DNA of 64,000 nt, taken from contig NZ_CP084628.1 of NCBI RefSeq assembly GCF_022878925.1, forward strand, positions 1-64,000, given 5' to 3'. Positions 1 through 64,000 of this stretch are shown here, in pieces; position 1 is the first letter of the stretch, and each line of letters opens with the position of its first letter. A program made the translations under genes and the position numbers. Origin of the DNA: Caballeronia sp. TF1N1 (GTDB taxonomy: Bacteria; Pseudomonadota; Gammaproteobacteria; Burkholderiales; Burkholderiaceae). The notes beneath the pieces are model-generated. The model had not been told where the DNA came from and made no database searches. It saw nothing but the letters and a program-made list of their open reading frames with translations.

Positions 1-162
1 AATGTAGGTCCCAAGTTCAAATGTCGTGTTTTAGCAAGATAGAAATGCCCGGTTTTGCCCTGCGAGGCGCACGCTTAAAACCACGCGTCTGCAAGTGACT
101 CACCATGAACAAGCATGGTTTCATCACAGCGACTATGCACGAACTGGAAGTGAAATCAGCCC
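1..162. other. Non-coding left edge
   Basis: The stretch downstream of the vgrG stop codon up to the window edge shows no ORF with recognisable protein features and no clear hairpin terminator. It is somewhat richer in A+T than the genes beside it. It may hold the 3' end of the hcp-vgrG transcript, but nothing here can be called with confidence. Confidence 0.5.
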
Positions 163-2520
163 TCAATTCTGCAAAATCTTCGACCCTTTCATCACAATAT
201 CCCCACCCGCCTTCACGCTGATCTTGCCGCTGCCATCTATCGTGATGTCCTTACCCTTGATCTGAATCGTGCCGTCCTTCTTCATGACGATGCTCGCATC
301 GCCCGTGAGCAGCGTGATCGATTCCTGCGCCTTGAGGGTGAAATTCTTGCCAACGCTCAGTGCATCGTCTTCCTTGATCGATGTCGTTCGCCCCTTCTCG
401 ACCGTGCTCGATTGCGCGCCCTTGATCGTCTCGCCCGCGTCCTTGCCCACGGTGACGGTCTGCCCGCCGGTGACATCGTTCGATTGATCGCCACCCACCG
501 TCGTCGCTTGAGTTCCCGTTACCCGCACGGTCTGATCAGCGCCCACGGTCACGTTCTGATAAGCCATGACAGTCACCGCCTGAAACGCCCCGACCGTCAC
601 TTCCTGTGCCGCGCCCACGGTGATCGTCTCGTTGATGCCAACTGAATGCGTACGCTGCAGCAGCACGGTCGCCGTCTCCATCGCCTTGACCAGGATCGTG
701 CGCTTGCCATCGATCGTGATGGTCTCGTTTCCACCCACGGTTTCGGTCCGGTTCGCACCAATCGAAATCTTCTCGTTGTTGTTCACGCGCTCGCCACGAT
801 CGACGCCAATCGTAATGGTTTCGTTATTGCCCACCGACTCGGTGCGATCGTGCTTCACGACGGTGGTTTCGTCGTTGTCGATATTCTTCTTGCGGTCATG
901 TCCGACCCAATGCGTCTCGTCCTTCTCGACCTCGATATCCTGGTTGCGCTCCGCATGCAGCAGCACCTGCTCGGCGCCTTTCTTGTCCTCAAAGCGGAAT
1001 TCGTTGCAATTGGCGCCGCTTCCGCCTTTGCTCGACCGGCTCTTGATGCCTGTCTGCGTCATGTTGGCCGGCAGATCGTAAGGCGGCATCTGCTCGGCGT
1101 TGTACACGCGGCCCGTGATGATCGGCCGGTCCGGGTCGCCCTCCAGAAAATCGACGATCACTTCCTGCCCCATGCGAGGAATCGCAATCGCGCCGTAGCC
1201 CTTGCCTGCCCACGGCTGCGACACGCGTATCCAGCAAGAACTGTTTTCGTCGCGCTTGCCAAGGCGGTCCCAGAAGAACTGCACTTTCACGCGCCCGTAC
1301 TGGTCCGTGTAGATCTCGTCGCCGCCCGGTCCCACGACCACCGCCGTCTGCGGTCCTTGCACGAAGGGCTTGCGCGCCGTGCGGCCCGGCGCGAACGGCT
1401 GTTTCGCGTCGATCGCGGAGAACCAGCATTCGCAGCGATTCTGCTGCGCGCCGTCGAAGGCTTCATAGTCGGAAAAGTCGATCTCGTAGCGCGCACGCGT
1501 GACGAGATATTGCGTGTTCTGATCGGCGCGCGGATGCCGCGTGAGCTTGAGCAATGCCCCCGTGCGCACGCTCCTGCCATTGGTGCGCGCATCGATCCGA
1601 TGCCAGTTGATGTCAGGATCTTCCGGCACGCTCGCCTCAACGCGCCATTCGTCCGCGCGCGACTTCGTGCGGCTGTCGCCGTGTCCGGCATCGACGAAGC
1701 CGCCCGGATAATCGAAGTTCTCCAGCTTGGCGAAGGCATCGAAGCCCGGTGTGTCTTTCGTCGCCTGCTTTTGCAACGGACGTGAAGGGTTCTTGAAGTC
1801 GTAATCGGTGAGGAGCCACTTGCGCGTCTCGATTGCATGATGCACGCGCCATTCGCTCACGTATTCGATATCCGGCGCGGCGGCCATCGCCGCGCCATAG
1901 GGCAAGGACTCGCAGCCAGCAACGCTCTCGTGCGATGCAGGCGTATCGGTCAGAATCAGGGATTCCATGCCGTCCTTGTCCTCGAACCAATAGTAGATGC
2001 CTTCGTCTTCGAGCAGGCGGCTTACGAAGTTGAAGTCCGACTCGCGGTACTGCACGCAATACTCGCGCGGCGGATGCGAGCGCGCATTCGCCTTCCATTT
2101 TATTTCGCCGAATTCGAGGCCTTGATAGATCGGGTCCGCGAATATTGATTTGACGATCTCCTCGACCGTCTTGTTCTGAAAGATGCGGCAGTTGCTGCGA
2201 CGCGTAAGCAGCCATAACCATGGCCGCACGGCGGCCTCGTAGACATAGAGACGCCCGCGCATGCCCGTTTGCCGAAAGCCGGCCACGTAGCCGCCGAACA
2301 CGCGCGGCTTTGCTTTCGGCACGGTGAGCGACACCGTCACGCGCTTGCCGAGAATGCGGCCAATATCGAGATCCGCGCGCTTCGACACGAGCGTGAGTTC
2401 GCAACGCGGCATGCGCCCGAGCTCCGCGCTTGCGCCAAGGTTCAGGAAACGCAGGTCGTCGCCAAGCGGCGTCTCGATCTTGACGAGCGGGTCTTTCGAA
2501 GCAACATCGTTGCCGGCCAT
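163..2520 (-). CDS. vgrG: Type VI secretion spike protein VgrG (TssI)
   Basis: This 785-residue protein forms the trimeric puncturing tip of the T6SS tube. The N-terminal two fifths is the gp27-like base. A gp5-type OB fold follows at about residues 385-470, with the motif GQEVIVDFLEGDPDRPIITG. After that comes a needle of degenerate repeats (NETITIG, VGGNET, QTVTVG, about residues 540-710). It ends in the short tail KDGTIQIKGKDITID...KILQN, with no extra effector domain, so it looks like a structural VgrG that needs separate cargo. It lies 44 nt downstream of hcp on the same strand, so the two are probably co-transcribed. The ribosome-binding site before this ATG is weak. Confidence 0.95.
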   Translation of the reverse strand: MAGNDVASKDPLVKIETPLGDDLRFLNLGASAELGRMPRCELTLVSKRADLDIGRILGKRVTVSLTVPKAKPRVFGGYVAGFRQTGMRGRLYVYEAAVRPWLWLLTRRSNCRIFQNKTVEEIVKSIFADPIYQGLEFGEIKWKANARSHPPREYCVQYRESDFNFVSRLLEDEGIYYWFEDKDGMESLILTDTPASHESVAGCESLPYGAAMAAAPDIEYVSEWRVHHAIETRKWLLTDYDFKNPSRPLQKQATKDTPGFDAFAKLENFDYPGGFVDAGHGDSRTKSRADEWRVEASVPEDPDINWHRIDARTNGRSVRTGALLKLTRHPRADQNTQYLVTRARYEIDFSDYEAFDGAQQNRCECWFSAIDAKQPFAPGRTARKPFVQGPQTAVVVGPGGDEIYTDQYGRVKVQFFWDRLGKRDENSSCWIRVSQPWAGKGYGAIAIPRMGQEVIVDFLEGDPDRPIITGRVYNAEQMPPYDLPANMTQTGIKSRSSKGGSGANCNEFRFEDKKGAEQVLLHAERNQDIEVEKDETHWVGHDRKKNIDNDETTVVKHDRTESVGNNETITIGVDRGERVNNNEKISIGANRTETVGGNETITIDGKRTILVKAMETATVLLQRTHSVGINETITVGAAQEVTVGAFQAVTVMAYQNVTVGADQTVRVTGTQATTVGGDQSNDVTGGQTVTVGKDAGETIKGAQSSTVEKGRTTSIKEDDALSVGKNFTLKAQESITLLTGDASIVMKKDGTIQIKGKDITIDGSGKISVKAGGDIVMKGSKILQN

Positions 2521-2564
2521 CGTCGCACCCGGTCAGTGGAGGACAGCGTGATCGGCGAGCAACA

Positions 2565-3047
2565 TCACCGCACTTCGGTGCTGCGCACGTCCCAGCCGAA
2601 CTTCACGGCGCCGCCCATCGCGCCCTTGTCATCTTGCGGCTTGTACTCGAACTCGATATCCGCATACGCAAGGTTCACGCTCTCGTGCAGTTCGCCGCCC
2701 GTGTCGCCCTGCACGGTGACGTTGGACACGGTGACCTGCTTCATCGTGACCGTGAGGAATTCTTTCTGGCCTTCGCCTGCCTTGCTCGCAGTGAGCTTCG
2801 CATTTGCAATGTGCTTGCCGCTCGCGCAACTCTTGGCGAGTGTCGGAGAAGCCTTGTCGTAGAGATGCGAAAACGTGAAGAAGCCCGGATGCGCCTTGCC
2901 AACGCCACTGCCGCCGCCCACACCCGGATTGCTTGCGTTCTGCGCATCCCAGGCCCAGCTAAGCACTTCGATCTGCCCTTCCGCGCCCTTGTGTTTCGAC
3001 TCGCCGTCGATTCCATCAATCTTGAGATAGCTGTCGATCGTCGCCAT
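2565..3047 (-). CDS. hcp: Hcp tube protein (TssD)
   Basis: This 160-residue Hcp-family protein stacks as hexameric rings to form the inner T6SS tube. It starts MATIDSYLKIDGIDGESKHK, a typical Hcp1 N-terminus, and keeps the family's SWAWDAQN and EFEYKPQ segments. The reading frame is open further upstream, but ATG at 3047 is chosen because GGAGGA sits just ahead of it and the family start aligns there. The gene heads the minus-strand hcp-vgrG pair and diverges from the tssE operon. Length is normal for the family. Confidence 0.95.
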   Translation of the reverse strand: MATIDSYLKIDGIDGESKHKGAEGQIEVLSWAWDAQNASNPGVGGGSGVGKAHPGFFTFSHLYDKASPTLAKSCASGKHIANAKLTASKAGEGQKEFLTVTMKQVTVSNVTVQGDTGGELHESVNLAYADIEFEYKPQDDKGAMGGAVKFGWDVRSTEVR

Positions 3048-3210
3048 GTGGTCCTCCGTCGTGTTTCCGGCATCCGCCGCGTGTGCATCGCGCATGCGAT
3101 CCATATGCGTTCCGCTAAGTAGAACGAATGCGCGACGGCCTTTTTAAATTCAAAAATCGCGCGGCATCGGCCGTCTTGTGTAGAGCTTCCCGCTCAACCG
3201 GACCAGAACG
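3048..3210. promoter_or_regulatory. Divergent control region between hcp and the tssE operon
   Basis: This 163-nt region separates hcp-vgrG (minus) from the Hcp2-tssE-pppA operon (plus), so promoters for both should lie here. An AT-rich core, TTTTTAAATTCAAAAA at 3141-3156, stands out from the surrounding GC-rich DNA. It is flanked by a perfect 7-bp inverted repeat, GACGGCC (3134-3140) and GGCCGTC (3169-3175). No good -35/-10 pair or sigma-54 box was found. Assignment as a regulatory element is inference from position and composition. Confidence 0.4.
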
Positions 3211-3810
3211 ATGCCTAGCACCGATCATCGCGAGCCGCGCCCCGACAGCACTCTCTCGCTCGATGCGCTGCCGCTGTTCGAGACGCTCGCGCTGACGGAA
3301 TCGGACGACATGTTTCTGCAGATCGTCCCGAAGCGCAGCAACACGCCGGTCAAGGGCGAAGCCAGCAAGCGCGGCGACTGGGACACGCCCATGCAGATCC
3401 AGGGCTGGCGCTGGGCGCAGGGTTTTGACGCCGCGCCCCACGCCGCCGCGCTCAATGCCAACGACATGCGCGTGACTGCGCTTGCCGTGATCAAATCGGT
3501 CGATTCGGCATCGCCCGTCATCGCGAAACTCTGCGCGCAAGCGGAACTGTTGTCGCTCGCGCACATCAAGTGCTTCAAGGCCGCAGGCCCCGATCACGAC
3601 GTGCAGATCGAGTTCCTTTCCATGAAGCTCGAACAGGCGTATGTCCGCAACTACCACATTTTCACGAGCGCGCGCTTTCTCCGGCCGTGCGAAATCTTCG
3701 AGTTTTCCGCGCAGAAGCTGACGATGGTCTGCGCGCCGCAAACCGCGACCGGCAGCCGTGGCGCGGAAGTGACGTTCGCGCTCGATGTATCGACGCGCCG
3801 CGTGACTTGA
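3211..3810 (+). CDS. Second, divergent Hcp-like protein
   Basis: This 199-residue protein shows Hcp-family features: MFLQIVPKRSNTPVKGEASK near residue 35, then an IQGWRWAQGFD segment matching the Hcp SWxW region, and a C-terminal EVTFALDVSTRRV strand. It differs strongly from the canonical Hcp encoded at 2565-3047 and has an N-terminal extension of about 34 residues. It is the first gene of the tssE-F-G-clpV-tagH-pppA operon, 27 nt before tssE. It could be a specialised tube or tube-initiating subunit, or a secreted Hcp variant; the sequence alone does not decide. Confidence 0.75.
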   Translation: MPSTDHREPRPDSTLSLDALPLFETLALTESDDMFLQIVPKRSNTPVKGEASKRGDWDTPMQIQGWRWAQGFDAAPHAAALNANDMRVTALAVIKSVDSASPVIAKLCAQAELLSLAHIKCFKAAGPDHDVQIEFLSMKLEQAYVRNYHIFTSARFLRPCEIFEFSAQKLTMVCAPQTATGSRGAEVTFALDVSTRRVT

Positions 3811-3837
3811 GATGCGCCACGCCAGGGGAACGCGACG

Positions 3838-4347
3838 ATGAACGAACCGCGCAACGACGAGCGCCTGCAGCCCACCCTGCTCGACCGCCTTCTCGACGAC
3901 GATCCTTCGAACCGCAAGCCCGAAGCCGCGAGCGAGCGCTTCGTGTCGAATAGGCGGTTGCGCGCGGCCGTTTTGCGCGACGTGTCATGGCTCTTCAACA
4001 CGACCGATCTCGGCGATGCCATTTCACAGGAACGGTATCCGCATGCGTACGCCTCGGTGTTGAATTACGGCTTGCCGTGCCTTTCGGGACGCTTTGCATC
4101 GACTATCGATACGGTGCTGCTCGAACAGGCGATCCGAAAGGCCATCGAGCGCTTCGAGCCGCGTATCGATCCATCGACGCTCGAGATCGAACCCGTGCTC
4201 GACCGCTCCGTGCTCGACATGCACAACCAGATCGCGCTGGTCATCCGCGGCTTTTTGTCGGCGCAGCCGGTGCCGCTCGAATTCGCGCTGCGCACGCAGA
4301 TCGACCTCGAGGAAGGCGGCATCACCGTAACGGAACTTCCGCGCTGA
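3838..4347 (+). CDS. tssE: T6SS baseplate protein TssE (gp25-like)
   Basis: A 169-residue TssE, the gp25-like baseplate wedge subunit. The N-terminal PTLLDRLLDD motif and the central LNYGLPCLSG segment are typical, as is the conserved E in the AIRKAIERFEPRI helix. It acts in the cytoplasm at the baseplate, with TssF, TssG and TssK. It begins 27 nt after the Hcp-like gene. It is followed by a 63-nt gap containing an 11-bp tandem repeat before tssF. Confidence 0.93.
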   Translation: MNEPRNDERLQPTLLDRLLDDDPSNRKPEAASERFVSNRRLRAAVLRDVSWLFNTTDLGDAISQERYPHAYASVLNYGLPCLSGRFASTIDTVLLEQAIRKAIERFEPRIDPSTLEIEPVLDRSVLDMHNQIALVIRGFLSAQPVPLEFALRTQIDLEEGGITVTELPR

Positions 4348-4360
4348 CCTGCGGCTCAAT

Positions 4361-4404
4361 CGGGCAACCAACGGGCAACCAACGGGCAATCAAAGGGCAA
4401 CGAT
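4361..4404 (+). repeat. 11-bp tandem repeat in the tssE-tssF gap
   Basis: Four adjoining 11-mers: CGGGCAACCAA (4361-4371), CGGGCAACCAA (4372-4382), CGGGCAATCAA (4383-4393) and AGGGCAACGAT (4394-4404). The array ends 6 nt before the tssF ATG at 4411, and the last unit supplies the only SD-like AGGG. Each unit is about one helical turn. Copy-number change would alter the spacing ahead of tssF without breaking a frame. Confidence 0.9.
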
Positions 4405-4410
4405 AACGAC

Positions 4411-6294
4411 ATGGATCCACGCCTGCTTCGTCACTACAACACCGAGCTTGCGCATCTGCGGGAGATGGGCGCGGAATTCGCCGGGCACTTTCCGAAGATC
4501 GCGTCGCGGCTCGGCATGAGCGGTATCGATGTCGCCGATCCGTATGTCGAGCGCCTGCTCGAAGGCACGGCGTTTCTCGCGGCGCGTGTGCAGTTGAAGA
4601 TCGAGGAAGAGTTTCCGCGCTTCACGCAGCAGCTTACACATGTGGTCTTGCCGCAAGCCGCCTGTCCGACGCCTTCGATGCTGATCGCGCGCTTCGCGCC
4701 CGATCTCGCCAATCCGAATCTCGCGGAAGGCTTCACGGTGCCGCGCCATACCGCGCTTATCGCGAGTCATCCGCCCGAAGCATTGACGCCGTGCGAATTC
4801 CGCACCGGCGCGGACCTGACGCTGTGGCCAATCGAGCTGACCAGTGCGCACTATCTCGCACAGGTGCGCGATCTGCCGCTCGCCGCGTCGTCGTTGACGC
4901 AGTCGCTTGGCGCACGGGTGAAAGGCGCGCTGCGTCTGCGCTTGACGACGCCGGATGGCATGTCGTTCGATGCACTGAGTCTCGATACCCTGAGTCTGTT
5001 TTTTGCGGGCGGCGGCGACACGGCGTCGCGGCTGCTCGAACTCGTCGCAGGCAACACGCTCGCGATCGTCGTGACGACGCCCGAGCGGCCGAGCCGGGCA
5101 TTCGAGGTGTTGCCCGCCGATGCGGTTTCGCTGCCCGGCTTCGGCGACCACGAAGCGTTGCTGCCCGTGACGCCAAACGCGTTTCAGGGTTACCGCGTGC
5201 TGCATGAATACTTCGCGCTACCGGAGCGCTTTCGCTTCGCGCGCATCGAGGGGCTCGCCAATGTGCTGCGCGCATTCGCCGGCAGCGCGATCGAACTGAC
5301 GCTGCTGTTCGGTTCCGGCGATGCATCGCTCGAACGCATCGTCACGAAAGAGCACGTGCTGCTCGACTGCGTCCCGGCGATCAATCTCTTTCCGAAGCAG
5401 GCGGATCGCGCGTTGGTGTCGGCAGGCGCGGCGCGTTTTCATGTGGTGCCCGACCGCACGCATCCGCTCGACTTCGAAGTGCATTCGGTCTCGGCCGTGT
5501 CGGGTTTCGGTGCGCACGACGACAGCGAGCAGACGTTTCATCCCTTCTACGCGGACTTTCTCTCCGATCGCCCAGGTGACAGCGCCTACTTCACGACCGA
5601 ACGCGAGCCGCGCGTCGTGTCGGCCGGAAGGCGCAAGAGCGGTGCGCGCACCGAGTATGTCGGCAGCGAGACGTATGTGTCTATCGTCGATCCGAACGCG
5701 GCGCCGTTTCGCGGCTCGCTGCGGCAACTGTCCTTCACGACGCTCTGCACGAATCGCGACCTGCCGCTAATGACGCCGACCGGCAATGCGCGGGGCGACT
5801 TCTCGCTCGACATCGCCGCGCCCGTGACGGCCGTGCGCTGCGTGAGCGGCCCTTCGCGGCCCGCGCCCGCGACTTTCGAAGGCACACAGAGCTGGCGTCT
5901 CATCGACCAGTTGTCGCTGCACTACTTGTCGCTCTGCAACGGTCCCCGCGAAGCTGCCGCCGCGTTGCGCGCCTTGCTGATGCTGCATGTCACGCCCGTC
6001 GATCAGGCCGGACGCAGTCAGGTCGCGGGTGTCGTATCCGTCGATGCGCGGCCCGTCGTGCGACGCCTGCCCATGCCCGGACCGATCGCGTTCGGGCGCG
6101 GCCTGCAAATCGACATCGTCGTGGACGATCTCGCCTTCGAAGGCGCCAGCGCGTGGCTGTTTGGCTGCGTGCTCGATCGCTTCTTCGCGCGCTATGTGTC
6201 GATCAATTCGTTCGTGCAGACGGTGCTGCGCACGAGCGCACGCGGCGAAATCCTGCGTGAGACTCCGCGATGCGGCACGCGACAGATCTTCTGA
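4411..6294 (+). CDS. tssF: T6SS baseplate protein TssF
   Basis: A 627-residue TssF (VasA/ImpG family), the large baseplate wedge subunit that binds two TssF plus one TssG around the hub. It opens MDPRLLRHYNTELAHLREMG, followed by the family's GMSGIDVADPYVERLLEGTA and FPRFTQQLTHVVLPQ segments. Length is normal. Its 3' end overlaps tssG by 25 nt, which implies translational coupling. The start follows the tandem repeat at 4361-4404, and only a weak ribosome-binding site is visible. Confidence 0.95.
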   Translation: MDPRLLRHYNTELAHLREMGAEFAGHFPKIASRLGMSGIDVADPYVERLLEGTAFLAARVQLKIEEEFPRFTQQLTHVVLPQAACPTPSMLIARFAPDLANPNLAEGFTVPRHTALIASHPPEALTPCEFRTGADLTLWPIELTSAHYLAQVRDLPLAASSLTQSLGARVKGALRLRLTTPDGMSFDALSLDTLSLFFAGGGDTASRLLELVAGNTLAIVVTTPERPSRAFEVLPADAVSLPGFGDHEALLPVTPNAFQGYRVLHEYFALPERFRFARIEGLANVLRAFAGSAIELTLLFGSGDASLERIVTKEHVLLDCVPAINLFPKQADRALVSAGAARFHVVPDRTHPLDFEVHSVSAVSGFGAHDDSEQTFHPFYADFLSDRPGDSAYFTTEREPRVVSAGRRKSGARTEYVGSETYVSIVDPNAAPFRGSLRQLSFTTLCTNRDLPLMTPTGNARGDFSLDIAAPVTAVRCVSGPSRPAPATFEGTQSWRLIDQLSLHYLSLCNGPREAAAALRALLMLHVTPVDQAGRSQVAGVVSVDARPVVRRLPMPGPIAFGRGLQIDIVVDDLAFEGASAWLFGCVLDRFFARYVSINSFVQTVLRTSARGEILRETPRCGTRQIF

Positions 6295-7376
6295 GCGCGG
6301 CCTCGCGCGACGAGTTGCCGGCCGCGAATGCCGAGGCGGCGCCCGAGATCGACCGCGCGCGCGCGCTGCTCGATCTGTTCGATGCGGTCGCCGCCGCGCC
6401 TCATCAACACGACTTCTATCTGCTGATGCGGCATGTCGAGGCATTGACGCCGCATTTGCCGCGTCTGGGCTGCGGGGTGCGTCCCGCCGATGAAGCGCTG
6501 CGTCTCGCTCAGGATGTTTCGCTCACGTTCGCGCCCGCGCCGCTGGCCGCGCTTACCTGCGATGGCCGCGATCGTGCGCCGCGTCTCGCACAACGTTTCT
6601 TTGGCTTACTCGGGCCGAACGGTCCGCTGCCGTTGCATCTGACGGATTTCACGCGCGAGCGGGCTCTGCATCACGGCGACACGACCTTCGCGCGGCTTCT
6701 CGATGTGCTGCTGCATCGTTTTCTGCTGCTGTTCTATCGGGCATGGGCGCAGGGACGGCCGGTCAACGGGCTCGATCGTCCAGGACACGACCGCTTCGCG
6801 TTCTATACCGGCGCGCTGATCGGGCTGGCGGATGACACGCAGCATCGGCGCGACGCTGTCTCCCGCCATGCGAAGCTGCATTTCGCGGGCCTCTTGAACA
6901 TGCAGACACGGCCCGCCGATGTGCTGCAGGCCATCGCCTCCGCCATGCTGCGTCTGCCCGTGCGGATCGAACCGTTTCGCGGACATTGGATGACCCTGCA
7001 ACGCGACGAACGCACTGTCCTGCGCCAGCGTCCGCATGGCGCTCTCGCGGCGCGGCTCGGACGGGGCGCCGTGCTCGGTTCGTCCGTCTGGGATCGTCAG
7101 CACGCGTTTCGCATGGTCATCGGTCCGCTGACGCTCACGCAGTACGAATCGCTGCTGCCGGGCGGCGAGGCGCTGCGCACGCTGGTTGCCATCGTCCGGC
7201 AGCATCTGAACGGCGAACTGGCGTGGGATGCGCAACTCGTGCTCGTCGCCGATGAAGTGCCGACAGCACAGATTGGCCGCTATGGGCGGCTTGGCTATTG
7301 CGCGTGGCTCGGCCTCGAACGAAATCACGCCAACCGGGCCGACCTCGCCCTCGATGCCGAAGCGCGTGCCGTATGA
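6270..7376 (+). CDS. tssG: T6SS baseplate protein TssG
   Basis: A 368-residue TssG (VasB/ImpH family), partner of TssF in the baseplate wedge. Visible family features are the HDFYLLMRHVEAL segment, FFGLLGPNGPLPLHLTDF at about residues 110-130, and ILGSSVWDRQHAFRMVIGPL-like sequence near residue 270, here beginning VLGSSVWDRQ. The start ATG at 6270 lies inside the tssF 3' end. A 90-nt gap follows before clpV. Confidence 0.95.
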   Translation: MRHATDLLSAASRDELPAANAEAAPEIDRARALLDLFDAVAAAPHQHDFYLLMRHVEALTPHLPRLGCGVRPADEALRLAQDVSLTFAPAPLAALTCDGRDRAPRLAQRFFGLLGPNGPLPLHLTDFTRERALHHGDTTFARLLDVLLHRFLLLFYRAWAQGRPVNGLDRPGHDRFAFYTGALIGLADDTQHRRDAVSRHAKLHFAGLLNMQTRPADVLQAIASAMLRLPVRIEPFRGHWMTLQRDERTVLRQRPHGALAARLGRGAVLGSSVWDRQHAFRMVIGPLTLTQYESLLPGGEALRTLVAIVRQHLNGELAWDAQLVLVADEVPTAQIGRYGRLGYCAWLGLERNHANRADLALDAEARAV

Positions 7377-7466
7377 AACGAGCATCGCGATGCGCCGTTG
7401 AAAAATCTCCGCATAGCGCCGTCTTATCCGATGAGGATGCACGCGTATCGATGAAGGAGTCGGACG

Positions 7467-10142
7467 ATGGCCGAAATCAGTCGTGTGGCGCTGTTCAGCA
7501 AGCTGAACCGTGTCGGCTATAAGACCGTCGAAAGCGCGACGGTGTACTGCAAGATGCGCGGCAATCCCTATGTCGAGCTTGCACACTGGCTCATGCAGAT
7601 TCTGGAGACGCCGCGCTCGGACGTGCAGCGTATCGTCGCCCACTATGGCATCGACGCCGCCGTGCTCGCGCGCGAGATGACCGCCGCGCTGGATCGGCTG
7701 CCGCGCGGCGCGACGTCGATCTCCGATATCTCCGAGCACATCACGGACGCCATCGAACGCGGCTGGGTCTACGGCACGCTGCTTTACGGCACGGCGACGG
7801 TGCGCACGGGACATCTTCTTATCGGCATGCTCAAGACGCAGCGCTTGCGCAATGTGCTCTTTAGCATCTCGCGTCAGTTCGAGCGTATCAAGCCGGAGGA
7901 CTTGTCCGATAACTTCGCGCGGCTGGTCGCGGATTCGATCGAGGAAGAGGAAGCCGGGACAGAGCCACCGGCTAGTGCGGACGGCGACGCGCATCCCGCG
8001 CCCGCCAGCATGGGCAAGCAGGAAGCGCTGCGCAGATACGCGACCGATCTCACGGAGAAAGCGCGCAAGGGCGAGCTCGATCCCGTCACCGGGCGCGATG
8101 AAGAGATTCGCCAGCTCGTCGATATCCTCATGCGCCGGCGGCAGAACAATCCGCTTTTGACGGGCGAGGCGGGCGTCGGCAAGACCGCCGTGGTCGAAGG
8201 CTTCGCGCAGCGGCTCGTGCGCGGCGACGTGCCCCCGCCCTTGCGCGAAGTCTCGCTTTTGTCGCTCGATCTCGGTTTGCTGCAGGCGGGCGCGAGCATG
8301 AAGGGCGAATTCGAACAGCGGCTGCGCCAGGTGGTCGAGGAAGTGCAGGCGAGCCCGAAACCCGTGATTCTGTTCATCGACGAAGTGCATACGTTGGTTG
8401 GCGCGGGCGGCGCGGCGGGCACCGGCGATGCGGCCAATCTGCTCAAACCGGCGCTCGCGCGCGGCGACCTGCGCACCATCGGCGCGACGACGTGGGCGGA
8501 ATACAAGAAGCACATCGAAAAGGACCCCGCGCTCACGCGGCGCTTTCAGGTCGTGCAAGTTCACGAACCGAACGAACAAAAGGCGGTGCGCATGCTGCGC
8601 GGCGTGGCGACGATGCTCGAAGCGCACCACCGCGTTCAGTTGCTCGACGAGGCGATCGAGGCGGCCGTGCGGCTTTCGCATCGCTACATTCCGGCGCGGC
8701 AGTTGCCTGACAAGGCCGTCTCGCTGCTCGATACCGCGTGCGCGCGCGTCGCCGTGAGCCAGCATGCGACGCCGCCGCAGGTCGACGATTGCCGCCGCCG
8801 TATCGACGCGCTCGATGTCGAAGCGCGGATCATCGCGCGTGAGGCGAACGTCGGCGTCGATGTCGGCTCGCGCGCGGCGGATGTCGAAGCGGCGCTAGCG
8901 CGCGAACGCGATGCGCTCAGCGGTCTGGATTCGCGCTGGCAAGAAGAGAAAACCGTCGTTGACGAACTGCTGACGCTGCGCGCGTCGCTGCGCGAGCAAG
9001 GCGAAGCCGTCGATACGGCCGGCAATGCGCGCTCAGCCGACGTCCCGCCGTCACGCGTCACGCGCCTGGCGCGTCTTGCCGAACTCAAAGCGCGCCTCGC
9101 GCAACTCCAGGGCGACGCGCCGCTGATCCTGCCGAGCGTGGATGCGGGCGTCGTTGCTGGCGTGGTCGCGGACTGGACCGGCATTCCCGTCGGCAAGATG
9201 CTGAAGAACGAACTGGCCGCCGTGCTCAACCTGGCCGATGCCCTCGACCGCCGCGTGATCGGTCAGCGCCACGCGCTCGACATGATCGCGAAACGCATCC
9301 AGACCTCTCGCGCGCGCCTCGACAATCCCGACAAGCCCATCGGCGTGTTTCTGCTCGCCGGCACCTCGGGCGTCGGCAAGACCGAGACGGCGCTTGCGCT
9401 CGCCGAGACGCTTTATGGCGGCGAGCAGAACGTCATCACCATCAACATGAGCGAGTTTCAGGAAGCGCATACGGTCTCGACGCTCAAGGGCGCGCCGCCC
9501 GGCTACGTGGGTTATGGCGAGGGCGGCATTCTCACCGAGGCCGTGCGCCGCCGACCGTACAGCGTCGTGCTGCTCGACGAGGTGGAGAAGGCGCACCCGG
9601 ACGTCCACGAAATCTTCTTTCAGGTGTTCGACAAGGGCTGGATGGAAGACGGCGAAGGACGTTACATCGACTTCAAGAACACGATCATCCTGCTCACGTC
9701 GAACGTCGGTTCGGACGTCATCATGGCCGCCTGCCGCGACGCGGCTCACGCTCCCGCGCCGGAAGATCTCGCGCGCGCATTGCGCGGTCCTTTGCTCGAC
9801 GTGTTCCCCGCCGCGCTCCTGGGAAGGCTCGTCACGGTGCCCTACTACCCGCTGTCGGACGCGATGATGGCCGACATCGTGCGGCTGCAGCTCGAACGCA
9901 TCCGCCGCCGCGTCGCCGAGAATCACGGCATTCCGTTCGACTATGACGACGACGCGGTGCGGCTCATCGTGTCGCGCTGTACGGAAGCCGAATCGGGCGG
10001 CCGCGTGATCGACGCGCTCCTGACCAACACCGTGCTGCCGCGCATTTCAACGGAATACCTGACACGGCTCACCAAGGGCGGCGCGCTCACGCGCATCGGG
10101 CTGTCGGCGAGCGCGGGCGAATTCGTCTATGCGTTCGACTGA
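7467..10142 (+). CDS. clpV: T6SS ATPase ClpV (TssH)
   Basis: An 891-residue double-AAA+ ATPase of the ClpB/ClpV type that pulls apart the contracted TssB-TssC sheath for recycling. The N-terminal sheath-binding Clp-N region covers about residues 1-160. Walker A sites are GEAGVGKT (233-240) and GTSGVGKT (about 632-639). The middle coiled-coil is short compared with ClpB, as expected for ClpV. An AAGGAG ribosome-binding site precedes ATG 7467. The gene lies between tssG and tagH on the same strand. Confidence 0.96.
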   Translation: MAEISRVALFSKLNRVGYKTVESATVYCKMRGNPYVELAHWLMQILETPRSDVQRIVAHYGIDAAVLAREMTAALDRLPRGATSISDISEHITDAIERGWVYGTLLYGTATVRTGHLLIGMLKTQRLRNVLFSISRQFERIKPEDLSDNFARLVADSIEEEEAGTEPPASADGDAHPAPASMGKQEALRRYATDLTEKARKGELDPVTGRDEEIRQLVDILMRRRQNNPLLTGEAGVGKTAVVEGFAQRLVRGDVPPPLREVSLLSLDLGLLQAGASMKGEFEQRLRQVVEEVQASPKPVILFIDEVHTLVGAGGAAGTGDAANLLKPALARGDLRTIGATTWAEYKKHIEKDPALTRRFQVVQVHEPNEQKAVRMLRGVATMLEAHHRVQLLDEAIEAAVRLSHRYIPARQLPDKAVSLLDTACARVAVSQHATPPQVDDCRRRIDALDVEARIIAREANVGVDVGSRAADVEAALARERDALSGLDSRWQEEKTVVDELLTLRASLREQGEAVDTAGNARSADVPPSRVTRLARLAELKARLAQLQGDAPLILPSVDAGVVAGVVADWTGIPVGKMLKNELAAVLNLADALDRRVIGQRHALDMIAKRIQTSRARLDNPDKPIGVFLLAGTSGVGKTETALALAETLYGGEQNVITINMSEFQEAHTVSTLKGAPPGYVGYGEGGILTEAVRRRPYSVVLLDEVEKAHPDVHEIFFQVFDKGWMEDGEGRYIDFKNTIILLTSNVGSDVIMAACRDAAHAPAPEDLARALRGPLLDVFPAALLGRLVTVPYYPLSDAMMADIVRLQLERIRRRVAENHGIPFDYDDDAVRLIVSRCTEAESGGRVIDALLTNTVLPRISTEYLTRLTKGGALTRIGLSASAGEFVYAFD

Positions 10143-10172
10143 CCCGGCTCTACAACCCGAACCCGACCGCCG

Positions 10173-11600
10173 ATGCTCACACTCACGGTGATACGCCACA
10201 ACGGCCAGCCGCCTCGTCATCCGCTCGCGGCGAGCTTCGACTTGGCGGGCGGCACAATCGGCCGCGCGGTGACGAACCGGCTCGTGCTCGACGACGCGGA
10301 GCGCACGGTGTCGCGCCTGCATGTGCAGATCGTATGGCGCGACGGACGGTTCAGCCTTATCGACCGGGGCAGCAATCCCGCGCTCGTGAACGGCGCGCCG
10401 CTCGATCCCGGTCAGGAAGTGCCGCTTGCCAATGGCGATGAAGTGCAGATCGGCGGCTATCAACTGCGCGCGGATGTGTCAGTCGACGACGACACCGTGA
10501 CGAACGGCGAGCCGCCAGCGAACGCGCATGCGGACGATCCTTTCGCAGGACTCTTCGACGCCGCGCCTTCTCCTTCGTCTCCGCTTTCGCCCGCACCGCC
10601 ATCTTCCGAAGCGGAAGATACGTTCGACGACCTGCTCGGCCCGCCGCCGCATCAGCCCGCGCCGGCCGTCCACACATCCGCCGATGACTTCGACTTCGGC
10701 TTCGACGATCCGGAGTCGAAGCGCTCCATCGACGAACTGTTCGGCCTCGATTCGGCGAAAGAGGTGCGCGGCGCTTCGCCCTTGCTCGATCCGCTCGTCG
10801 ATCCACTGACCCAGCCCAATACCGCGCACGACGCCGACCCGTTCGCGAGCCTGACAGGCAATGCGCGCCCCGCGGTTCCGGCCGCGACGCAAGCGGACGC
10901 AGGTTCCGAGCTGCACGCCGCGTTCACGCCGCCGAGGGCGCGCGCGGTCGCGCAGCCTGCGCCCGCGCCGACGCCGACGCCGACTTCGGCGAACAACGGC
11001 GAGCAAACGCTCATCGACGCATTCCTGCGCGGTCTGTCCGCGCCCAACGTGCGGCTCGAAGCGCTCACGCCCGAACTAATGCAGCTCGTCGGCGAACTGT
11101 TGCGCGAGGCGACACAAGGCACGCTCGATCTGCTGGCCGCGCGTGCCGCTCTCAAACGCGAGATGCGCACTGGCGCGACCATGATCGCCGCAGCCGATAA
11201 CAACCCGCTCAAGTTCTCACCGAACGCCGACGCCGCGCTCGCGCATCTGCTCAATCCGCCGATGCGCGGCTTCATGCCGCCCGCCGCCGCCCTCGACGAT
11301 GCCTACACGGACTTGCGCGCGCATCAGGTCGGCGTCGTGGCGGGCATGCGCGCGGCGCTCGACGGCGTGTTCGAGCGCTTCGAGCCGCGTCATATCGAAG
11401 CGCGCCTGTCGGGACGTTCCTTGCTCGATGGCCTTTTGCCCGGCATCAACCGGCGCGCGCGCTGCTGGGACCTGTTCGCGGATATGTACGGCCAGCTCTC
11501 GCGCGAAGCCGCCGAGGATTTTCAGACGTTGTTCGGCCGCGCCTTCGTTGCCGCCTACGAAGCGCAGATCGACGAATTGAAGCGACGCAGCCGCGCCTGA
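10173..11600 (+). CDS. tagH: FHA-domain T6SS accessory protein TagH (Fha)
   Basis: A 475-residue protein with an N-terminal forkhead-associated domain at about residues 20-100 (GRAVTNRLVLDD, VSRLHVQI, LVNGAPLDPG). A long, low-complexity, Pro/Ala/Asp-rich linker follows (about 110-280). The C-terminal TagH domain comes next (LLEATQ-like helices, then a FADMYGQLSREAAEDFQTLF ending). In systems with PpkA and PppA, Fha is the phosphothreonine-dependent switch that promotes T6SS assembly. Both the kinase and the phosphatase are encoded in this locus, the phosphatase directly downstream (22 nt). Confidence 0.92.
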   Translation: MLTLTVIRHNGQPPRHPLAASFDLAGGTIGRAVTNRLVLDDAERTVSRLHVQIVWRDGRFSLIDRGSNPALVNGAPLDPGQEVPLANGDEVQIGGYQLRADVSVDDDTVTNGEPPANAHADDPFAGLFDAAPSPSSPLSPAPPSSEAEDTFDDLLGPPPHQPAPAVHTSADDFDFGFDDPESKRSIDELFGLDSAKEVRGASPLLDPLVDPLTQPNTAHDADPFASLTGNARPAVPAATQADAGSELHAAFTPPRARAVAQPAPAPTPTPTSANNGEQTLIDAFLRGLSAPNVRLEALTPELMQLVGELLREATQGTLDLLAARAALKREMRTGATMIAAADNNPLKFSPNADAALAHLLNPPMRGFMPPAAALDDAYTDLRAHQVGVVAGMRAALDGVFERFEPRHIEARLSGRSLLDGLLPGINRRARCWDLFADMYGQLSREAAEDFQTLFGRAFVAAYEAQIDELKRRSRA

Positions 11601-11622
11601 CGCGCGAATCGAGAGAGACGAC

Positions 11623-12411
11623 ATGCAACTGCAAACCGCAAGCGTAAGCGATGCCGGCGGCCGTTCGCGCAACGAGGACGCATACGGTCAATGGCGGCAA
11701 GGCGCGCTCTTCGTGAGCGTGGTCGCGGACGGCGCGGGCGGCCACGGCGGCGGCGATACGGCGTCGCGCATCGCGGTGGCTACCGTCATCGGCGAACTGA
11801 CTCGTGTCGCGGCCGCGAGCGGCGTCGCGCTTACCGGGGCCAATCTGCTGCGCGTGCTGCTGCGCGCCAACGACGCCATTGTCGATGCGCAGGAACACGA
11901 CCGCGAACTCGCGCAGATGCGTTCGACCGCCGCGCTGCTCGGCATCGACCGGGACACCGGCATGGCCGCGTGGGCGCATTGCGGCGATACGCGTCTGTAC
12001 TGTTTCCGGCGCGGGGCGACCGTCGTTCAGACTCAGGATCACAGCCTCGTGCAAAGCATGATCGACGCGAATCTGCTCGACACGCGCGATGCGCGCGGTC
12101 ATCCGCGCCGCAACGTGCTGTTCTCGGCGCTCGGCACGGCGGACGACCTGTCTATCGCGGCCTCGGACGACCCGTTTCCGGTCGCCGATGGCGACGCCTT
12201 CCTGCTGTGCACCGACGGTTTCTGGGAGTATCTGGACGAGTCCGCGATGATCGCGGCGATAGGCCGTGCCCAAACGCCCGCCGACTGGCTCGACGTCATG
12301 GTGACGCATCTGCGCGAAAACGCGCGCCCGAATCACGACAACTTCACGGCAAGCGCGGTGTGGATCGGCGATGCATCGCAGACGACTATATTGCAAATGC
12401 CCGCGGAGTGA
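11623..12411 (+). CDS. pppA: PP2C-type protein phosphatase PppA
   Basis: A 262-residue PPM/PP2C serine/threonine phosphatase. Metal-binding motifs are visible: RNEDA (about residue 18), VVADGAGGHGGGDTAS (about 30-48), CTDGFWEYL (about 200) and HDNFTASAVW near the C-terminus. It should reverse PpkA phosphorylation of the FHA protein and so damp T6SS activity. It is the last gene of the plus-strand operon. Its stop codon lies within a strong hairpin shared with the convergent tssC end. Confidence 0.93.
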   Translation: MQLQTASVSDAGGRSRNEDAYGQWRQGALFVSVVADGAGGHGGGDTASRIAVATVIGELTRVAAASGVALTGANLLRVLLRANDAIVDAQEHDRELAQMRSTAALLGIDRDTGMAAWAHCGDTRLYCFRRGATVVQTQDHSLVQSMIDANLLDTRDARGHPRRNVLFSALGTADDLSIAASDDPFPVADGDAFLLCTDGFWEYLDESAMIAAIGRAQTPADWLDVMVTHLRENARPNHDNFTASAVWIGDASQTTILQMPAE

Positions 12412-12421
12412 GCGCGGGCAT
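12397..12421. terminator. Bidirectional hairpin between pppA and tssC
   Basis: A perfect 9-bp stem, ATGCCCGCG (12397-12405) and CGCGGGCAT (12413-12421), with a 7-nt loop. It overlaps the pppA stop and lies 20 nt past the tssC stop on the other strand. No long T run follows in either direction, so it is a likely but not classical terminator for two convergent operons. Confidence 0.6.
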
Positions 12422-12441
12422 CGTCGTGAACAACTGCGAGA

Positions 12442-13947
12442 TCAGGCGGCTTGCTTGGCCGACGGCAGCCGCGACACGAGACGCAGCGACACCGTGAGCC
12501 CTTCGAGCTGATAGTGTGGCCGCAAAAAGAACTGCGACGTGTAGTAACCCGGCGCGCCCGGCACTTCCTGCACCTTGACCTCGGCGGCCGCGAGCGGTTT
12601 CTGCGCCTTGGTGTGCTCGGACGAGTTCGCGGGGTCGCCATCGACGTATTGCGTGATCCACTTGTTGAGCCACGTCTCCATGTCGGAGCGCTCCTTGAAG
12701 GTGCCGATCTTGTCGCGCACGATGCACTTCAGATAGTGCGCGAAGCGGTTGCACGCGAACAGATACGGCAGGCGCGCGGCGAGCGCGGCGTTGGCGGTCG
12801 CGTCGGGGTCTTCGTATTCGAACGGCTTTTGCAGCGACTGCGCGCCGATGAATGCCGCGAAGTCCGAGTTCTTGCGATGGATCAGCGGCATGAAGCCGTT
12901 CTTCGCGAGTTCGGCCTCGCGCCGGTCGGATATCGCGATCTCCGTCGGACACTTCATGTCCACGCCGCCGTCGTCGGTCGGAAAGCTATGCACGGGCAAG
13001 CCTTCCACCGAACCGCCCGACTCCACGCCGCGAATGCGTGAGCACCAGTTGTAGAGCTTGAACGAGCGATTGATGTTCACCGCCATCGCATACGCCGAGT
13101 TCGCCCACGTGTACTTGCTGTGATCGGCGGAATGCGTGTCTTCCTCGAAATCGAATTCGTCGACGGGTTCGGTGCGCGCGCCGTAAGGCACCCGCGCGAG
13201 AAAGCGCGGCATCGCGAGACCAATGTAGCGTGCATCTTCGGACTCGCGCAGCGAGCGCCAGCTCGCATACTCCGGCGTCCCGAAAATTTTCGTCAGATCG
13301 CGCGGATTGGCAAGCTCCTGCCACGAATCCATCTGCAGGAGACTCGGGTCCGCCGCCGCGATGAAAGGCGCATGTGCCGATGCGGCGACCTTCGAGATTT
13401 CACCGAGCAGTTCGACATCCGGCGGCGTCTGGTTGAAGTAGTAGTCGCCGATCAGCGCACCATAGGGCTCGCCGCCGAGCTGACCGTATTCGTGCTCGTA
13501 AATCTGCTTGAAAAGCGGGCTCTGGTCCCACGCGACGCCCTTGAAACGCTTGAGCGTCTTGCCTAAGTCCTTCTTCGAGATGTTCATCACGCGAATCTTG
13601 AGCATCTCGTCGGTTTCGGTGTTGTTGATGAGATAACGCAAGCCGCGCCAGGACCCTTCCAGCTTCTGGAAATCGCCGTGATGCATGATCTCGTTGACCT
13701 GCTCGGTGAGCTTGGCGTCGATCTCGGCGATCATCGCCTGAATCGAACGGATCGCGTCGCCGGAGACGAGCGTGGTCTGCGCAAGCGCCTGTTGCGCGAG
13801 TGTCTGCACCGCGGCCTGCACGGCGGTTTTCGCTTCGTCGCTCTTCGGGCGGAATTCCTTGTTCAGCAGCGTGGAGAGTTCACTGCCTTCGAACATCGCG
13901 CTCTGTGTGTCGGGCTTCGATTCGGCAGACTGAGGAATGTCGGACAT
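12442..13947 (-). CDS. tssC: T6SS sheath protein TssC (VipB)
   Basis: A 501-residue large sheath subunit that forms the contractile sheath with TssB. Family motifs are LEGSWRGLRYLI (about residues 96-107), FGTPEYASWRSLRESEDARY (about 225-245), MPRFLARVPYG, and a C-terminal PHYQLEGLTVSLRLVSRLP. Length is normal for the family. It is the last gene of the minus-strand operon and follows tssB by 66 nt. Confidence 0.97.
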   Translation of the reverse strand: MSDIPQSAESKPDTQSAMFEGSELSTLLNKEFRPKSDEAKTAVQAAVQTLAQQALAQTTLVSGDAIRSIQAMIAEIDAKLTEQVNEIMHHGDFQKLEGSWRGLRYLINNTETDEMLKIRVMNISKKDLGKTLKRFKGVAWDQSPLFKQIYEHEYGQLGGEPYGALIGDYYFNQTPPDVELLGEISKVAASAHAPFIAAADPSLLQMDSWQELANPRDLTKIFGTPEYASWRSLRESEDARYIGLAMPRFLARVPYGARTEPVDEFDFEEDTHSADHSKYTWANSAYAMAVNINRSFKLYNWCSRIRGVESGGSVEGLPVHSFPTDDGGVDMKCPTEIAISDRREAELAKNGFMPLIHRKNSDFAAFIGAQSLQKPFEYEDPDATANAALAARLPYLFACNRFAHYLKCIVRDKIGTFKERSDMETWLNKWITQYVDGDPANSSEHTKAQKPLAAAEVKVQEVPGAPGYYTSQFFLRPHYQLEGLTVSLRLVSRLPSAKQAA

Positions 13948-14013
13948 GATCGTTTCCTTGGTCGTTCCTTGGTCGTTCCCTGAGATCCTGCGTTCAGGGC
14001 CTGGTCGTGCGGG

Positions 14014-14541
14014 TCACTCGGCGGCCGCTTCGGGCGGCGGTTCGACGCCATCGGCGGGTTTGGCGGATGCGAGCGTCTGCAGCAGCGCGGGATCGTCGAG
14101 CACGCGCGCGATCAGTTCTTCCGCGCCCGTCTTGCCGTCCATGAAGATGACGAGATTGGCGAGTTGCGTGCGCGCTTCGAGCAGTTTTGAAAGCGCATCG
14201 ACCTTGCGCGCGACCGATGCGGGCGAGAAGTCGTCCATGGTCTCGAACGTGATGTCGACACTCAGGTTGCCTTCGCCCGTCAGTTTGTTCGGCACCTGAA
14301 ACGCGACACGAGGATTCATCGCCTTCATGCGGCTGTCGAAGTTGTCGATGTCGATTTCCTGGAACTTGCGCAGCTCGACCGGAGCCAACGCCACCGCCGG
14401 CTTGCCTGAGAGATCCGCCATCACGCCCATCACGAACGGAAGCTGGATTTTCTTTTCGCTGCCGTAGGTCTCGACGTCATACTCGATCTGCACGCGCGGC
14501 GCGCGATTGCGGCCGATGAACTTCTGACTGCTGGTTGCCAT
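14014..14541 (-). CDS. tssB: T6SS sheath protein TssB (VipA)
   Basis: A 175-residue small sheath subunit and partner of TssC. The start at 14541 (MATSSQKFIGRNRAPRVQI) is chosen over longer in-frame options because GGAGGGAGG lies directly upstream and the family begins here. Conserved segments are QLPFVMGVMADLSGK, FQEIDIDNFDSRM and NLSVDITFETMDDFSP. The acidic/proline tail (ADGVEPPPEAAAE) is probably disordered. Confidence 0.96.
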   Translation of the reverse strand: MATSSQKFIGRNRAPRVQIEYDVETYGSEKKIQLPFVMGVMADLSGKPAVALAPVELRKFQEIDIDNFDSRMKAMNPRVAFQVPNKLTGEGNLSVDITFETMDDFSPASVARKVDALSKLLEARTQLANLVIFMDGKTGAEELIARVLDDPALLQTLASAKPADGVEPPPEAAAE

Positions 14542-14612
14542 GACGCCTCCCTCCATCGCTTGAATGCGGGCTACGTTTGAAGACGATTGAGCGCCGGCGG
14601 AATTAAAAGCGC

Positions 14613-15863
14613 TTACGCCGCTGTCCGCAGAAGCCGTTCTTGACGCCGTGAGGGCGCGGCGCAATTGAAGAGCGCGCGGCCGGGCTCGATGAGACACAAA
14701 TGCCGCGCGGCCGCCATGCGCTGCCGTTGATAACCGTCCTTCAACACGCCGATGCATTGCGTCTTCGCAGGCGCCGCGCCGCAGAGATGCCGCTCGCCTT
14801 CCCGGAAGCGCGGCGCATTCGCTTGCCACCATTGGGCGATCTTGTCGGCATCGGGCCAGGGCGCGCCTTCGTCTTCGTCCATCGCGACGCCGGTATCGGC
14901 GGGATCGTCGGCCGGGTTGGCCGGAAGCGCTTGCGGCGGCTCGCGGTCGAGATCGAGCCGCGCGAGGTCGGCGCCGGTAATGAAGCTGAAGCTCTCGCCG
15001 GCAAGCTGCGCGAGCCTGTCGTCGGACATGTGGCCGATGAGCCACGGAATGTAGTGCGGATCGCCCGCGTGGCCCATGGTGCGGATCAGGAGACGCTTGT
15101 CCGGTTGACGCGCGGCGATGGCTTCGAGCAGCGGATGCACGTGCGGCGACGGCAGCGCGCTCGCCGCGAGGGCCGCGGCTTCGGCATGCGCCGGCGCAAG
15201 CGCCTTGAGCGCGGCAAGCGACGCGCCACGGTCGCCAAGGAGCAGCGCGGCCCGGGCGGCCTGAAAACGGCAGGCGTCGTCAGCGTCATCCAGATGATCG
15301 ATGCATGCCGCAAGCAAATCGACCCGGCCGACTTCTCCCGCGCAACGCAGGCTGCGCTCGCGCAGTGTCGTGTCGTCCGAGGCGATGCACGCATCGAGGA
15401 AACGTTTCGGATCGGCGCGATGCAGCGCGCATGCGACGATGCCCGCACGTCGCACACCGGGGACGCCGCTGGCGAGCCACGTGCCGACTGTCTCTTGCAG
15501 GCGGCTCGCGGATACCCAGCCGAACGCCGAGTAAAGGCCGTGCGCCGCATGCGGCACGGCTTCGGCAAGCGCAATGAGCCGCAGAAGCGCTTTCTCCGCA
15601 CGTGCCTCGATGCAGCCGACCGCCACCGTGAAAAGCTCGCCGCACGCGGTTCGATCGAGCGCGCGCAAGCTCATCTGCGCGCCGACGCGTCCGGCTATCG
15701 CGATGCCATCGAGATGCGCCACGATGCGCTCGTCAAGGCGGGCGAGGTGCTTTAGCCTGACGTGCGGCGCGCGCACGAGCGACGTTCGGACGTTGCGAAG
15801 GCACGCGGCATCCTCGATATGTTGATCGAGGATCGGGAGAATGACGCGATTCTCGGCGCCCAT
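14613..15863 (-). CDS. TIGR02270-like HEAT-repeat T6SS accessory protein
   Basis: A 416-residue protein starting MGAENRVILPILDQHIEDAA and resembling the TIGR02270 family that recurs in proteobacterial T6SS loci. It consists of alanine/leucine-rich helical repeats of HEAT type over residues 60-320 (for example ACRFQAARAALLLGDRGAS, HYIPWLIGHM). The C-terminal segment has SFSFITGADLARLDLD and a W-rich DADKIAQWWQANAPRF motif. Its molecular role is unknown. The frame stays open upstream over the neighbouring gene, but that extension is arginine-rich shadow sequence, so the ATG 26 nt after the upstream stop is used. Confidence 0.8.
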   Translation of the reverse strand: MGAENRVILPILDQHIEDAACLRNVRTSLVRAPHVRLKHLARLDERIVAHLDGIAIAGRVGAQMSLRALDRTACGELFTVAVGCIEARAEKALLRLIALAEAVPHAAHGLYSAFGWVSASRLQETVGTWLASGVPGVRRAGIVACALHRADPKRFLDACIASDDTTLRERSLRCAGEVGRVDLLAACIDHLDDADDACRFQAARAALLLGDRGASLAALKALAPAHAEAAALAASALPSPHVHPLLEAIAARQPDKRLLIRTMGHAGDPHYIPWLIGHMSDDRLAQLAGESFSFITGADLARLDLDREPPQALPANPADDPADTGVAMDEDEGAPWPDADKIAQWWQANAPRFREGERHLCGAAPAKTQCIGVLKDGYQRQRMAAARHLCLIEPGRALFNCAAPSRRQERLLRTAA

Positions 15864-15889
15864 GTCGGTCAGGTACGGAAGTAAAAAAA

Positions 15890-16357
15890 TTAGTTGAGTT
15901 GCACCGAGCCGCCCTTGATGCGATTCACGCCCGAGGACCGGCTCGATACATACGTGCCGTTTATCAGCACTTTGCCGGCCTTCGTCAGTGTGATGCTCGC
16001 TTGCCCGCAACGCAGCACGATCTCTTCCTTCGCGACGACGACGAGTCGCCGGCCATCGGCATCGACCTCGACTTCGGCGGGAACGGTATCGAGCGGCCAC
16101 GCTTCGTCCGTCTGCAGGCAACCGATGATGATCGGCCGCGCCGGATCGTTGGCCTCGAACATCAGCAGAACCTCGCGTCCTATATGCATGCCGCGAACAT
16201 CGACGATGGTGCGCGCCGCGAGCGCGGCGTTGCCCGGCTGCCGCGGATAGACCACGAGCGGCCGCGCGCCATCGCCGGCAAAACCGATCAACTCGCCGAT
16301 GCACACGCCTTCAATGGCCGGCGACATCGCCGGTTCCAGGAAATCCCGTCCGCTCAT
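15890..16357 (-). CDS. DUF6484-like protein with VgrG-like OB fold and short needle
   Basis: A 155-residue protein beginning MSGRDFLEPA, with GGGGAGAG-like SD sequence just upstream of ATG 16357. The middle, GREVLLMFEANDPARPIIIG, closely parallels the gp5 OB-fold signature of the VgrG in this window (GQEVIVDFLEGDPDRPIITG). The C-terminus, ASITLTKAGKVLINGTYV, parallels the VgrG needle tail ASIVMKKDGTIQIKGKDI. It therefore looks like a miniature VgrG spike without the gp27 base. It lies between tssA and the TIGR02270-like gene. The DUF6484 assignment is from memory of T6SS loci. Confidence 0.75.
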   Translation of the reverse strand: MSGRDFLEPAMSPAIEGVCIGELIGFAGDGARPLVVYPRQPGNAALAARTIVDVRGMHIGREVLLMFEANDPARPIIIGCLQTDEAWPLDTVPAEVEVDADGRRLVVVAKEEIVLRCGQASITLTKAGKVLINGTYVSSRSSGVNRIKGGSVQLN

Positions 16358-16415
16358 CGCACTCTCCCCTGTCTGACCGACCAAAGACGAACGACGCCCG
16401 CGTAATTGCAAAGGC

Positions 16416-17438
16416 TCATTGCGGACGCGTCCCCGCGATCAGGTGGATGTGCGACAGGCTGTCGGGCGCAAGATCCTGCATCACGGCCATGAAGTCCTTG
16501 CCCAAGAGCCCGCGTGCGCGGCGGATCAAAAGCGGCGCCGGGTTGGTCGGCTCGGTGCGTTCGAGGAAGGCGCACACGGCATCGAGCAGTGCGATGGCAT
16601 CCTCGCGCGAGGCGAGCTCGCCGGGACGCGCCATCGCTCGATGCGGCGCGGGCGGAGAATCTTCGGGCATGGCGCCGGCTCCCGGCGAGGGCGCGTTCCG
16701 TGGCGCGGCGGCGCGGAATTGCGCGGCGATCTGACCGGCGGTTGCCGTCATCTGAATGAGCAACGGCGTGCGCTCGGCTCCGAGCCTGTCCGTCATGCAT
16801 GCACCGAGCGCCTGCACCGCACGCGGCAGATCGAGACCCTCGACGAGCAGCGCGGCGTTTTGCGCAAGCGCGTCGGCGAGCACGCCTTCGACGCGCGACA
16901 GCGTCTTCACGCCTGCGCCTTCGGGCGGCGCGAGCTTGCCTTGCGCCACGAGGATGTCGCGCACCGTAAGGCGCTCCCCATGCACGCGGCAGACCTCGGA
17001 CTCGCGCAAATCGTTGAGCAGCGTCTCGGCTTCGGCATACGGCGTGTAGGGATCGGCGAGCGGCGCGAGAGCATTGACGCGCAGCGCGGGATCGTTGCCC
17101 TCGTCGGCATCGAGCGGCGGATAAAGCGTGTCCCAGTAGCGCTCGAAAAGCCCCATCAGCAGACGCAACCCCGCATGAAAACCCGCCACGCCGTGCACAT
17201 GCGACGCCGCGCGCGTGTACACCACCGCGATGCGCAGATCCTTCGACCGCTCCAAAAGCGCCGTTGCCTGTTCGAGCACGTCGCCCCACGGCGGCGCTTC
17301 GGCGAGCGTGTCGAACTGGCGCGCCGGCATGCCTCGCGCGAGCGCCTCGAATTCGAGAAAGGCTGCGTCGTATTCCAGATCGATGCCGGCGGGCGGCATC
17401 GTCCGGGTTGGCGCGAGTAGCGGTTCGATGTCGATCAT
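16416..17438 (-). CDS. tssA: T6SS assembly protein TssA (ImpA type)
   Basis: A 340-residue TssA, which caps and coordinates tube and sheath polymerisation. The N-terminal ImpA domain is clear: PPAGIDLEYDAAFLEFEALA at about residues 15-35, then SKDLRIAVVYTRAASHVHG, and GLRLLMGLFERYWDTLYPPL around residue 90. The C-terminal helix set (NPAPLLIRRARGLLGKDFMA) is typical of the short TssA class. GGAG precedes the ATG at a proper distance. It starts only 18 nt after the TpsA stop, which argues strongly for co-transcription with the TPS genes. Confidence 0.94.
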   Translation of the reverse strand: MIDIEPLLAPTRTMPPAGIDLEYDAAFLEFEALARGMPARQFDTLAEAPPWGDVLEQATALLERSKDLRIAVVYTRAASHVHGVAGFHAGLRLLMGLFERYWDTLYPPLDADEGNDPALRVNALAPLADPYTPYAEAETLLNDLRESEVCRVHGERLTVRDILVAQGKLAPPEGAGVKTLSRVEGVLADALAQNAALLVEGLDLPRAVQALGACMTDRLGAERTPLLIQMTATAGQIAAQFRAAAPRNAPSPGAGAMPEDSPPAPHRAMARPGELASREDAIALLDAVCAFLERTEPTNPAPLLIRRARGLLGKDFMAVMQDLAPDSLSHIHLIAGTRPQ

Positions 17439-17456
17439 CGCGGCTCCGTTCTCATG

Positions 17457-20400
17457 TCAGAATTCTCCGCAGCCGTGCTGCCCATTCACGACGAGGCAGT
17501 TATTCAGGTTCGGCCGCGAGCGCACGCGCTTCCATTCGGAGGCGAGCGAATCGGCCGGACCTTCGGACTGCTGCAACGCGAGGACCGGTTCGTTGGTGCC
17601 CACGCAGACGTTGATCGCGCCGAGGTTGCTCTCGTAGACGAAACTGTCTTCCTGCGCGGTGAACAACGGTTGCAGGCCGGAGCGCGCAAAGACCGCGCCT
17701 TGCAGCGGCATCGACGGGTCGATGGTGAGCGTGCCGGGAATCACCACGACCTTGTAACCGTCAGGCGACGTGAAGGTGCCCGTGATCGCGTAGCTTCCCG
17801 GGCCGGAGTTCGTCGTCGCCGTCGATCCGGGCGGACCACCCGCGAGCGATTGACCTTGAGTGTCGCCGTTTTGCAGGCCCGCCACGGTGAATGTGAATGC
17901 CGGGTTGGACAGACCCTGAGGCCGCTTCTGGTTGCCGACATTGATCGTAAGCGTGGGCTGCTCGGCGTAGACGAAGTGATTGCCGTTGTCCGTCACGACT
18001 ACGTTCGACAACTGACCGTTCCAGCAATTGCCGCCATGGACGCAGCCATAGAAGTTGGGCCGCGCGCCGCCCGGTTCGATACCGCCGCGGGTTTCGTTGT
18101 CGCGATTCAGCGCCCACACGCGCCACGCGTTACCCGCGCTGATCGTGCCGCCGTTCGGGTTCTGAAACTGCGTGCCTTGCTGCACGAGATCGATGCTGCC
18201 GCTCGCCGTAAGATGCATCGGCGTGGCTGGCGTGCCAAGCGTGATGCCGCCGCTGTCGGCGATCACGGTGAGATCGCCGGTTGCCGTGCCCGGCTGGCCG
18301 CCGATCGGCGCGGCGTTGCCGCTTGCCGCATCGAAACCGGTGGCGCTGGCCGTGCCTATCGTCAAGGCGCCTGCATTGCGAAAGTTCACCGTGCCCGTCC
18401 CGGCGACGGCGAGCGTGTTCACGCTGTTGACATCCGGAAGGTTGAACACGCCGCCACCGGCAAGCAGCAGCGTGCCTGTCTGAATGCCGCCCGGATCGCT
18501 TGCCGTGCCATTCGTGTCGATGGCGAGCGTGGCGCTCAAAGGCATCGCAATGCCCGAGGGCAAGTCGACGCCCTGACTGCCCGCGCCCGGGTTCTGCAGC
18601 GTCAGGCTCGTCGCCACGAACGGCCGCGCCGCGCAATTCGTGCCGCCTGCGCACGGACCTTCGACGGTGATCTTCCCGGTCTGTGTGAGCGAGCCGAGCG
18701 CGAGCGTGCGGATGTTCGTCGAGAACGACTGGTACGTGGTGGCGTCGATCGACAAGCCCGGCGTTGCTGCCGTGCCGAACAGCGTGATCGGCATGCCGTT
18801 GCGCGGCGTGAGGGCGAAGCTCGTCGGATCGACCGATACCGGATAGATGCCGAGCGTCGCCGCCGAGATCGAACCCGGCGCGCCGCGCCCGATCAGACTG
18901 GTGGCGCTTGCGTCATTGGCCGAGCCGAGCACGACAGTGTCCGGTGCCGCGATGGTGAAGTTGCCGCCCGTCTCGCCCGTGGTGGCGATACCCACGCCCG
19001 CCGTCGCCGAGTTGCTGTAACCCGCGATCGCGACATTCCGGCCCGTAACCGAGCCGGAGCCGAGCAACACGCCATAACCGGTTGTGTTGGCGCTGCCGCG
19101 GATATCGGCAGTACCGTTCGTTGCCCGCACGGACGAGCCGTCAAGGACCGCGACGCCATTGTTGCCGCCGCCGCTCGCGCTGCCGAAGACCCGCACGGCA
19201 TGGCTGTCGCTGTCGCTTGCGGTGGAAACGAGTTGCGTCGATGCGGGCTGACGAGCGGGCGCGGTGCCTGCATTGCGCAATACGACGCCGCCGCCAGGAT
19301 CCGTTGCGGCGTTCAGGCTGCGTCCCGCCACTTCTATCTGTCCCGTGCCGCTAAAAATCCTGACGTCGTTCAGATCGACGCCGTAGGGCGTGATCGTATT
19401 CGGAAAGCTCGAACTGGCGAGCACTGCGGGCGTGGGCGCGATGCCGTGCAGCGTGACGTTGCCGCCGGCTCCGGATGCGCCGGTCGTGTCGATATCGACC
19501 GATTCCAGCATCGCCGACGCGCCGTCGTAGCCGCTCGCGCCACCGCCTTGCGTGCCCGCAACCAGCGACCCGCCGTTGGTCGCAAAGCGGATGCGGTACT
19601 CCGCCCCTTCCCCGGCATTGCCGAGCGCGATGATCGCGTTGCGCGCGTCTGCGGCGACGTCGAGCGCTCCCGCCGTCGATGTTATGTCGTTCTGCAGAAA
19701 CAGCAGGTTGTTCGCGTGCAGCCCGAGCGTCGATACACCCGTGGCGTTTTCGACGACGGGCGCCGTGACGTAGATCGTGCCCTTCCCGCCTTCGCCGCCG
19801 TCGAGCGTCTGCACATTCAGGTTGCCGAGCAGGGTTGCCTGCGCGCTTTCCAGAGGCGTGACTTTCGCGGACGCGGAATCGAACGTCTGCCCGGCTACGC
19901 CCGTGATGCGAAGATCGCCCTGGCTTACGAGCGTCACGTTGCCCGTTCCGGCGAGACCGAGTGAACCGACAAAGTTAGCCGGATTGGTGAAATTGAAGCT
20001 GCCCGGTCCGACGAGATTCAACTGCCCGACCTGAATGCCGGAGGCGCCTTGCGTCACGATTCCGGGCGTCTGCAGCGTGAGCGTATCGACGTTGATGAGC
20101 GATGCAAGAGCGATGCCCTTGCTGCCCGTGCCCCCGCTTGCGAGCGTCAACCCGTCGAGCTGGCCGGTTCCAAAGAAAGGCTGCGCAACGGTTACTAGAC
20201 CGCTATAGCTATTCGAACCGATTATGAGGTTCGACACCGCCGGCGCAATCGCACCGAGCATCGACTGCGTGACGCTGAAGCCCGCCGCCGTGCCGCCGAC
20301 GTTGATGGGCGTGAGGTTATCCGCGGCAATGTTGAATGAGCCGGCATCGAACTTGCCGGGCAGCATGACCACGGTTCCCGACGGCGCGTAGAAAGTGCTG

Positions 20401-23400
20401 GCCGGGGGCGCGGGCGCGTCGACGGCGGCGGTCACGGCATCGTCGCCACGTAGATTGACCGCCTCGTCCAACACGGGCGGACGCGTCGCGGCGACCGTCT
20501 GGATTTGCGCCACGATGGGTGGCGTCGTGCCGTTGTTGTCGGCGCGCAAAACCACCGTGCCGCCCGTGTCGAAGAAGCCCGGAAAGAGCGCGGGATCGCG
20601 TCCCGCCGACAGCGTCGAGTTGTAGAGCGCGATGCCTGCCTGGCTACTAGGCGTGTAACCGGTCACCGACACGGTCAACCCCGAACCTTGCGCGGTGATT
20701 CCGGCGTTATCGAGTTCGACGCCCGGATAAAGGTTGCCCGCAACCGCGAGTCCGTTGTTGTAGCCGCGAATATCGATCGGGCCGCCCACGCTGTGAATGT
20801 CGATGTCCTGCGTGATCGTGTACGGAAAACCGCCGTTCATCGCGACGCCCTGATACCCGTTGCCCGAACCGGAAATCTGTATGCCTCCCGCGCCGGCCGA
20901 GATGGCGGTTGGCGTGGTGCTGCCTGAAGTGATCGTAACGCCTGCGCCCGGTATGTAGCCCGACGCCGTGGTTCCCGTCATGCTGAGCGCATTGCCCGCA
21001 CTCAGTGTGGAACTATCGATGCCGACTCCGTCGCTCCTCCCGGCAAAGTCGCCGCTCATTGCCCGGGGCAGGCCCGGTGCGTTGCCGGTGATGAAGATGG
21101 AGCCGGTCTGCGTGGCAAGCGCGGCGCCGACGATGGACACGCCCGTACCGTCGAGCAAGTATCTGTCGGTGGTGTTGTTCACGTAAGGCGCCGTGCCCAC
21201 GATACTGATGTTCCCCGACTCCGACTGCGCGATCTGGCGCCCGAGATCCGGCTGTATTGATACACCCACGCCCGACACCGTGCTGAGTGCGGCCGGCACG
21301 ACGGCCGCCGCGCCGCTCACGCTGATGTTGCCCGAGACGGTCTTCAAAAGCGGCGTGGTCACGGTGCTCGCAGACGTCGGCGTGAGCGCTACACCCGTGG
21401 TGTTCAAGTTCGCGAAGTCATTCGCACGAGTGCCCACGGTGCCGTTGATGCCGATGTTCCCCGTCTGCGTGGCGATGCCCGACAAGCCGCCGATCGACAC
21501 GGCGAGTGGCGCCGCTTGCCCGGCTATCGAGACATCGCCCGTCGATGTGGCGATGGTCGAGTCGATCATGGTGAACGCGGCGAGCGGAGTCGCGTTCGGA
21601 GCAACGACTGCAGCGAGGGCGCTGGGAAGCGTCGGCGCGCCTTGTCCGTTGAGCGTCACCGAACCGCCGGACTGCGCGCCCGGCAATGCCACGGTCGTGT
21701 CGATTTTCGTGTTGTTGCCGATCACGACCGCCGCGCCGTCGAATTGGGTGGCGGCGGCAGGCGTGCCCGCCGCTGCCGCGGGCACGCCTGCGGTGAAATA
21801 ACCGCCGTTCGTGTCGATCACCGCGCGGTTGAGCACGATCCAGTTGGTCCCCGCCGCCGCTTTGCCCTGATTCGCATCGAGCACGACGTTCAGCGCGCCC
21901 ACGGGCGCGTCGCCTTCCGCGGACGGACCGCCGATGGTCCCCTCCACCGTGATCGATCCTGCGGCGCTGAGCGTCAGCGTGGCGGGCGTCGTGGTTCGGG
22001 TCTTGGCCAGACGGACGCCGTTTTCCACGATGATGGCGCCCGTGCCTCGCTCACTGAGATTGCCGGCATCGGTCGAGAGCGTCACCGATATGCCGCTGCC
22101 GAGCTTGTTGCTGATGTCGTCGTCGACCACGACGCTGTTTGAGGTCGGACTCGACGAAAACGTCGCCACGTTCGGATTGCTGGTGGTCGTGGTGGAGATG
22201 CTCGTCCCGCTGTTGACCGTGGTGCTGGGTGTGGTGCTGAGCGTGGCCGGAATGACCGTCAAATTGGTTGGGTCCAGCAACCATTCTCCGCCGCGCCCGA
22301 GCGCCGCGGTCGCATCGATCGTGGCGCCGTGGGTATCGAGATAGCCGCCCGAGGTTTCGATCAGGCCGCCGTTGCCGCCGTGCGCGCCGCCCTTGGCCGA
22401 CAACGTGCCGTAAATGCGCGCCGCTTCTGTCCCGTACATCACGATGTTGCCGCCGTCGCCGCTGACGAGCGCATCGGCGCCGACCTGCGCCGTGGGGCTC
22501 ATCCACACCGCATCCGCATTGCGGATATCCGCCGCCTTCCCCGCCGCGCCGCCGCCGACCCGCACGCGCCCGCCGCCTGCCGCGCCGTTCGCATCGACGC
22601 GCGCACCGTCGTTTACCGCGACACGAAAGCCCGTCACGTCGATGCCGCCGCCCTTCATACCCGCGCCGCCCGTTGCATCGACGGCGCCCGCGACCTCCGT
22701 CACGCCCGCCGCGCCGCCATCGAGCACGATGCGCCCGTTGCGTTCCGCCACGCTCCGCGCGCGCACCGTGCCGGTCTGATTGAGCACAGTCGCGGCGAGC
22801 GCGTCGGCGGTTTGCACGGACATCACCACTTGCCCGCCGTCCGCCTGCACTACGCCGGAATTGCTCACGAGCGCCTGTGCCGCCGCGCCGTCCACCTTCA
22901 GCATCGTGAGGCCGTCGCCAGCGAAGTCGAGCGTGATGTCGCTGCCCGCGCCCATCGCGACCGTGCCGAGCTTGGCGCTCACCACGCCGCTGTTATCGAC
23001 CTGCCCGCCCAGCAGCGCCACCGTTCCGCCCTCGCCTGCGGTAATCGCGCCTTGATTGACCACCTTGCCGCTCGCATTCGGCGAAGCGATGAAGTGATAC
23101 TTGCCCGCCAGAAAGTCACTGTCCGAAATGCCCAGTGTCGATGCCACCAGCGAGCCGACATTCACCGACGCCCCCTTCGCGAACAACACGCCCGCCGGAT
23201 TGACGAGAAACACCTGACCGTTGGCATTGAGCCGCCCGGCGATGGTGCTCGCATTGCTGCCGACGACGCGGTTCAGCAACACGGCCTGCGGCGACGGCTG
23301 CGTGATATTCACCGTCTCGTTGCCGCCGATCGAAAACGAATTCCAGTTGACGATGCCCTTTTGCGATCCTTGCGTGATCGCCATCGTACTGTTCGCAGGC

Positions 23401-23609
23401 GCGCCGATCGAGACGTTGCCGCTCACCACCTGAGCGCCTGTCGGAAACGCGAGCGCGCCGGGCGCCGCCACGAGCGCAATCAGCGGCAGCAGTGCCGCCG
23501 GACGCAGATCGATACCGGCATGACGCGCCGCGCGCCGCGCGAGCCGCCGGATCGCGCGCGCCCACGCCCGCCGGTCTCTGCGGGTCCGAAGGCTATGGAT
23601 ATCGCTCAT
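17457..23609 (-). CDS. Filamentous-haemagglutinin-like TpsA exoprotein
   Basis: A 2050-residue two-partner secretion exoprotein. ATG 23609 is chosen because GGGAGG lies just ahead of it. The signal peptide has a long basic N-region and is probably cut after ALA at about residue 54. The TPS/haemagglutination domain (about 55-300) contains NWNSFSIGG and NPAGVLFAKGASVNVGSLVA. A very long Gly/Thr/Asn/Val-rich beta-helix body follows. Near the C-terminus lies a YGCVHGGNCW motif, an MBG-type domain (about 1885-1965) and a tail with three cysteines ending GCGEF. No toxin domain is visible. The transporter gene is directly upstream and tssA starts 18 nt downstream. It is likely an adhesin or surface fibre. 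Confidence 0.9.
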   Translation of the reverse strand: MSDIHSLRTRRDRRAWARAIRRLARRAARHAGIDLRPAALLPLIALVAAPGALAFPTGAQVVSGNVSIGAPANSTMAITQGSQKGIVNWNSFSIGGNETVNITQPSPQAVLLNRVVGSNASTIAGRLNANGQVFLVNPAGVLFAKGASVNVGSLVASTLGISDSDFLAGKYHFIASPNASGKVVNQGAITAGEGGTVALLGGQVDNSGVVSAKLGTVAMGAGSDITLDFAGDGLTMLKVDGAAAQALVSNSGVVQADGGQVVMSVQTADALAATVLNQTGTVRARSVAERNGRIVLDGGAAGVTEVAGAVDATGGAGMKGGGIDVTGFRVAVNDGARVDANGAAGGGRVRVGGGAAGKAADIRNADAVWMSPTAQVGADALVSGDGGNIVMYGTEAARIYGTLSAKGGAHGGNGGLIETSGGYLDTHGATIDATAALGRGGEWLLDPTNLTVIPATLSTTPSTTVNSGTSISTTTTSNPNVATFSSSPTSNSVVVDDDISNKLGSGISVTLSTDAGNLSERGTGAIIVENGVRLAKTRTTTPATLTLSAAGSITVEGTIGGPSAEGDAPVGALNVVLDANQGKAAAGTNWIVLNRAVIDTNGGYFTAGVPAAAAGTPAAATQFDGAAVVIGNNTKIDTTVALPGAQSGGSVTLNGQGAPTLPSALAAVVAPNATPLAAFTMIDSTIATSTGDVSIAGQAAPLAVSIGGLSGIATQTGNIGINGTVGTRANDFANLNTTGVALTPTSASTVTTPLLKTVSGNISVSGAAAVVPAALSTVSGVGVSIQPDLGRQIAQSESGNISIVGTAPYVNNTTDRYLLDGTGVSIVGAALATQTGSIFITGNAPGLPRAMSGDFAGRSDGVGIDSSTLSAGNALSMTGTTASGYIPGAGVTITSGSTTPTAISAGAGGIQISGSGNGYQGVAMNGGFPYTITQDIDIHSVGGPIDIRGYNNGLAVAGNLYPGVELDNAGITAQGSGLTVSVTGYTPSSQAGIALYNSTLSAGRDPALFPGFFDTGGTVVLRADNNGTTPPIVAQIQTVAATRPPVLDEAVNLRGDDAVTAAVDAPAPPASTFYAPSGTVVMLPGKFDAGSFNIAADNLTPINVGGTAAGFSVTQSMLGAIAPAVSNLIIGSNSYSGLVTVAQPFFGTGQLDGLTLASGGTGSKGIALASLINVDTLTLQTPGIVTQGASGIQVGQLNLVGPGSFNFTNPANFVGSLGLAGTGNVTLVSQGDLRITGVAGQTFDSASAKVTPLESAQATLLGNLNVQTLDGGEGGKGTIYVTAPVVENATGVSTLGLHANNLLFLQNDITSTAGALDVAADARNAIIALGNAGEGAEYRIRFATNGGSLVAGTQGGGASGYDGASAMLESVDIDTTGASGAGGNVTLHGIAPTPAVLASSSFPNTITPYGVDLNDVRIFSGTGQIEVAGRSLNAATDPGGGVVLRNAGTAPARQPASTQLVSTASDSDSHAVRVFGSASGGGNNGVAVLDGSSVRATNGTADIRGSANTTGYGVLLGSGSVTGRNVAIAGYSNSATAGVGIATTGETGGNFTIAAPDTVVLGSANDASATSLIGRGAPGSISAATLGIYPVSVDPTSFALTPRNGMPITLFGTAATPGLSIDATTYQSFSTNIRTLALGSLTQTGKITVEGPCAGGTNCAARPFVATSLTLQNPGAGSQGVDLPSGIAMPLSATLAIDTNGTASDPGGIQTGTLLLAGGGVFNLPDVNSVNTLAVAGTGTVNFRNAGALTIGTASATGFDAASGNAAPIGGQPGTATGDLTVIADSGGITLGTPATPMHLTASGSIDLVQQGTQFQNPNGGTISAGNAWRVWALNRDNETRGGIEPGGARPNFYGCVHGGNCWNGQLSNVVVTDNGNHFVYAEQPTLTINVGNQKRPQGLSNPAFTFTVAGLQNGDTQGQSLAGGPPGSTATTNSGPGSYAITGTFTSPDGYKVVVIPGTLTIDPSMPLQGAVFARSGLQPLFTAQEDSFVYESNLGAINVCVGTNEPVLALQQSEGPADSLASEWKRVRSRPNLNNCLVVNGQHGCGEF

Positions 23610-23666
23610 GTCGACCTCCCTCATTGCTGCTGATTGCTGCATGGTTCGCTCGCGGCATCGCGCCGG

Positions 23667-25472
23667 CTAGAACGATTTGGAAACCTGCACGTACACGCGT
23701 GGCACCTTGTCGTCGCCGGTGGTGTCGGCGCGCGTGGTGCGCCACGCCACGCTCGCATCCACGGTGACGCCCCACGGCCCGTTCCAGAAAAGCCCAAGTC
23801 CCGCGCCGCTGCGCGTCACGGTGTTGGCGCCCTGGCCGGAAATGGAGCGCGCGTTGTAACGACCCACGCCGATATCGAAGAACGCGGACGCGGTGAGCGT
23901 CGGCAGCACGGCGTAGCGCAACGCGGCCGTGCCGATCAATCCTTCGTCGACCACCGATTCCGATGGCGAATAAGCCCGCACCGCACGCGGCCCGCCGAGC
24001 GTAATGCGCGACGAACTGTCGAGATTCTGATTCGCCCACTGCCCGGATACGCCCACGAAGAAACTCGTCTTCTGCGTGATCGCGTTCAGCCGGTTCGCCT
24101 GCATCGTCAGGCGCACGCTGTTGCCTTGCGTGTTGCGTCCGGCCGGTCCCTGATCGATGGCGGCCGCTACGCTCGAATCGATATTCAGATGCGCCAGCGC
24201 CAGTTGCACGTCCGCGCTGTTGAAGCCGCCGCCGAGAAACGCGTCGCGGCTTTCGTAGGAGAGTCCGACACTTGCCACATAGAGCTTCTGCGGGTTGTCG
24301 AAGCTCACGGTGTCGATCTTGTCGGTGAGCGAGCGATACTCGAACGCGCCGCGCAGCAACAGGTTCTGACTGCGCGAGCGGATCAGCGGATGCGTCACGG
24401 ACGCGGTCACCACGTCGGCGTCGCCGTGCGCATTGAGCGAGGAGAAGTTCTCGCCGAGGTAGTAGTACAGATGCGAATACGCGATGCCCGCGCGCGTGCC
24501 GTATGCATTCACCGGCGCGTCGTAGCCGACCCGGCCGTAGACCGTATCCGCCCGTTCGGCGGCAAGCAGATTCAAGTCGAGGTTGTCGCCAATGCCGAAT
24601 GGCGACGCGAGCCGCCCCACGGAGCCGAGCCGCCAGCGTCCGGCGGGTGCTGCGCCATAGTCATCGGCGGATACGGCGAAGTCCCAGCGCCGCGTGGGCT
24701 CGACGGTCACGGTCAGATCCACGGTGCCCGGCGCGCTGCCCGTCTCCAGCGCGGACGTGACGCGAATGCCCGGCAGATCGGACAGGAGCAGCATGGTGCG
24801 CTCCAGTTCGCCTTGCCTGAGCGGCTTGCCCGGTTCGATCGAAGCAAGCCGCGCGCGCACGAGCGATTCCTTGATCGGCGCGCCCGGCGCCATGGTCAGG
24901 CGAACGCGGCCGATCTTGCCTTCGAGCACGGTAAAGGTGACGTCGCCGCTCGTCACGTCCTGCGGCGGAATCACGACCTGTGCGAGCGGATAACCGCGAT
25001 CGCGATACGCCTGCGCAATGCGCGCGCTCATCGCGTTGAGATCGTTGATCGAGACTTCCTGGCCGATCTTCTCCGAGACGAGCGCGAGCAACGTGTCGGT
25101 CGACAGCGTCTCGTTGCCCGCGAAGCGGATATCGCGCAACACGAACTTCTTGCCCTCTGGCACGGCAGGCGGCGCGGCGGGCGGCGCGGGCAGCACGTTT
25201 GCGCCGCCCGGCGCGGGCGCACCCGGCGACGGACGCGGTTGTTGGTTGAGCAGCGTGCCGGCGTTCGGCGTCTGTTGCGTGCCTGCGTTCGGCAAGTTCG
25301 GTACGGCCGGCAGCTGTTGCGCCCAGGCCGGCAGCGCACTCGCGCAGGCGAGGCCCACGCCCGCCACGCGCGCCGCGCCGGACACACGCGCCGCGCCGGC
25401 GACGCTTCGTCCACGGCGTTTGGCTACGCGTGAACTCAATGCGAGGAATGTCGTTGTCATGGCGTGATTCAC
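23667..25472 (-). CDS. TpsB outer-membrane transporter (ShlB/FhaC/HecB family)
   Basis: A 601-residue Omp85-superfamily transporter that should export the TpsA encoded 57 nt downstream. A signal peptide ends at about ALPAWA (residue 51). A Pro-rich linker is followed by POTRA domains (KFVLRDIRFAGNETLSTDTL from about residue 108; a second up to about 270). The 16-strand barrel follows, with the GGPRAVRAY motif corresponding to the loop-6 VRGY signature. It ends in a terminal aromatic strand, RVYVQVSKSF. GTG 25472 is used because GAGGA lies upstream of it; ATG 25460 is an alternative. Confidence 0.92.
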   Translation of the reverse strand: MNHAMTTTFLALSSRVAKRRGRSVAGAARVSGAARVAGVGLACASALPAWAQQLPAVPNLPNAGTQQTPNAGTLLNQQPRPSPGAPAPGGANVLPAPPAAPPAVPEGKKFVLRDIRFAGNETLSTDTLLALVSEKIGQEVSINDLNAMSARIAQAYRDRGYPLAQVVIPPQDVTSGDVTFTVLEGKIGRVRLTMAPGAPIKESLVRARLASIEPGKPLRQGELERTMLLLSDLPGIRVTSALETGSAPGTVDLTVTVEPTRRWDFAVSADDYGAAPAGRWRLGSVGRLASPFGIGDNLDLNLLAAERADTVYGRVGYDAPVNAYGTRAGIAYSHLYYYLGENFSSLNAHGDADVVTASVTHPLIRSRSQNLLLRGAFEYRSLTDKIDTVSFDNPQKLYVASVGLSYESRDAFLGGGFNSADVQLALAHLNIDSSVAAAIDQGPAGRNTQGNSVRLTMQANRLNAITQKTSFFVGVSGQWANQNLDSSSRITLGGPRAVRAYSPSESVVDEGLIGTAALRYAVLPTLTASAFFDIGVGRYNARSISGQGANTVTRSGAGLGLFWNGPWGVTVDASVAWRTTRADTTGDDKVPRVYVQVSKSF

Positions 25473-25545
25473 TGCACCGTCCTCATCGGGACCGGCGACG
25501 GATCGGCGCCGGCTTCGTTTGCGTCATCGAAAGCGGACGCGCTGA

Positions 25546-27816
25546 TCAGCGGGCCACCGAAAGCCGCCAGTTGCCCATCAGATCGAACGGCGCCCAGTAA
25601 AACGGATGAGCGAACTTGCTGTTCGAAAGCACCGCGAGCTGCGCGTCGCGCATCGCGTCGATGGCTTCTTCGCCCTTGGTCAGCGCACCGTAGAACGTGC
25701 GCATGGTGAGCGCGGTCGAGTCGTCGGCGACCGGCCACATCGACACGAGCAAAGCCGACGCGCCCGCATAGAAGAACGCGCGCGTGAAGCCCATGATTTC
25801 GTCGCCGCGTTCGACGCGCCCGAGCGCCGTCTCACAGGCGGACAGCGTCACGAGCGCCACCGAATCGAACTTGAGGTTGTAGATGTCCTCGGCGAGCATG
25901 GGATCGGGCCCGTCGGCGGGCTGGGCCGCGGGCGCGAGCAGCACGCGCGAATGCAGCGGATCGATGGTGTCCGCCTGCGCGTGCGTCGCCACATGGACGA
26001 TGCGTCCTTCGGGCGCGTTGTCACTGAATGCCTTGCGCGTGACGTCGCCGCGCACGAAGGTCTCGTTCCTGGCGAACAACGGGCCGATCGCGCGGACTTC
26101 GGCTTCGGCGCCGGGCAGATCGAACTCGGGCGCAATACGCGGATTGCCGAAGGCGACCAGATTGCTCGCGATGCGCTGCTGCCGCCGCACGAGCTGCACC
26201 GCGACGCTTGCCGACGGCGCGAGCGCCAGCGCGTGCCGCTGGATCAGAAAGCCCTGCGCATTCCTGAGCGCCTGAAAGGGCATGTAGTGCAGCGCGCCGT
26301 TCGGCACGATGATGAGCCGCTCGTTCGGCCGCAAGTCGAGCGGCTGGATCAAGAGCGCGTCGAGCTTCGCGCCGTAAGTGAGCGCCTGCGGTCGTCCGCG
26401 GATGATCGCGTTGCGAAAGTCGGTCACGGCAAGCGTCATGTCGCGCCGTTTGATCGGCAGCGTGAAGCCCTGAAGACCGCCGGCGCGCACGACCCACGCG
26501 ATCATGCGATCCGGCAGTCCGTGAAATTCGACGATCGCCTCGCCAGGCTTGAGCGTGCCGCGCACCTCGTCGAGCGAGAGCGTGCGGCCGTTGAGCTGCG
26601 CCTCGTCGACATTCGATGCAAGCCGGTTGCGCACGACATCGAGCAGCGCGCGGCTGCGGCTCTTCTCCGAGAGCGTCCAGCCGAGCGAGTAGTCGCCGTC
26701 CTCGACGACGAGCGCAATCGTTTCCTCGAAAACCGTCTGAACGTCGGAGAACAAGCCGGTCTTGAACTCGTCGCTGCGAAAGCGCGCGCGGATCGATTCG
26801 GAATCGTCGAGCGCGGCGAGCCATGCATCGCGCGCCTCTTTTCGCTTGCCGAGCGCGAGATAAGCGCGGCCCATGCCTTCGTGCGCCCACAGGTTGTCGT
26901 AGCTCGCGTCCGAGCCGCTTTTCACGGCGCTGGCGGCGAACGCGTCCAGCGCGGCTTGCGGATTGTTTTCCGCGAGCAGCAGATTGCCTTCGATGCGCTT
27001 GCGCAAGGGCGCCAGCAACGAATCGGTCAGGCCGCTCGTCGCTTCGAAGGTCGCGCGCGCGCCGGGCGCGTCGCCGTTGGCAATCTGCGCGTTGGTGATC
27101 GACAGCAGCACGAGCGGCCGATAACGCGGCGACGCCGAATCGAGCGCCGCGTGATATTCGATGAGCGCGGCTTTCGCATCGCCGCGTCGCGCCGCGATAT
27201 CCCCGAGGACCTTGTGCGCCGGAGCGAGCACTTGCTGCGGATTTTTTTCGCCGGCGGCGATGGCTTCGCGCGCGTACTTTTCGGCATCGTCGAGATCGCC
27301 TGCGTAGCTGTAGGCAATCGCCAGATCGCGCCGCGAGAGCGCCGCGAGATTGGCGTTGTCGGTCTGACGCGCGACGACGAGCGCCCGTGACGCCGCCTCG
27401 ATGCTCTCGCGAAAATCGCCGCGCTCGGCCGCCGCGACGGACATGCTGCAGTAGGCGTAACCGTCGAGCTTGACCTGATCGCGCGCCAGCAAGAGCCGCC
27501 CTTCCTGCGTCAGCGTGGCGATGGTTTCGGCATCGCGCACGCGGGCTTCGGCCTGGCGTGCCGCGGGCGTGAGGGATTCGTCGGCGGTGCTCGCCGGCGC
27601 TTGCGGCGCTGTGGCGGATCTGTTTTGCGCCTTTAGCGGGATGGACGGCGCCTTTCGCTCCGGCATCGCTTGCACGTCTTGTGTGCTTTGCGCACGCAGG
27701 CATGGCGTCGTCAGAAGCAGTGTCATTGCCGCGCACAGCGCGCACATCGCGCCAGGCCGTTTCGTAGCACCGCGCTTAAGCGCAGCAGCGTCGGCCTCGA
27801 TGCGGGCCGACCACAT
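25546..27816 (-). CDS. Exported TPR-CHAT protease-like protein
   Basis: A 756-residue protein with a probable signal peptide (hydrophobic MCALCAAMTLLLTTPCLRA, ending about residue 42). A region of helical TPR-like repeats follows (about 80-400), then a C-terminal CHAT domain of the caspase/separase clan. The expected catalytic pair is present: His612 in HVATHAQAD and Cys661 in TLSACETALG. The gene is first in a minus-strand run CHAT-TpsB-TpsA-tssA and lies 73 nt before TpsB. CHAT-TPR genes beside TPS loci are known in cyanobacteria, from memory. Its substrate is unknown; TpsA is the obvious candidate. Earlier in-frame starts look like shadow sequence. Confidence 0.85.
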   Translation of the reverse strand: MWSARIEADAAALKRGATKRPGAMCALCAAMTLLLTTPCLRAQSTQDVQAMPERKAPSIPLKAQNRSATAPQAPASTADESLTPAARQAEARVRDAETIATLTQEGRLLLARDQVKLDGYAYCSMSVAAAERGDFRESIEAASRALVVARQTDNANLAALSRRDLAIAYSYAGDLDDAEKYAREAIAAGEKNPQQVLAPAHKVLGDIAARRGDAKAALIEYHAALDSASPRYRPLVLLSITNAQIANGDAPGARATFEATSGLTDSLLAPLRKRIEGNLLLAENNPQAALDAFAASAVKSGSDASYDNLWAHEGMGRAYLALGKRKEARDAWLAALDDSESIRARFRSDEFKTGLFSDVQTVFEETIALVVEDGDYSLGWTLSEKSRSRALLDVVRNRLASNVDEAQLNGRTLSLDEVRGTLKPGEAIVEFHGLPDRMIAWVVRAGGLQGFTLPIKRRDMTLAVTDFRNAIIRGRPQALTYGAKLDALLIQPLDLRPNERLIIVPNGALHYMPFQALRNAQGFLIQRHALALAPSASVAVQLVRRQQRIASNLVAFGNPRIAPEFDLPGAEAEVRAIGPLFARNETFVRGDVTRKAFSDNAPEGRIVHVATHAQADTIDPLHSRVLLAPAAQPADGPDPMLAEDIYNLKFDSVALVTLSACETALGRVERGDEIMGFTRAFFYAGASALLVSMWPVADDSTALTMRTFYGALTKGEEAIDAMRDAQLAVLSNSKFAHPFYWAPFDLMGNWRLSVAR

Positions 27817-28031
27817 CCGCTCTGTCGTTTCCACGAATGCGCTCCTCGATGACCATCGCCGCGCACCGGCGCAAGCGGTGTGGAGCCGCCGCGGTGCCAC
27901 GACAAGACGAAACGTCGCGGCGCATTTGAAAACACGCGGCGATGGTTCGTCTGCCGCTGTGTTGGCACTCACACACATTGGTCATGCCAGGCATCGAATC
28001 GATCACTGACGGCGAACGCTCACCGTGGCGG
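27817..28031. promoter_or_regulatory. Divergent region between CHAT-TPS-tssABC and tssJ operons
   Basis: These 215 nt separate the first gene of the minus-strand operon from tssJ on the plus strand, and should carry promoters for both. There are GC-rich dyads (GCGCACCGGCGCAAGCGG near 27860) but no convincing -35/-10 pair. A TGGCAC at 27963 lacks the matching TTGC needed for a sigma-54 promoter. Role is inferred from position only. Confidence 0.35.
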
Positions 28032-28541
28032 ATGCAGACGCGGTCGCGGCTCTGTGCGGCGCGCGTCGTCTTTCTGAGCGCGCTCTTCGTCGCTGCGTGC
28101 AAGTCGGCGCCGCCCGCGCCTCCGCCGCCGACCATCGTGCGCGTCAGCGTAAGCGCACTCCCAACCGCGAATCCCGATCACATGGGCCGGCCGTCTCCCG
28201 TGCTCGTGCGCGTGTACGAACTCAAGACGACCGCCGCCTTCGATAGCGCCGACTTCTTCACGCTCTACGGCAAGGATCAGGCGACGCTCGGCGGCGATCT
28301 CAACGCGAAGAACGAATTTCTGCTGAAGCCGGGCGACAGCCGCATCGTCGAGCAGCCCGTGCAGCCGGGCACGAAGTTCGTCGCGGTGGTGGCCGCGTAT
28401 CGCGACATAGAACGCTCGCGCTGGCGCTCGACCGTGCCGGTGCCGCCGAATCAGACGACGTTGATCGACGTGCGCATCGATGCAGCGGACGTGAGCATCG
28501 GCGCCAGCCGTGCGCCGCCGCCAAAAGCCGCCAGGGAGTAG
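28032..28541 (+). CDS. tssJ: T6SS outer-membrane lipoprotein TssJ
   Basis: A 169-residue lipoprotein that anchors the TssL-TssM membrane complex to the outer membrane. The start MQTRSRLCAARVVFL gives a compact signal peptide with lipobox LFVAAC, placing the acylated cysteine at residue 23. The mature part has the family's RVYELKTTAAFDSADFFTLY segment and LNAKNEFLLKPGDSR. It opens the plus-strand tssJKLM block. Two in-frame ATG/GTG codons further upstream would only add non-conserved residues. Confidence 0.92.
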   Translation: MQTRSRLCAARVVFLSALFVAACKSAPPAPPPPTIVRVSVSALPTANPDHMGRPSPVLVRVYELKTTAAFDSADFFTLYGKDQATLGGDLNAKNEFLLKPGDSRIVEQPVQPGTKFVAVVAAYRDIERSRWRSTVPVPPNQTTLIDVRIDAADVSIGASRAPPPKAARE

Positions 28542-28667
28542 CGGCGGCGCCGCATCGGCACTTGCAAATTCGAACGCGTCGTTCGTTCTAGAAGCGCAGC
28601 GCCTCGTGTGCGCGATCCACGCGCGATTCACACGGCGCCGCGTCGAACCCAGAGGCGGATACGAGCC

Positions 28668-30008
28668 ATGACCTGGCATCAACGCATGATCTGGTCCGAG
28701 GGACTGTTTCTCGAACCGCAGCATTTTCAGCAGCATGACCGCTTCATCGAGCATTTGGTGTGCTCGCATTTGCGCGCAACCGAAGCTTGGTCGTGGGGCT
28801 GGGCCGCCGTCATGCTCGACGAAGTCGCGCTCGGGCTCGGCAAGATCGCGCTCGCTTCCGCATTCGGCGTCTTGCCCGATGGCGCCGCGTTCTCGTTTCC
28901 CGACGATGCCGCCGCGCCTCCCCCGCTCGAAATCCCCGCAGGCACGCGCGACGAACTCGTGCTGCTCGCGTTACCTCTGGCCCGCGCGGGCGCGAAGGAG
29001 TTCGAAGCCGGCGGCCAGGCGGACGGCCAGGCCGACACGCTGCGCTACCGCACCGCCGACACCTCCGTCACCGATGTGACGACGAGCACCGACCGCATCG
29101 CGCAAATCCGCGTCGGCACGCCGAATTTGCGGCTCATGCTGGAGCGCGACGTCACCGGCGCCTTCGCGACCATTGCCGTGGCGCGAGTCCTCGAAAAGCG
29201 CGCGGACAATCGCGTGCTGCTCGACATGAGCTATATCCCGCCGATGCTCCACGCCCACGCCGATCCGCGTCTGCTCGGCCTGGCGCAAGAGCTTGCCGGC
29301 CTCTTGCATCAGCATGCCGACCGGCTTGCAAGCCATCTCGCCAATCCGGGGCGCGGCGGCGTTGCGGAGATCGCGGACTTTCTGTTGCTGCAGACGCTCA
29401 ACCGCTTCGAGCCGCAATACCTGCATCTATTGCAAGTGCCGCTGCTGCATCCCGAGCGTTTGTATCAGACGACGCTCGCGCTTGCGGGCGACCTCGCCGC
29501 CTTCGATGAACGGCGCCGCGTGCTCGCGTATCCGCCGTATCGGCACGACGATGTAGCCACTTCGTTCGAGCCGCTCATGCGCGACGTGCGCCAGCTTCTC
29601 GCCCAAGTGCGCGAGCCGGACGCGGTATCGATCGAATTGCAAAGCCGCAAGCCCGGCGTGCGCGTCGCGCTGATCAACGATCTCGAGCTCGTGCGCAGCG
29701 CGGGCTTCGTGCTGGCCGCCAATGCGCAGATGTCCGGCGAGGCGCTGCGCACGCGCTTTCCGACGCAGGTCAAGATCGCGCCCGCCGAAAAGCTGCGCGA
29801 TCTCGTCAATCTTGCGCTGCCGGGCATCGGCTTGCGCGCGATGTCGGTCGCGCCGCGGCAGATTCCGTTTCACGCCGGCTTCTCCTACTTCGAGCTGGAC
29901 CGCGGCGGCGAGCTATGGAAGGAGCTGGAGCAGACCGGCAATCTGGCCATGTATATCGCCGGCGAGTTTCCCGCGCTCGAGCTCGAGTTCTGGGCCATCC
30001 GTCACTGA
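28668..30008 (+). CDS. tssK: T6SS baseplate-membrane connector TssK
   Basis: A 446-residue TssK, which links the baseplate to the TssJLM membrane complex. It starts MTWHQRMIWSEGLFLEPQHF, the conserved TssK N-terminus, so ATG 28668 is preferred over the longer frame. Further family features are FLLLQTLNRFEPQYLHLLQV (about 240-260) and the C-terminal GELWKELEQTGNLAMYIAGE segment. It is followed by tssL after 9 nt. Confidence 0.95.
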   Translation: MTWHQRMIWSEGLFLEPQHFQQHDRFIEHLVCSHLRATEAWSWGWAAVMLDEVALGLGKIALASAFGVLPDGAAFSFPDDAAAPPPLEIPAGTRDELVLLALPLARAGAKEFEAGGQADGQADTLRYRTADTSVTDVTTSTDRIAQIRVGTPNLRLMLERDVTGAFATIAVARVLEKRADNRVLLDMSYIPPMLHAHADPRLLGLAQELAGLLHQHADRLASHLANPGRGGVAEIADFLLLQTLNRFEPQYLHLLQVPLLHPERLYQTTLALAGDLAAFDERRRVLAYPPYRHDDVATSFEPLMRDVRQLLAQVREPDAVSIELQSRKPGVRVALINDLELVRSAGFVLAANAQMSGEALRTRFPTQVKIAPAEKLRDLVNLALPGIGLRAMSVAPRQIPFHAGFSYFELDRGGELWKELEQTGNLAMYIAGEFPALELEFWAIRH

Positions 30009-30017
30009 GGCGCGGAC

Positions 30018-31331
30018 ATGACGAACGACGACGATCCCTTCGCCGGATTCGAATCCGATTCGACGATGATCAAACCCAATCCCGGCGCGCGCCGACGCGC
30101 CGGAAAAGGCGCGACGGAAAACCCGCACATGGCGGACGCAGCGGGAGGCGGCGACGCGCGCGCCATCGACGCCGCGTTCGCGCAAGGCGGCGCGGTTAAT
30201 CCGCTGGTCGCGGCTTGCGCGCCGCTTCTGCAACTCGCGCCGCGCATCCGCACGATGAGCGCTTGCGCCGACCCGGCCGCGTTGCGCGAGTCGCTCGCGG
30301 CCGGCGTGCGCCGCTTCGAGGCGCAAGCGCGCGCGAACGGCGTCGCGACGGAACAAGTGACGGCGGCGCGCTACATGGTCTGCACGATGCTCGACGAAGC
30401 CGCCTCCGGCACGCCTTGGGGCGCGGGCGTGTGGGCGCGTCAGAGTTTGCTCGTGACTTTTCATAACGAGGCATGGGGCGGCGAGAAGGTCTTTCAGTTG
30501 CTGGGGCGGTTGGCGCAAAAGCCCGCGTTGCATCTGCATCTGCTGGAACTCGCGAGCATGGTGCTGGCGCTCGGTTTCGAGGGACGTTATCGCGTCGCGG
30601 CGCAGGGCAAGCAGACGCTCGACGCAATCCGCGCGCGGCTCTATCAACTGATCCGCAAGGAACGCGGCGAACCGGAGCGCGCGCTGTCGCCGCATTGGGA
30701 AGGCGCACCGACCGCGCGCCGCCGCGCAACCGACGTGTTGCCGGTGTGGGTGGCCGGCGCCTTCGCGCTGCTGGTGCTCGCCAGCGCCTATTTGGCGATG
30801 AGCTTTCGCCTCGGCCAGTTGTCCGATCCGGCGTTCGACACGCTGGCATCGATCCGCGCGGGCGTGCAGCGGCCGTTCGTCGTGCAGCAGGCGGCGAAAC
30901 CGCGTCTCGCGGAGTTTCTCGCATCCGAGATTCGCGACGGCCTGGTATCGGTCGACGATCGGGTCGACCGTTCCGTCGTCACGCTGCATGGCGATAATGT
31001 TTTCAAGCCCGGCAGCGCGGAAGTATCCGCGCAAGTGCGCCCGCTGATCGACCGGATCGCGCAGGCGCTCAAGGCCGTGCCGGGCAACGTGTTGGTGACG
31101 GGCCATACCGACGACCGGCCGATCCGCTCGGCGCGTTTTCCGTCGAACTGGGAGCTGTCGCAGGAACGCGCCGCGAATGTGCGCGACTTGCTCGCGTCGA
31201 GCTTGCCGCCTGCGCGCCTCAAGGCCGAAGGCAAGGGAGACGCCGACCCGGTCGCGCCCAACGACTCGCCCGCCGGACGCGCGCAGAATCGCCGCGTCGA
31301 AGTGGTGCTGTTCGCCAGGCCGGGCGCGTGA
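30018..31331 (+). CDS. tssL: T6SS inner-membrane protein TssL with OmpA-like domain
   Basis: A 437-residue DotU/TssL. The cytoplasmic helical domain covers about residues 55-225 (NPLVAACAPLLQLAPRIR, MLDEAASGTPWG, SLLVTFHNEAWGGEKVF). A single transmembrane helix lies at about 244-264 (VWVAGAFALLVLASAYLAM). A periplasmic OmpA/MotB-type peptidoglycan-binding domain lies at about 320-430 (VTGHTDDRPI, SQERAANV, QNRRVEVVLF). It forms the T6SS membrane complex with TssM and TssJ. The fused domain lets this system bind cell wall without a separate TagL. It overlaps the tssM start. Confidence 0.95.
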   Translation: MTNDDDPFAGFESDSTMIKPNPGARRRAGKGATENPHMADAAGGGDARAIDAAFAQGGAVNPLVAACAPLLQLAPRIRTMSACADPAALRESLAAGVRRFEAQARANGVATEQVTAARYMVCTMLDEAASGTPWGAGVWARQSLLVTFHNEAWGGEKVFQLLGRLAQKPALHLHLLELASMVLALGFEGRYRVAAQGKQTLDAIRARLYQLIRKERGEPERALSPHWEGAPTARRRATDVLPVWVAGAFALLVLASAYLAMSFRLGQLSDPAFDTLASIRAGVQRPFVVQQAAKPRLAEFLASEIRDGLVSVDDRVDRSVVTLHGDNVFKPGSAEVSAQVRPLIDRIAQALKAVPGNVLVTGHTDDRPIRSARFPSNWELSQERAANVRDLLASSLPPARLKAEGKGDADPVAPNDSPAGRAQNRRVEVVLFARPGA

Positions 31332-34300
31332 TCATGAAGAAGATTCTGTCGATCGTCTTCCATCCGCTCCTGTTGCTGATCCTCGGACTGGCGCTGGTCG
31401 CGGGCGCCATCTGGATCGCCGGACCGCTGGTGTCGTTCGCGGGCACGTATCCGCTCGAGCCGGGCATGGCGCGCTTCATCGCCATCGGCTGCATTGCGCT
31501 GCTGCTGGTGCTGCGGCACGTGTGGGTCGCGTGGCGGGCGAAACGCACGCAGGCCGCGCTTGTGGCCGGACTCGCCGCGCATGACTACGCGCCGCGTCGC
31601 GAAGCCGCCGCGCCGAGTGCCGGCGAAGCCGAAGTCGCGACGCTCGGCAAACGCTTCGAGGAAGCCCTTGGCGTGCTGCGCGAGGCGCGCATCGCCGCAT
31701 CCGGCAGACAACCCGGCTGGCGCGACTGGCTCACGCTTTCCGGCAAGCAGTATCTCTACCAGTTGCCTTGGTACATGTTCATCGGCGCGCCGGGTGCGGG
31801 CAAGACGACGGCGCTCGTGCATTCGGGCTTGCGCTTTCCGCTTGCCGAGCGCTTCGGCACGGACAAGATTCGCGGTGTCGGCGGCACGCGCAACTGCGAC
31901 TGGTGGTTCACCGACGAAGCCGTGCTCATCGATACCGCCGGCCGCTACACCACCCACGAAAGCGACCGCGACGCTGACCAGACCGCGTGGCAAGGCTTTC
32001 TCGCGCTGCTGAAGAAGACACGTCCGCGCCAGCCGATCAACGGCGTGATGATGACGCTCGCCGTGCCCGATCTGCTGAACGCGTCGCCCGCGTCCGGCGA
32101 GGAAATGGCGGCGACGCTGCGCGCCCGCATGCGCGAACTGATGCAGGCGTTCGGCACGCGCTTTCCGGTGTACGTGCTCGTCACCAAGACGGATCTGCTC
32201 GCGGGCTTCACGGAGTTCTTCGCGGATATGTCGAAGGACGAGCGCGCGCAGATTTTCGGCTTCACGTTTCCGTACGACCCGAAGCGTCCGCTCACCGAAG
32301 CCGAGTTCGGCGCACGTCTCGAGGCCGAACTGGACACGCTCGAAGCGCATCTCGTGGCGCGCCTGCCCGACCGCCTGAACGCCGAAACGGGCCTCGCTCA
32401 ACGCGCCGCGATTCTGAGCTTTCCGCGGCAATTCGCGGCGCTCAAGCCGCTCGTCGCCGAGGCGCTGCGCGCGACCTTCGTACAGTCGAAGCACGACGAT
32501 ATCCCGCTCGTGCGCGGCGTCTACTTCACGAGCGGCACACAGGAAGGCACGCCGATCGATCGCGTGATGGGTTCGCTCGCGCGTGCGTTCGGCATCGAGC
32601 GGGGCATAGAGCCGCCGCGTCCTTCGAGCGGGCGCAGCTATTTCATCCAGCGCCTGCTCACGCAGGTCGTATTCGCGGAGCAAGGGCTCGCGGGATCGAA
32701 TCTGCAATGGGTGCGGCGGCGGCATCTGCGGAGGCTCTCGGCATATGCGGCGCTCGCGGCCGTCGTGGCGTGCGTACTCGCGCTGTGGAGCACAAGCTAT
32801 TTGCGCAACCGCGCCTATGTCGAAAGCGTGGATCAGACCGCGCGCGCCGCGAAGCAGATCGTTGCGGGGACTTCCGCCGCGAACACGAGTCTCGTCGCGC
32901 TGCTGCCGGTGCTGTCGGCGGTGCGCAAGCTCGCATACACACCGCAGGTCGATGCCACGAATCCGCCGCTCGCGATGAAATGGGGCCTGTGGCAAGGCGC
33001 GAAGCTTACCGCCGCCGCGAACGACGCTTACGAGCGCCTTCTCACCGACCTGTTCCTGCCGAAGCTCGCCGCGCGTATCGAGGAACAGGCTCGCAGCGCG
33101 AACGCATCGAACCCCGGCTATGCCTACGAAGCGCTGAAAGCGTATCTGATGCTCAACCAGCCCGATCGTCAGGACCCGGATGCGCTCAAAACGTGGATCG
33201 TCACCGACTGGGACCGCACCTTGCCGCGCGACATCGGCAATGCGGAACGCGTCGCGCTCGCCGGTCACCTCGACGCGCTGTTCGCGCGTGGCGTCGTGCA
33301 TCCGAATCTTCCGTTCGACGAGCGCCTCGTCGCCAGCCTGCGCGCGACGCTCGCCGCCAGCACGCTGTCGCAACGCGTCTACGGCCGCGTGCGGCAGCAA
33401 GGTGTCGGCGCGGAGTTTCCCGAGTTCACGGCCGCGCGCGCGGGCGGACCGAACGCGTCGCTCGTGTTCGTGCGGGCGAGCGGCGCGCCGCTCACGCGCG
33501 GCGTGCCCGGACTTTATTCGTTCGACGGCTATCACAACGCGTTCATCAAGGCGGTCGATCAGGTCGCGCGGCAGCTCGCCGAGGAAGAACCGTGGGTGCT
33601 CGGCGTTCGCGATCAAAGCGGCCTGCCGCGTGGCGATCCCGCGAGGACGCAGCGCCTCACGGAGGACGTGCGGCTGCTCTACTTGCAGGACTATGCGCGC
33701 ATCTGGACCGAGTTTCTGGCCGATATCCGCGTCGTGCGCGCAGACACGCTGACGCAATCGGCGCAGATCGCGCGCATTCTCTCGGCGCCGGATTCGCCGC
33801 TCGCGATGCTTGCAAAAGCGGCATCGCGCGAAACGACGCTCGGCACGCGGCCGGAGAACGAAACCACGGTCGTCGACCGCGCCAACGACAAGATCAGCGC
33901 GGCGCGTGAACAATTGCTGAAGATCATCGGCGGGCCGGACCCGACGAAGATCGCGCCGGTCGCGCCGGGCGCACGGCTGGAGAGCATCGTCGACGACCGA
34001 TTCACGGGGCTGCGCGCGCTGGTGACGAGCCCGGGCGGCGGGCAGCCCGCGCCGATCGTGCAGACACTCGCGCTCATCAACGATGTCTACACGAACCTGA
34101 GCGCCACCGACGAAGCCTTGCAGCAGAAAACGGCGCCACCGCCTTCCGATGCTCCCGCCAGGCTGCGCACGCAGGCTGCGCGTCTGCCCGAACCGATCCG
34201 GACAGCGCTGCTCGACCTCGGCAGTCAGGGCGCGGCGCAGACGCAACAGGCACGGCGCGTGAATCTGTCGGCGGACCTGAAGGAATCGATATCCGCATTC

Positions 34301-34963
34301 TGCGAGCGCGCGTTGAACGGACGCTATCCGTTCACGCCGAACGCTGCGCGCGACGTGCTGCCCGAAGATTTCGGCTCGCTTTTCGCGCCGGGCGGCAAGT
34401 TCGACGACTTCTTCCAGAAGAACCTCGCGCCCGACGTGGATGTCTCCGCGAAACCGTGGGCCTTCAAGAAGTCGGATTCGTCGGCGTCGCAGATCAGTCC
34501 GGCGGGGCTCGCGCAGTTCGAGCGTGCCGCGACCATCCGCGGCGTGTTCTTTCGCGCGGGCGGCAAGACGCCGGGGCTGGCGCTCCAGTTCAAGCCGCTC
34601 GACATGGACCCGACGATCCTTTCCTTTACGCTCGATGTCGACGGCCAGATTCTCACCTATGCGCACGGTCCGCAGATCGCGACGGCCATCCAGTGGCCCG
34701 GCACGCGCGGTTCTCAGCGCGTGAGCTTGCAACTGACGCCGCCGCCGTCGAGCGGCGCGGCCAACCTTGTGTTCGAAGGACCGTGGGCGCTGTTCCGTAT
34801 GTTCGACCGGCTCGACGTGCAGCCCACCGACGAGCCCGAACGCTTTATCGTGACCTTCGAGGTGGAAGGCCGCAAGGCGCGCTTCGAGGTGACGGCGAAC
34901 AGCGTGGAAAACCCCTTCCGGCTCTCGGAACTGCGCGCGTTCGCCTGTCCGGAGCGCCTATGA
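31328..34963 (+). CDS. tssM: T6SS inner-membrane protein TssM (IcmF)
   Basis: A 1211-residue IcmF-family protein. Two N-terminal transmembrane helices lie at about residues 10-32 and 48-68. The cytoplasmic NTPase domain carries Walker A GAPGAGKT (153-160) and a VLIDTAGRYTTHES motif. A third transmembrane helix lies at about 471-491, followed by the long periplasmic region contacting TssJ. The GTG at 31328 overlaps the tssL stop (GTGA); ATG 31334, two codons on, is an equally good start. The 3' end overlaps tagF by 4 nt. Confidence 0.96.
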   Translation: MIMKKILSIVFHPLLLLILGLALVAGAIWIAGPLVSFAGTYPLEPGMARFIAIGCIALLLVLRHVWVAWRAKRTQAALVAGLAAHDYAPRREAAAPSAGEAEVATLGKRFEEALGVLREARIAASGRQPGWRDWLTLSGKQYLYQLPWYMFIGAPGAGKTTALVHSGLRFPLAERFGTDKIRGVGGTRNCDWWFTDEAVLIDTAGRYTTHESDRDADQTAWQGFLALLKKTRPRQPINGVMMTLAVPDLLNASPASGEEMAATLRARMRELMQAFGTRFPVYVLVTKTDLLAGFTEFFADMSKDERAQIFGFTFPYDPKRPLTEAEFGARLEAELDTLEAHLVARLPDRLNAETGLAQRAAILSFPRQFAALKPLVAEALRATFVQSKHDDIPLVRGVYFTSGTQEGTPIDRVMGSLARAFGIERGIEPPRPSSGRSYFIQRLLTQVVFAEQGLAGSNLQWVRRRHLRRLSAYAALAAVVACVLALWSTSYLRNRAYVESVDQTARAAKQIVAGTSAANTSLVALLPVLSAVRKLAYTPQVDATNPPLAMKWGLWQGAKLTAAANDAYERLLTDLFLPKLAARIEEQARSANASNPGYAYEALKAYLMLNQPDRQDPDALKTWIVTDWDRTLPRDIGNAERVALAGHLDALFARGVVHPNLPFDERLVASLRATLAASTLSQRVYGRVRQQGVGAEFPEFTAARAGGPNASLVFVRASGAPLTRGVPGLYSFDGYHNAFIKAVDQVARQLAEEEPWVLGVRDQSGLPRGDPARTQRLTEDVRLLYLQDYARIWTEFLADIRVVRADTLTQSAQIARILSAPDSPLAMLAKAASRETTLGTRPENETTVVDRANDKISAAREQLLKIIGGPDPTKIAPVAPGARLESIVDDRFTGLRALVTSPGGGQPAPIVQTLALINDVYTNLSATDEALQQKTAPPPSDAPARLRTQAARLPEPIRTALLDLGSQGAAQTQQARRVNLSADLKESISAFCERALNGRYPFTPNAARDVLPEDFGSLFAPGGKFDDFFQKNLAPDVDVSAKPWAFKKSDSSASQISPAGLAQFERAATIRGVFFRAGGKTPGLALQFKPLDMDPTILSFTLDVDGQILTYAHGPQIATAIQWPGTRGSQRVSLQLTPPPSSGAANLVFEGPWALFRMFDRLDVQPTDEPERFIVTFEVEGRKARFEVTANSVENPFRLSELRAFACPERL

Positions 34964-35760
34964 GCGACGCCCTCGGCGATAGCTTCGGCGACGACGGCGC
35001 GGCTATCGCCGGCTGGTACGGCAAGCTCCCGTCGCTCGGCGATTTCGCGGCACGACGCCTGTCCGATGCGTTCGTCGCGCCGTGGGATGCGTGGCTCGCG
35101 CAGCGCGTCGCGGAGACACAGCACGCGCTGGGCGCGGACTGGCTGTCGCTGTATCTGACGTGCCCGGTGTGGCGCTTCTTCGCGATGCCGGGCGCCATCG
35201 CGCCGACGCTCGCGCATTGCTGGACGGGCGTCGTGATGGCGTCGGTGGATCGCGTCGGCAGGCATTTTCCGTTGACGATTGCGGCAGCGCTGCCGAACGC
35301 GCCCGCGACCGGCAGCGAGATCGCCGCGCTGTGGGAATGGCTCTCGGCGATAGAGAGCGTGGCGCTCGCCGCGCTCGATTTCGATCACACCGTCGAGCGG
35401 CTCGATGCGCAGCTCGCCGCCCTGCCCTTGCCGCTGCCGCCGTCCGCGCGCGAGGTCGCGCCCGCGGCGTTCCTGCGCGAGCCCTGGATCGTCGGCTCGG
35501 CCAGCGCGCTGCCGGACGCGCTCACACGCCTCTTTGCGCCCGTCTGGCAGGCGGAGATTCACGGCATGAGCATGTGGACGTCCGCGCAAGCCGCGCCCGA
35601 TCCTCCCGATCCTCCCGATCCTCCCGATTCACTCGTGCCCGGCACGCCACCGCCTCCCTCCGCGCTCGACACCGCGCCGCGTCCGTTCACGATCTGGCCG
35701 ACCTTCGGCCTGCCGGACACCGCTCTCTTCACGACCATGCTGCGGGACGGCGCACCATGA
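34960..35760 (+). CDS. tagF: T6SS regulator TagF
   Basis: A 266-residue TagF (ImpM/SciT), a post-translational repressor of T6SS assembly in systems with PpkA/Fha. The family signature GWYGKLPSLGDFAARRL is at about residues 17-33, followed by WRFFAMPGAIAP and VGRHFPLTI. The start ATGA overlaps the tssM stop and the end overlaps ppkA by 4 nt, so the three are translationally coupled. Near residue 213 a short proline-aspartate repeat (PDPPDPPDPPDS) is encoded by a 9-bp tandem DNA repeat. Confidence 0.93.
   Translation: MSDALGDSFGDDGAAIAGWYGKLPSLGDFAARRLSDAFVAPWDAWLAQRVAETQHALGADWLSLYLTCPVWRFFAMPGAIAPTLAHCWTGVVMASVDRVGRHFPLTIAAALPNAPATGSEIAALWEWLSAIESVALAALDFDHTVERLDAQLAALPLPLPPSAREVAPAAFLREPWIVGSASALPDALTRLFAPVWQAEIHGMSMWTSAQAAPDPPDPPDPPDSLVPGTPPPPSALDTAPRPFTIWPTFGLPDTALFTTMLRDGAP
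35596..35629 (+). repeat. 9-bp in-frame tandem repeat in tagF
   Basis: CCCGATCCT occurs three times head to tail (35596-35604, 35605-35613, 35614-35622) and a fourth unit is partial (CCCGATT). It encodes PDP repeats in the linker before the TagF C-terminus. Unit gain or loss keeps the frame. Confidence 0.9.
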
Positions 35761-37586
35761 CGGCCAACGGCGATCCTTCGCACGACGACCGCACGAGCGC
35801 TGCCGGCAAGGCCGATGACATCGGCGAGGACGACAAGACGGTGATCGTGGGCGGCGCGCGTGTCTCGGGCAATGCCGCCGACCCTGCACTCTCCGGCCTC
35901 GACGACAACCGCGCGAGCCGCAACATTCTGCCGCCCGGCACGCGGCTCGGCGAATTCGAGATTGTCGAGCTGATCGGCGAAGGCGGCTTCGGCATCGTCT
36001 ATCTGGCGTTCGATACGTCCTTGGACCGGCACGTCGCGCTGAAGGAATACATGCCGTCGGCGCTGGCCTCGCGCATCGGCGCCACGCAGGTGCAGGTGAA
36101 ATCCGAGCGCTACGAACACATGTTCCGCGCGGGTCTCAAGAGCTTCATCAACGACGAAGCGAGGCTGCTCGCGCGTTTCGATCATCAGTCGCTCGTGAAG
36201 GTGTACCGATTCTGGGAGGCGAACGGGACCGCGTACATGGTGATGCCCTACTACAAGGGCACGACGCTCAAGGACACGCTACGGGCCCTGAAGAAGCCGC
36301 CCGACGAAGCGTGGCTGCGCGCGCTGCTGACGCCGCTCGTCGATGCGCTCGCCGTGTTGCACGCGTCGGACTGCTTTCACCGAGACATCGCGCCGGACAA
36401 TATCATCCTGCTGGACGAGAGCCAGCGTCCCGTGCTGCTCGATTTCGGCGCGGCGCGGCGCGTGATCGGCGACATGACACAGGCGCTCACGGTGATTCTG
36501 AAGCCCGGCTATGCGCCGATCGAACAGTACGCCGAAGTGCCGTCGCTCAGGCAAGGTCCGTGGACCGATCACTACGCGCTCGCCGCGATGGTGTACTTTG
36601 CGATCGCCGGGAAGACGCCGCCGCCCGCGGTCGGCCGCATGGTGAGCGACAGCTATCAGCCGCTTGCAAAGCTGGCGGCGGGCCGCTACTCCGAGCGCTT
36701 TCTGAAGGCGATCGATCACGCGCTCGCGGTGCAGCCGTCGAACCGGCCGCAGACTGACCGGCAATTCGCCGCCGAACTGGGTATATCGCTGCACGATGGT
36801 TCGTCCGGGCGCAACAAGGGCGACGGCGCCGCCGCGGTAAGCGGCGCGAGCGGACTAAAACGCGTTGGCCGGATAGCTGGCGTGATCGTGGCAGCGGCTG
36901 CGCTCGGCGTGTTGCTGCCCAGGTATCTGCCGCATGCGCCATCGGCCGTGCAGGAAGTGAAATCGGAACGCGCAGCGGCCTCGTCCTCCGTGCCGTCGAT
37001 TCCTGCTCCCGCGGCGCCTGCAATCGCGCCCGCAAGCGAAACACGCCCTGTGCTGCCACCCTATACGCCCGCCGATGAATTCGCACGCATCGCCACGTTC
37101 GCCGACCCGTCCTACGCGGTCAAGGTCGACGTGCCCGTCGCGCGCGCGGTGGTCGACCGCGACCGGCTTCTGTTCTCGATCACGAGCAATCGCGATGGCT
37201 ACGTGTACGTCTTCGTCGTCGATCCCGCGAATCAATACTTGCAGCTCTTTCCGAACGAACTGGACCGCGACAATCGCATCGGCGCGAAGAAACGGCTGAC
37301 GCTGCCGCGCGCAAAGTGGCCGATGCTGGCGGGCGAACCGCTTGGCACGAATCACTTCGTCGCCATCGTATCGGCGGCGCCGCGCGATTTTCCGGCGCTC
37401 GACATGACGCACGATTCCGTGTTCGGAAGCGTGTCGTCCGAGGCTCAGGCAAGCGCTGCCGCCCAGCGGACCGCGACCGCCTCGCCGTTCGCGGGCGTTC
37501 CGGCATGTGACACGAAGACGTCGTCGTGCCCCGTCGCTTATGGCGCCGCCACCTTCAAAATAGATGTCGTCCGTTCGTCTAAATGA
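35757..37586 (+). CDS. ppkA: T6SS serine/threonine kinase PpkA with DUF4384-like domain
   Basis: A 609-residue membrane kinase. The Hanks-type catalytic domain covers about residues 65-340: glycine loop GEGGFGIVYL, Lys96 in HVALKEYMP, HRDIAPDN with Asp210 and Asn215, and DFG at 229-231. A transmembrane helix at about 372-391 is followed by a periplasmic Pro/Ala linker. A DUF4384-like domain follows at about 440-560 (VDRDRLLFSITSNRDGYVYV, LFPNELDRDNRI). It should phosphorylate the FHA protein to switch on assembly, opposed by PppA. The start ATGA overlaps the tagF stop. Confidence 0.93.
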   Translation: MTANGDPSHDDRTSAAGKADDIGEDDKTVIVGGARVSGNAADPALSGLDDNRASRNILPPGTRLGEFEIVELIGEGGFGIVYLAFDTSLDRHVALKEYMPSALASRIGATQVQVKSERYEHMFRAGLKSFINDEARLLARFDHQSLVKVYRFWEANGTAYMVMPYYKGTTLKDTLRALKKPPDEAWLRALLTPLVDALAVLHASDCFHRDIAPDNIILLDESQRPVLLDFGAARRVIGDMTQALTVILKPGYAPIEQYAEVPSLRQGPWTDHYALAAMVYFAIAGKTPPPAVGRMVSDSYQPLAKLAAGRYSERFLKAIDHALAVQPSNRPQTDRQFAAELGISLHDGSSGRNKGDGAAAVSGASGLKRVGRIAGVIVAAAALGVLLPRYLPHAPSAVQEVKSERAAASSSVPSIPAPAAPAIAPASETRPVLPPYTPADEFARIATFADPSYAVKVDVPVARAVVDRDRLLFSITSNRDGYVYVFVVDPANQYLQLFPNELDRDNRIGAKKRLTLPRAKWPMLAGEPLGTNHFVAIVSAAPRDFPALDMTHDSVFGSVSSEAQASAAAQRTATASPFAGVPACDTKTSSCPVAYGAATFKIDVVRSSK

Positions 37587-37663
37587 TGCACAGCGCATCG
37601 CCTGCATGGGGATGCGTATCGCAAAGGCAAGACGCTAGCGCGCAAGCAGTGCGAGGACACACC

Positions 37664-39634
37664 ATGGCACCACGAACGAGCGGCGTCGCGGCGCAGCCGG
37701 ACAGCACGCCTGGCCAGTTCATTTCGAAATCGGGCGAACGCGTGCCGTGCGCAACAAGCGCAGTAAGCGCATCGAAACGCGCAACGAAACCTGCATCGAC
37801 GCCCGCGGCGGCATGGGCGAACTCCACCATGCGCGTGCTCTGTGTGCTGACAGCCGGCGCCATCGCGGCTTGTGCGAGCGCGCCCGATGCCGGGACGCAA
37901 GCGAAGGACGCAACGCGCGAGCCGGTCATCGCGGCCGCGCCCGCGGGAGCCGTCTTGGCACTGCCTGGCGAACAAGGCCTGGAAGAGGCGCGCATGGTCA
38001 GTTCGGCGGCTTCGGGCGCCGAGCCGGGCGTAGCCAATCCGCTGCCCGCGAGTCCATCCGCTTCGCTCGCGGGCACAGCCACGCCTTTCGCCACCAAAAA
38101 TGCGCTCTACACGCCCGTTGCCTTTGCAAGCGTTCCGGGCTGGGCAACCGATAACGTCGCCGAGTCGTGGGATGCGTTTCGCCGCAGCTGCGGCGTGCTT
38201 TCAGCCAAGCCTGCGTGGGCCGCGCCGTGCGCGGCATCGCGCGGCATCGACGCGAGCAACGGCGTCGCGGTGCGCCGCTTCTTCGAAGACAACTTCACGG
38301 TCTATCAAATCCGCAATGTCGACAAATCGCCGCGCGGAGTGCTCACCGGCTATTACGAACCCATATTGAAAGGTAGTCGCCGCTTTGGCGCGCCGTATGT
38401 CTATCCCGTCTACGGCGTGCCGCGCGACATGCTGTTTCTGGATTCGCGCAGGCTTGCGCCGGACGCGCGGTCATCGGCGATTGCAGCGCGAATCGACGGC
38501 CGCTCGGTGATTCCGCTCACGACGGTCCCGATGGGCGGCGCCAAGGGTGTGTATGCGCTCGAACTCGGCGACAGCCTTCCCGATATCCGCGACAAGCGGC
38601 TGCGCTTGCGGCTCGAAGGCAACCGTATCGTGCCGTATTACTCGCGCGCGGAAATCGAGCGAGGAAAGCTCAATGCGCCGATTCTTGCCTATGTGGAAGA
38701 CCCCGCGATGCTCTATTCTATGCAGTTGCAGGGCGCTGGAAAAATACGCCTGCCGGATGGCGCAGTCATGCGGCTCGCGTACGCGGAACAGAACGGGCTC
38801 GCCTTCAATCCGCCCGTTGCCAGCGCGGGCAGCAAGGGCCGCAAAGTCCTGGTTCGGGGCGTCGAGATCGACCTGGAAGAAGGCACCGTGAGTACGCAAA
38901 TGACGCAAGCCGACGCGTCGGCATCCGACGATGCCCCGCAATCCGCGCTTCTGCGCGGAGCGCAGGAAGATGCGTCGCCTGATGGCGCATCGGCGCCCGC
39001 GGGCGGCGACGCAGGCGCGCAAGCCGATTCCGAGGCCGCTTCGCCCCTTTTGCGCGGCTTCAATCTCGCGAAGGGCGCAACGCCTGCCGTGCGGCCGGCA
39101 CGTGTGAGCGCGCCATCGTCGATGGTTTCATCCGCACATGCCGACAATAAACCCGGTTCCCTTGCCGGCACGCCGCCGCTTGGCTACACGTTCGCCTCGT
39201 CCGATCCAAGCTACGTCTTCTTCCGCGCCATCCCCGATTCGCCGATGGGACCCATCGGCGCGCTGGGCGTGCCGCTGTCGGCGGGGCGCTCGGCCGCCAT
39301 CGACCCGCGCACGACGCCGCTCGGCGCGCCGGTGTTCATCAATGCGAGCGACGGCGCGGCGCAGGCCACGTCGGTGACGCGTCTTCTGATGGCGCAGGAC
39401 GCAGGCGGCGCGATTCGCGGCGCCGTGCGCGCCGACTATTTCTTCGGTACGGGCCCGCAGGCGCAACAGCAGGCGAGCCGCATGAAGCAGCCCGCGCAGA
39501 TGTGGGTGCTGTTGCCGAAGGGACTGCGCATCTCGGCGAGAGAAAGCGGCGTGCGTGTGCGCGGCGGCCCTTCGTTGCCGAGCGCCGATTGCGTCGTCTC
39601 CGATCCCGATCTGTGCGTGGACGAAACTCCATGA
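37664..39634 (+). CDS. MltA-type lytic murein transglycosylase lipoprotein
   Basis: A 656-residue MltA family enzyme that would cleave glycan strands to open the wall for the T6SS. ATG 37664 has a good GAGGA site. ATG 37829 gives a conventional lipoprotein signal (MRVLCVLTAGAIAACAS, lipobox AIAAC) and may be the real start. The MltA domain begins VPGWATDNVAESWDAFRRSC and contains RGVLTGYYEPILKGSRRFGA and YPVYGVPRDM. The 3D domain lies near the C-terminus (LLMAQDAGGAIRGAVRADYF). An Ala/Pro/Asp-rich insert of about 100 residues separates the two parts. It follows ppkA directly and precedes the response regulator by 16 nt. Confidence 0.85.
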   Translation: MAPRTSGVAAQPDSTPGQFISKSGERVPCATSAVSASKRATKPASTPAAAWANSTMRVLCVLTAGAIAACASAPDAGTQAKDATREPVIAAAPAGAVLALPGEQGLEEARMVSSAASGAEPGVANPLPASPSASLAGTATPFATKNALYTPVAFASVPGWATDNVAESWDAFRRSCGVLSAKPAWAAPCAASRGIDASNGVAVRRFFEDNFTVYQIRNVDKSPRGVLTGYYEPILKGSRRFGAPYVYPVYGVPRDMLFLDSRRLAPDARSSAIAARIDGRSVIPLTTVPMGGAKGVYALELGDSLPDIRDKRLRLRLEGNRIVPYYSRAEIERGKLNAPILAYVEDPAMLYSMQLQGAGKIRLPDGAVMRLAYAEQNGLAFNPPVASAGSKGRKVLVRGVEIDLEEGTVSTQMTQADASASDDAPQSALLRGAQEDASPDGASAPAGGDAGAQADSEAASPLLRGFNLAKGATPAVRPARVSAPSSMVSSAHADNKPGSLAGTPPLGYTFASSDPSYVFFRAIPDSPMGPIGALGVPLSAGRSAAIDPRTTPLGAPVFINASDGAAQATSVTRLLMAQDAGGAIRGAVRADYFFGTGPQAQQQASRMKQPAQMWVLLPKGLRISARESGVRVRGGPSLPSADCVVSDPDLCVDETP

Positions 39635-39650
39635 AACCGCGAGAGCAACC

Positions 39651-40358
39651 ATGAAGTTCCTCGTCGCGGACGATCACGAACTGATCCGCCGGGCGGTCAA
39701 GTCACTGTTGCGCGGTATCGACCCCGACGCGCAGTTCGACGAAGCCGACAACTGGGACACGCTCGCCGCCGCCGCGCGGCCCGAGGCGAATCACGATCTC
39801 GCTATCGTCGATCTGCGCATGTCGGGCATGGAAGGCGCGGCGTCGCTGACCGCGCTGCTGAAAGCGCATCCCGCGCTGCCGCTCGTGGTGCTCTCCGCGG
39901 AAGAGTCTGTCGAGGAGATGCGCGCGGTGCTCGCGGCCGGCGCGCTCGGTTTCGTGCCCAAGCGAGAGCCTGCCAACGTCATGCTCAAGGCGATCGAACT
40001 GGTGTTGTCGGGCGGCGCGTATGTGCCTATCGAGGCGCTGTGTCTGGTCGAGCCGCATACCGCCGCGCCCGCGCGCGCGCCGGCCGCCGATCGTGCGCGT
40101 CCTTCCGTCAGCGCGCCACCCGTCGCGCTGGCGCCGCATCATATGCACTTGATGAAAAACCTTTCGCCGCGTCAGCGCGAGATCATGCGGCTCGTGCATC
40201 GCGGTTGCACGAACAAGATGATCGCGCGCGAGCTTCTAGTGGCGGAAGGCACCGTGAAGGTCCATTTGTCGGTGATCTTCCGGGCGCTGGGGGTGCATAA
40301 CCGTTCCTCGGCCATCGCGCTGATCAACGGGTGGCTGGAGACGGGGCGCGAGCTGTGA
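39651..40358 (+). CDS. NarL/FixJ-type response regulator
   Basis: A 235-residue two-component regulator. The receiver domain (about 1-120) has the acidic pocket VADDH at residues 5-9, the phospho-acceptor Asp54 in AIVDLRMSGM, and a conserved Lys in VPKRE. The C-terminal LuxR helix-turn-helix (LSPRQREIMRLVHRG to VKVHLSVIFRALGV) binds DNA. It sits 16 nt downstream of the MltA gene at the 3' end of the T6SS block, so it is probably made with the secretion genes. The hybrid sensor kinase on the opposite strand, 154 nt away, is the likely partner. Confidence 0.9.
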   Translation: MKFLVADDHELIRRAVKSLLRGIDPDAQFDEADNWDTLAAAARPEANHDLAIVDLRMSGMEGAASLTALLKAHPALPLVVLSAEESVEEMRAVLAAGALGFVPKREPANVMLKAIELVLSGGAYVPIEALCLVEPHTAAPARAPAADRARPSVSAPPVALAPHHMHLMKNLSPRQREIMRLVHRGCTNKMIARELLVAEGTVKVHLSVIFRALGVHNRSSAIALINGWLETGREL

Positions 40359-40512
40359 GGCAGCGCGAGCGTCGCGTGTCCATCGCCATGCGTTCTGGTT
40401 TTTTATCGAAGCCGCGCACGCTCGATGACGTGCCCGGCTTTCCGACGATACGGGCGCGTGTCCGCATGCGTGGCTTGTCCGCGGCTACTTCGACAGAGAG
40501 CAGCGTTCCAGG

Positions 40513-42288
40513 TCAAGCCGCCGCATTCTCCCCGTGCGGTTGAAGCAGCGAGTCCAGTGTGCGGCGCAGACGCGTCGCGGTAACAGGCTTGTGCAGCACC
40601 GGCACGCCCTCGGCGGCGAGCGCCGCGAGTTCCGGCGATGCCACATCGCCCGTCATCATCACGCTGACAAGCTGCGTATGGCCGCGCCGCCGCAGCGCCT
40701 CGCGCACGGCGCGCAACGCTTCGATGCCGGTTTGACGACGGTCGATCTGGTAATCGCATAACAGCACGTCCGGCATGAACCCTTCGGAGATCGCACGCAC
40801 CGCGGCTAGCTCGTCGCGGCAAACGCGCACGACGCAACCCCAACGCGCAAGCAACGCACCGAGCGCCTCGAGATTGGCGGGGTCGTCGTCCACACACAAG
40901 ATGCGCCGATGCTCGATAAACGCGCTCATCGAGAGCGGCGCCGTGATGCTGGACGTGATGAGACGCTCATCGCCTGTCGTCAAGGGAATGCAAACGGTCG
41001 TGCCGCGTCCGGTGTCCGAGCGCAGCGACGGTTCGCCGCCAAGAAGACGTGAAAGACGTCGCACCGTCGAGAGACCCAGTCCGTGACCGATCTGGCGCGA
41101 TTGAGGCCCGAGCGGCACTTGATAGAAGTCCTCGAAGATGAGTTCGTGCTCGTGCGGCGCGATGCCGATACCCGAATCGCGCACCTCGATACGACAACGC
41201 GCGGGATCCGCGTTATGTCGCACGCCAACCCAGATCGAGCCGCGCTCGGTGTAACGCACGGCATTCGACACGAGGTTCATGAGCACACGCTCGAGCAAGA
41301 CGGGATCGGTATAGGCAATGCAGGTCGTCGGCGCGACACGCAATGCAAGCCCCTTCGCGGCGGCGGCCGGACGGAACTGCCGCTCGATGCGCATCAGCAA
41401 TTCGGACATACGGAAGTGCTGCGAGATCACCTGCGTCACGCCGCTCTCTATGCGCGCCAGATCGAGCACCTGATTGAACAAATGATTCAGCGATTCGATA
41501 TTGTTGATAATGTGCTCGGCGGTTTCATCGCGCTCCTGCGCACTCGTGGTCCGGTCTGTCAGCACATGTGCCAGCAGGCCGATGGCATGCAGCGGCTGAC
41601 GCAGATCATGACTCGCTGCCGCGAAGAAACGTGTCTTCGCGAGGCTCGCTTCCTCGATTACGACGTTCTGCCGCGCCACCGTTTCAGCAAGCCGTTCCTG
41701 CGCGACGCGCGCCTTGACGATGCCGCGAAATAGCCCGCGATATTGCGCCGAGAATAGGTAGATGCCAACGATGAACACCGCCAGCACGACACCCAGCGCA
41801 AACCCGTTGTGCCGCGGCTGCAAGAGATGCAGCACAGTAGCGGGCAACAGCAGCGTGGGCACCGCGCCGGACAAATTAGCGAGACTCAGCCCGTTGGCGA
41901 CGTAGGCGAGTGCCGCGAGCGCGACGAGCAGCACGGTATGCGCGGTCGCGAGGTCCGTGGAATCGTTCTGAAAGGCAAGCCAGATGGAGAGGCCAGGCGC
42001 GCTGTGCAGCGCCAGGTTTCTCATGGCATGCAGATCGATCCACCGGCGCGCGGAGAATGCCAGCGGCTTGTAGCGGCGCCAGGCCCATAGCGCGATCGCC
42101 AAACAATTCGCAATGCCATGGAAGGCCACGTAAAGCACTGCCAGCGCGCCGGCGCCAGGTCGCGTCAGATAAACCGCGCCTAGCAGTGCAACCGAAAATC
42201 CATGCGCCAGGAAAGAGGCGGGATCCGCCGCGTAGAGCGCGCCTGCGAGATCGTTGTCGATCTCCCACTGCCCTTGATCGCCTTGCAT
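40513..42288 (-). CDS. Hybrid sensor histidine kinase/response regulator
   Basis: A 591-residue membrane kinase. The N-terminal part (about 28-185) has six or so hydrophobic segments in a compact membrane sensor. The HisKA domain carries His227 in FFAAASHDLRQPLHA. The HATPase_c domain shows NLVSNAVRYTERG, DSGIGI and GHGLGLSTV. A C-terminal receiver has ILCVDDDPAN and phospho-acceptor Asp512 in DVLLCDYQID. GGGGAT lies before ATG 42288. It converges on the NarL-type regulator at 39651-40358, its probable output partner. The signal is unknown. Confidence 0.9.
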   Translation of the reverse strand: MQGDQGQWEIDNDLAGALYAADPASFLAHGFSVALLGAVYLTRPGAGALAVLYVAFHGIANCLAIALWAWRRYKPLAFSARRWIDLHAMRNLALHSAPGLSIWLAFQNDSTDLATAHTVLLVALAALAYVANGLSLANLSGAVPTLLLPATVLHLLQPRHNGFALGVVLAVFIVGIYLFSAQYRGLFRGIVKARVAQERLAETVARQNVVIEEASLAKTRFFAAASHDLRQPLHAIGLLAHVLTDRTTSAQERDETAEHIINNIESLNHLFNQVLDLARIESGVTQVISQHFRMSELLMRIERQFRPAAAAKGLALRVAPTTCIAYTDPVLLERVLMNLVSNAVRYTERGSIWVGVRHNADPARCRIEVRDSGIGIAPHEHELIFEDFYQVPLGPQSRQIGHGLGLSTVRRLSRLLGGEPSLRSDTGRGTTVCIPLTTGDERLITSSITAPLSMSAFIEHRRILCVDDDPANLEALGALLARWGCVVRVCRDELAAVRAISEGFMPDVLLCDYQIDRRQTGIEALRAVREALRRRGHTQLVSVMMTGDVASPELAALAAEGVPVLHKPVTATRLRRTLDSLLQPHGENAAA

Positions 42289-42513
42289 TTTGTCATCCCC
42301 TGCTTATGTTGAAACTTCGGGCGACATCAGGAAACGACGGACGGTTCGACTCGCACGACGGCTATCCGCGCGCATACGACCGGTAAGACCGGTCAGCTGT
42401 CCGAGGTGGTTTACCCGAAAGTTAGACAACGGCTATGACTAAATCAATATTGGCCCTTTCGTCCGAGAAAACCATACTCACCACGTTGCCACCGCATTGG
42501 GGGGATTGACAAC
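42289..42513. promoter_or_regulatory. Divergent region between sensor kinase and sigma-like gene
   Basis: 225 nt separating two divergent genes. A GGGGGGA ribosome-binding site serves the plus-strand ATG at 42514. A fairly AT-rich patch (AAATCAATATTGG near 42440) may carry promoter elements, but no confident -35/-10 pair or operator was found. Confidence 0.3.
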
Positions 42514-43290
42514 ATGGAGACCTTAACGATCGACGCCGCAGCACAGGCCGGCGCCACTTCCACGCTAACCGACCTGTGGAGACGCCGCACGCATCTGTCG
42601 CATGACGAAATGATCTCGATCTACAACCTCGTGAAAGGCGCGTTGCGGACCTATCATCCGCCCGAGCTGCAGTCGCTTCGCGAGGACAAGGAGGAACTGG
42701 TTGCACAGTTCATCTACTCGAAAGTGCTGCGCCTGGAGCCAGGCCACACGGAGTCGCACGCCAGCGAGCAGAGCGCGCCGTCGAGCGGATATGCGGTGTG
42801 TACCTACTTCAGGCGATTTCTGATCGACTGCCTGCGCAGCGCGAGTTTTCAGCGCGATGTCTCGATGGAGATCGAAGGTATCGGACAACAGGTCGATGAG
42901 CACGCTCACGCGGTCGACGATCCGATTGAATCCGTGCTGATGCAGTACGGTCTCGACGAAGCGCGCGTGCGGCATCGCGCGCGCGCGTTTATCGCTTCGC
43001 TCGACAAGTACGAGCAACTCGTGCTTGCGGGTACGCTCGGCTGGTGCTCCGGCGGCAAGGGTGGCTTGTTCGGCATCGCCTCGCGGCATCACATTCCGTC
43101 GTATCACTATCGAGCGGTGAAGCTCGGCGTGACGCTCAAGAAGTCCGCGCAAAGCGAGGACTTCGCGATGACCAAGATCGGCCGCTGGATCGCCGATACG
43201 CTCGGCATCGAGATCAGCGCGGACAACCAGGTCGCGATTCTGCTCGTGCTGAATCTGCTCGCGCTGGAGTCGAGTCAGACGACGGTTTGA
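42514..43290 (+). CDS. Sigma-70-like regulator, putative
   Basis: A 258-residue soluble protein not recognised with certainty. Its architecture resembles an ECF-type sigma factor. LREDKEELVAQFIYSKVLRL followed by VCTYFRRFLIDCLRSASFQ resembles region 2. An acidic linker and a helical segment (RARAFIASLDKYEQLVLAGT) precede a helix-turn-helix-like stretch (GLFGIASRHHIPSYHYRAVK), in the position of region 4. The C-terminal 40 residues are extra. It is followed by a small ORF and a TPR membrane protein, with stop/start overlaps suggesting one translational unit. Alternative: a non-sigma DNA-binding protein. Confidence 0.55.
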   Translation: METLTIDAAAQAGATSTLTDLWRRRTHLSHDEMISIYNLVKGALRTYHPPELQSLREDKEELVAQFIYSKVLRLEPGHTESHASEQSAPSSGYAVCTYFRRFLIDCLRSASFQRDVSMEIEGIGQQVDEHAHAVDDPIESVLMQYGLDEARVRHRARAFIASLDKYEQLVLAGTLGWCSGGKGGLFGIASRHHIPSYHYRAVKLGVTLKKSAQSEDFAMTKIGRWIADTLGIEISADNQVAILLVLNLLALESSQTTV

Positions 43291-43403
43291 GTGCGAACGT
43301 TCATGACAGCACTCGTCAAGTTGTCATGGCCGCTTGCGGCACGCAAATCGATCCGGATGTTTTGTCGAATCTGAACACGCTGTTGGACGATATGAGGCGA
43401 TAA
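43287..43403 (+). CDS. Possible 38-residue ORF linking sigma-like and TPR genes
   Basis: TTG at 43287 overlaps the stop of the preceding gene (TTGA). The frame encodes MSANVHDSTRQVVMAACGTQ followed by an amphipathic DVLSNLNTLLDDMRR tail. Its TAA is embedded in the strong ribosome-binding site TAAGGAGG of the next gene. ATG 43326 would give a 25-residue version. No ribosome-binding site of its own is obvious, so translation would depend on coupling. It may be only a spacer. Confidence 0.3.
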   Translation: MSANVHDSTRQVVMAACGTQIDPDVLSNLNTLLDDMRR

Positions 43404-43414
43404 GGAGGGGACTT

Positions 43415-45952
43415 GTGCCGCGTGATCCGGACCGCGCCGACGCGGGCGAGGAAGGGCCAGAGGTTCATTCCGCATCCGACGCTCGAACTGACCGCCCTTT
43501 CTCATCGGCCTGGTTCGCTCTTGCGCGATGGACGAAACGCGTCGTTGCCGTTGCCACGGTTTGTTCGTCAGCGATATTCGTCGTCTGGCTTGGCGGCTTG
43601 CTCGTCTCGTCCACGCTGCGCGAGCGAACGCTCGACCTGCAACTCATCTCCGTACCCAAGGCCCTTGCGGACGATGGCTACACCTCCTCCGTCGTCACCG
43701 ACCGACTGAGCGACGCGATCAATGCGATCTACAGACACACGGGTGAGCGGGCAGCACGCTCGGCGCTTGTATTGCGTCAATCGCCTCCCGAGATCGCGAT
43801 CCCGAAGGCCGGCATATCGATAGAAGGACTCGCGAATTGGATGCGCGGCATGTTGCCATCCGCATGGCGCCACGACATCGCGGGCGAATTCACGCAATCG
43901 GGCCGCACGCTGACTCTGCGAGTACGGTTGAACGGCAACGTGCTGTTCTCGGATTCGGCAAGCGGAGAAAGCGCTGTCGACACGTTGATCGATAAAGGCG
44001 CGTTTGTGCTGGTCGATAAAACTCAACCCGTTTTGAGCGCACTGTATTTTTATCTGGGTGCTCATGATTTCGCACGCGCCGAATCGGCGAGTGAGCAGAT
44101 CATTCAGGCGCCCTCTTCCGATCGATTGTCGGTCTCGGTCGCGCATTCGTTGAAGGCGACGATTGCCGATGATCGGTATCGCTCTGATCAGCGCAGCAAA
44201 TACCAAAAGGAGCGCATGGCGTATCTGACGACCGCCATCGCCGAGTGGCGTGAGGCGATCTCCGCGGCACCCGACTATCCCGTGGCGCATGTCGGTCTGG
44301 GCAACGAGTGGCATTCACTCAGACAGGACGCCACGGCGCAGTCCGAATATCGTGAGGCGATACGGCTGGACCCTGCGTATTCGCTGGCACATACCGGTCT
44401 TGCCAACGTGTTGGCGCAGATGGACCGAAAGGACGAAGCTATCGCGGAGTACCGCAGGGCCCTTGCTCTTGCTCCCGACGACGAGAATCCGCATCTGGGT
44501 CTTGGCGACTTGCTGCATAAGATGCTCAAGAATGATGAGGCGCTCAACGAATATCGAATCGCTACGAGACTTGCGCCGCAGGAGGCATCACCTCATCAAG
44601 GTATCGCGATCGTCCTGGGAGATTTGAACAGGCAAGATGAAGCGATTGCGGAATGCAAACTGGCGATCAGTCTCGCCCCGACGCGTGCTTCGCTGCATGA
44701 AACGTTGGGAGAAGCCTTGAGAAAGATGAAGAGATTCGATGATGCGCTCAAAGAGTTTCGCACCGCGATGTCGCTCGACCCGGACGCGTCTTCGCCACAT
44801 GTCGGCATGGGTGCGATTCTTTACGACGAGGGTAAGCGGGAAGACGCGCGCGCTGAATATCTGACGGCGTTGCAACTCGATCCCGCGGATATCAATGCGC
44901 ATATAAACATGGGCATTCTCGAGTACGCGCAAGACAAGATAGACAAAGCTCAGGCAGAAATCCTTGCCGCATTAGCGGGCGATCCACGTTCCGCAAAGGC
45001 ACACAATGCCCTTGCGCTGATCGATGAACGCACGGGCAAGACAGACGCCGCCGCAGCCGAGTACCGCACGGCGATCATGCTTGACCCGAATGACGCGGAG
45101 GCGCAAAACAACTTCGGCCAGTTGCTGCGAGACGAAGGCCGCGACGACGAAGCGATGGAACATTTCCGGACGGCTATCGCCTTTGCCCCGGCCTTTGGAG
45201 AACCGCACAATGGCCTTGGCAGCGTCTGGGACGATAGAGGCAGAAGCGATCTTGCCATCGAGGAATACCGTCAGGCAATCCGTCTTGAGCCCGCCAATGC
45301 AGGGGCACATAACAACCTGGGTAATGCGCTTCGAAAAGACGGACGGCTGGATGAAGCCGTGGTGGAATTCCTCACATCGGAGCAGCTTGCGCCCAGCATG
45401 GCGGAGCCGCACGACGGGCTTGGCCTCGTGCGCGCAGATCAGGGGCGGCAGCAGAGCGCCATCGCCGAATATCACACGGCAATTCGCCTCAACCCTCGCC
45501 TTGCGTCCGCACATAACAACCTCGGCAATATCAGGCTTCAACAGGGCAACATCGACGGCGCGGTGGCCGAGTACCGGGTTGCCATCCGGCTTAAACCAGG
45601 GCTTGCTGCGCCGCATAACGGGTTGGGCAATGCGTGGCATGCGCTAGGCATGGATGAGGACGCCATCGCTGAGTACAAGCGCGCGATTCAACTCGATCCG
45701 ATGTCGGTCGATGCGCATACGGGTCTGGGAATCGTCCATGGGGCGCACGGTAGGACGGACGCTGCAGCGGGCGAATTTGAATTAGCTATCCGGCTTGCAC
45801 CGCGCAACGATCTGGCGCATTACAGCCTGAGCCTCGTCTATCAGGAACAGGGGAAGTTTGACGCTGCCATCGTGGAATATTGCACGGCGGTGCGTTTAAA
45901 CCCGAAGTGGGCAAGGATGCGAATGAGTCGATATGCGTTTCGCGGGGAATAA
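43415..45952 (+). CDS. Membrane-anchored tetratricopeptide-repeat protein
   Basis: An 845-residue protein. GTG 43415 is chosen because AAGGAGG lies 7 nt upstream; the earlier in-frame ATG has no such site. After about 40 polar residues there is one transmembrane helix (VVAVATVCSSAIFVVWLGGL). A periplasmic alpha/beta domain follows (about 75-210; VPKALADDGYTSSVVTDRL, GISIEGLANWMRG). About 17 TPR-like units of 34 residues fill the rest (recognised by recurring RLDP/RLAP loops from about residue 240 to 830). The function is unknown; it is probably a protein-protein scaffold. It is coupled to the sigma-like gene upstream. Confidence 0.8.
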   Translation: MPRDPDRADAGEEGPEVHSASDARTDRPFSSAWFALARWTKRVVAVATVCSSAIFVVWLGGLLVSSTLRERTLDLQLISVPKALADDGYTSSVVTDRLSDAINAIYRHTGERAARSALVLRQSPPEIAIPKAGISIEGLANWMRGMLPSAWRHDIAGEFTQSGRTLTLRVRLNGNVLFSDSASGESAVDTLIDKGAFVLVDKTQPVLSALYFYLGAHDFARAESASEQIIQAPSSDRLSVSVAHSLKATIADDRYRSDQRSKYQKERMAYLTTAIAEWREAISAAPDYPVAHVGLGNEWHSLRQDATAQSEYREAIRLDPAYSLAHTGLANVLAQMDRKDEAIAEYRRALALAPDDENPHLGLGDLLHKMLKNDEALNEYRIATRLAPQEASPHQGIAIVLGDLNRQDEAIAECKLAISLAPTRASLHETLGEALRKMKRFDDALKEFRTAMSLDPDASSPHVGMGAILYDEGKREDARAEYLTALQLDPADINAHINMGILEYAQDKIDKAQAEILAALAGDPRSAKAHNALALIDERTGKTDAAAAEYRTAIMLDPNDAEAQNNFGQLLRDEGRDDEAMEHFRTAIAFAPAFGEPHNGLGSVWDDRGRSDLAIEEYRQAIRLEPANAGAHNNLGNALRKDGRLDEAVVEFLTSEQLAPSMAEPHDGLGLVRADQGRQQSAIAEYHTAIRLNPRLASAHNNLGNIRLQQGNIDGAVAEYRVAIRLKPGLAAPHNGLGNAWHALGMDEDAIAEYKRAIQLDPMSVDAHTGLGIVHGAHGRTDAAAGEFELAIRLAPRNDLAHYSLSLVYQEQGKFDAAIVEYCTAVRLNPKWARMRMSRYAFRGE

Positions 45953-46197
45953 GTGTTTTTGCGCGGAGTTTCCGTGAGCGCTTCAGTTGTAGTGGGTCGA
46001 GGTCGGGAATGCAGAACGTTTTCATAGCGATGATATTGAAGAGAGGTGTCACGCTACAAAATCAAAGCAATGTTTCTAACGTAATACGCCAAAAACTTAA
46101 TTTTACTCAGGGCTTTGTTTGACATTAACATCATAATGTCGATTGATATATGGCGGTATCTTGAGGGAAATCGTTAGCAAAGACCATCTCTACCAAC
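45953..46197. promoter_or_regulatory. AT-rich intergenic region with inverted repeat
   Basis: A 245-nt gap clearly richer in A+T than its neighbours. A perfect inverted repeat, GACATTA (46121-46127) and TAATGTC (46134-46140) with a 6-nt spacer, overlaps a TTGACA hexamer at 46119-46124 that could be a -35 box. The -10 region (ATTGATATAT) is loose. It may once have driven the peroxidase-like fragment that follows. Confidence 0.4.
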
Positions 46198-46473
46198 TTG
46201 ACAAAGCCGTCCGAAGCACAGGCGCCCATTCTCGATAGTGTGACCGGCGGAACGAGCGGCGTTTTCTCCGAGAACGATCTGCTCAACGGTCCTGGGGCGC
46301 GGACGCAACTCGGCTGGGTCGGTGGACGAATCGTCGCCGAGGTCATTTACGGCGTCCTTGACTCGGACACGCAGTCTTTCGTGCGCAACATGAAGGTCCC
46401 GGAGTGGAAGCCGCGCTTCGCGCCAACCGGGCCGATCTACATGAAACGTTTGCTCGATTTCATTAAACCTTAG
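46198..46473 (+). pseudogene. C-terminal fragment of a haem-peroxidase-family protein
   Basis: A 91-codon frame from a TTG encodes GPGARTQLGWVGGRIVAEVI followed by a PEWKPRF segment and a YMKRLLDFIKP end. This matches the final part of bacterial proteins in the animal-type haem peroxidase family, whose C-termini carry GRIVAEV and a PNWxP motif (recalled from the family, not searched). The large catalytic part is absent, and a TGA lies 14 codons upstream in the same frame, so this is a truncated remnant. It is followed at once by a hairpin. Confidence 0.6.
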
Positions 46474-46480
46474 GCACACG

Positions 46481-46509
46481 CGCACTCGCTTGTCTTGCGG
46501 GCGAGTGCG
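46481..46509. terminator. Hairpin after the peroxidase fragment
   Basis: A perfect 9-bp stem, CGCACTCGC (46481-46489) and GCGAGTGCG (46501-46509), with an 11-nt loop, begins 8 nt past the fragment's stop. It lies between convergent genes (the lysozyme gene ends at 46582 on the minus strand) and could act on both. It lacks a T tract. Confidence 0.5.
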
Positions 46510-46581
46510 GATTGATCTTGTTGACACGTGTACTCTTTCGACCTTTCATGCGTGGGTGAAGCCGGCGTCGGCGATGCCGCT

Positions 46582-47226
46582 TCACGAAGCCGTTTCTGGT
46601 TCCGCTTGTTGCGCCGGAACATCGGCATCCGTCAGCGATGCGCGCAGCGCCGATTCAAGAATCACCGAATACCCGCAAATTTTGTCCGCCTGGTCCTGTC
46701 CGTTGATAATGCGGCGCGCGCCCAGATAGTCCGCGCCATTCGCATTGATAAAGTCGGCGAGTTTCTTGCGCGTGAAGAAGCCCTTGCGCATGCCGAGCGA
46801 CATGACGCGATAGGCTGTCAACGGATCGAGCGCGCGGTCGGGATCGTCGATCAGCGCGTTGCCGAGGCCCATTTGCGATCCCATCGACGCATAGTTCGCG
46901 CGTCCAGTGAGTTGCACGTACCCCCGGCCCTTGTAGCGTGCGCCGTCGCCAGGCTGCGTATTGCCGAGCCGTTTCGCTTTGGCGGACGGCATTTCGTATT
47001 GCTTGAACCAGGTGTCATTCCCGCGTTCTGGTATGGGCTGCCATGTATCCGCGCATTCATGCTTCACCGTGGCAAACATGTAGGCCACCCATCTCACGTC
47101 GAATACGTCCGGGTCGAGTTGCACGAAGCCAAGCAGCCGATCAAGTCCGGAAACTTGCGGCGCCGAGAGCCGAACATTGAAGCCGTTTTCGTACTCGGTG
47201 AAAAACGTTTGATGATTGAACCACAT
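46582..47226 (-). CDS. GH19-type chitinase/lysozyme-like glycoside hydrolase
   Basis: A 214-residue single-domain enzyme of the lysozyme/chitinase-19 type. VAYMFATVKHECADTWQPI carries the probable catalytic Glu57. The hallmark GARYKGRGYVQLTGRANYAS lies at about residues 95-114. There is no signal peptide. AAGGAGAG precedes ATG 47226. Such proteins occur as phage endolysins and as secreted or T6SS-delivered wall hydrolases. No holin, spanin or immunity gene adjoins it, and it sits among decayed genes. Substrate (peptidoglycan or chitin) cannot be told from sequence. Confidence 0.8.
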   Translation of the reverse strand: MWFNHQTFFTEYENGFNVRLSAPQVSGLDRLLGFVQLDPDVFDVRWVAYMFATVKHECADTWQPIPERGNDTWFKQYEMPSAKAKRLGNTQPGDGARYKGRGYVQLTGRANYASMGSQMGLGNALIDDPDRALDPLTAYRVMSLGMRKGFFTRKKLADFINANGADYLGARRIINGQDQADKICGYSVILESALRASLTDADVPAQQAEPETAS

Positions 47227-47526
47227 GATGCGACTCTCCTTCGAATTCCGCTCGCTCGATCATTCAAGCGAACCGCGCCGCATACGCAGATCGGTCCGCT
47301 TAAAGGTTAGGCGTTGCTCGAAGGGATGCCGGAAAAAGACTGAGGATGTGTGTGAAAACGCACATGCTATGGCGGACACAATGTTAAGCGCTTATTTCAC
47401 CCGCTTATTGGTGCAAGTGCCTGCGAAGACGGTTCTTTCCTCCTCCGCTGCCTTGACTTCATCAAGGCGCCCGCCTGCGTTGAAGTGCATAAGCCGAGCA
47501 ACGCCGTTCAACTCGTCATCGCTTCG
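47227..47526. other. Non-coding stretch upstream of the lysozyme-like gene
   Basis: About 300 nt with no supported gene. Frames are short and lack protein-like composition. It should hold the promoter of the lysozyme-like gene on the minus strand and possibly decayed 5' sequence of the MFS remnant that follows. Confidence 0.4.
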
Positions 47527-47805
47527 AGCAGGTTTGCTTACCGCAATCGGCAAAAGCCTGGACTGCGTCCGACCGACGTCGGCGTAGTGATGACCATTTA
47601 CGCATGGACGGTGTCCGTCGCGTCATTACCGTTGACCTTGTTCGTCCGCGAAGTAGAACGCCGCAACCCTGCTGATGCGCGTCTTTATCGTGTTCATACT
47701 CAGTCATATCGTGACTGGACTAGCGCCGAACTTCGAGATATTTGTACTGGGTAAAACCGGCATTGCGTTTGCACATGCGGTCTTTTGGTCGATGCAAGCC
47801 TCACT
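47527..47805 (+). pseudogene. Remnant of a SotB-like sugar-efflux MFS transporter
   Basis: Three pieces of one protein appear in order in two frames. AGLLTAIGKSLD (frame starting 47528) is followed after a shift near 47555 by LRPTDVGVVMTIYAWTVSVA and REVERR. After a second shift near 47665 come LLMRVFIVFILSHIVTGLAP and GIAFAHAVFWSMQASL. This order matches transmembrane helices 1-3 of sugar efflux/SotB-type transporters (recalled: DVGLxxTIYAWVV, NVERR, RIGIALAHAVFWS). Everything after helix 3 is gone, abutting the ProC-like pseudogene. A truncated, twice-frameshifted relic. Confidence 0.75.
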
Positions 47806-48570
47806 CCCTCCCCTGAACCCGTCGCATGATCCGGTCAAGCGCCTCCGAATAACTTGCGAAAGCCCCCTTCTGCTGCAACTCCGCGTGAAGCTGCTCGTTG
47901 ATGCCGCCGGGCGTGCTTGACTCCTTTATCATCTTCGAGAACGGTTGATCGCCTCGCGTCGTATCGTGTGCCAAGCCGACGTGATAGCCCGACAAAAACG
48001 ATCGGGCCGCCTCATACGGCAGCCCTTGGCGAACGAGCCATGCAGCCTGCTCTTCCAATAGCGCATAGAAACTGGCCATGGTTGCCGTGACTGCCGACAG
48101 TGCATCGAACTGATGTTCGCTGTCTACATCGACCGCCTTACCCAATGGTCCAAAGAGCGCTCGCGCGAGTTCGCTCGGCGGACAGATGGCCGTGCTGCCC
48201 TTGCCTTCCGCGACGGCCGGCAAAGGAACCGCGCGCGCGACACTCGCGGCCGTGCGCACCATGTTGAATACTCGCTCGATCGACACGCCCGCCATGAAGC
48301 TGATGACCTGATGCCGCGCATCGAACTCGAGTTCGCCAAGCACCGTCGACGCAATTTGCGGCACGACCGCGAGACACACGACGTCGCTGGTGTCGAGCAC
48401 CTCCTGATTGCTGCTGCACACCGCGACGCGCGCGTCGAGACTCGCAAGTTCGCGGCGATTTCGACATTGCGCGGCGAAAGCGCAATGTGTTCAAAAGGAA
48501 CGTCGAACCGAATCATTCCGGTCACAACGGCTCGCGTGATCGTGCCGGTGCCAATGAATCCAATGCGCAT
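47801..48570 (-). pseudogene. Frameshifted ProC-like pyrroline-5-carboxylate reductase
   Basis: The N-terminal part (from ATG 48570: MRIGFIGTGTITRAVVTGMI, an NAD(P)-binding GxGxIT motif, to NVEIAANL) and the C-terminal part (SLDARVAVCSSNQEVLDTSD to GYHVGLAHDTTRG) are in different frames. Restoring one base near 48443-48446 would read NLASLDARVAV and rejoin them into a protein of about 256 residues of ProC-family layout. The rest is intact, so this is either a young pseudogene or a one-base sequencing error. It is followed on the other strand by the MFS remnant. Substrate specificity is uncertain. Confidence 0.8.
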
Positions 48571-48877
48571 AGTGCCTCGTATGGTCTGAGATGAACGGTT
48601 CAATCGAGCCCGAGCCACGTGACCTCGGGCTACATATACCGTATCGTGCCGCAACCTGCGTTGTCATGCCGCGAGCGAAAATAGCAGCCAAGCGCAGTGG
48701 CCAATGCCGCAACAACGAGCCGTCGCGACAATGAATCGGTCATCGATCGATGCGCCTAACGAACGTGCGATGCTCATCGTGCAAGCGCGCGATCGCCCGC
48801 CAAACAACGGTCCGTGGCGCGAATGGCTCCGCTTCATTTGACCAACTCGACGCCCGACGAAAACTCACTCAGTCTCG
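48571..48877. other. Region with decayed coding sequence
   Basis: About 300 nt between the ProC-like pseudogene start and the FCD fragment. No intact gene or recognisable domain is visible. It should contain the promoter for the ProC-like gene and the lost N-terminal part of the GntR-type regulator whose C-terminus follows. Confidence 0.35.
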
Positions 48878-49024
48878 CTGCCGTTGCACAAGGCGGTGCT
48901 CGATGCCATTATCGGCGGCGATGGCCCGCGCGCGAGCGCCGCCATGCTGGAACATCTCGTCGATACGGAAGCGCGCCGTCGACGTTCCGCACGGCTGCAA
49001 GGAGACAGCGGCTCAGAGGCGTAA
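48878..49024 (+). pseudogene. C-terminal fragment of a GntR/FadR-type (FCD) regulator
   Basis: 49 in-frame codons encode LPLHKAVLDAIIGGDGPRAS followed by AAMLEHLVDTEARRRRSARL and a natural stop. This is the last helix pair of an FCD ligand-binding domain (pattern HxAxLDAI..GD...A..AMxxHL). The helix-turn-helix and the rest of the FCD domain are missing or scrambled. It lies 54 nt before an acid-sugar dehydratase gene, the kind of gene such regulators usually control, so it is probably its decayed local regulator. Confidence 0.65.
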
Positions 49025-49078
49025 GCGCGCAGTGGTGCCGCGCATCATCTTTCGTTTGATCAATCGTGAGGACGTGTC

Positions 49079-50164
49079 ATGGCGATCATCAGTGATGTCA
49101 GTAGCGACTACTTCCGCATTCCCCTGCCGGTGCCGTTGTCCGACAGCACACACGGCCTCATTCCCAATTTCGAGCTGGTCACGGTAACCGTTCGCGATGC
49201 CGATGGCGCCCAAGGCGTCGGCTACACCTACACCGTCGGGCGCAACGGCCGTTCGGTTCAGGCGGCGGCAAACGAGATCGCCGAACTGGCCCGGCATCAG
49301 GATGCGGACTTGGCCGAAGCGCTCTGGAAATCGATCTGGTGGGCCATGCATTACGGTGGGCGCGGCGGCCCGACTGTCCTCGCGCTATCCGCTTTCGACA
49401 TGGCGATCTGGGACCTGAAGTCGAAGCGCGCGAACCTGCCGCTCTGGCGCATGCTCGGCGGCTACGATCCCAAGGTGCCGGTCTATGCGGGTGGTGTCGA
49501 TCTGGACTTTCCACTCGATCAGTTGTTGCGCCAGGCGGAAGGTTTCATCGACCAAGGCTTTCGCGCCATCAAGATGAAAGTGGGACGCAAGAATCTGGCG
49601 GAGGACGTGGCGCGCGTCGCGGCCATGCGCGAGATGCTCGGCGACAGCTTCCCGCTGATGGTCGACGCCAACATGAAATGGTCCGTCGATGAAGCCATCC
49701 GCGCCGCGCGCGCACTTGCACCGTTCAACCCCGGCTGGCTCGAAGAGCCGACCATTCCCGACGATATCGCGGGTCACGCGAGGATCGTCAGCGAAGGCGG
49801 CTTGCCGGTCGCGACAGGGGAAAACATGCGCACGATCTGGGAGTTCCAGCAGATGATCACCATCGGTCGTGTGTCGTACCCGGAGCCCGATGTCACGAAT
49901 TGCGGGGGCATCACGCCGTTCATGAAGATCGCCCATCTTGCGGAAGCGCACAACCTTCCCGTCACCAGCCACGGCGCCCATGACGTGACCGTGCATTTGC
50001 TCGCGGCGGTTCCGAATCGCTCTTATCTCGAAGCGCACGGTTTCGGGCTGGAGAAGTATCTGGCCGAACCGCTTCGTATCGAAGACGGTTTTGCTATCGC
50101 TCCGGAAAGGCCGGGGCATGGAATCGAGTTCGACTGGAATAGGCTGAAGGCGCTGAAGGCTTGA
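49079..50164 (+). CDS. Mandelate racemase-group acid-sugar dehydratase
   Basis: A 361-residue enolase-superfamily enzyme. Visible catalytic residues are the Lys165-x-Lys167 pair in IKMKVG, metal ligands Asp196 (VDANMKW), Glu222 (LEEP) and Glu248 (TGEN), and the Asp271/His298 dyad (EPDVTNCGG, TSHGAHDVT). The K-x-K plus His/Asp dyad defines the mandelate racemase subgroup, so it should abstract the alpha-proton of an acid sugar or related 2-hydroxyacid. The exact substrate is not readable. GAGGA precedes ATG 49079. It stands alone, with only a decayed regulator upstream. Confidence 0.88.
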   Translation: MAIISDVSSDYFRIPLPVPLSDSTHGLIPNFELVTVTVRDADGAQGVGYTYTVGRNGRSVQAAANEIAELARHQDADLAEALWKSIWWAMHYGGRGGPTVLALSAFDMAIWDLKSKRANLPLWRMLGGYDPKVPVYAGGVDLDFPLDQLLRQAEGFIDQGFRAIKMKVGRKNLAEDVARVAAMREMLGDSFPLMVDANMKWSVDEAIRAARALAPFNPGWLEEPTIPDDIAGHARIVSEGGLPVATGENMRTIWEFQQMITIGRVSYPEPDVTNCGGITPFMKIAHLAEAHNLPVTSHGAHDVTVHLLAAVPNRSYLEAHGFGLEKYLAEPLRIEDGFAIAPERPGHGIEFDWNRLKALKA

Positions 50165-50351
50165 GCTGGCTGTCGCCTGCTCAAGCGAGCGTCGCGCATG
50201 TCTTCGCCAAACGATCGCATATCCCGCGATGCCCCGGCAAGCGACGCGTACGCGACGTTCACTTCTGGTTCGGCAACCGGCCACGCCTTTCTAACCTGGT
50301 TACCTTGAAGGTCACCGGACCACGCACACAGTCCGCGCCCGCGCCGAAACC
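50165..50351. other. Convergent gap without features
   Basis: 187 nt between the dehydratase stop and the stop of the convergent molybdenum hydroxylase operon. No gene or clear terminator hairpin was seen. Confidence 0.4.
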
Positions 50352-52664
50352 TCACATCACCTTATCCAACGTGATTGGCAGATCCCGAACCCGCTTGCCG
50401 GTGGCATTGAAAACCGCATTCGCCACGGCCGCACCCACGCCAGTGATACCGATCTCGCCGACGCCACGCGCGCCCATCGGCGTGTGCGGATCGGCTTCAT
50501 CGTTCCAGATGACATCGATTCTCGGGACATCGAGATGAACTGGGACATGGTAATCGGCAAGCGATGGATTGATCACGCGGCCGCTTCTCTCGTCGAATTG
50601 AGTCTCTTCCATGAGCGCAAGGCCGAGTCCCATGATGATGCCGCCGCGAAACTGGCTTGCAGCCGTCTTGGCATTGATGATGCGGCCGCAATCGAACGAA
50701 CCAAGAAAACGGCTTACGCGAATCTCGCCTGTGACGACATTCACACGCACTTCGCAGAAGAGCGCGCTATGGCTGTGCATCGACCAGTGCTGCAATTCGA
50801 AAGGCATCGGGGCTTCGGCCTCTACGGTCACTTCATCGCGCTGACCGCGAGCGAGTATGGCGCCGTAGCGTTCGTGCCGGGTTTCGTCGTCGAGCGCGCA
50901 AAGGCCGCCGTCGTGGCCGCCAACATCGTCGGGCAAAAGACCGGATAGCGGCGAACTGTTGCCCGCAAGACGGAGCAGTTCCTTCACGAGCTTGTGATGC
51001 GCCGCGATCACCGCCGCGCCAATGGCCGCCGTCTGCTGCGAACCGCCCGCGAGCACCGCGCCGGGCAAGTGTGAATCGGCGTACTTGAACTCGATGTCCT
51101 CCATGGCGAGTCCAAGGCGTTCGGCCACGATTTGCGTCTGCGCGGTCGACGTTCCCATGCCCATTTCGTGCGCGGCGATGCTGACCGTCGCACGCCCCGC
51201 GCTATTGAGCGTGATGCGCGCCGCACCGCCGGGCATCCGATAGTACGGATACGTTCCCGTTGCGCAGCCCACGCCAACGAGCCAGTCGCCGTCGCGGCGT
51301 GCGCCCGGCTCGCCACGCTCGGCCCAACCGAATCGTTCACGGCCGGTCTTCCATGCCTCGACGATTCCGCGCTGGGAAAATGGCAGTCCCGTCGTCGGAT
51401 CTTTCTCCGGCTCGTTCTTGAGTCGCAACTCGATAGGGTCCATGCCCATGGCGTGCGCGAGTTCGTCGATGCCGCATTCGAGCCCGAAGGTGCCGACCGC
51501 CTCGCCGGGCGCGCGCATGAACGTATTGGCCGTCATGTTCATCTTGACGGTCTCGACATCGAGCAGAAAACTGCGCGACGCATATGCGCTCTTTGCCGGC
51601 AAGATGAACGGCTCCGGCATGTTGTTATGAGGCGTCATGGCGACCGTGCCGGTATGAATCAACGCGTCCAGGGTTCCATCCGCCTGGGCACCGAGCGCCA
51701 CGCGTTGCTCGGTGAGCGTGCGTCCACCGACGATGCGATATACGCCCTCGCGCGTCAACATGATCCGCACCGGGCGTTTCACGAGTTTCGATGCAGCCGC
51801 GGCCAAAACCTGGTGTTGCCAAATGGTCTTGGAACCGAATCCGCCGCCGACATACGGTGACGTGACATGCACGTCCTTCTCGTCGATGCCGAACACCTGC
51901 GCAATGGTCCACGCTTCGTGCGCGACCGCCTGCACGGTATCGTGGATACGCAGCGTCTCGTCCTTCCAATAGAGCGTCGCCGCATGCAGTTCGATTGGAT
52001 TGTGATTGTGACGCGGCGTCGTGTAGCGCACGTCGATCTTGTGCGGCGCGGCGGCGAGCATTGCCTCGGCATCCTTGATCTCGAGCTTGAGCGGCTCGCC
52101 CTGAAACACGCCCGGCTCCGAGCCGTGCGCCTTCGCTGCCGCCAAGGACGTCACCGCATCGCCTGAGGTCTCGTACGTCACCTGTATCAGCGACTGCGCG
52201 TGGTCCGCCTGCTCTTGCGTATCGGCCAGCACGAGCGCAACCGGTTGACCGTTCCAGTGAACCTGATCGTCCTGCATGATCGGCACATCGTCGCCACCCG
52301 CGGCCTTGGGCTTCGTCATGAACGCGGGCATCGGCTTGAGACGCGGCGCGTTCTTGTACGTCATCACGAGCACGACGCCCGGCGCGGCGTCCGCCGCCGA
52401 CGTATCGATCTGCACGATGCGGCCGCGCGCTATCGATGCGTACTTGAGTGCCGCGTACGTCATGCCATCGACTGGAAACTCGGCCGAGAAGGTCGCCTGA
52501 CCGGACACCTTCAACGGTCCGTCGATACGGCTAACCGGTGCGCCGATCAGCCCGTGCTTGTGAAGGATCAAAGGGTCCGGCTTGCCGCCGGGAATGAAGC
52601 TATCGGGTGCGAGGGCGATGGCTTTTTTCATGACCGCCTGCGCGGCGTCCTTGAGGATAGGCAT
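50352..52664 (-). CDS. Molybdenum-binding large subunit of xanthine dehydrogenase-family oxidoreductase
   Basis: A 770-residue molybdopterin subunit, last of a three-gene operon with FAD and 2Fe-2S subunits. It resembles the aldehyde-oxidising PaoC/YagR type more than true xanthine dehydrogenase. Molybdenum-site segments are SPYVGGGFGSKTIWQHQVL (about 270), NTFMRAPGEAVGTFGLE (about 395) and the catalytic Glu737 in ARGVGEIGITGVGAAVANAV. No signal peptide, so it is probably cytoplasmic. The stop of the FAD subunit and this start overlap (TAATG). The likely role is oxidation of an aldehyde or heterocycle with water-derived oxygen; the substrate is unknown. Confidence 0.9.
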   Translation of the reverse strand: MPILKDAAQAVMKKAIALAPDSFIPGGKPDPLILHKHGLIGAPVSRIDGPLKVSGQATFSAEFPVDGMTYAALKYASIARGRIVQIDTSAADAAPGVVLVMTYKNAPRLKPMPAFMTKPKAAGGDDVPIMQDDQVHWNGQPVALVLADTQEQADHAQSLIQVTYETSGDAVTSLAAAKAHGSEPGVFQGEPLKLEIKDAEAMLAAAPHKIDVRYTTPRHNHNPIELHAATLYWKDETLRIHDTVQAVAHEAWTIAQVFGIDEKDVHVTSPYVGGGFGSKTIWQHQVLAAAASKLVKRPVRIMLTREGVYRIVGGRTLTEQRVALGAQADGTLDALIHTGTVAMTPHNNMPEPFILPAKSAYASRSFLLDVETVKMNMTANTFMRAPGEAVGTFGLECGIDELAHAMGMDPIELRLKNEPEKDPTTGLPFSQRGIVEAWKTGRERFGWAERGEPGARRDGDWLVGVGCATGTYPYYRMPGGAARITLNSAGRATVSIAAHEMGMGTSTAQTQIVAERLGLAMEDIEFKYADSHLPGAVLAGGSQQTAAIGAAVIAAHHKLVKELLRLAGNSSPLSGLLPDDVGGHDGGLCALDDETRHERYGAILARGQRDEVTVEAEAPMPFELQHWSMHSHSALFCEVRVNVVTGEIRVSRFLGSFDCGRIINAKTAASQFRGGIIMGLGLALMEETQFDERSGRVINPSLADYHVPVHLDVPRIDVIWNDEADPHTPMGARGVGEIGITGVGAAVANAVFNATGKRVRDLPITLDKVM

Positions 52665-53650
52665 TAGCGGATCTCCTTGCGAGCGGTCAGTTTGACCAGT
52701 GTGTCGGCGATCACGCGCTGACCCAGTTCGATTTTGAAGGCGTTGTCGCGAAGACCTCGAGCGGACGCGAATTCCGCCGCTGCGGCAGCGCGATACGCGG
52801 CTTCGGTCGCGGGTTCATCCTTGAGCGCCGCTTCGAGCGCGAAGGCGCGCCACGGCTTGTGCGCGACACCGCCCAGGGCGACCTTCACCTCCTTGACCAT
52901 GCCGCCCTGCACGTCGAGAACCGCCGCCACGGAAACGAGCGCGAAGGCATAGGAAGATCGATCACGGACTTTGCGATAGGCGGATCGGCCCGCCGATTCA
53001 GGCGGCAACGTAACGGCCGTAATCAGTTCGCCTGCTTCGAGCACCGTTTCGATGTTCGGTGTGTCGCCGGGCAGGACGTGAAGATCGACCAGGGGAATAC
53101 GACGCGCGCCATTGAGGCCTTCGACTTCCACGTTCGCGCCGAGTGCGGCGAGCGCTACCGCCATGTCCGAGGGATGCGTGGCCACGCACGCGGAGGACGC
53201 GCCGAAGATGGCGTGCATGCGGTTGAATCCGTCCATTGCATCGCAGCCCGAACCCGGCTCGCGCTTGTTGCAGCGGGCGGCATCATCGTAAAAGTAGCCG
53301 CAGCGGGTACGTTGCAGGAGATTGCCGCCGACCGTTGCCATGTTGCGAATCTGCGCGGAAGCGCCTGCAAGGATTGCCTCGGACAATAGCGGGTAGCGTT
53401 CGCGCACGCGCCGGTCAGCGGCCACGGCGGTGTTCTTTACGCCGGCGCCGATTCTCAGGCCGCCGTCATCCGTGTCGTCGATGGCGCATGAGAGGCCCGT
53501 GATATCGATTAGCATCGTCGGATGTTCGATCGTCTCTCGCATCAGATCGACGAGATTGGTGCCGCCGCCTAAGTACTTTGCATCCGAACGGGCGCCGGAC
53601 GTCAACGCCGCCTGCTGATCCAGGGCGCGTTCATAGGTGAAGGGATTCAT
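52664..53650 (-). CDS. FAD-binding subunit of molybdenum hydroxylase
   Basis: A 328-residue FAD subunit (CO dehydrogenase medium-subunit type). The FAD signatures are KYLGGGTNLVDLMRETIEHP (about residue 25) and ATVGGNLLQRTRCGYF (about 105-120). Cysteines in RTRCGYFYDDAARCNKR and GSGCDAMDG match the extra Fe-S-binding insert known in PaoB-type subunits. Its start ATGA overlaps the Fe-S subunit stop, and its end overlaps the large subunit start by 1 nt. It transfers electrons between the Fe-S and FAD centres. Confidence 0.9.
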   Translation of the reverse strand: MNPFTYERALDQQAALTSGARSDAKYLGGGTNLVDLMRETIEHPTMLIDITGLSCAIDDTDDGGLRIGAGVKNTAVAADRRVRERYPLLSEAILAGASAQIRNMATVGGNLLQRTRCGYFYDDAARCNKREPGSGCDAMDGFNRMHAIFGASSACVATHPSDMAVALAALGANVEVEGLNGARRIPLVDLHVLPGDTPNIETVLEAGELITAVTLPPESAGRSAYRKVRDRSSYAFALVSVAAVLDVQGGMVKEVKVALGGVAHKPWRAFALEAALKDEPATEAAYRAAAAAEFASARGLRDNAFKIELGQRVIADTLVKLTARKEIR

Positions 53651-54186
53651 TGTTCGACCCCTTGCTCGACGGACTCTTTCTGCGTCTGAACCTTTCCGAA
53701 CGTGATCTGAATGGCGTCGACGATACCGTTATACGCACCGCAGCGGCACAGGTTTCCGCTCATCCGTTCGCGCAGTTCCGCATCGGTCAGTGAGAAGCCT
53801 TCCGCACTCACGTCCTCGCTGACATAGCTCGGCACGCCGCCTCTCAACTCCTTTTCCATTCCGATAGCCGAACAGATTTGACCGGGCGTACAGTAGCCGC
53901 ACTGAAAACCGTCATGCTCGACGAAGGCTTCCTGAAGTGGATGAAGCGCGCCCGGTGCGCCGAGTCCCTCGACGCTGGTGATCTCGCGGTCCTGATATTG
54001 AACGGCCAACGCGAGGCAACTGTTGATGCGCGTGCCATCGACCAGCACCGTGCAAGCGCCACATGCGCCTTGATTGCAGCCTTTTTTAGCGCCGAAAAAA
54101 TGGAGATGTTCACGCAGCAGATCGAGCAGCGACGTTCTTGGATCGAAGTCCAGGTCGACTGCCTTGCCGTTGATAACGAAATGCAT
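53647..54186 (-). CDS. 2Fe-2S subunit of molybdenum hydroxylase
   Basis: A 179-residue electron-transfer subunit. The plant-type ferredoxin cluster uses Cys37, Cys42, Cys45 and Cys57 (GCNQGACGACTVLVDG). The C-terminal helical-bundle cluster uses Cys96, Cys99, Cys147 and Cys149 (QCGYCTPGQ, NLCRCGAY). It lacks the Tat signal peptide found on E. coli PaoA, so this complex is probably cytoplasmic. It is the first gene of the minus-strand three-gene operon. No dedicated molybdenum cofactor insertion chaperone gene follows. Confidence 0.92.
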   Translation of the reverse strand: MHFVINGKAVDLDFDPRTSLLDLLREHLHFFGAKKGCNQGACGACTVLVDGTRINSCLALAVQYQDREITSVEGLGAPGALHPLQEAFVEHDGFQCGYCTPGQICSAIGMEKELRGGVPSYVSEDVSAEGFSLTDAELRERMSGNLCRCGAYNGIVDAIQITFGKVQTQKESVEQGVEQ

Positions 54187-54559
54187 GATTGCTCCCGTTG
54201 AATTAGAGCTCGCGCCGAGAGGCGGTGTACTGGCTATTGAAGCGAAATGAGGTGCGCCCGGCGACCCTCGTCGAGCTTGCCCGGACCATTAGGCAAGCGC
54301 TTGTCTTCCGTCGATCAGAACTGTTTGATCAGACGCGTCCTTCGGCAAGATCTCGGCTGTTGAATATCCGAATAACGCTTGAGACGCCTGTTAGCAATTC
54401 ATGGACCTCATCTGTCGCAACGGTGCTGGGGCTCTAGGAAACAACCAGTCGCCTTTGGCAGCCGCTTGGCGGATTTTGTCCCCATCCTGACCGCAAGCAT
54501 TCTCGTTTCCCGCAAAAAGCCCGCTTATGATGGGACTTTCCAATCAAGGAGCGTCAAAA
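54187..54559. promoter_or_regulatory. Divergent region between molybdenum hydroxylase and isochorismatase-like genes
   Basis: 373 nt that must contain both promoters. For the plus strand, TATGAT at 54526-54531 could be a -10 box about 30 nt before the gene, but no good -35 is visible. The region has open frames (for example 54225-54437) whose translations match nothing recognised. No clear operator was found. Confidence 0.35.
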
Positions 54560-55135
54560 ATGTCCGCCACCCTTCCCCGCTCGGCTCTGATCATCATCGA
54601 CGTACAGGAATCGTTTCGTCAGACCCCCGACTGGTCGGATGCCGATCTGCCTGCCTTCAAGAGCGCCATCCTGCGTCTGGACCGTGGCGCGCGCGAAGCC
54701 GGCATTCCAGTCGTCCATATCTTTCACATCGGCAAGGCTGGTCCGTTCACCAGGGAATCCGGCTTTGCCGTGCCGCAGGAGTGGTTGCCGGGCGCGCCCT
54801 CCGTGGTCTTCGAAAAACACACGCACAACGCGTTCACCGATACCGGCCTCGATCTCTGGTTGCGTCGCCGGCAGATCGATCATCTCGTCATCACCGGCAT
54901 CCGCACCGAGCAATGCTGCGAGACCACGACGCGCGTAGCCTCCGACATCGGCTATACGGTCGACTATGTGACCGACGCCACGCTCACCTTCCCGATGACT
55001 CACGCGACGAGCGGACGCGTCTATTCGCCGGCGGAAATCAAGGCGCACACGGAACTGGTCTTGCAGAATCGCTTTGCACGCATCGCCAGCGTCGACGATG
55101 CGCTCGCCAATTGGCAAACGCCACGCGCGGCATGA
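54560..55135 (+). CDS. Isochorismatase-like cysteine hydrolase
   Basis: A 191-residue cysteine hydrolase of the isochorismatase-like family. The catalytic triad positions are visible: the Asp in LIIIDVQESF, Lys near VFEKHTHNAF, and the Cys in GIRTEQCCETTTR. The substrate is probably an amide or a related small molecule, but is not readable. AAGGAG precedes ATG 54560. The stop overlaps the next start (ATGA), so it is translationally coupled to the GlxA-type regulator. Confidence 0.88.
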   Translation: MSATLPRSALIIIDVQESFRQTPDWSDADLPAFKSAILRLDRGAREAGIPVVHIFHIGKAGPFTRESGFAVPQEWLPGAPSVVFEKHTHNAFTDTGLDLWLRRRQIDHLVITGIRTEQCCETTTRVASDIGYTVDYVTDATLTFPMTHATSGRVYSPAEIKAHTELVLQNRFARIASVDDALANWQTPRAA

Positions 55136-56094
55136 AGCCCGCGACATCCGTATGGTTCGTGCTGACGCCCTCCGTGCTGATGCTCGATTATGCGGGCCCC
55201 GCCGAGGCTTTTCGCATGGCGGCCGAATCCGGCGCTTCGTTCGACTTGCATCACTGCGGCCCGCTGCCTCGCGTCGCGACCTCCATCGGCACGTTTGTCG
55301 ATGGCCTCGAACCGCTGCCCGACAAGCTGCCGCCGAATAGCCTCGTCATGGTCGTCGGCACCACGGAATCGCCCGAGCCCGGCACGAGCGCGCCCTTCGA
55401 TGCGGTCGCGCATTGGCTGCGAACCGCGCCGCGCGACGACACGCGCATCGCCAGCATTTGTTCCGGCGCCGTGCTGCTCGCGCGCGCGGGCTTGCTCGCC
55501 GGGCGCCGCTGCACCACGCACTTTGCGTTAATCGATCTGCTCAAGCGCGAGGAACCCACGGCGCGCGTGCAGGACGACTGCCTGTTCGTCGATGACACCG
55601 ACGTGCTGACGAGCGCCGGCATCACGGCGGGCATCGACTTGGCGCTTCATGTGATCGAGCAGATCGAGGGGGCGGAACTGGCTGCGTCAGTGGCGCGACG
55701 TCAGGTGATGTACCAGCGCCGCGCAGGCGACGAATCGCAACTGTCGCCGTGGCTTGCGCATCGAAATCACATGCATCCGGCGGTACACAGGGCACAGGAC
55801 GTCATCGCGCGGGACCCCGCGCGCGCGTGGAGCGTGGCCGAGCTTGCGCAGGCCGCGCATGTCAGCCCGCGGCATTTGAGCCGGTTGTTCGCGGAGCATG
55901 CGGGCGTCACCGTGCTGGCGTATCAGCAAAGTCTTCGCGTGGCTCGCGCGCAAAGATTGCTGACGAGCCCGGAGCTGTCGATAGAACGCGTGGCCGAGCA
56001 ATCGGGGTTCGCGTCGGTACGCGACTTTCGCCGTGTCTGGAGGCGATATCACGATACGGCACCGCGCGAGTACCGGAGTGCAAGCGCAGTCTGA
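55132..56094 (+). CDS. GlxA-type AraC-family transcriptional regulator
   Basis: A 320-residue regulator. The N-terminal DJ-1/PfpI-like domain (about 5-190) has the nucleophile-elbow-like ASICSGAVLLARAGLLAG. Two AraC helix-turn-helix motifs follow at about 210-315 (WSVAELAQAAHVSPRHLSRL and SIERVAEQSGFASVRDFRRV). It overlaps the isochorismatase-like gene by 4 nt and probably controls it. A Cys is kept at the elbow position, but in this family the domain usually senses rather than catalyses. Confidence 0.9.
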   Translation: MKPATSVWFVLTPSVLMLDYAGPAEAFRMAAESGASFDLHHCGPLPRVATSIGTFVDGLEPLPDKLPPNSLVMVVGTTESPEPGTSAPFDAVAHWLRTAPRDDTRIASICSGAVLLARAGLLAGRRCTTHFALIDLLKREEPTARVQDDCLFVDDTDVLTSAGITAGIDLALHVIEQIEGAELAASVARRQVMYQRRAGDESQLSPWLAHRNHMHPAVHRAQDVIARDPARAWSVAELAQAAHVSPRHLSRLFAEHAGVTVLAYQQSLRVARAQRLLTSPELSIERVAEQSGFASVRDFRRVWRRYHDTAPREYRSASAV

Positions 56095-56232
56095 GCAGCA
56101 CGTCGAACGATCGCTTACTGCGCGACGGACCGCTTTCTGTAATCACGCCCACAGATCGCAACGGCTCCCCGATGCACAATCGATCCGGAAAACGCGGCGC
56201 CATTCGGCGCCCACCGCGTGCACGGAGGAGCA

Positions 56233-57399
56233 ATGGGTTGGAAGAGTCTGCTGACGGAATTGCCGGTCTGGACGATTGGACGCTTGAACCCGGCACGGCA
56301 TGATCCGCATCGCGACGTGCCGCGCGAAATCCTCGTGCTGCGCCCGAACGATTTCGGTGAATTGCTGACCACCACGCCGATCTTCGAGGCGCTCAAGAAG
56401 CGTTTTCCGACGACGCGCCTTGTTGCGGGCATCGGCAGTTGGGGGCGGCCGATTCTGGAAAACAATCCGTTCATCGACGAGATCGTCGAGATCGATGCGC
56501 CTTGGAACAACAAGCTCGTCCAGGACCGTTCACCGCGTAACGTCCTGCGCTTTCTACTGTCGTCGCCGCAAGTCGCCGCGCTGCGCAGGCGTGGCGGCTT
56601 CGATGTCGGCATCGACGTGCTCGGCAGCTACATGGGCGCGCTTTTGATGATGCGCTTAGGCGTGCGCTACCGCATCGGCGTGCGCGGCTATCGCGGCGGT
56701 CACAGCGGATGCCAGGAATTTATCGACTTCGCGCGTCGCCAAAGTGGACGCGCCGCGCTTGCGCAGGCCGAACTGCTGGGCGCGACCGATCTGCCCGAAG
56801 CGCGGCCGCAACTCTTTCTTACCGCGGATGAGCGCGCGCAGGCCGCGAACGTCTGGCACGCCGCCGAGTCTGGCAATCGCCCGGTGCGCGTGCTGATCGG
56901 CATCGGGGCAGGCGTGCCGACCAAGGTCTGGGACCCAAAACAGGTCGGCGCGGCGCTCGCGCGGATTGCGTCGGCGCTCAACCGAACCGACGACGCCTGC
57001 GACATCCTGATCGTGGGCAGCGCCGATGACAAGGCGCGCGCCGCCGAAGCGATCGCCGCCGCCGGTCCGGGCGTGCCGGTTCGTTCGGTGGCGGGAACGT
57101 TGTCGATGCGAACGGTTTTCGCGCTTGCCGAATCGGCGGATGTCGTGCTGACGAACTCTTCCATGCTCATGCACGTGGCGGCCGCGTTTCGTCGGCCGAC
57201 GGTCGCGGTTATCGGCGGCAGCATCACGAGGCCGAACGTTCACGACGCGATCTGGGGCTATCCGGAGCATTATCGGAGTGTCTCGCCGGATAGCTATGTC
57301 GAACATGCACCGGATAAAAACTGGCCTTCTGTCGACCGGGTCGTCGAGGCAGTACTGGACTCCGTGCGCGAGCGGCGCCCTGCTGCAACGCAGAACTGA
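56233..57399 (+). CDS. Glycosyltransferase family 9 (heptosyltransferase-like)
   Basis: A 388-residue GT9 enzyme of the lipopolysaccharide heptosyltransferase type. It shows the N-terminal ILVLRPNDFGELLTTTPIFE motif, which begins at about residue 33, and the C-terminal nucleotide-sugar-binding DVVLTNSSMLMHVAAAFRRP segment. GGAGGA precedes ATG 56233; an earlier GTG adds five residues. It stands alone and is followed by a strong hairpin. The acceptor (LPS core or another glycan) cannot be told. Confidence 0.85.
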   Translation: MGWKSLLTELPVWTIGRLNPARHDPHRDVPREILVLRPNDFGELLTTTPIFEALKKRFPTTRLVAGIGSWGRPILENNPFIDEIVEIDAPWNNKLVQDRSPRNVLRFLLSSPQVAALRRRGGFDVGIDVLGSYMGALLMMRLGVRYRIGVRGYRGGHSGCQEFIDFARRQSGRAALAQAELLGATDLPEARPQLFLTADERAQAANVWHAAESGNRPVRVLIGIGAGVPTKVWDPKQVGAALARIASALNRTDDACDILIVGSADDKARAAEAIAAAGPGVPVRSVAGTLSMRTVFALAESADVVLTNSSMLMHVAAAFRRPTVAVIGGSITRPNVHDAIWGYPEHYRSVSPDSYVEHAPDKNWPSVDRVVEAVLDSVRERRPAATQN

Positions 57400-57418
57400 A
57401 CTTCGCCAGCGATAACGC

Positions 57419-57443
57419 CGCGCCGCCTACAGACGGCGGCGCG
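57419..57443 (+). terminator. GC-rich hairpin after the GT9 gene
   Basis: A perfect 9-bp stem, CGCGCCGCC (57419-57427) and GGCGGCGCG (57435-57443), with a 7-nt loop, 20 nt past the stop. There is no T run, but position and strength suit termination before the IclR gene. Confidence 0.6.
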
Positions 57444-57527
57444 TGAGAATCTCGTCGTCGCCTCGGCACCTCATTTCAAAGGGTAAATCCCGATCCAATC
57501 AGCGACCGGAAGGACGCTCGCATCTTT

Positions 57528-57533
57528 TATACT
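57528..57533 (+). promoter_or_regulatory. Possible -10 box of the iclR-like gene
   Basis: TATACT matches the sigma-70 -10 consensus at five of six positions. Transcription would start at about 57540, inside the first inverted repeat of the operator. The -35 position (around 57505) is poor. Confidence 0.4.
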
Positions 57534-57536
57534 CGG

Positions 57537-57572
57537 TTTCGATTTGACGAAACTCTTTTCGAACATACGAAA
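57537..57572 (+). promoter_or_regulatory. Two tandem inverted repeats, probable IclR operator
   Basis: The same dyad occurs twice: TTTCG-ATTTGA-CGAAA at 57537-57552 and TTTCG-AACATA-CGAAA at 57557-57572. The half-sites are identical, and the centres are 20 bp apart, two helical turns. The second copy abuts the TTG start of the IclR-like gene. Such paired sites suit binding of an IclR-type tetramer and autoregulation. Assignment is inference from symmetry and position. Confidence 0.7.
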
Positions 57573-58307
57573 TTGAAGCCGACTGACCGTGCTCTAAGCA
57601 TCTTCGAGGCATTCGAAGCCGCATGCCGCCCGATGACGCTGTCGGAACTCGCATCGGCGTCGGGCATGCCGGTGAGCACCAGTCACGGCATCGTGAAAGT
57701 GCTGACCGAGCGCGGCTATCTCTACGTCACCGGGCGTCGCAAAGACTTGTTTCCAACGCGGCGGCTGCTCGACATGGCGCTCGAGATCGCCTCGCACGAC
57801 CCGTTTCTCGAACGCATCGAGCCGTCGTTGCTGGCGTTGCGCGAGGCCACGCAAGAGACCGTGATCCTCGGCAAACGTCAGGGCGATCACATCGTCTATC
57901 TCGCCGTGTACGAAGGTCCGCAGACCATTCGATACAGCGCGCCGGCCGGTGCGCTCAAACCGCTCTACTCGACGTCGATCGGCAAGGCGATGCTCGGTCA
58001 ACTGGACGATGCAACGCTTTCCGAGTGGCTCGCGCGCACGACGCTCGCGCCGGTCACCGCGCACACTTTGACCGCTGCAAACGCGTTGATGGCCGACCTC
58101 GCGGAATCGAAGCAACGCGGCTTTTTTCTCACGCGCGGTGAAAGCGTGAGCGATGTCTTTGCACTTGCCATGCCCGTGCATGTGAACCGGGAAGTGCTCG
58201 GCATCGCGGTCGCGGGGCCACGGTATCGGATGGAAGGCGCGCTCGACGGCATCGCGGCGCGCATACGCGCGGCTATCGTCGAGATTCAGGAAGAACAGAC
58301 GCGCTGA
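57573..58307 (+). CDS. IclR-family transcriptional regulator
   Basis: A 244-residue IclR-type regulator. The winged helix-turn-helix is at about residues 5-65 (ALSIFEAFEA, MTLSELASASGMPVSTSHGI, LTERGYLYVT). The effector-binding GAF-like domain follows (about 75-240; LYSTSIGKAMLGQL, GFFLTRGESVSDVFALAMPV). The TTG start is set by the need to keep the first DNA-binding helix. No Shine-Dalgarno sequence precedes it because the operator fills that space. It is 38 nt upstream of the TRAP transporter operon on the same strand and is its likely regulator. Confidence 0.88.
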   Translation: MKPTDRALSIFEAFEAACRPMTLSELASASGMPVSTSHGIVKVLTERGYLYVTGRRKDLFPTRRLLDMALEIASHDPFLERIEPSLLALREATQETVILGKRQGDHIVYLAVYEGPQTIRYSAPAGALKPLYSTSIGKAMLGQLDDATLSEWLARTTLAPVTAHTLTAANALMADLAESKQRGFFLTRGESVSDVFALAMPVHVNREVLGIAVAGPRYRMEGALDGIAARIRAAIVEIQEEQTR

Positions 58308-58314
58308 AACGATG

Positions 58315-58330
58315 GTTCGATAAATAGAAA
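58315..58330 (+). promoter_or_regulatory. Degenerate third copy of the IclR dyad before dctP
   Basis: GTTCG-ATAAAT-AGAAA matches the TTTCG-N6-CGAAA pattern at eight of ten half-site positions. It lies in the 38-nt gap between the iclR-like gene and dctP. It may be a weaker operator for the transporter genes, or chance. Confidence 0.35.
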
Positions 58331-58345
58331 ATCAGGAGACGGAAG

Positions 58346-59359
58346 ATGCAGGCAAAGCGCTGGACCCGCATGTTCACCGCCATGTTCGCGCTCGCCGCGA
58401 TATCGACAGCGGCACACGCCGACGACGTCGTGACGCTCAAGATGGCACATCAATGGCCCGACGACCCGAACGATTATGTGGTGCAGACCGGCAAGAAGTT
58501 CGCGCAGCAGGTCGAGCAGAAGTCGGGCGGCAAGATACACATCAACATCTTTCCGGCCGAGTCGCTCGTCAAGTCGCTGAACACCCACACGGCCTTGAAG
58601 AACGGCAGCGCCGATCTCGCAATCTATCCGTACATCTATTCGGCGGGCGCGATCCCGCAGATGAACCTCATCCTCCTGCCCGGCCTCTGGAAAACGCCCG
58701 AGGACGTCTTCAAATTCCGCACCTCCGCGCCCTGGAAAGAACTCGAAGCGAAGATAGAAGCATATGGCTTCAAGACGCTCTGCTGGATTCAAATCTCGGG
58801 CGGCATGGCATCCAAGTCCAAGCCCATCAACGTGCCCGCGGATCTGCCGCAACAGAAGGTGCGCGGCGCCGGAAAGATGATGGAGGCGGCCTTGCAGAGC
58901 GCCGGTGCGAGTACCGTGTCGATGGCGTCGTCGGAAACCTATAGCGCGATGCAACTCGGCTTGCTCGATGGCTTGTGGACGTCGTCCGGCACCTTCGGTT
59001 CGTATCGGCTCTACGAAGTGGCGAAGTACTACAACTCGCCCGAGGACTACAGCATCTACTACACGATCGAGCCGATCGCGATCAGCATGAAGACGTGGAA
59101 CAAGCTCACGCCCGAGCAGCAAAAGATCATGACGGACGTGGGTCGAAGCCTCGAGCAGAGCGCGTTCGAAGGGGCGAAAGCGGACGATCGCCGCGTCGCG
59201 CAACTTTTTGCGAGCCATAACGCGAAGATCCACAAGATGACGCTCGATGAGTGGAACCAGTGGCAGACCTTGTTCCAGAAAGTCAGCTTCGCTAAGTTCC
59301 GCGCCGAAGTGCCCGACGGTGGACGTCTGCTCGATCAGAGCACGGCGTTCTACAAATAA
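58346..59359 (+). CDS. TRAP transporter substrate-binding protein (DctP family)
   Basis: A 337-residue periplasmic binding protein. The signal peptide is MQAKRWTRMFTAMFALAAIS... ending near AHA (residue 26). The mature protein starts DDVVTLKMAHQWPDDPNDYV and contains the family's LKNGSADLAIYPYIYSAGAI and GLLDGLWTSSGTFGSYRLYE regions. It captures a solute for the DctQ-DctM permease encoded directly downstream. The ligand, probably an organic acid, is not readable. GGAGACGG is the likely ribosome-binding site. Confidence 0.92.
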   Translation: MQAKRWTRMFTAMFALAAISTAAHADDVVTLKMAHQWPDDPNDYVVQTGKKFAQQVEQKSGGKIHINIFPAESLVKSLNTHTALKNGSADLAIYPYIYSAGAIPQMNLILLPGLWKTPEDVFKFRTSAPWKELEAKIEAYGFKTLCWIQISGGMASKSKPINVPADLPQQKVRGAGKMMEAALQSAGASTVSMASSETYSAMQLGLLDGLWTSSGTFGSYRLYEVAKYYNSPEDYSIYYTIEPIAISMKTWNKLTPEQQKIMTDVGRSLEQSAFEGAKADDRRVAQLFASHNAKIHKMTLDEWNQWQTLFQKVSFAKFRAEVPDGGRLLDQSTAFYK

Positions 59360-59368
59360 GAGGCCGCG

Positions 59369-59917
59369 ATGCGCCACGCATTGGACCGCTTCTCGCGCGG
59401 GCTCGACGCCTTTTGCCGGGGCGTCGCGTTGTCCGTCGGCGCGGCGGTCATCGCGACCGTGCTCGTCATTTCGTATGGCGTGCTCGCGCGCGAAGCGCTG
59501 CATCTTTCCGATGTCTGGGTCACGGAAGTCACGACTTACCTCATGGCCTACATGACCTTCGTGGGCACCGCGGCGCTGGCGTGGCAAGGCCGGCATCTCA
59601 AGGTCGACGTTCTCAGCGCACATCTCGGCGAACGTGGCAAGCGCGCGCTCGCGTTCATATCGACGGCCATCGTCACGGCGGTCGCGTTCGCGCTCGCATG
59701 CCTCGCATTCGACTTCTGGTGGGAGGCGTACACGAGTGGTGAACGTTCGTGGGGCATGTTCTCGCTATCGCTGTGGATTCCTTATTCGGGCTTCTTCGCG
59801 GGCATGCTGCTTTTGTGCATCGCGCAGATCGTACGCTTGCTGACCATCGTATTCGCACGCGAACCGGCAGGCCGTGAAGTCGCCATCGACGACATGCTGC
59901 TCGGGAGAGAAGAATGA
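59369..59917 (+). CDS. TRAP transporter small membrane subunit (DctQ family)
   Basis: A 182-residue four-helix membrane protein. DctQ features are FVGTAALAWQGRHLKVDVLS at about residue 65 and WIPYSGFFAGMLLLCIAQIV near residue 140. It begins 9 nt after dctP and overlaps the dctM start by 4 nt. It pairs with DctM in a sodium- or proton-driven importer. Confidence 0.92.
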   Translation: MRHALDRFSRGLDAFCRGVALSVGAAVIATVLVISYGVLAREALHLSDVWVTEVTTYLMAYMTFVGTAALAWQGRHLKVDVLSAHLGERGKRALAFISTAIVTAVAFALACLAFDFWWEAYTSGERSWGMFSLSLWIPYSGFFAGMLLLCIAQIVRLLTIVFAREPAGREVAIDDMLLGREE

Positions 59918-61230
59918 ATCAGCTCGTCATCGGTGCGGGGATGTTCGGCGGCTTGCTCGCGGTGTTGTCGATGGGCGTGCCCATTGCGTTCGCGTTGCTG
60001 TTCGTCGCCCTCGCCTCGCTGTTCGTCACGGGCGGCGGATGGGATGCACTGAGTCTCGTACCGAGCACGTACTGGGGATCGGTTGCCACCTTCACGCTGA
60101 CTTCCGTGCCGATGTTCATGTTCATGGGCGCGATCGTCTCCGCGTCGGGCATGGGCGCGCGTCTTTATGCGGCGCTGGCGACGATCCTCGACGGCGTGCC
60201 CGGCGGCCTCGCCGTTGCGACGACGCTTGCATGCGGCGTGATGGCGGCCGTATCCGGTTCGAGCGTGGCGACGGCGGCGGCCATCGGCGGCTTCGCTGTG
60301 TCGGAGATGCGCCGGCACCGCGTTCCCGAAGCGCGTGCATGCGGCGCGGTTGCGGCGGGCGGCACGCTCGGCATTCTGTTGCCGCCGAGCATACCGTTGA
60401 TCGTGTATAGCGTGATCGCGGAGCAAAGTATCGGCAAACTGTTCGTCGCGACACTCATCCCCGGCGCGATCATGGCTTCTGCTTTCGGCATCTATCAGAT
60501 ACTGCTCGCCATGCGCGATCGTGCGCGCGGCAGCGAGAGCGAAAGGCGCACGAGGCCGCTCGCGAGCATGCGCGAACGTGTCGTCGCATTGAAAGACGTC
60601 GGCCCGTTCGCTCTGTTGATTCTCATCATTCTCGGCTCGCTGTATCGCGGGCTTGCAACGCCTCAGGAAGCGGCGTCGCTCGGTATCGTCGCAAGTCTGG
60701 TGCTTGCGGGCGTCGTGTACCGGGAGCTTTCGTGGAGCAAATTCCGGCAAATCTTGATCAGCGCGGCCCAAAGCAGCGTGATGATCCTCGCGGTGATTTC
60801 ATCGGCCATCGTGTTCGGCTATGTGATGACGACGAGCCAGGTTGCGGCGTCGCTCACGCAAACCGTCGCGGGCGCGCACGTCGAACCGTGGGTGCTGTTC
60901 GTGAGCATCAACGTGTTGCTGATCTTTCTCGGCTGCTTCATGGAGACGATCGCGATCATCGTCGTGACCATGCCCGTGCTCGTGCCGGTCGTGGAGGCGT
61001 ATCACTGGAATCTGATCTGGTTCGGCGTGGTCGTCGTCATCAACATGGAGATGGCGCTCATCCATCCGCCGGTGGGACTCAACCTCTTTGTCGTGCAGAG
61101 CGTCGCGCCCGATGTCCCGTTGCGACGGATCGTGCTCGGCACGTTGCCTTATGTGTTCATCATGATGGGCGTTCTCGCGCTCATCGGTATTTTTCCTTCG
61201 CTTTCGACAATGCTGCTCGGCGCGAACTGA
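59914..61230 (+). CDS. TRAP transporter large permease (DctM family)
   Basis: A 438-residue inner-membrane permease with about 12 hydrophobic segments. Family motifs are SMGVPIAFALLFVALASLFV, VPMFMFMGAIVSASGMGARL, GGTLGILLPPSIPLIVYSVI and the C-terminal MALIHPPVGLNLFVVQ. ATGA overlaps the dctQ stop. It completes the TRAP transporter and is followed 26 nt later by the dioxygenase gene, so the solute may feed that enzyme. Confidence 0.94.
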   Translation: MNQLVIGAGMFGGLLAVLSMGVPIAFALLFVALASLFVTGGGWDALSLVPSTYWGSVATFTLTSVPMFMFMGAIVSASGMGARLYAALATILDGVPGGLAVATTLACGVMAAVSGSSVATAAAIGGFAVSEMRRHRVPEARACGAVAAGGTLGILLPPSIPLIVYSVIAEQSIGKLFVATLIPGAIMASAFGIYQILLAMRDRARGSESERRTRPLASMRERVVALKDVGPFALLILIILGSLYRGLATPQEAASLGIVASLVLAGVVYRELSWSKFRQILISAAQSSVMILAVISSAIVFGYVMTTSQVAASLTQTVAGAHVEPWVLFVSINVLLIFLGCFMETIAIIVVTMPVLVPVVEAYHWNLIWFGVVVVINMEMALIHPPVGLNLFVVQSVAPDVPLRRIVLGTLPYVFIMMGVLALIGIFPSLSTMLLGAN

Positions 61231-61256
61231 CACACGCCCGGCTACGAGGAGTTCGC

Positions 61257-62081
61257 ATGGACATTCGCAAAGTGGCGGGCGCGCTGGGCGCCGAAATCTC
61301 CGGCATCGATCTGTCGCGAGGCGTGACGCGCGAACAAGCGAGCGTTTTGCGCGCGGCGCTCAACGAGCATCTCGTCATCTTTCTGCGTGACCAGAACCTC
61401 GCTCCCCGGCAGTTCCTGGATTTTGCGGAGGCGATGGGCGAGCCTATCGAATATCCCTTTGTGAAGAGCCTCGAAGGTTTTCCGACCATCATCGAAGTCA
61501 AGAAACTGGAAACGGAGCGCGTGAATTTCGGCGGCATCTGGCATTCGGACACGACCTATCTCGACGTGCCGCCCATGGGCTCGATGCTGCTCTCGCGCGA
61601 GATTCCGCCCTATGGCGGCGACACCCTGTTCGCGAACCAGCAGCTTGCGTACGACGCGTTGTCCGACACCATGAAGCGGCTCCTCGAAGGACTGAAGGGC
61701 ATCAGTTCGTCGGCCAAGGCGGATGTGTCGCGTACCCGAGAGGATCGCATTCGAACGGACGGCGCGGGCAAGAAGCCGGACGATTTCGTGGCGAAGCATC
61801 CCGTCGTGCGCACGCATCCGGAGACGGGACGCAAGGGGCTTTACGTGAACATTGCGCATACGGTCGGCATCGACGGCATGACCACCGACGAAAGCGCGCC
61901 GCTGCTCGACTTCCTGTTTCGACATCAGGTGAAACCGGAGTTCACGTGCCGGTTCGTCTGGTCGAACAACGCGATTGCTTTCTGGGACAATCGCGCGGCT
62001 CAGCATAATCCGGTGAACGATTATCACGGGTTTCGGCGGGTGATGCAGCGGATCACGCTCAAGGGGGACGTGCCGCGATGA
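61257..62081 (+). CDS. TauD/TfdA-family alpha-ketoglutarate-dependent dioxygenase
   Basis: A 274-residue Fe(II)/2-oxoglutarate dioxygenase. The metal triad is His96-x-Asp98 (IWHSDTTYLD) and His250 (WDNRAAQHNPVNDY), and an Arg in the FRRVMQR segment should bind 2-oxoglutarate. GAGGA precedes ATG 61257. It is the last gene of the TRAP operon, so it probably oxidises the imported compound (taurine-, aryloxyacetate- or acid-like). A hairpin follows. Confidence 0.9.
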   Translation: MDIRKVAGALGAEISGIDLSRGVTREQASVLRAALNEHLVIFLRDQNLAPRQFLDFAEAMGEPIEYPFVKSLEGFPTIIEVKKLETERVNFGGIWHSDTTYLDVPPMGSMLLSREIPPYGGDTLFANQQLAYDALSDTMKRLLEGLKGISSSAKADVSRTREDRIRTDGAGKKPDDFVAKHPVVRTHPETGRKGLYVNIAHTVGIDGMTTDESAPLLDFLFRHQVKPEFTCRFVWSNNAIAFWDNRAAQHNPVNDYHGFRRVMQRITLKGDVPR

Positions 62082-62093
62082 GGGGGGTGGGGG

Positions 62094-62115
62094 CGACGTG
62101 GGATTGGCCACGTCG
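62094..62115 (+). terminator. Hairpin after the dioxygenase gene
   Basis: A perfect 8-bp stem, CGACGTGG (62094-62101) and CCACGTCG (62108-62115), with a 6-nt loop, 12 nt past the stop. No T tract follows. It probably ends the TRAP-dioxygenase transcript ahead of the LysR gene. Confidence 0.55.
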
Positions 62116-62219
62116 ATCAGGCAGCATGACGCCTAAACCTTTGCGCTCACCCCAGACCCGATGCATACTTTCTCTTCGGAAGCAGCGCTGCGGCGAAAAG
62201 ACCGCACCCCGGAGACTCG

Positions 62220-63122
62220 ATGCGATTCGACCTGCAATCGTTGAAACTGTTCATCGCCGTGTGCGAGCACGGCAGCATTGCCCGCGCGGCGGAAGCCGAA
62301 AACATTGCGCCTTCCGCGCTCAGCAAGCGCATGTCCCATCTTGAAGACACGCTCAAGAACGCGCTCTTCGTGCGCAGCAACAAGGGACTCGAACTGACGA
62401 CCGCCGCTGCGGCACTCCTGCAGCACGCCCGCGTGCTGTTGCGAGACATCGCCCAAATGGAGAGCGAGTTACTGGACCACGCCGAAGGCGTGCGCGGTCA
62501 GATTCGCTTACATGCGAGCCTCTCGACCATCGTTCAGTACATCGCCAACGACATACGCGTTTTTCTGGAGATGCACCCCGGGCTGCGCATCGATCTTCAG
62601 GAAAGCCTGAGCCCCGCGGTGGTCCGCGCCGTGGCGGAAAACGCGGCGGATATCGGCGTGTTCGGCGGCACGACGGTTACCACCGGCCTGCAGGTCTTCC
62701 CTTATCGCAGCGACCGGCTGGTGGTCATCATGCCGCCCGATCATCCGCTCGGCCGCGCCGAACGGGTCACGTTCCGCGAAGTCGCCGAGTATCCGCTCGT
62801 GGGGCCGCAAGTGGGCAGCTATCTGAATTCGTTGGTGCTGCGCGCGGCGGCGGATCTCGATCACCCGCTCAAGCTGTCGATTCGCGTCAACGGTTTCGAA
62901 CCGGTGCGCAGCATGGTGGAAGCGCGGCTTGGCATCGGGCTCGTGCCGGAGCATCACGCCGAACGGTACGTCAGTTCCGCGCCGCTGATCGCCGTGCATC
63001 TGGATGAAGCTTGGGCGGAGCGCCACTGGAAAATCTGCGTGCGCGAAGCCGAGTCGCTTCCCGTGCCGGTGCAACTGTTTCTCAAGCATCTGCTTGCAAG
63101 TCAGGATGCGGCACACCATTAG
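62220..63122 (+). CDS. LysR-family transcriptional regulator
   Basis: A 300-residue LysR regulator. The helix-turn-helix is at residues 1-60 (LKLFIAVCEHGSIARAAEAE, APSALSKRMSHLEDTLKNAL). The periplasmic-binding-like effector domain begins near residue 90 (GQIRLHASLSTIVQYIANDI). It follows the dioxygenase gene by 138 nt and converges on the SMP-30 gene. No target site was recognised. It may act on the TRAP operon, the lactonase or genes outside the window. Confidence 0.9.
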   Translation: MRFDLQSLKLFIAVCEHGSIARAAEAENIAPSALSKRMSHLEDTLKNALFVRSNKGLELTTAAAALLQHARVLLRDIAQMESELLDHAEGVRGQIRLHASLSTIVQYIANDIRVFLEMHPGLRIDLQESLSPAVVRAVAENAADIGVFGGTTVTTGLQVFPYRSDRLVVIMPPDHPLGRAERVTFREVAEYPLVGPQVGSYLNSLVLRAAADLDHPLKLSIRVNGFEPVRSMVEARLGIGLVPEHHAERYVSSAPLIAVHLDEAWAERHWKICVREAESLPVPVQLFLKHLLASQDAAHH

Positions 63123-63140
63123 GCGCCGGCAATCGGTCAA

Positions 63141-64000
63141 TCACGAATAAGCCAGCTTCAATCCTGCTTGCGGCCATTGCAGCCTGGCCAGGCGGCCCGT
63201 GCCGGAGAGCGTCACGTAGGCCGTCTTCATGTCGGCGCCGCCGAAGCAGATGTTGGTCACCATGCCATCGGGCACCGGCACCTGTCGCAGCACTTCACCG
63301 GATGGCGCGACGACCGTGATGCAACCGGTCACGAGCGTGGCCACGCAAATGTTGCCCTCGGCGTCCAGCGCCAGGCTGTCGAAGCGCTGATAACCCGGCA
63401 AGCCGCAAACCAGACGCCCGCCATGCGGCGACGGATAAGGATGCCTGCGCGCCCGGCCGGGCGCTTCCAGATCGAATGCCCAGAGCCGCGCGGTCTCGGT
63501 CTCCGCCACATAGACGATGCTGTCGTCGGGCGACAAACCGACGCCATTGGCCGTGGTGAGCGGATACGCCACCTCGACGATGGCCGAACCATCGGCGCGA
63601 GCGTAATAGAGGCCCGCGTGATCGCGCTCGCGCAGCCGGTTCTTTCCGAAGTCGGTGAAGTAGAAGCCGCCGTCGTGGTCGAACACGATGTCGTTCGGAC
63701 CGCACAGCGGATGATCGCCGCAGTGGTCATACAGCGTCGTGAGCAAGCCCGACTGCGGGTCGAAGCGCTCGATACGCCCGCTCGTATAACGCGGATGCAC
63801 GCCCGGTTTCGTGCGATTCAGTCCGGCAACGGTACGAAACAGAAAACCGCCGTTATTGCAGATGTAGAAGGCGCCATCCGGCCCGAGCGCCAGACCGTTG
63901 GGGCCGCCGTCCACCGCCGCCAGCACGCTCACTTTACCGTCGGGCGAAACGCGGCTGATGGTCTCCCGCTCGATCTCGACGAGCACCACGGAGCCATCGG
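63141..64000 (-). CDS. SMP-30/gluconolactonase-family protein, partial
   Basis: The last 286 or so residues of a six-bladed beta-propeller lactonase of the SMP-30/gluconolactonase type; the N-terminus lies beyond the right edge, and the frame is open to base 64000. Conserved segments are VDGGPNGLALGPDGAFYICN, CGPNDIVFDHDGGFYFTDFG, TTANGVGLSPDDSIVYVAET and VTNICFGGADMKTAYVTLSG. These carry the Asn/Asp metal ligands of the family. It would hydrolyse a sugar-acid or related lactone. The gene converges on the LysR regulator with an 18-nt gap. Confidence 0.88.
   Translation of the reverse strand, partial: DGSVVLVEIERETISRVSPDGKVSVLAAVDGGPNGLALGPDGAFYICNNGGFLFRTVAGLNRTKPGVHPRYTSGRIERFDPQSGLLTTLYDHCGDHPLCGPNDIVFDHDGGFYFTDFGKNRLRERDHAGLYYARADGSAIVEVAYPLTTANGVGLSPDDSIVYVAETETARLWAFDLEAPGRARRHPYPSPHGGRLVCGLPGYQRFDSLALDAEGNICVATLVTGCITVVAPSGEVLRQVPVPDGMVTNICFGGADMKTAYVTLSGTGRLARLQWPQAGLKLAYS

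Follow-up and report, generated by a model that had tools for sequence, protein, structure and literature searches.

The window (the whole stretch of DNA analysed here, 64,000 nucleotides long) carries on its minus strand a row of genes in the order CHAT, tpsB, tpsA, tssA, DUF6484, TIGR02270, tssB and tssC, as recognized from open reading frames (ORFs) and family profiles. The gaps CHAT-tpsB (73 nt), tpsB-tpsA (57 nt) and tpsA-tssA (18 nt) were read directly from the sequence, and the remaining ones down to tssC (58, 26, 71 and 66 nt) were taken from ORF coordinates; the order, strand and spacing which the initial annotation had given for this row were confirmed in all three respects by ORFs, profiles and sequence. 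We will refer to CHAT, tpsB and tpsA together as “the trio”. The row and its immediate surroundings comprise:

25546..27834, minus strand: gene of a TPR-CHAT cysteine protease (PF12770, 216 bits, plus TPR repeats; likely start GTG 27834, with the frame open to ATG 27978)
23667..25472, minus strand: tpsB, outer-membrane pore of two-partner secretion (POTRA_2, 7e-21; ShlB, 4e-21)
17457..23642, minus strand: tpsA, a large predicted exported fibre (PF05860, the TPS domain, 6e-36; PF18676, MBG_2, 2e-11); start at ATG 23642 or 23609
17457..17699, minus strand: C-terminal tail of TpsA, its last 80 residues, with three invariant Cys and the motif EWKRVRSRPNLNNC
17439..17456, minus strand: the 18-nt tpsA-tssA gap, likely holding the tssA ribosome-binding site (from the sequence)
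16416..17438, minus strand: tssA (TIGR03363, 173 bits)
15890..16357, minus strand: DUF6484 protein (PF20093), in a variable cargo slot between tssA and tssB
14613..15863, minus strand: TIGR02270 family protein (269 bits), in the same cargo slot
14014..14541, minus strand: tssB, small sheath subunit (TIGR03358)
12442..13947, minus strand: tssC, large sheath subunit (TIGR03355, 730 bits)
27835..28031, no strand: intergenic region between the divergent CHAT and tssJ, where gene directions lead one to expect a promoter region
28032..34963, plus strand: tssJ, tssK, tssL and tssM, divergent from the trio (TIGR03352, TIGR03353, DotU/TssL long form, TssM TIGR03348)

One flank of the row holds VgrG, an Hcp-like protein (56.3 bits against a cut-off of 58.9), TssE, TssF, TssG, ClpV, TagH-FHA and PP2C, and the other tssJ, K, L and M, TagF, a Ser/Thr kinase with DUF4384 and an MltA protein, the T6SS complement tssA-C, E-H and J-M forming one cluster in the window. 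TpsA bears the TPS domain (PF05860) and adjoins a TpsB with POTRA and a ShlB/FhaC barrel, the features by which a type Vb system is recognized. The slot between tssA and tssB (14542-16415) is a variable cargo site, occupied here by DUF6484 and TIGR02270; in C. grimmiae it holds DUF6484, DUF2169, two unnamed proteins, a PAAR-like protein and TIGR02270, and in Caballeronia sp. M1242 no gene is listed there. Next to the T6SS kinase, a plus-strand gene (37583-39634) joins MltA and 3D domains, of peptidoglycan-lytic type, in one protein; an MltA gene adjoins the kinase in M1242 too, and homologues lie near the trio in loci L092 and L101. The kinase itself (35082-37586, plus strand) has its best local matches, 65-75%, at the second-lineage trio loci described below; at most other fetched T6SS loci the best match reaches 28-34%, none was found in L114, L120 and L124, and in L118 and L123, both without the trio in the fetched stretch, it reaches 52-53%. 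Further along the same strand (43334-45952) lies a gene whose 872-residue product consists largely of TPR repeats; a histidine kinase gene is close by (40513-42288).

The likely CHAT start, GTG 27834, has GGAG upstream, and its frame is kept in many relatives. The catalytic pair is intact: the initial annotation had named His612 and Cys661, which is correct with a start at ATG 27816, and these residues, His666 and Cys715 when numbered from ATG 27978, are invariant in 27/27 loci and also in the 23 rows of a further alignment, three of them only about 30% identical. A signal peptide had been proposed for this protein as well, and a hydrophobic segment with an AxA-like site after it, hence a signal-peptide-like start, was found in 27/27 CHAT proteins by a loose heuristic without control (two of the loci, L069 and L010, being one species). 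The AlphaFold2 model consists of TPR helices and a CHAT domain, with a mean pLDDT of 73 and low confidence after the catalytic Cys, and its top solved fold matches are the Craspase TPR-CHAT protein, DdvA and separase. Csx29 of Craspase is the best one, equally made of TPR and CHAT (8d9f, E 8e-16, TM-score by target 0.49); it is a CRISPR effector partner, whereas the protein studied here has a signal-peptide-like start, and the NCBIfam Csx29 model gives it 16 bits against a cut-off of 300. DdvA (8rot) shares the TPR-CHAT fold, with a sequence match over the CHAT part at E 1e-9, and is titled a transmembrane anti-sigma factor, whereas no sigma-factor part is among the Pfam matches here. On the other hand, PF06035, the LapG family, was not found on the CHAT protein (Pfam, E 0.01), and LapG itself was discarded as the release protease considered below, since the genome holds no LapG-family gene at E 0.01 in a search with a positive control in Caulobacter.

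TpsA is laid out as a TPS domain, a variable shaft, an MBG_2 domain and a cysteine tail. Mean identity to the window protein, over 19 relatives and leaving out the distant loci L020, L022 and L025, is 61.5% for residues 1-100, 73-79% for 101-400, 51.5% for 401-500, 26-44% for the shaft (501-1600; 12 to 19 relatives per block), 52-65% for 1601-2000 and 85.5% for the last 80 residues; for comparison, the average identity to the window is 80% for CHAT and TpsB and 85% for TssK. Within this strongly conserved tail, Cys residues occupy positions -49, -13 and -4, counted from the end, in 23/23 proteins. When the last 232 residues were used as query, the full tail motif ended 105 of the 120 homologues listed out of 355 matches, Lysobacter, Luteimonas and Variovorax proteins being among the tail-bearing ones; a looser pattern was found in 109 of the same 120, representing 83 distinct tails, and E-W-x-(R/K) precedes V-R in 106 of these 109 (R in 77). 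For the last 83 residues, AlphaFold2 yielded a pLDDT below 50 and hence no confident structure, and no solved relative of the C-terminal 267 residues was found at E 0.1. Additional Cys pairs about six residues apart, near -195/-189 and -398/-392, are kept in many relatives.

Conserved cysteines near the C-terminus are what hook-anchored adhesins such as HMW1 and CdrA display, and TpsA has them. We infer that the cysteine tail resembles a protease-controlled anchor; neither the tail nor the LapG-CdrA precedent was mentioned in the initial annotation. The number of tail Cys is odd, which we count against a hook, and the conserved tail could serve TpsB binding only. A large two-partner exoprotein beside a weapon system also brings to mind a CdiA-like toxin of contact-dependent inhibition. 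To this idea we give almost no credence: the VENN motif is absent from 23/23 TpsA proteins, no toxin domain was found with Pfam at E 0.01, the C-terminus is conserved instead of polymorphic, and the 18 nt before tssA offer no room for an immunity gene at that place.

The trio recurs at the T6SS of related bacteria. A scan of genome contigs with the CHAT protein returned 38 loci, 24 of them Burkholderiaceae by name, and in 24/24 of the latter tssJ-K-L lies divergently upstream of CHAT and tpsB comes next. As to the question whether related Burkholderiaceae share the CHAT-tpsB-tpsA-tssA order, tssA follows tpsA in all 20 loci long enough to tell, L002, L008, L011 and L018 stopping at contig ends, and the order is also found in two annotated megaplasmids, one from the same species as L010. 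In a genus sample of 58 genomes, several of which are of the same species as the 24 loci and thus not independent of them, TssK is at least 80% identical in 19, and CHAT (the gene covered by this count) lies on the same contig in 19/19. CHAT was detected at E 1e-20 or better in 22/58, with T6SS genes beside it in all 22; the three genomes beyond the 19 are two with TssK 53% identical, plus G219 (L081), and here too the T6SS adjoins CHAT. In the 36 genus genomes without CHAT, TssK is either at most 50% identical or not detected at the threshold. A recent chance insertion is ruled out by the order in 24/24 loci and the 19/19 linkage, and the initial proposal that the trio belongs to the T6SS locus holds on the recurring order, this linkage and the second T6SS lineage described below. 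The association of trio and T6SS is, at the level of sequence comparison, well supported, and the gene order within it is fixed.

The short distance between TpsA and tssA, noted from the outset as 18 nt, can be read directly and is shared by most of the loci measured. Among 27 loci, 23 gave a tpsA-tssA gap, the other four ending before tssA, and in 20 of the 23 it measures 9-18 nt and an ATG stands where tssA should start; in L020, L022 and L025 the extrapolated gap is 60-98 nt and no start codon is found there, the start being uncertain. A consensus scan of 12000-29000, whose totals were close to the shuffled expectation, listed neither a promoter nor a terminator candidate within the 18-nt gap, and no sigma-70-like site in the divergent region 27835..28031. 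Because of the gap of 9-18 nt in 20/23 loci, the trio is probably transcribed jointly with tssABC.

Beyond the genus, a tight pairing of protease and tail emerges. The CHAT profile matches 20 of 200 family genomes, and the 13 best matches (at least 213 bits) are exactly the 13/200 genomes with the TpsA tail, the remaining seven CHAT-domain genomes being without it. Of these 13 genomes, 11 have tail and CHAT on a single contig; in the other two, G030 and G146, CHAT stands at the end of its contig and the tail is found on a different one. The TPS domain was found in 157/200 family genomes and the tail in 13/200, so that the tail is not a general feature of TpsA proteins. It was found in none of the other 299 genomes sampled from the order and none of 368 from the class, a sampling which misses some carriers, as the named Lysobacter, Luteimonas and Variovorax proteins bear the tail.

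This pairing bears on two further explanations for CHAT. It might serve export: in the periplasm, the TPR superhelix would bind TpsA that is still unfolded, and the protease part would clear stalled or misfolded chains or trim the N-terminus. The large TPR region with CHAT at its end and the co-occurrence of CHAT and tail-bearing TpsA in the same 13 genomes suit such a role, as does the degradation of TpsA precursors in the periplasm (DegP) when export fails, according to the available part of the literature; we nevertheless regard it as unlikely, since it does not account for conservation being highest in the very C-terminal tail of TpsA. CHAT might instead act on an envelope part of the T6SS or on a kinase pathway, with TpsA as a contact-sensing regulator and contact as the trigger of firing. 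The locus does hold a DUF4384 Ser/Thr kinase, a PP2C phosphatase, an FHA protein and TagF, the second-lineage trio stands divergently beside the kinase, and the anti-sigma title of DdvA, another TPR-CHAT fold match, would accord with a regulatory function. The exact coincidence of CHAT and the TpsA tail across genomes makes TpsA the foremost candidate for the substrate, however, and we consider this regulatory reading quite improbable.

The second T6SS lineage is represented in the family by G177 and G034 (TssK 50% and 49% identical, respectively), where the trio stands at a T6SS in another gene order, divergent from the kinase gene. In G177 and in the Paraburkholderia plasmid locus L101, the trio is followed by an opposite-direction PP2C and then, 2.3-3.6 kb on, by tssA, and in G034 (L106) TssM-L-K are on the trio contig, about 7.5-14 kb off. 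An apparent stand-alone trio at the Trinickia-like locus L093, with urease-type and other non-T6SS genes downstream, was dismissed, TssM-L-K lying on its other side on the same contig. A TssK tree was built from 45 rows, five duplicates having been dropped and L101 having no TssK in the fetched stretch; rows L002, L008 and L018 were labelled as trio though they end within tpsB, and the 17 rows labelled “none” lack any trio gene over the 20 kb fetched, while some of these genomes carry the trio at another T6SS. On this tree the trio label needs two changes, forced by well-supported branches; it fits two gains and a single old association with later losses equally well. The CHAT and TpsB trees present the same main split without strong support, and the CHAT row P0224, taken as outgroup, fell within the second lineage.

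These loci also bear on the simpler explanation that the adhesin module only shares the T6SS promoter or regulon, with no mechanistic tie to firing or killing. A two-partner system is able to work alone, and the spacing in the second lineage is in favour of a loose connection: the trio is about 2.3-3.6 kb from tssA with opposite-direction genes between (L101, L092), and in G034 no tss gene was seen closer to it than 7.5 kb. Yet the linkage survives both rearrangement and TssK divergence to about 50% identity, and the short gap to tssA is kept in 20 of the 23 measured loci, so that mere co-regulation seems to us rather unlikely.

More distant CHAT relatives, at about 26-43% identity, are mostly found without a TPS neighbour. 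No TPS gene was detected with window-derived queries at 14/14 low-identity CHAT loci, five of them under 8 kb, and a TpsB-like gene is present in three of 14 further CHAT loci (L082-L091, L095, L096, L099, L100). It adjoins CHAT in L099 and is about 3-4 kb off in L090 and L100, possibly as separate TPS-CHAT pairings at the level of the order. Furthermore, the trio is not the general context of CHAT, since four cyanobacterial and Azospirillum TPR-CHAT plasmid loci, out of 198 matching records, have no annotated TPS gene beside it. CHAT by itself does not imply an adhesin role, as its distant relatives mostly lack a TPS neighbour and 7 of the 20 CHAT-domain family genomes are without the tail.

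Our preferred reading, to which we assign a probability of about 0.45, is that of a two-partner adhesin with a CHAT protease of its own operon, which would cut the cysteine tail and release the fibre, the whole being probably expressed with tssABC. Its model is CdrA of P. aeruginosa, described in the available parts of the literature as a TPS adhesin with MBG2 domains whose C-terminal cysteine hook sits in the pore, and whose C-terminal tail is cut by the periplasmic cysteine protease LapG, which frees CdrA; the C-termini of HMW1, HxuA and CdrA are described there as disulfide or cysteine anchors. The MBG_2 domain, the cysteine tail and the predicted exported cysteine protease match the parts of the CdrA system, and for this reason CHAT is proposed to cut the tail. 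The suggestion of the initial annotation that CHAT may act on TpsA gains indirect support from their occurrence in the same 13/200 genomes and from the likeness of the tail to a protease-controlled anchor; cleavage of TpsA, like any killing role, including the initially suggested one in which TpsA would keep target cells within reach of the T6SS, is our inference.

According to this adhesin-release reading, CHAT, tpsB and tpsA would constitute a three-part two-partner-secretion operon joined to the tssA-tssC operon. TpsB would export TpsA, whose tail would stay behind on the periplasmic side and, as a disulfide hook, block the TpsB pore and keep the fibre attached to the cell; CHAT, exported through Sec, would cut the tail and free the fibre. 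Cutting after Arg is known from separase, whose site is ExxR, and from several caspase-clan enzymes. The candidate cut lies after the R/K of E-W-x-(R/K)-V-R, 22 residues from the end, and would remove Cys -13 and -4 with the last 22 residues. As the trio is probably transcribed with tssABC, adhesin and release enzyme would be made when the T6SS is armed, and attachment and detachment would accompany firing.

Compared with described systems, the locus combines known elements in a different manner, the literature being quoted here from the parts available. It is like CdrA-CdrB/LapG in its large MBG2-type TpsA with C-terminal Cys, hook and release being predictions here; unlike LapG, a transglutaminase-like cysteine proteinase under LapD/c-di-GMP control, the protease is of the TPR-CHAT type, lies in the operon and is tied to the T6SS. 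HMW1A-HMW1B-HMW1C and HxuA-HxuB of Haemophilus influenzae are likewise two-partner operons with a C-terminal-Cys tail, HMW1 having a third partner too, but HMW1C is a cytoplasmic glycosyltransferase, whereas the third partner here is a predicted exported protease. FhaB of the Bordetella FhaB-FhaC/SphB1 system is a TpsA matured by proteases, as is proposed here; SphB1, however, is a subtilisin autotransporter encoded elsewhere, while CHAT is in the same row as tpsBA. As far as the available part of one review goes, maturation-protease genes apparently lie outside TPS operons (PMC5422565), and the predicted exported protease heading this TPS row is contrary to the pattern stated there. CHAT genes also occur in a T6SS locus in the V2 region of Bacteroides fragilis, where they are proposed to encode immunity proteins, and two-partner secretion genes are not mentioned in the available part of that paper (PMC11854122). 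In the open-licence literature, no paper was found that joins a CHAT domain with two-partner secretion or hemagglutinin, and no mention of a T6SS-linked TPS operon was met in the parts available. The locus would thus represent a variant of two-partner secretion tied to a T6SS.

T6SS killing requires close contact with the target and, to our knowledge, little is known on how attackers hold their targets and leave them. The fixed row of adhesin, pore, protease and sheath genes makes this question of holding and leaving accessible to simple deletions and, if the adhesin-release reading is true, a TPR-CHAT protease working outside the cytoplasm would have a candidate substrate in the tail. A bolder version, which we regard as a long shot, would make the trio a contact switch of the T6SS: TpsA would grip a neighbour, binding or tension would expose the tail to CHAT, and its cleavage would release the fibre and at the same time trigger firing by way of the kinase and phosphatase of the locus; if true, a contractile weapon would have an adhesin-protease module for its sighting and release. 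Broadly, the gripping, releasing and stabbing of a neighbour may be coordinated in these bacteria.
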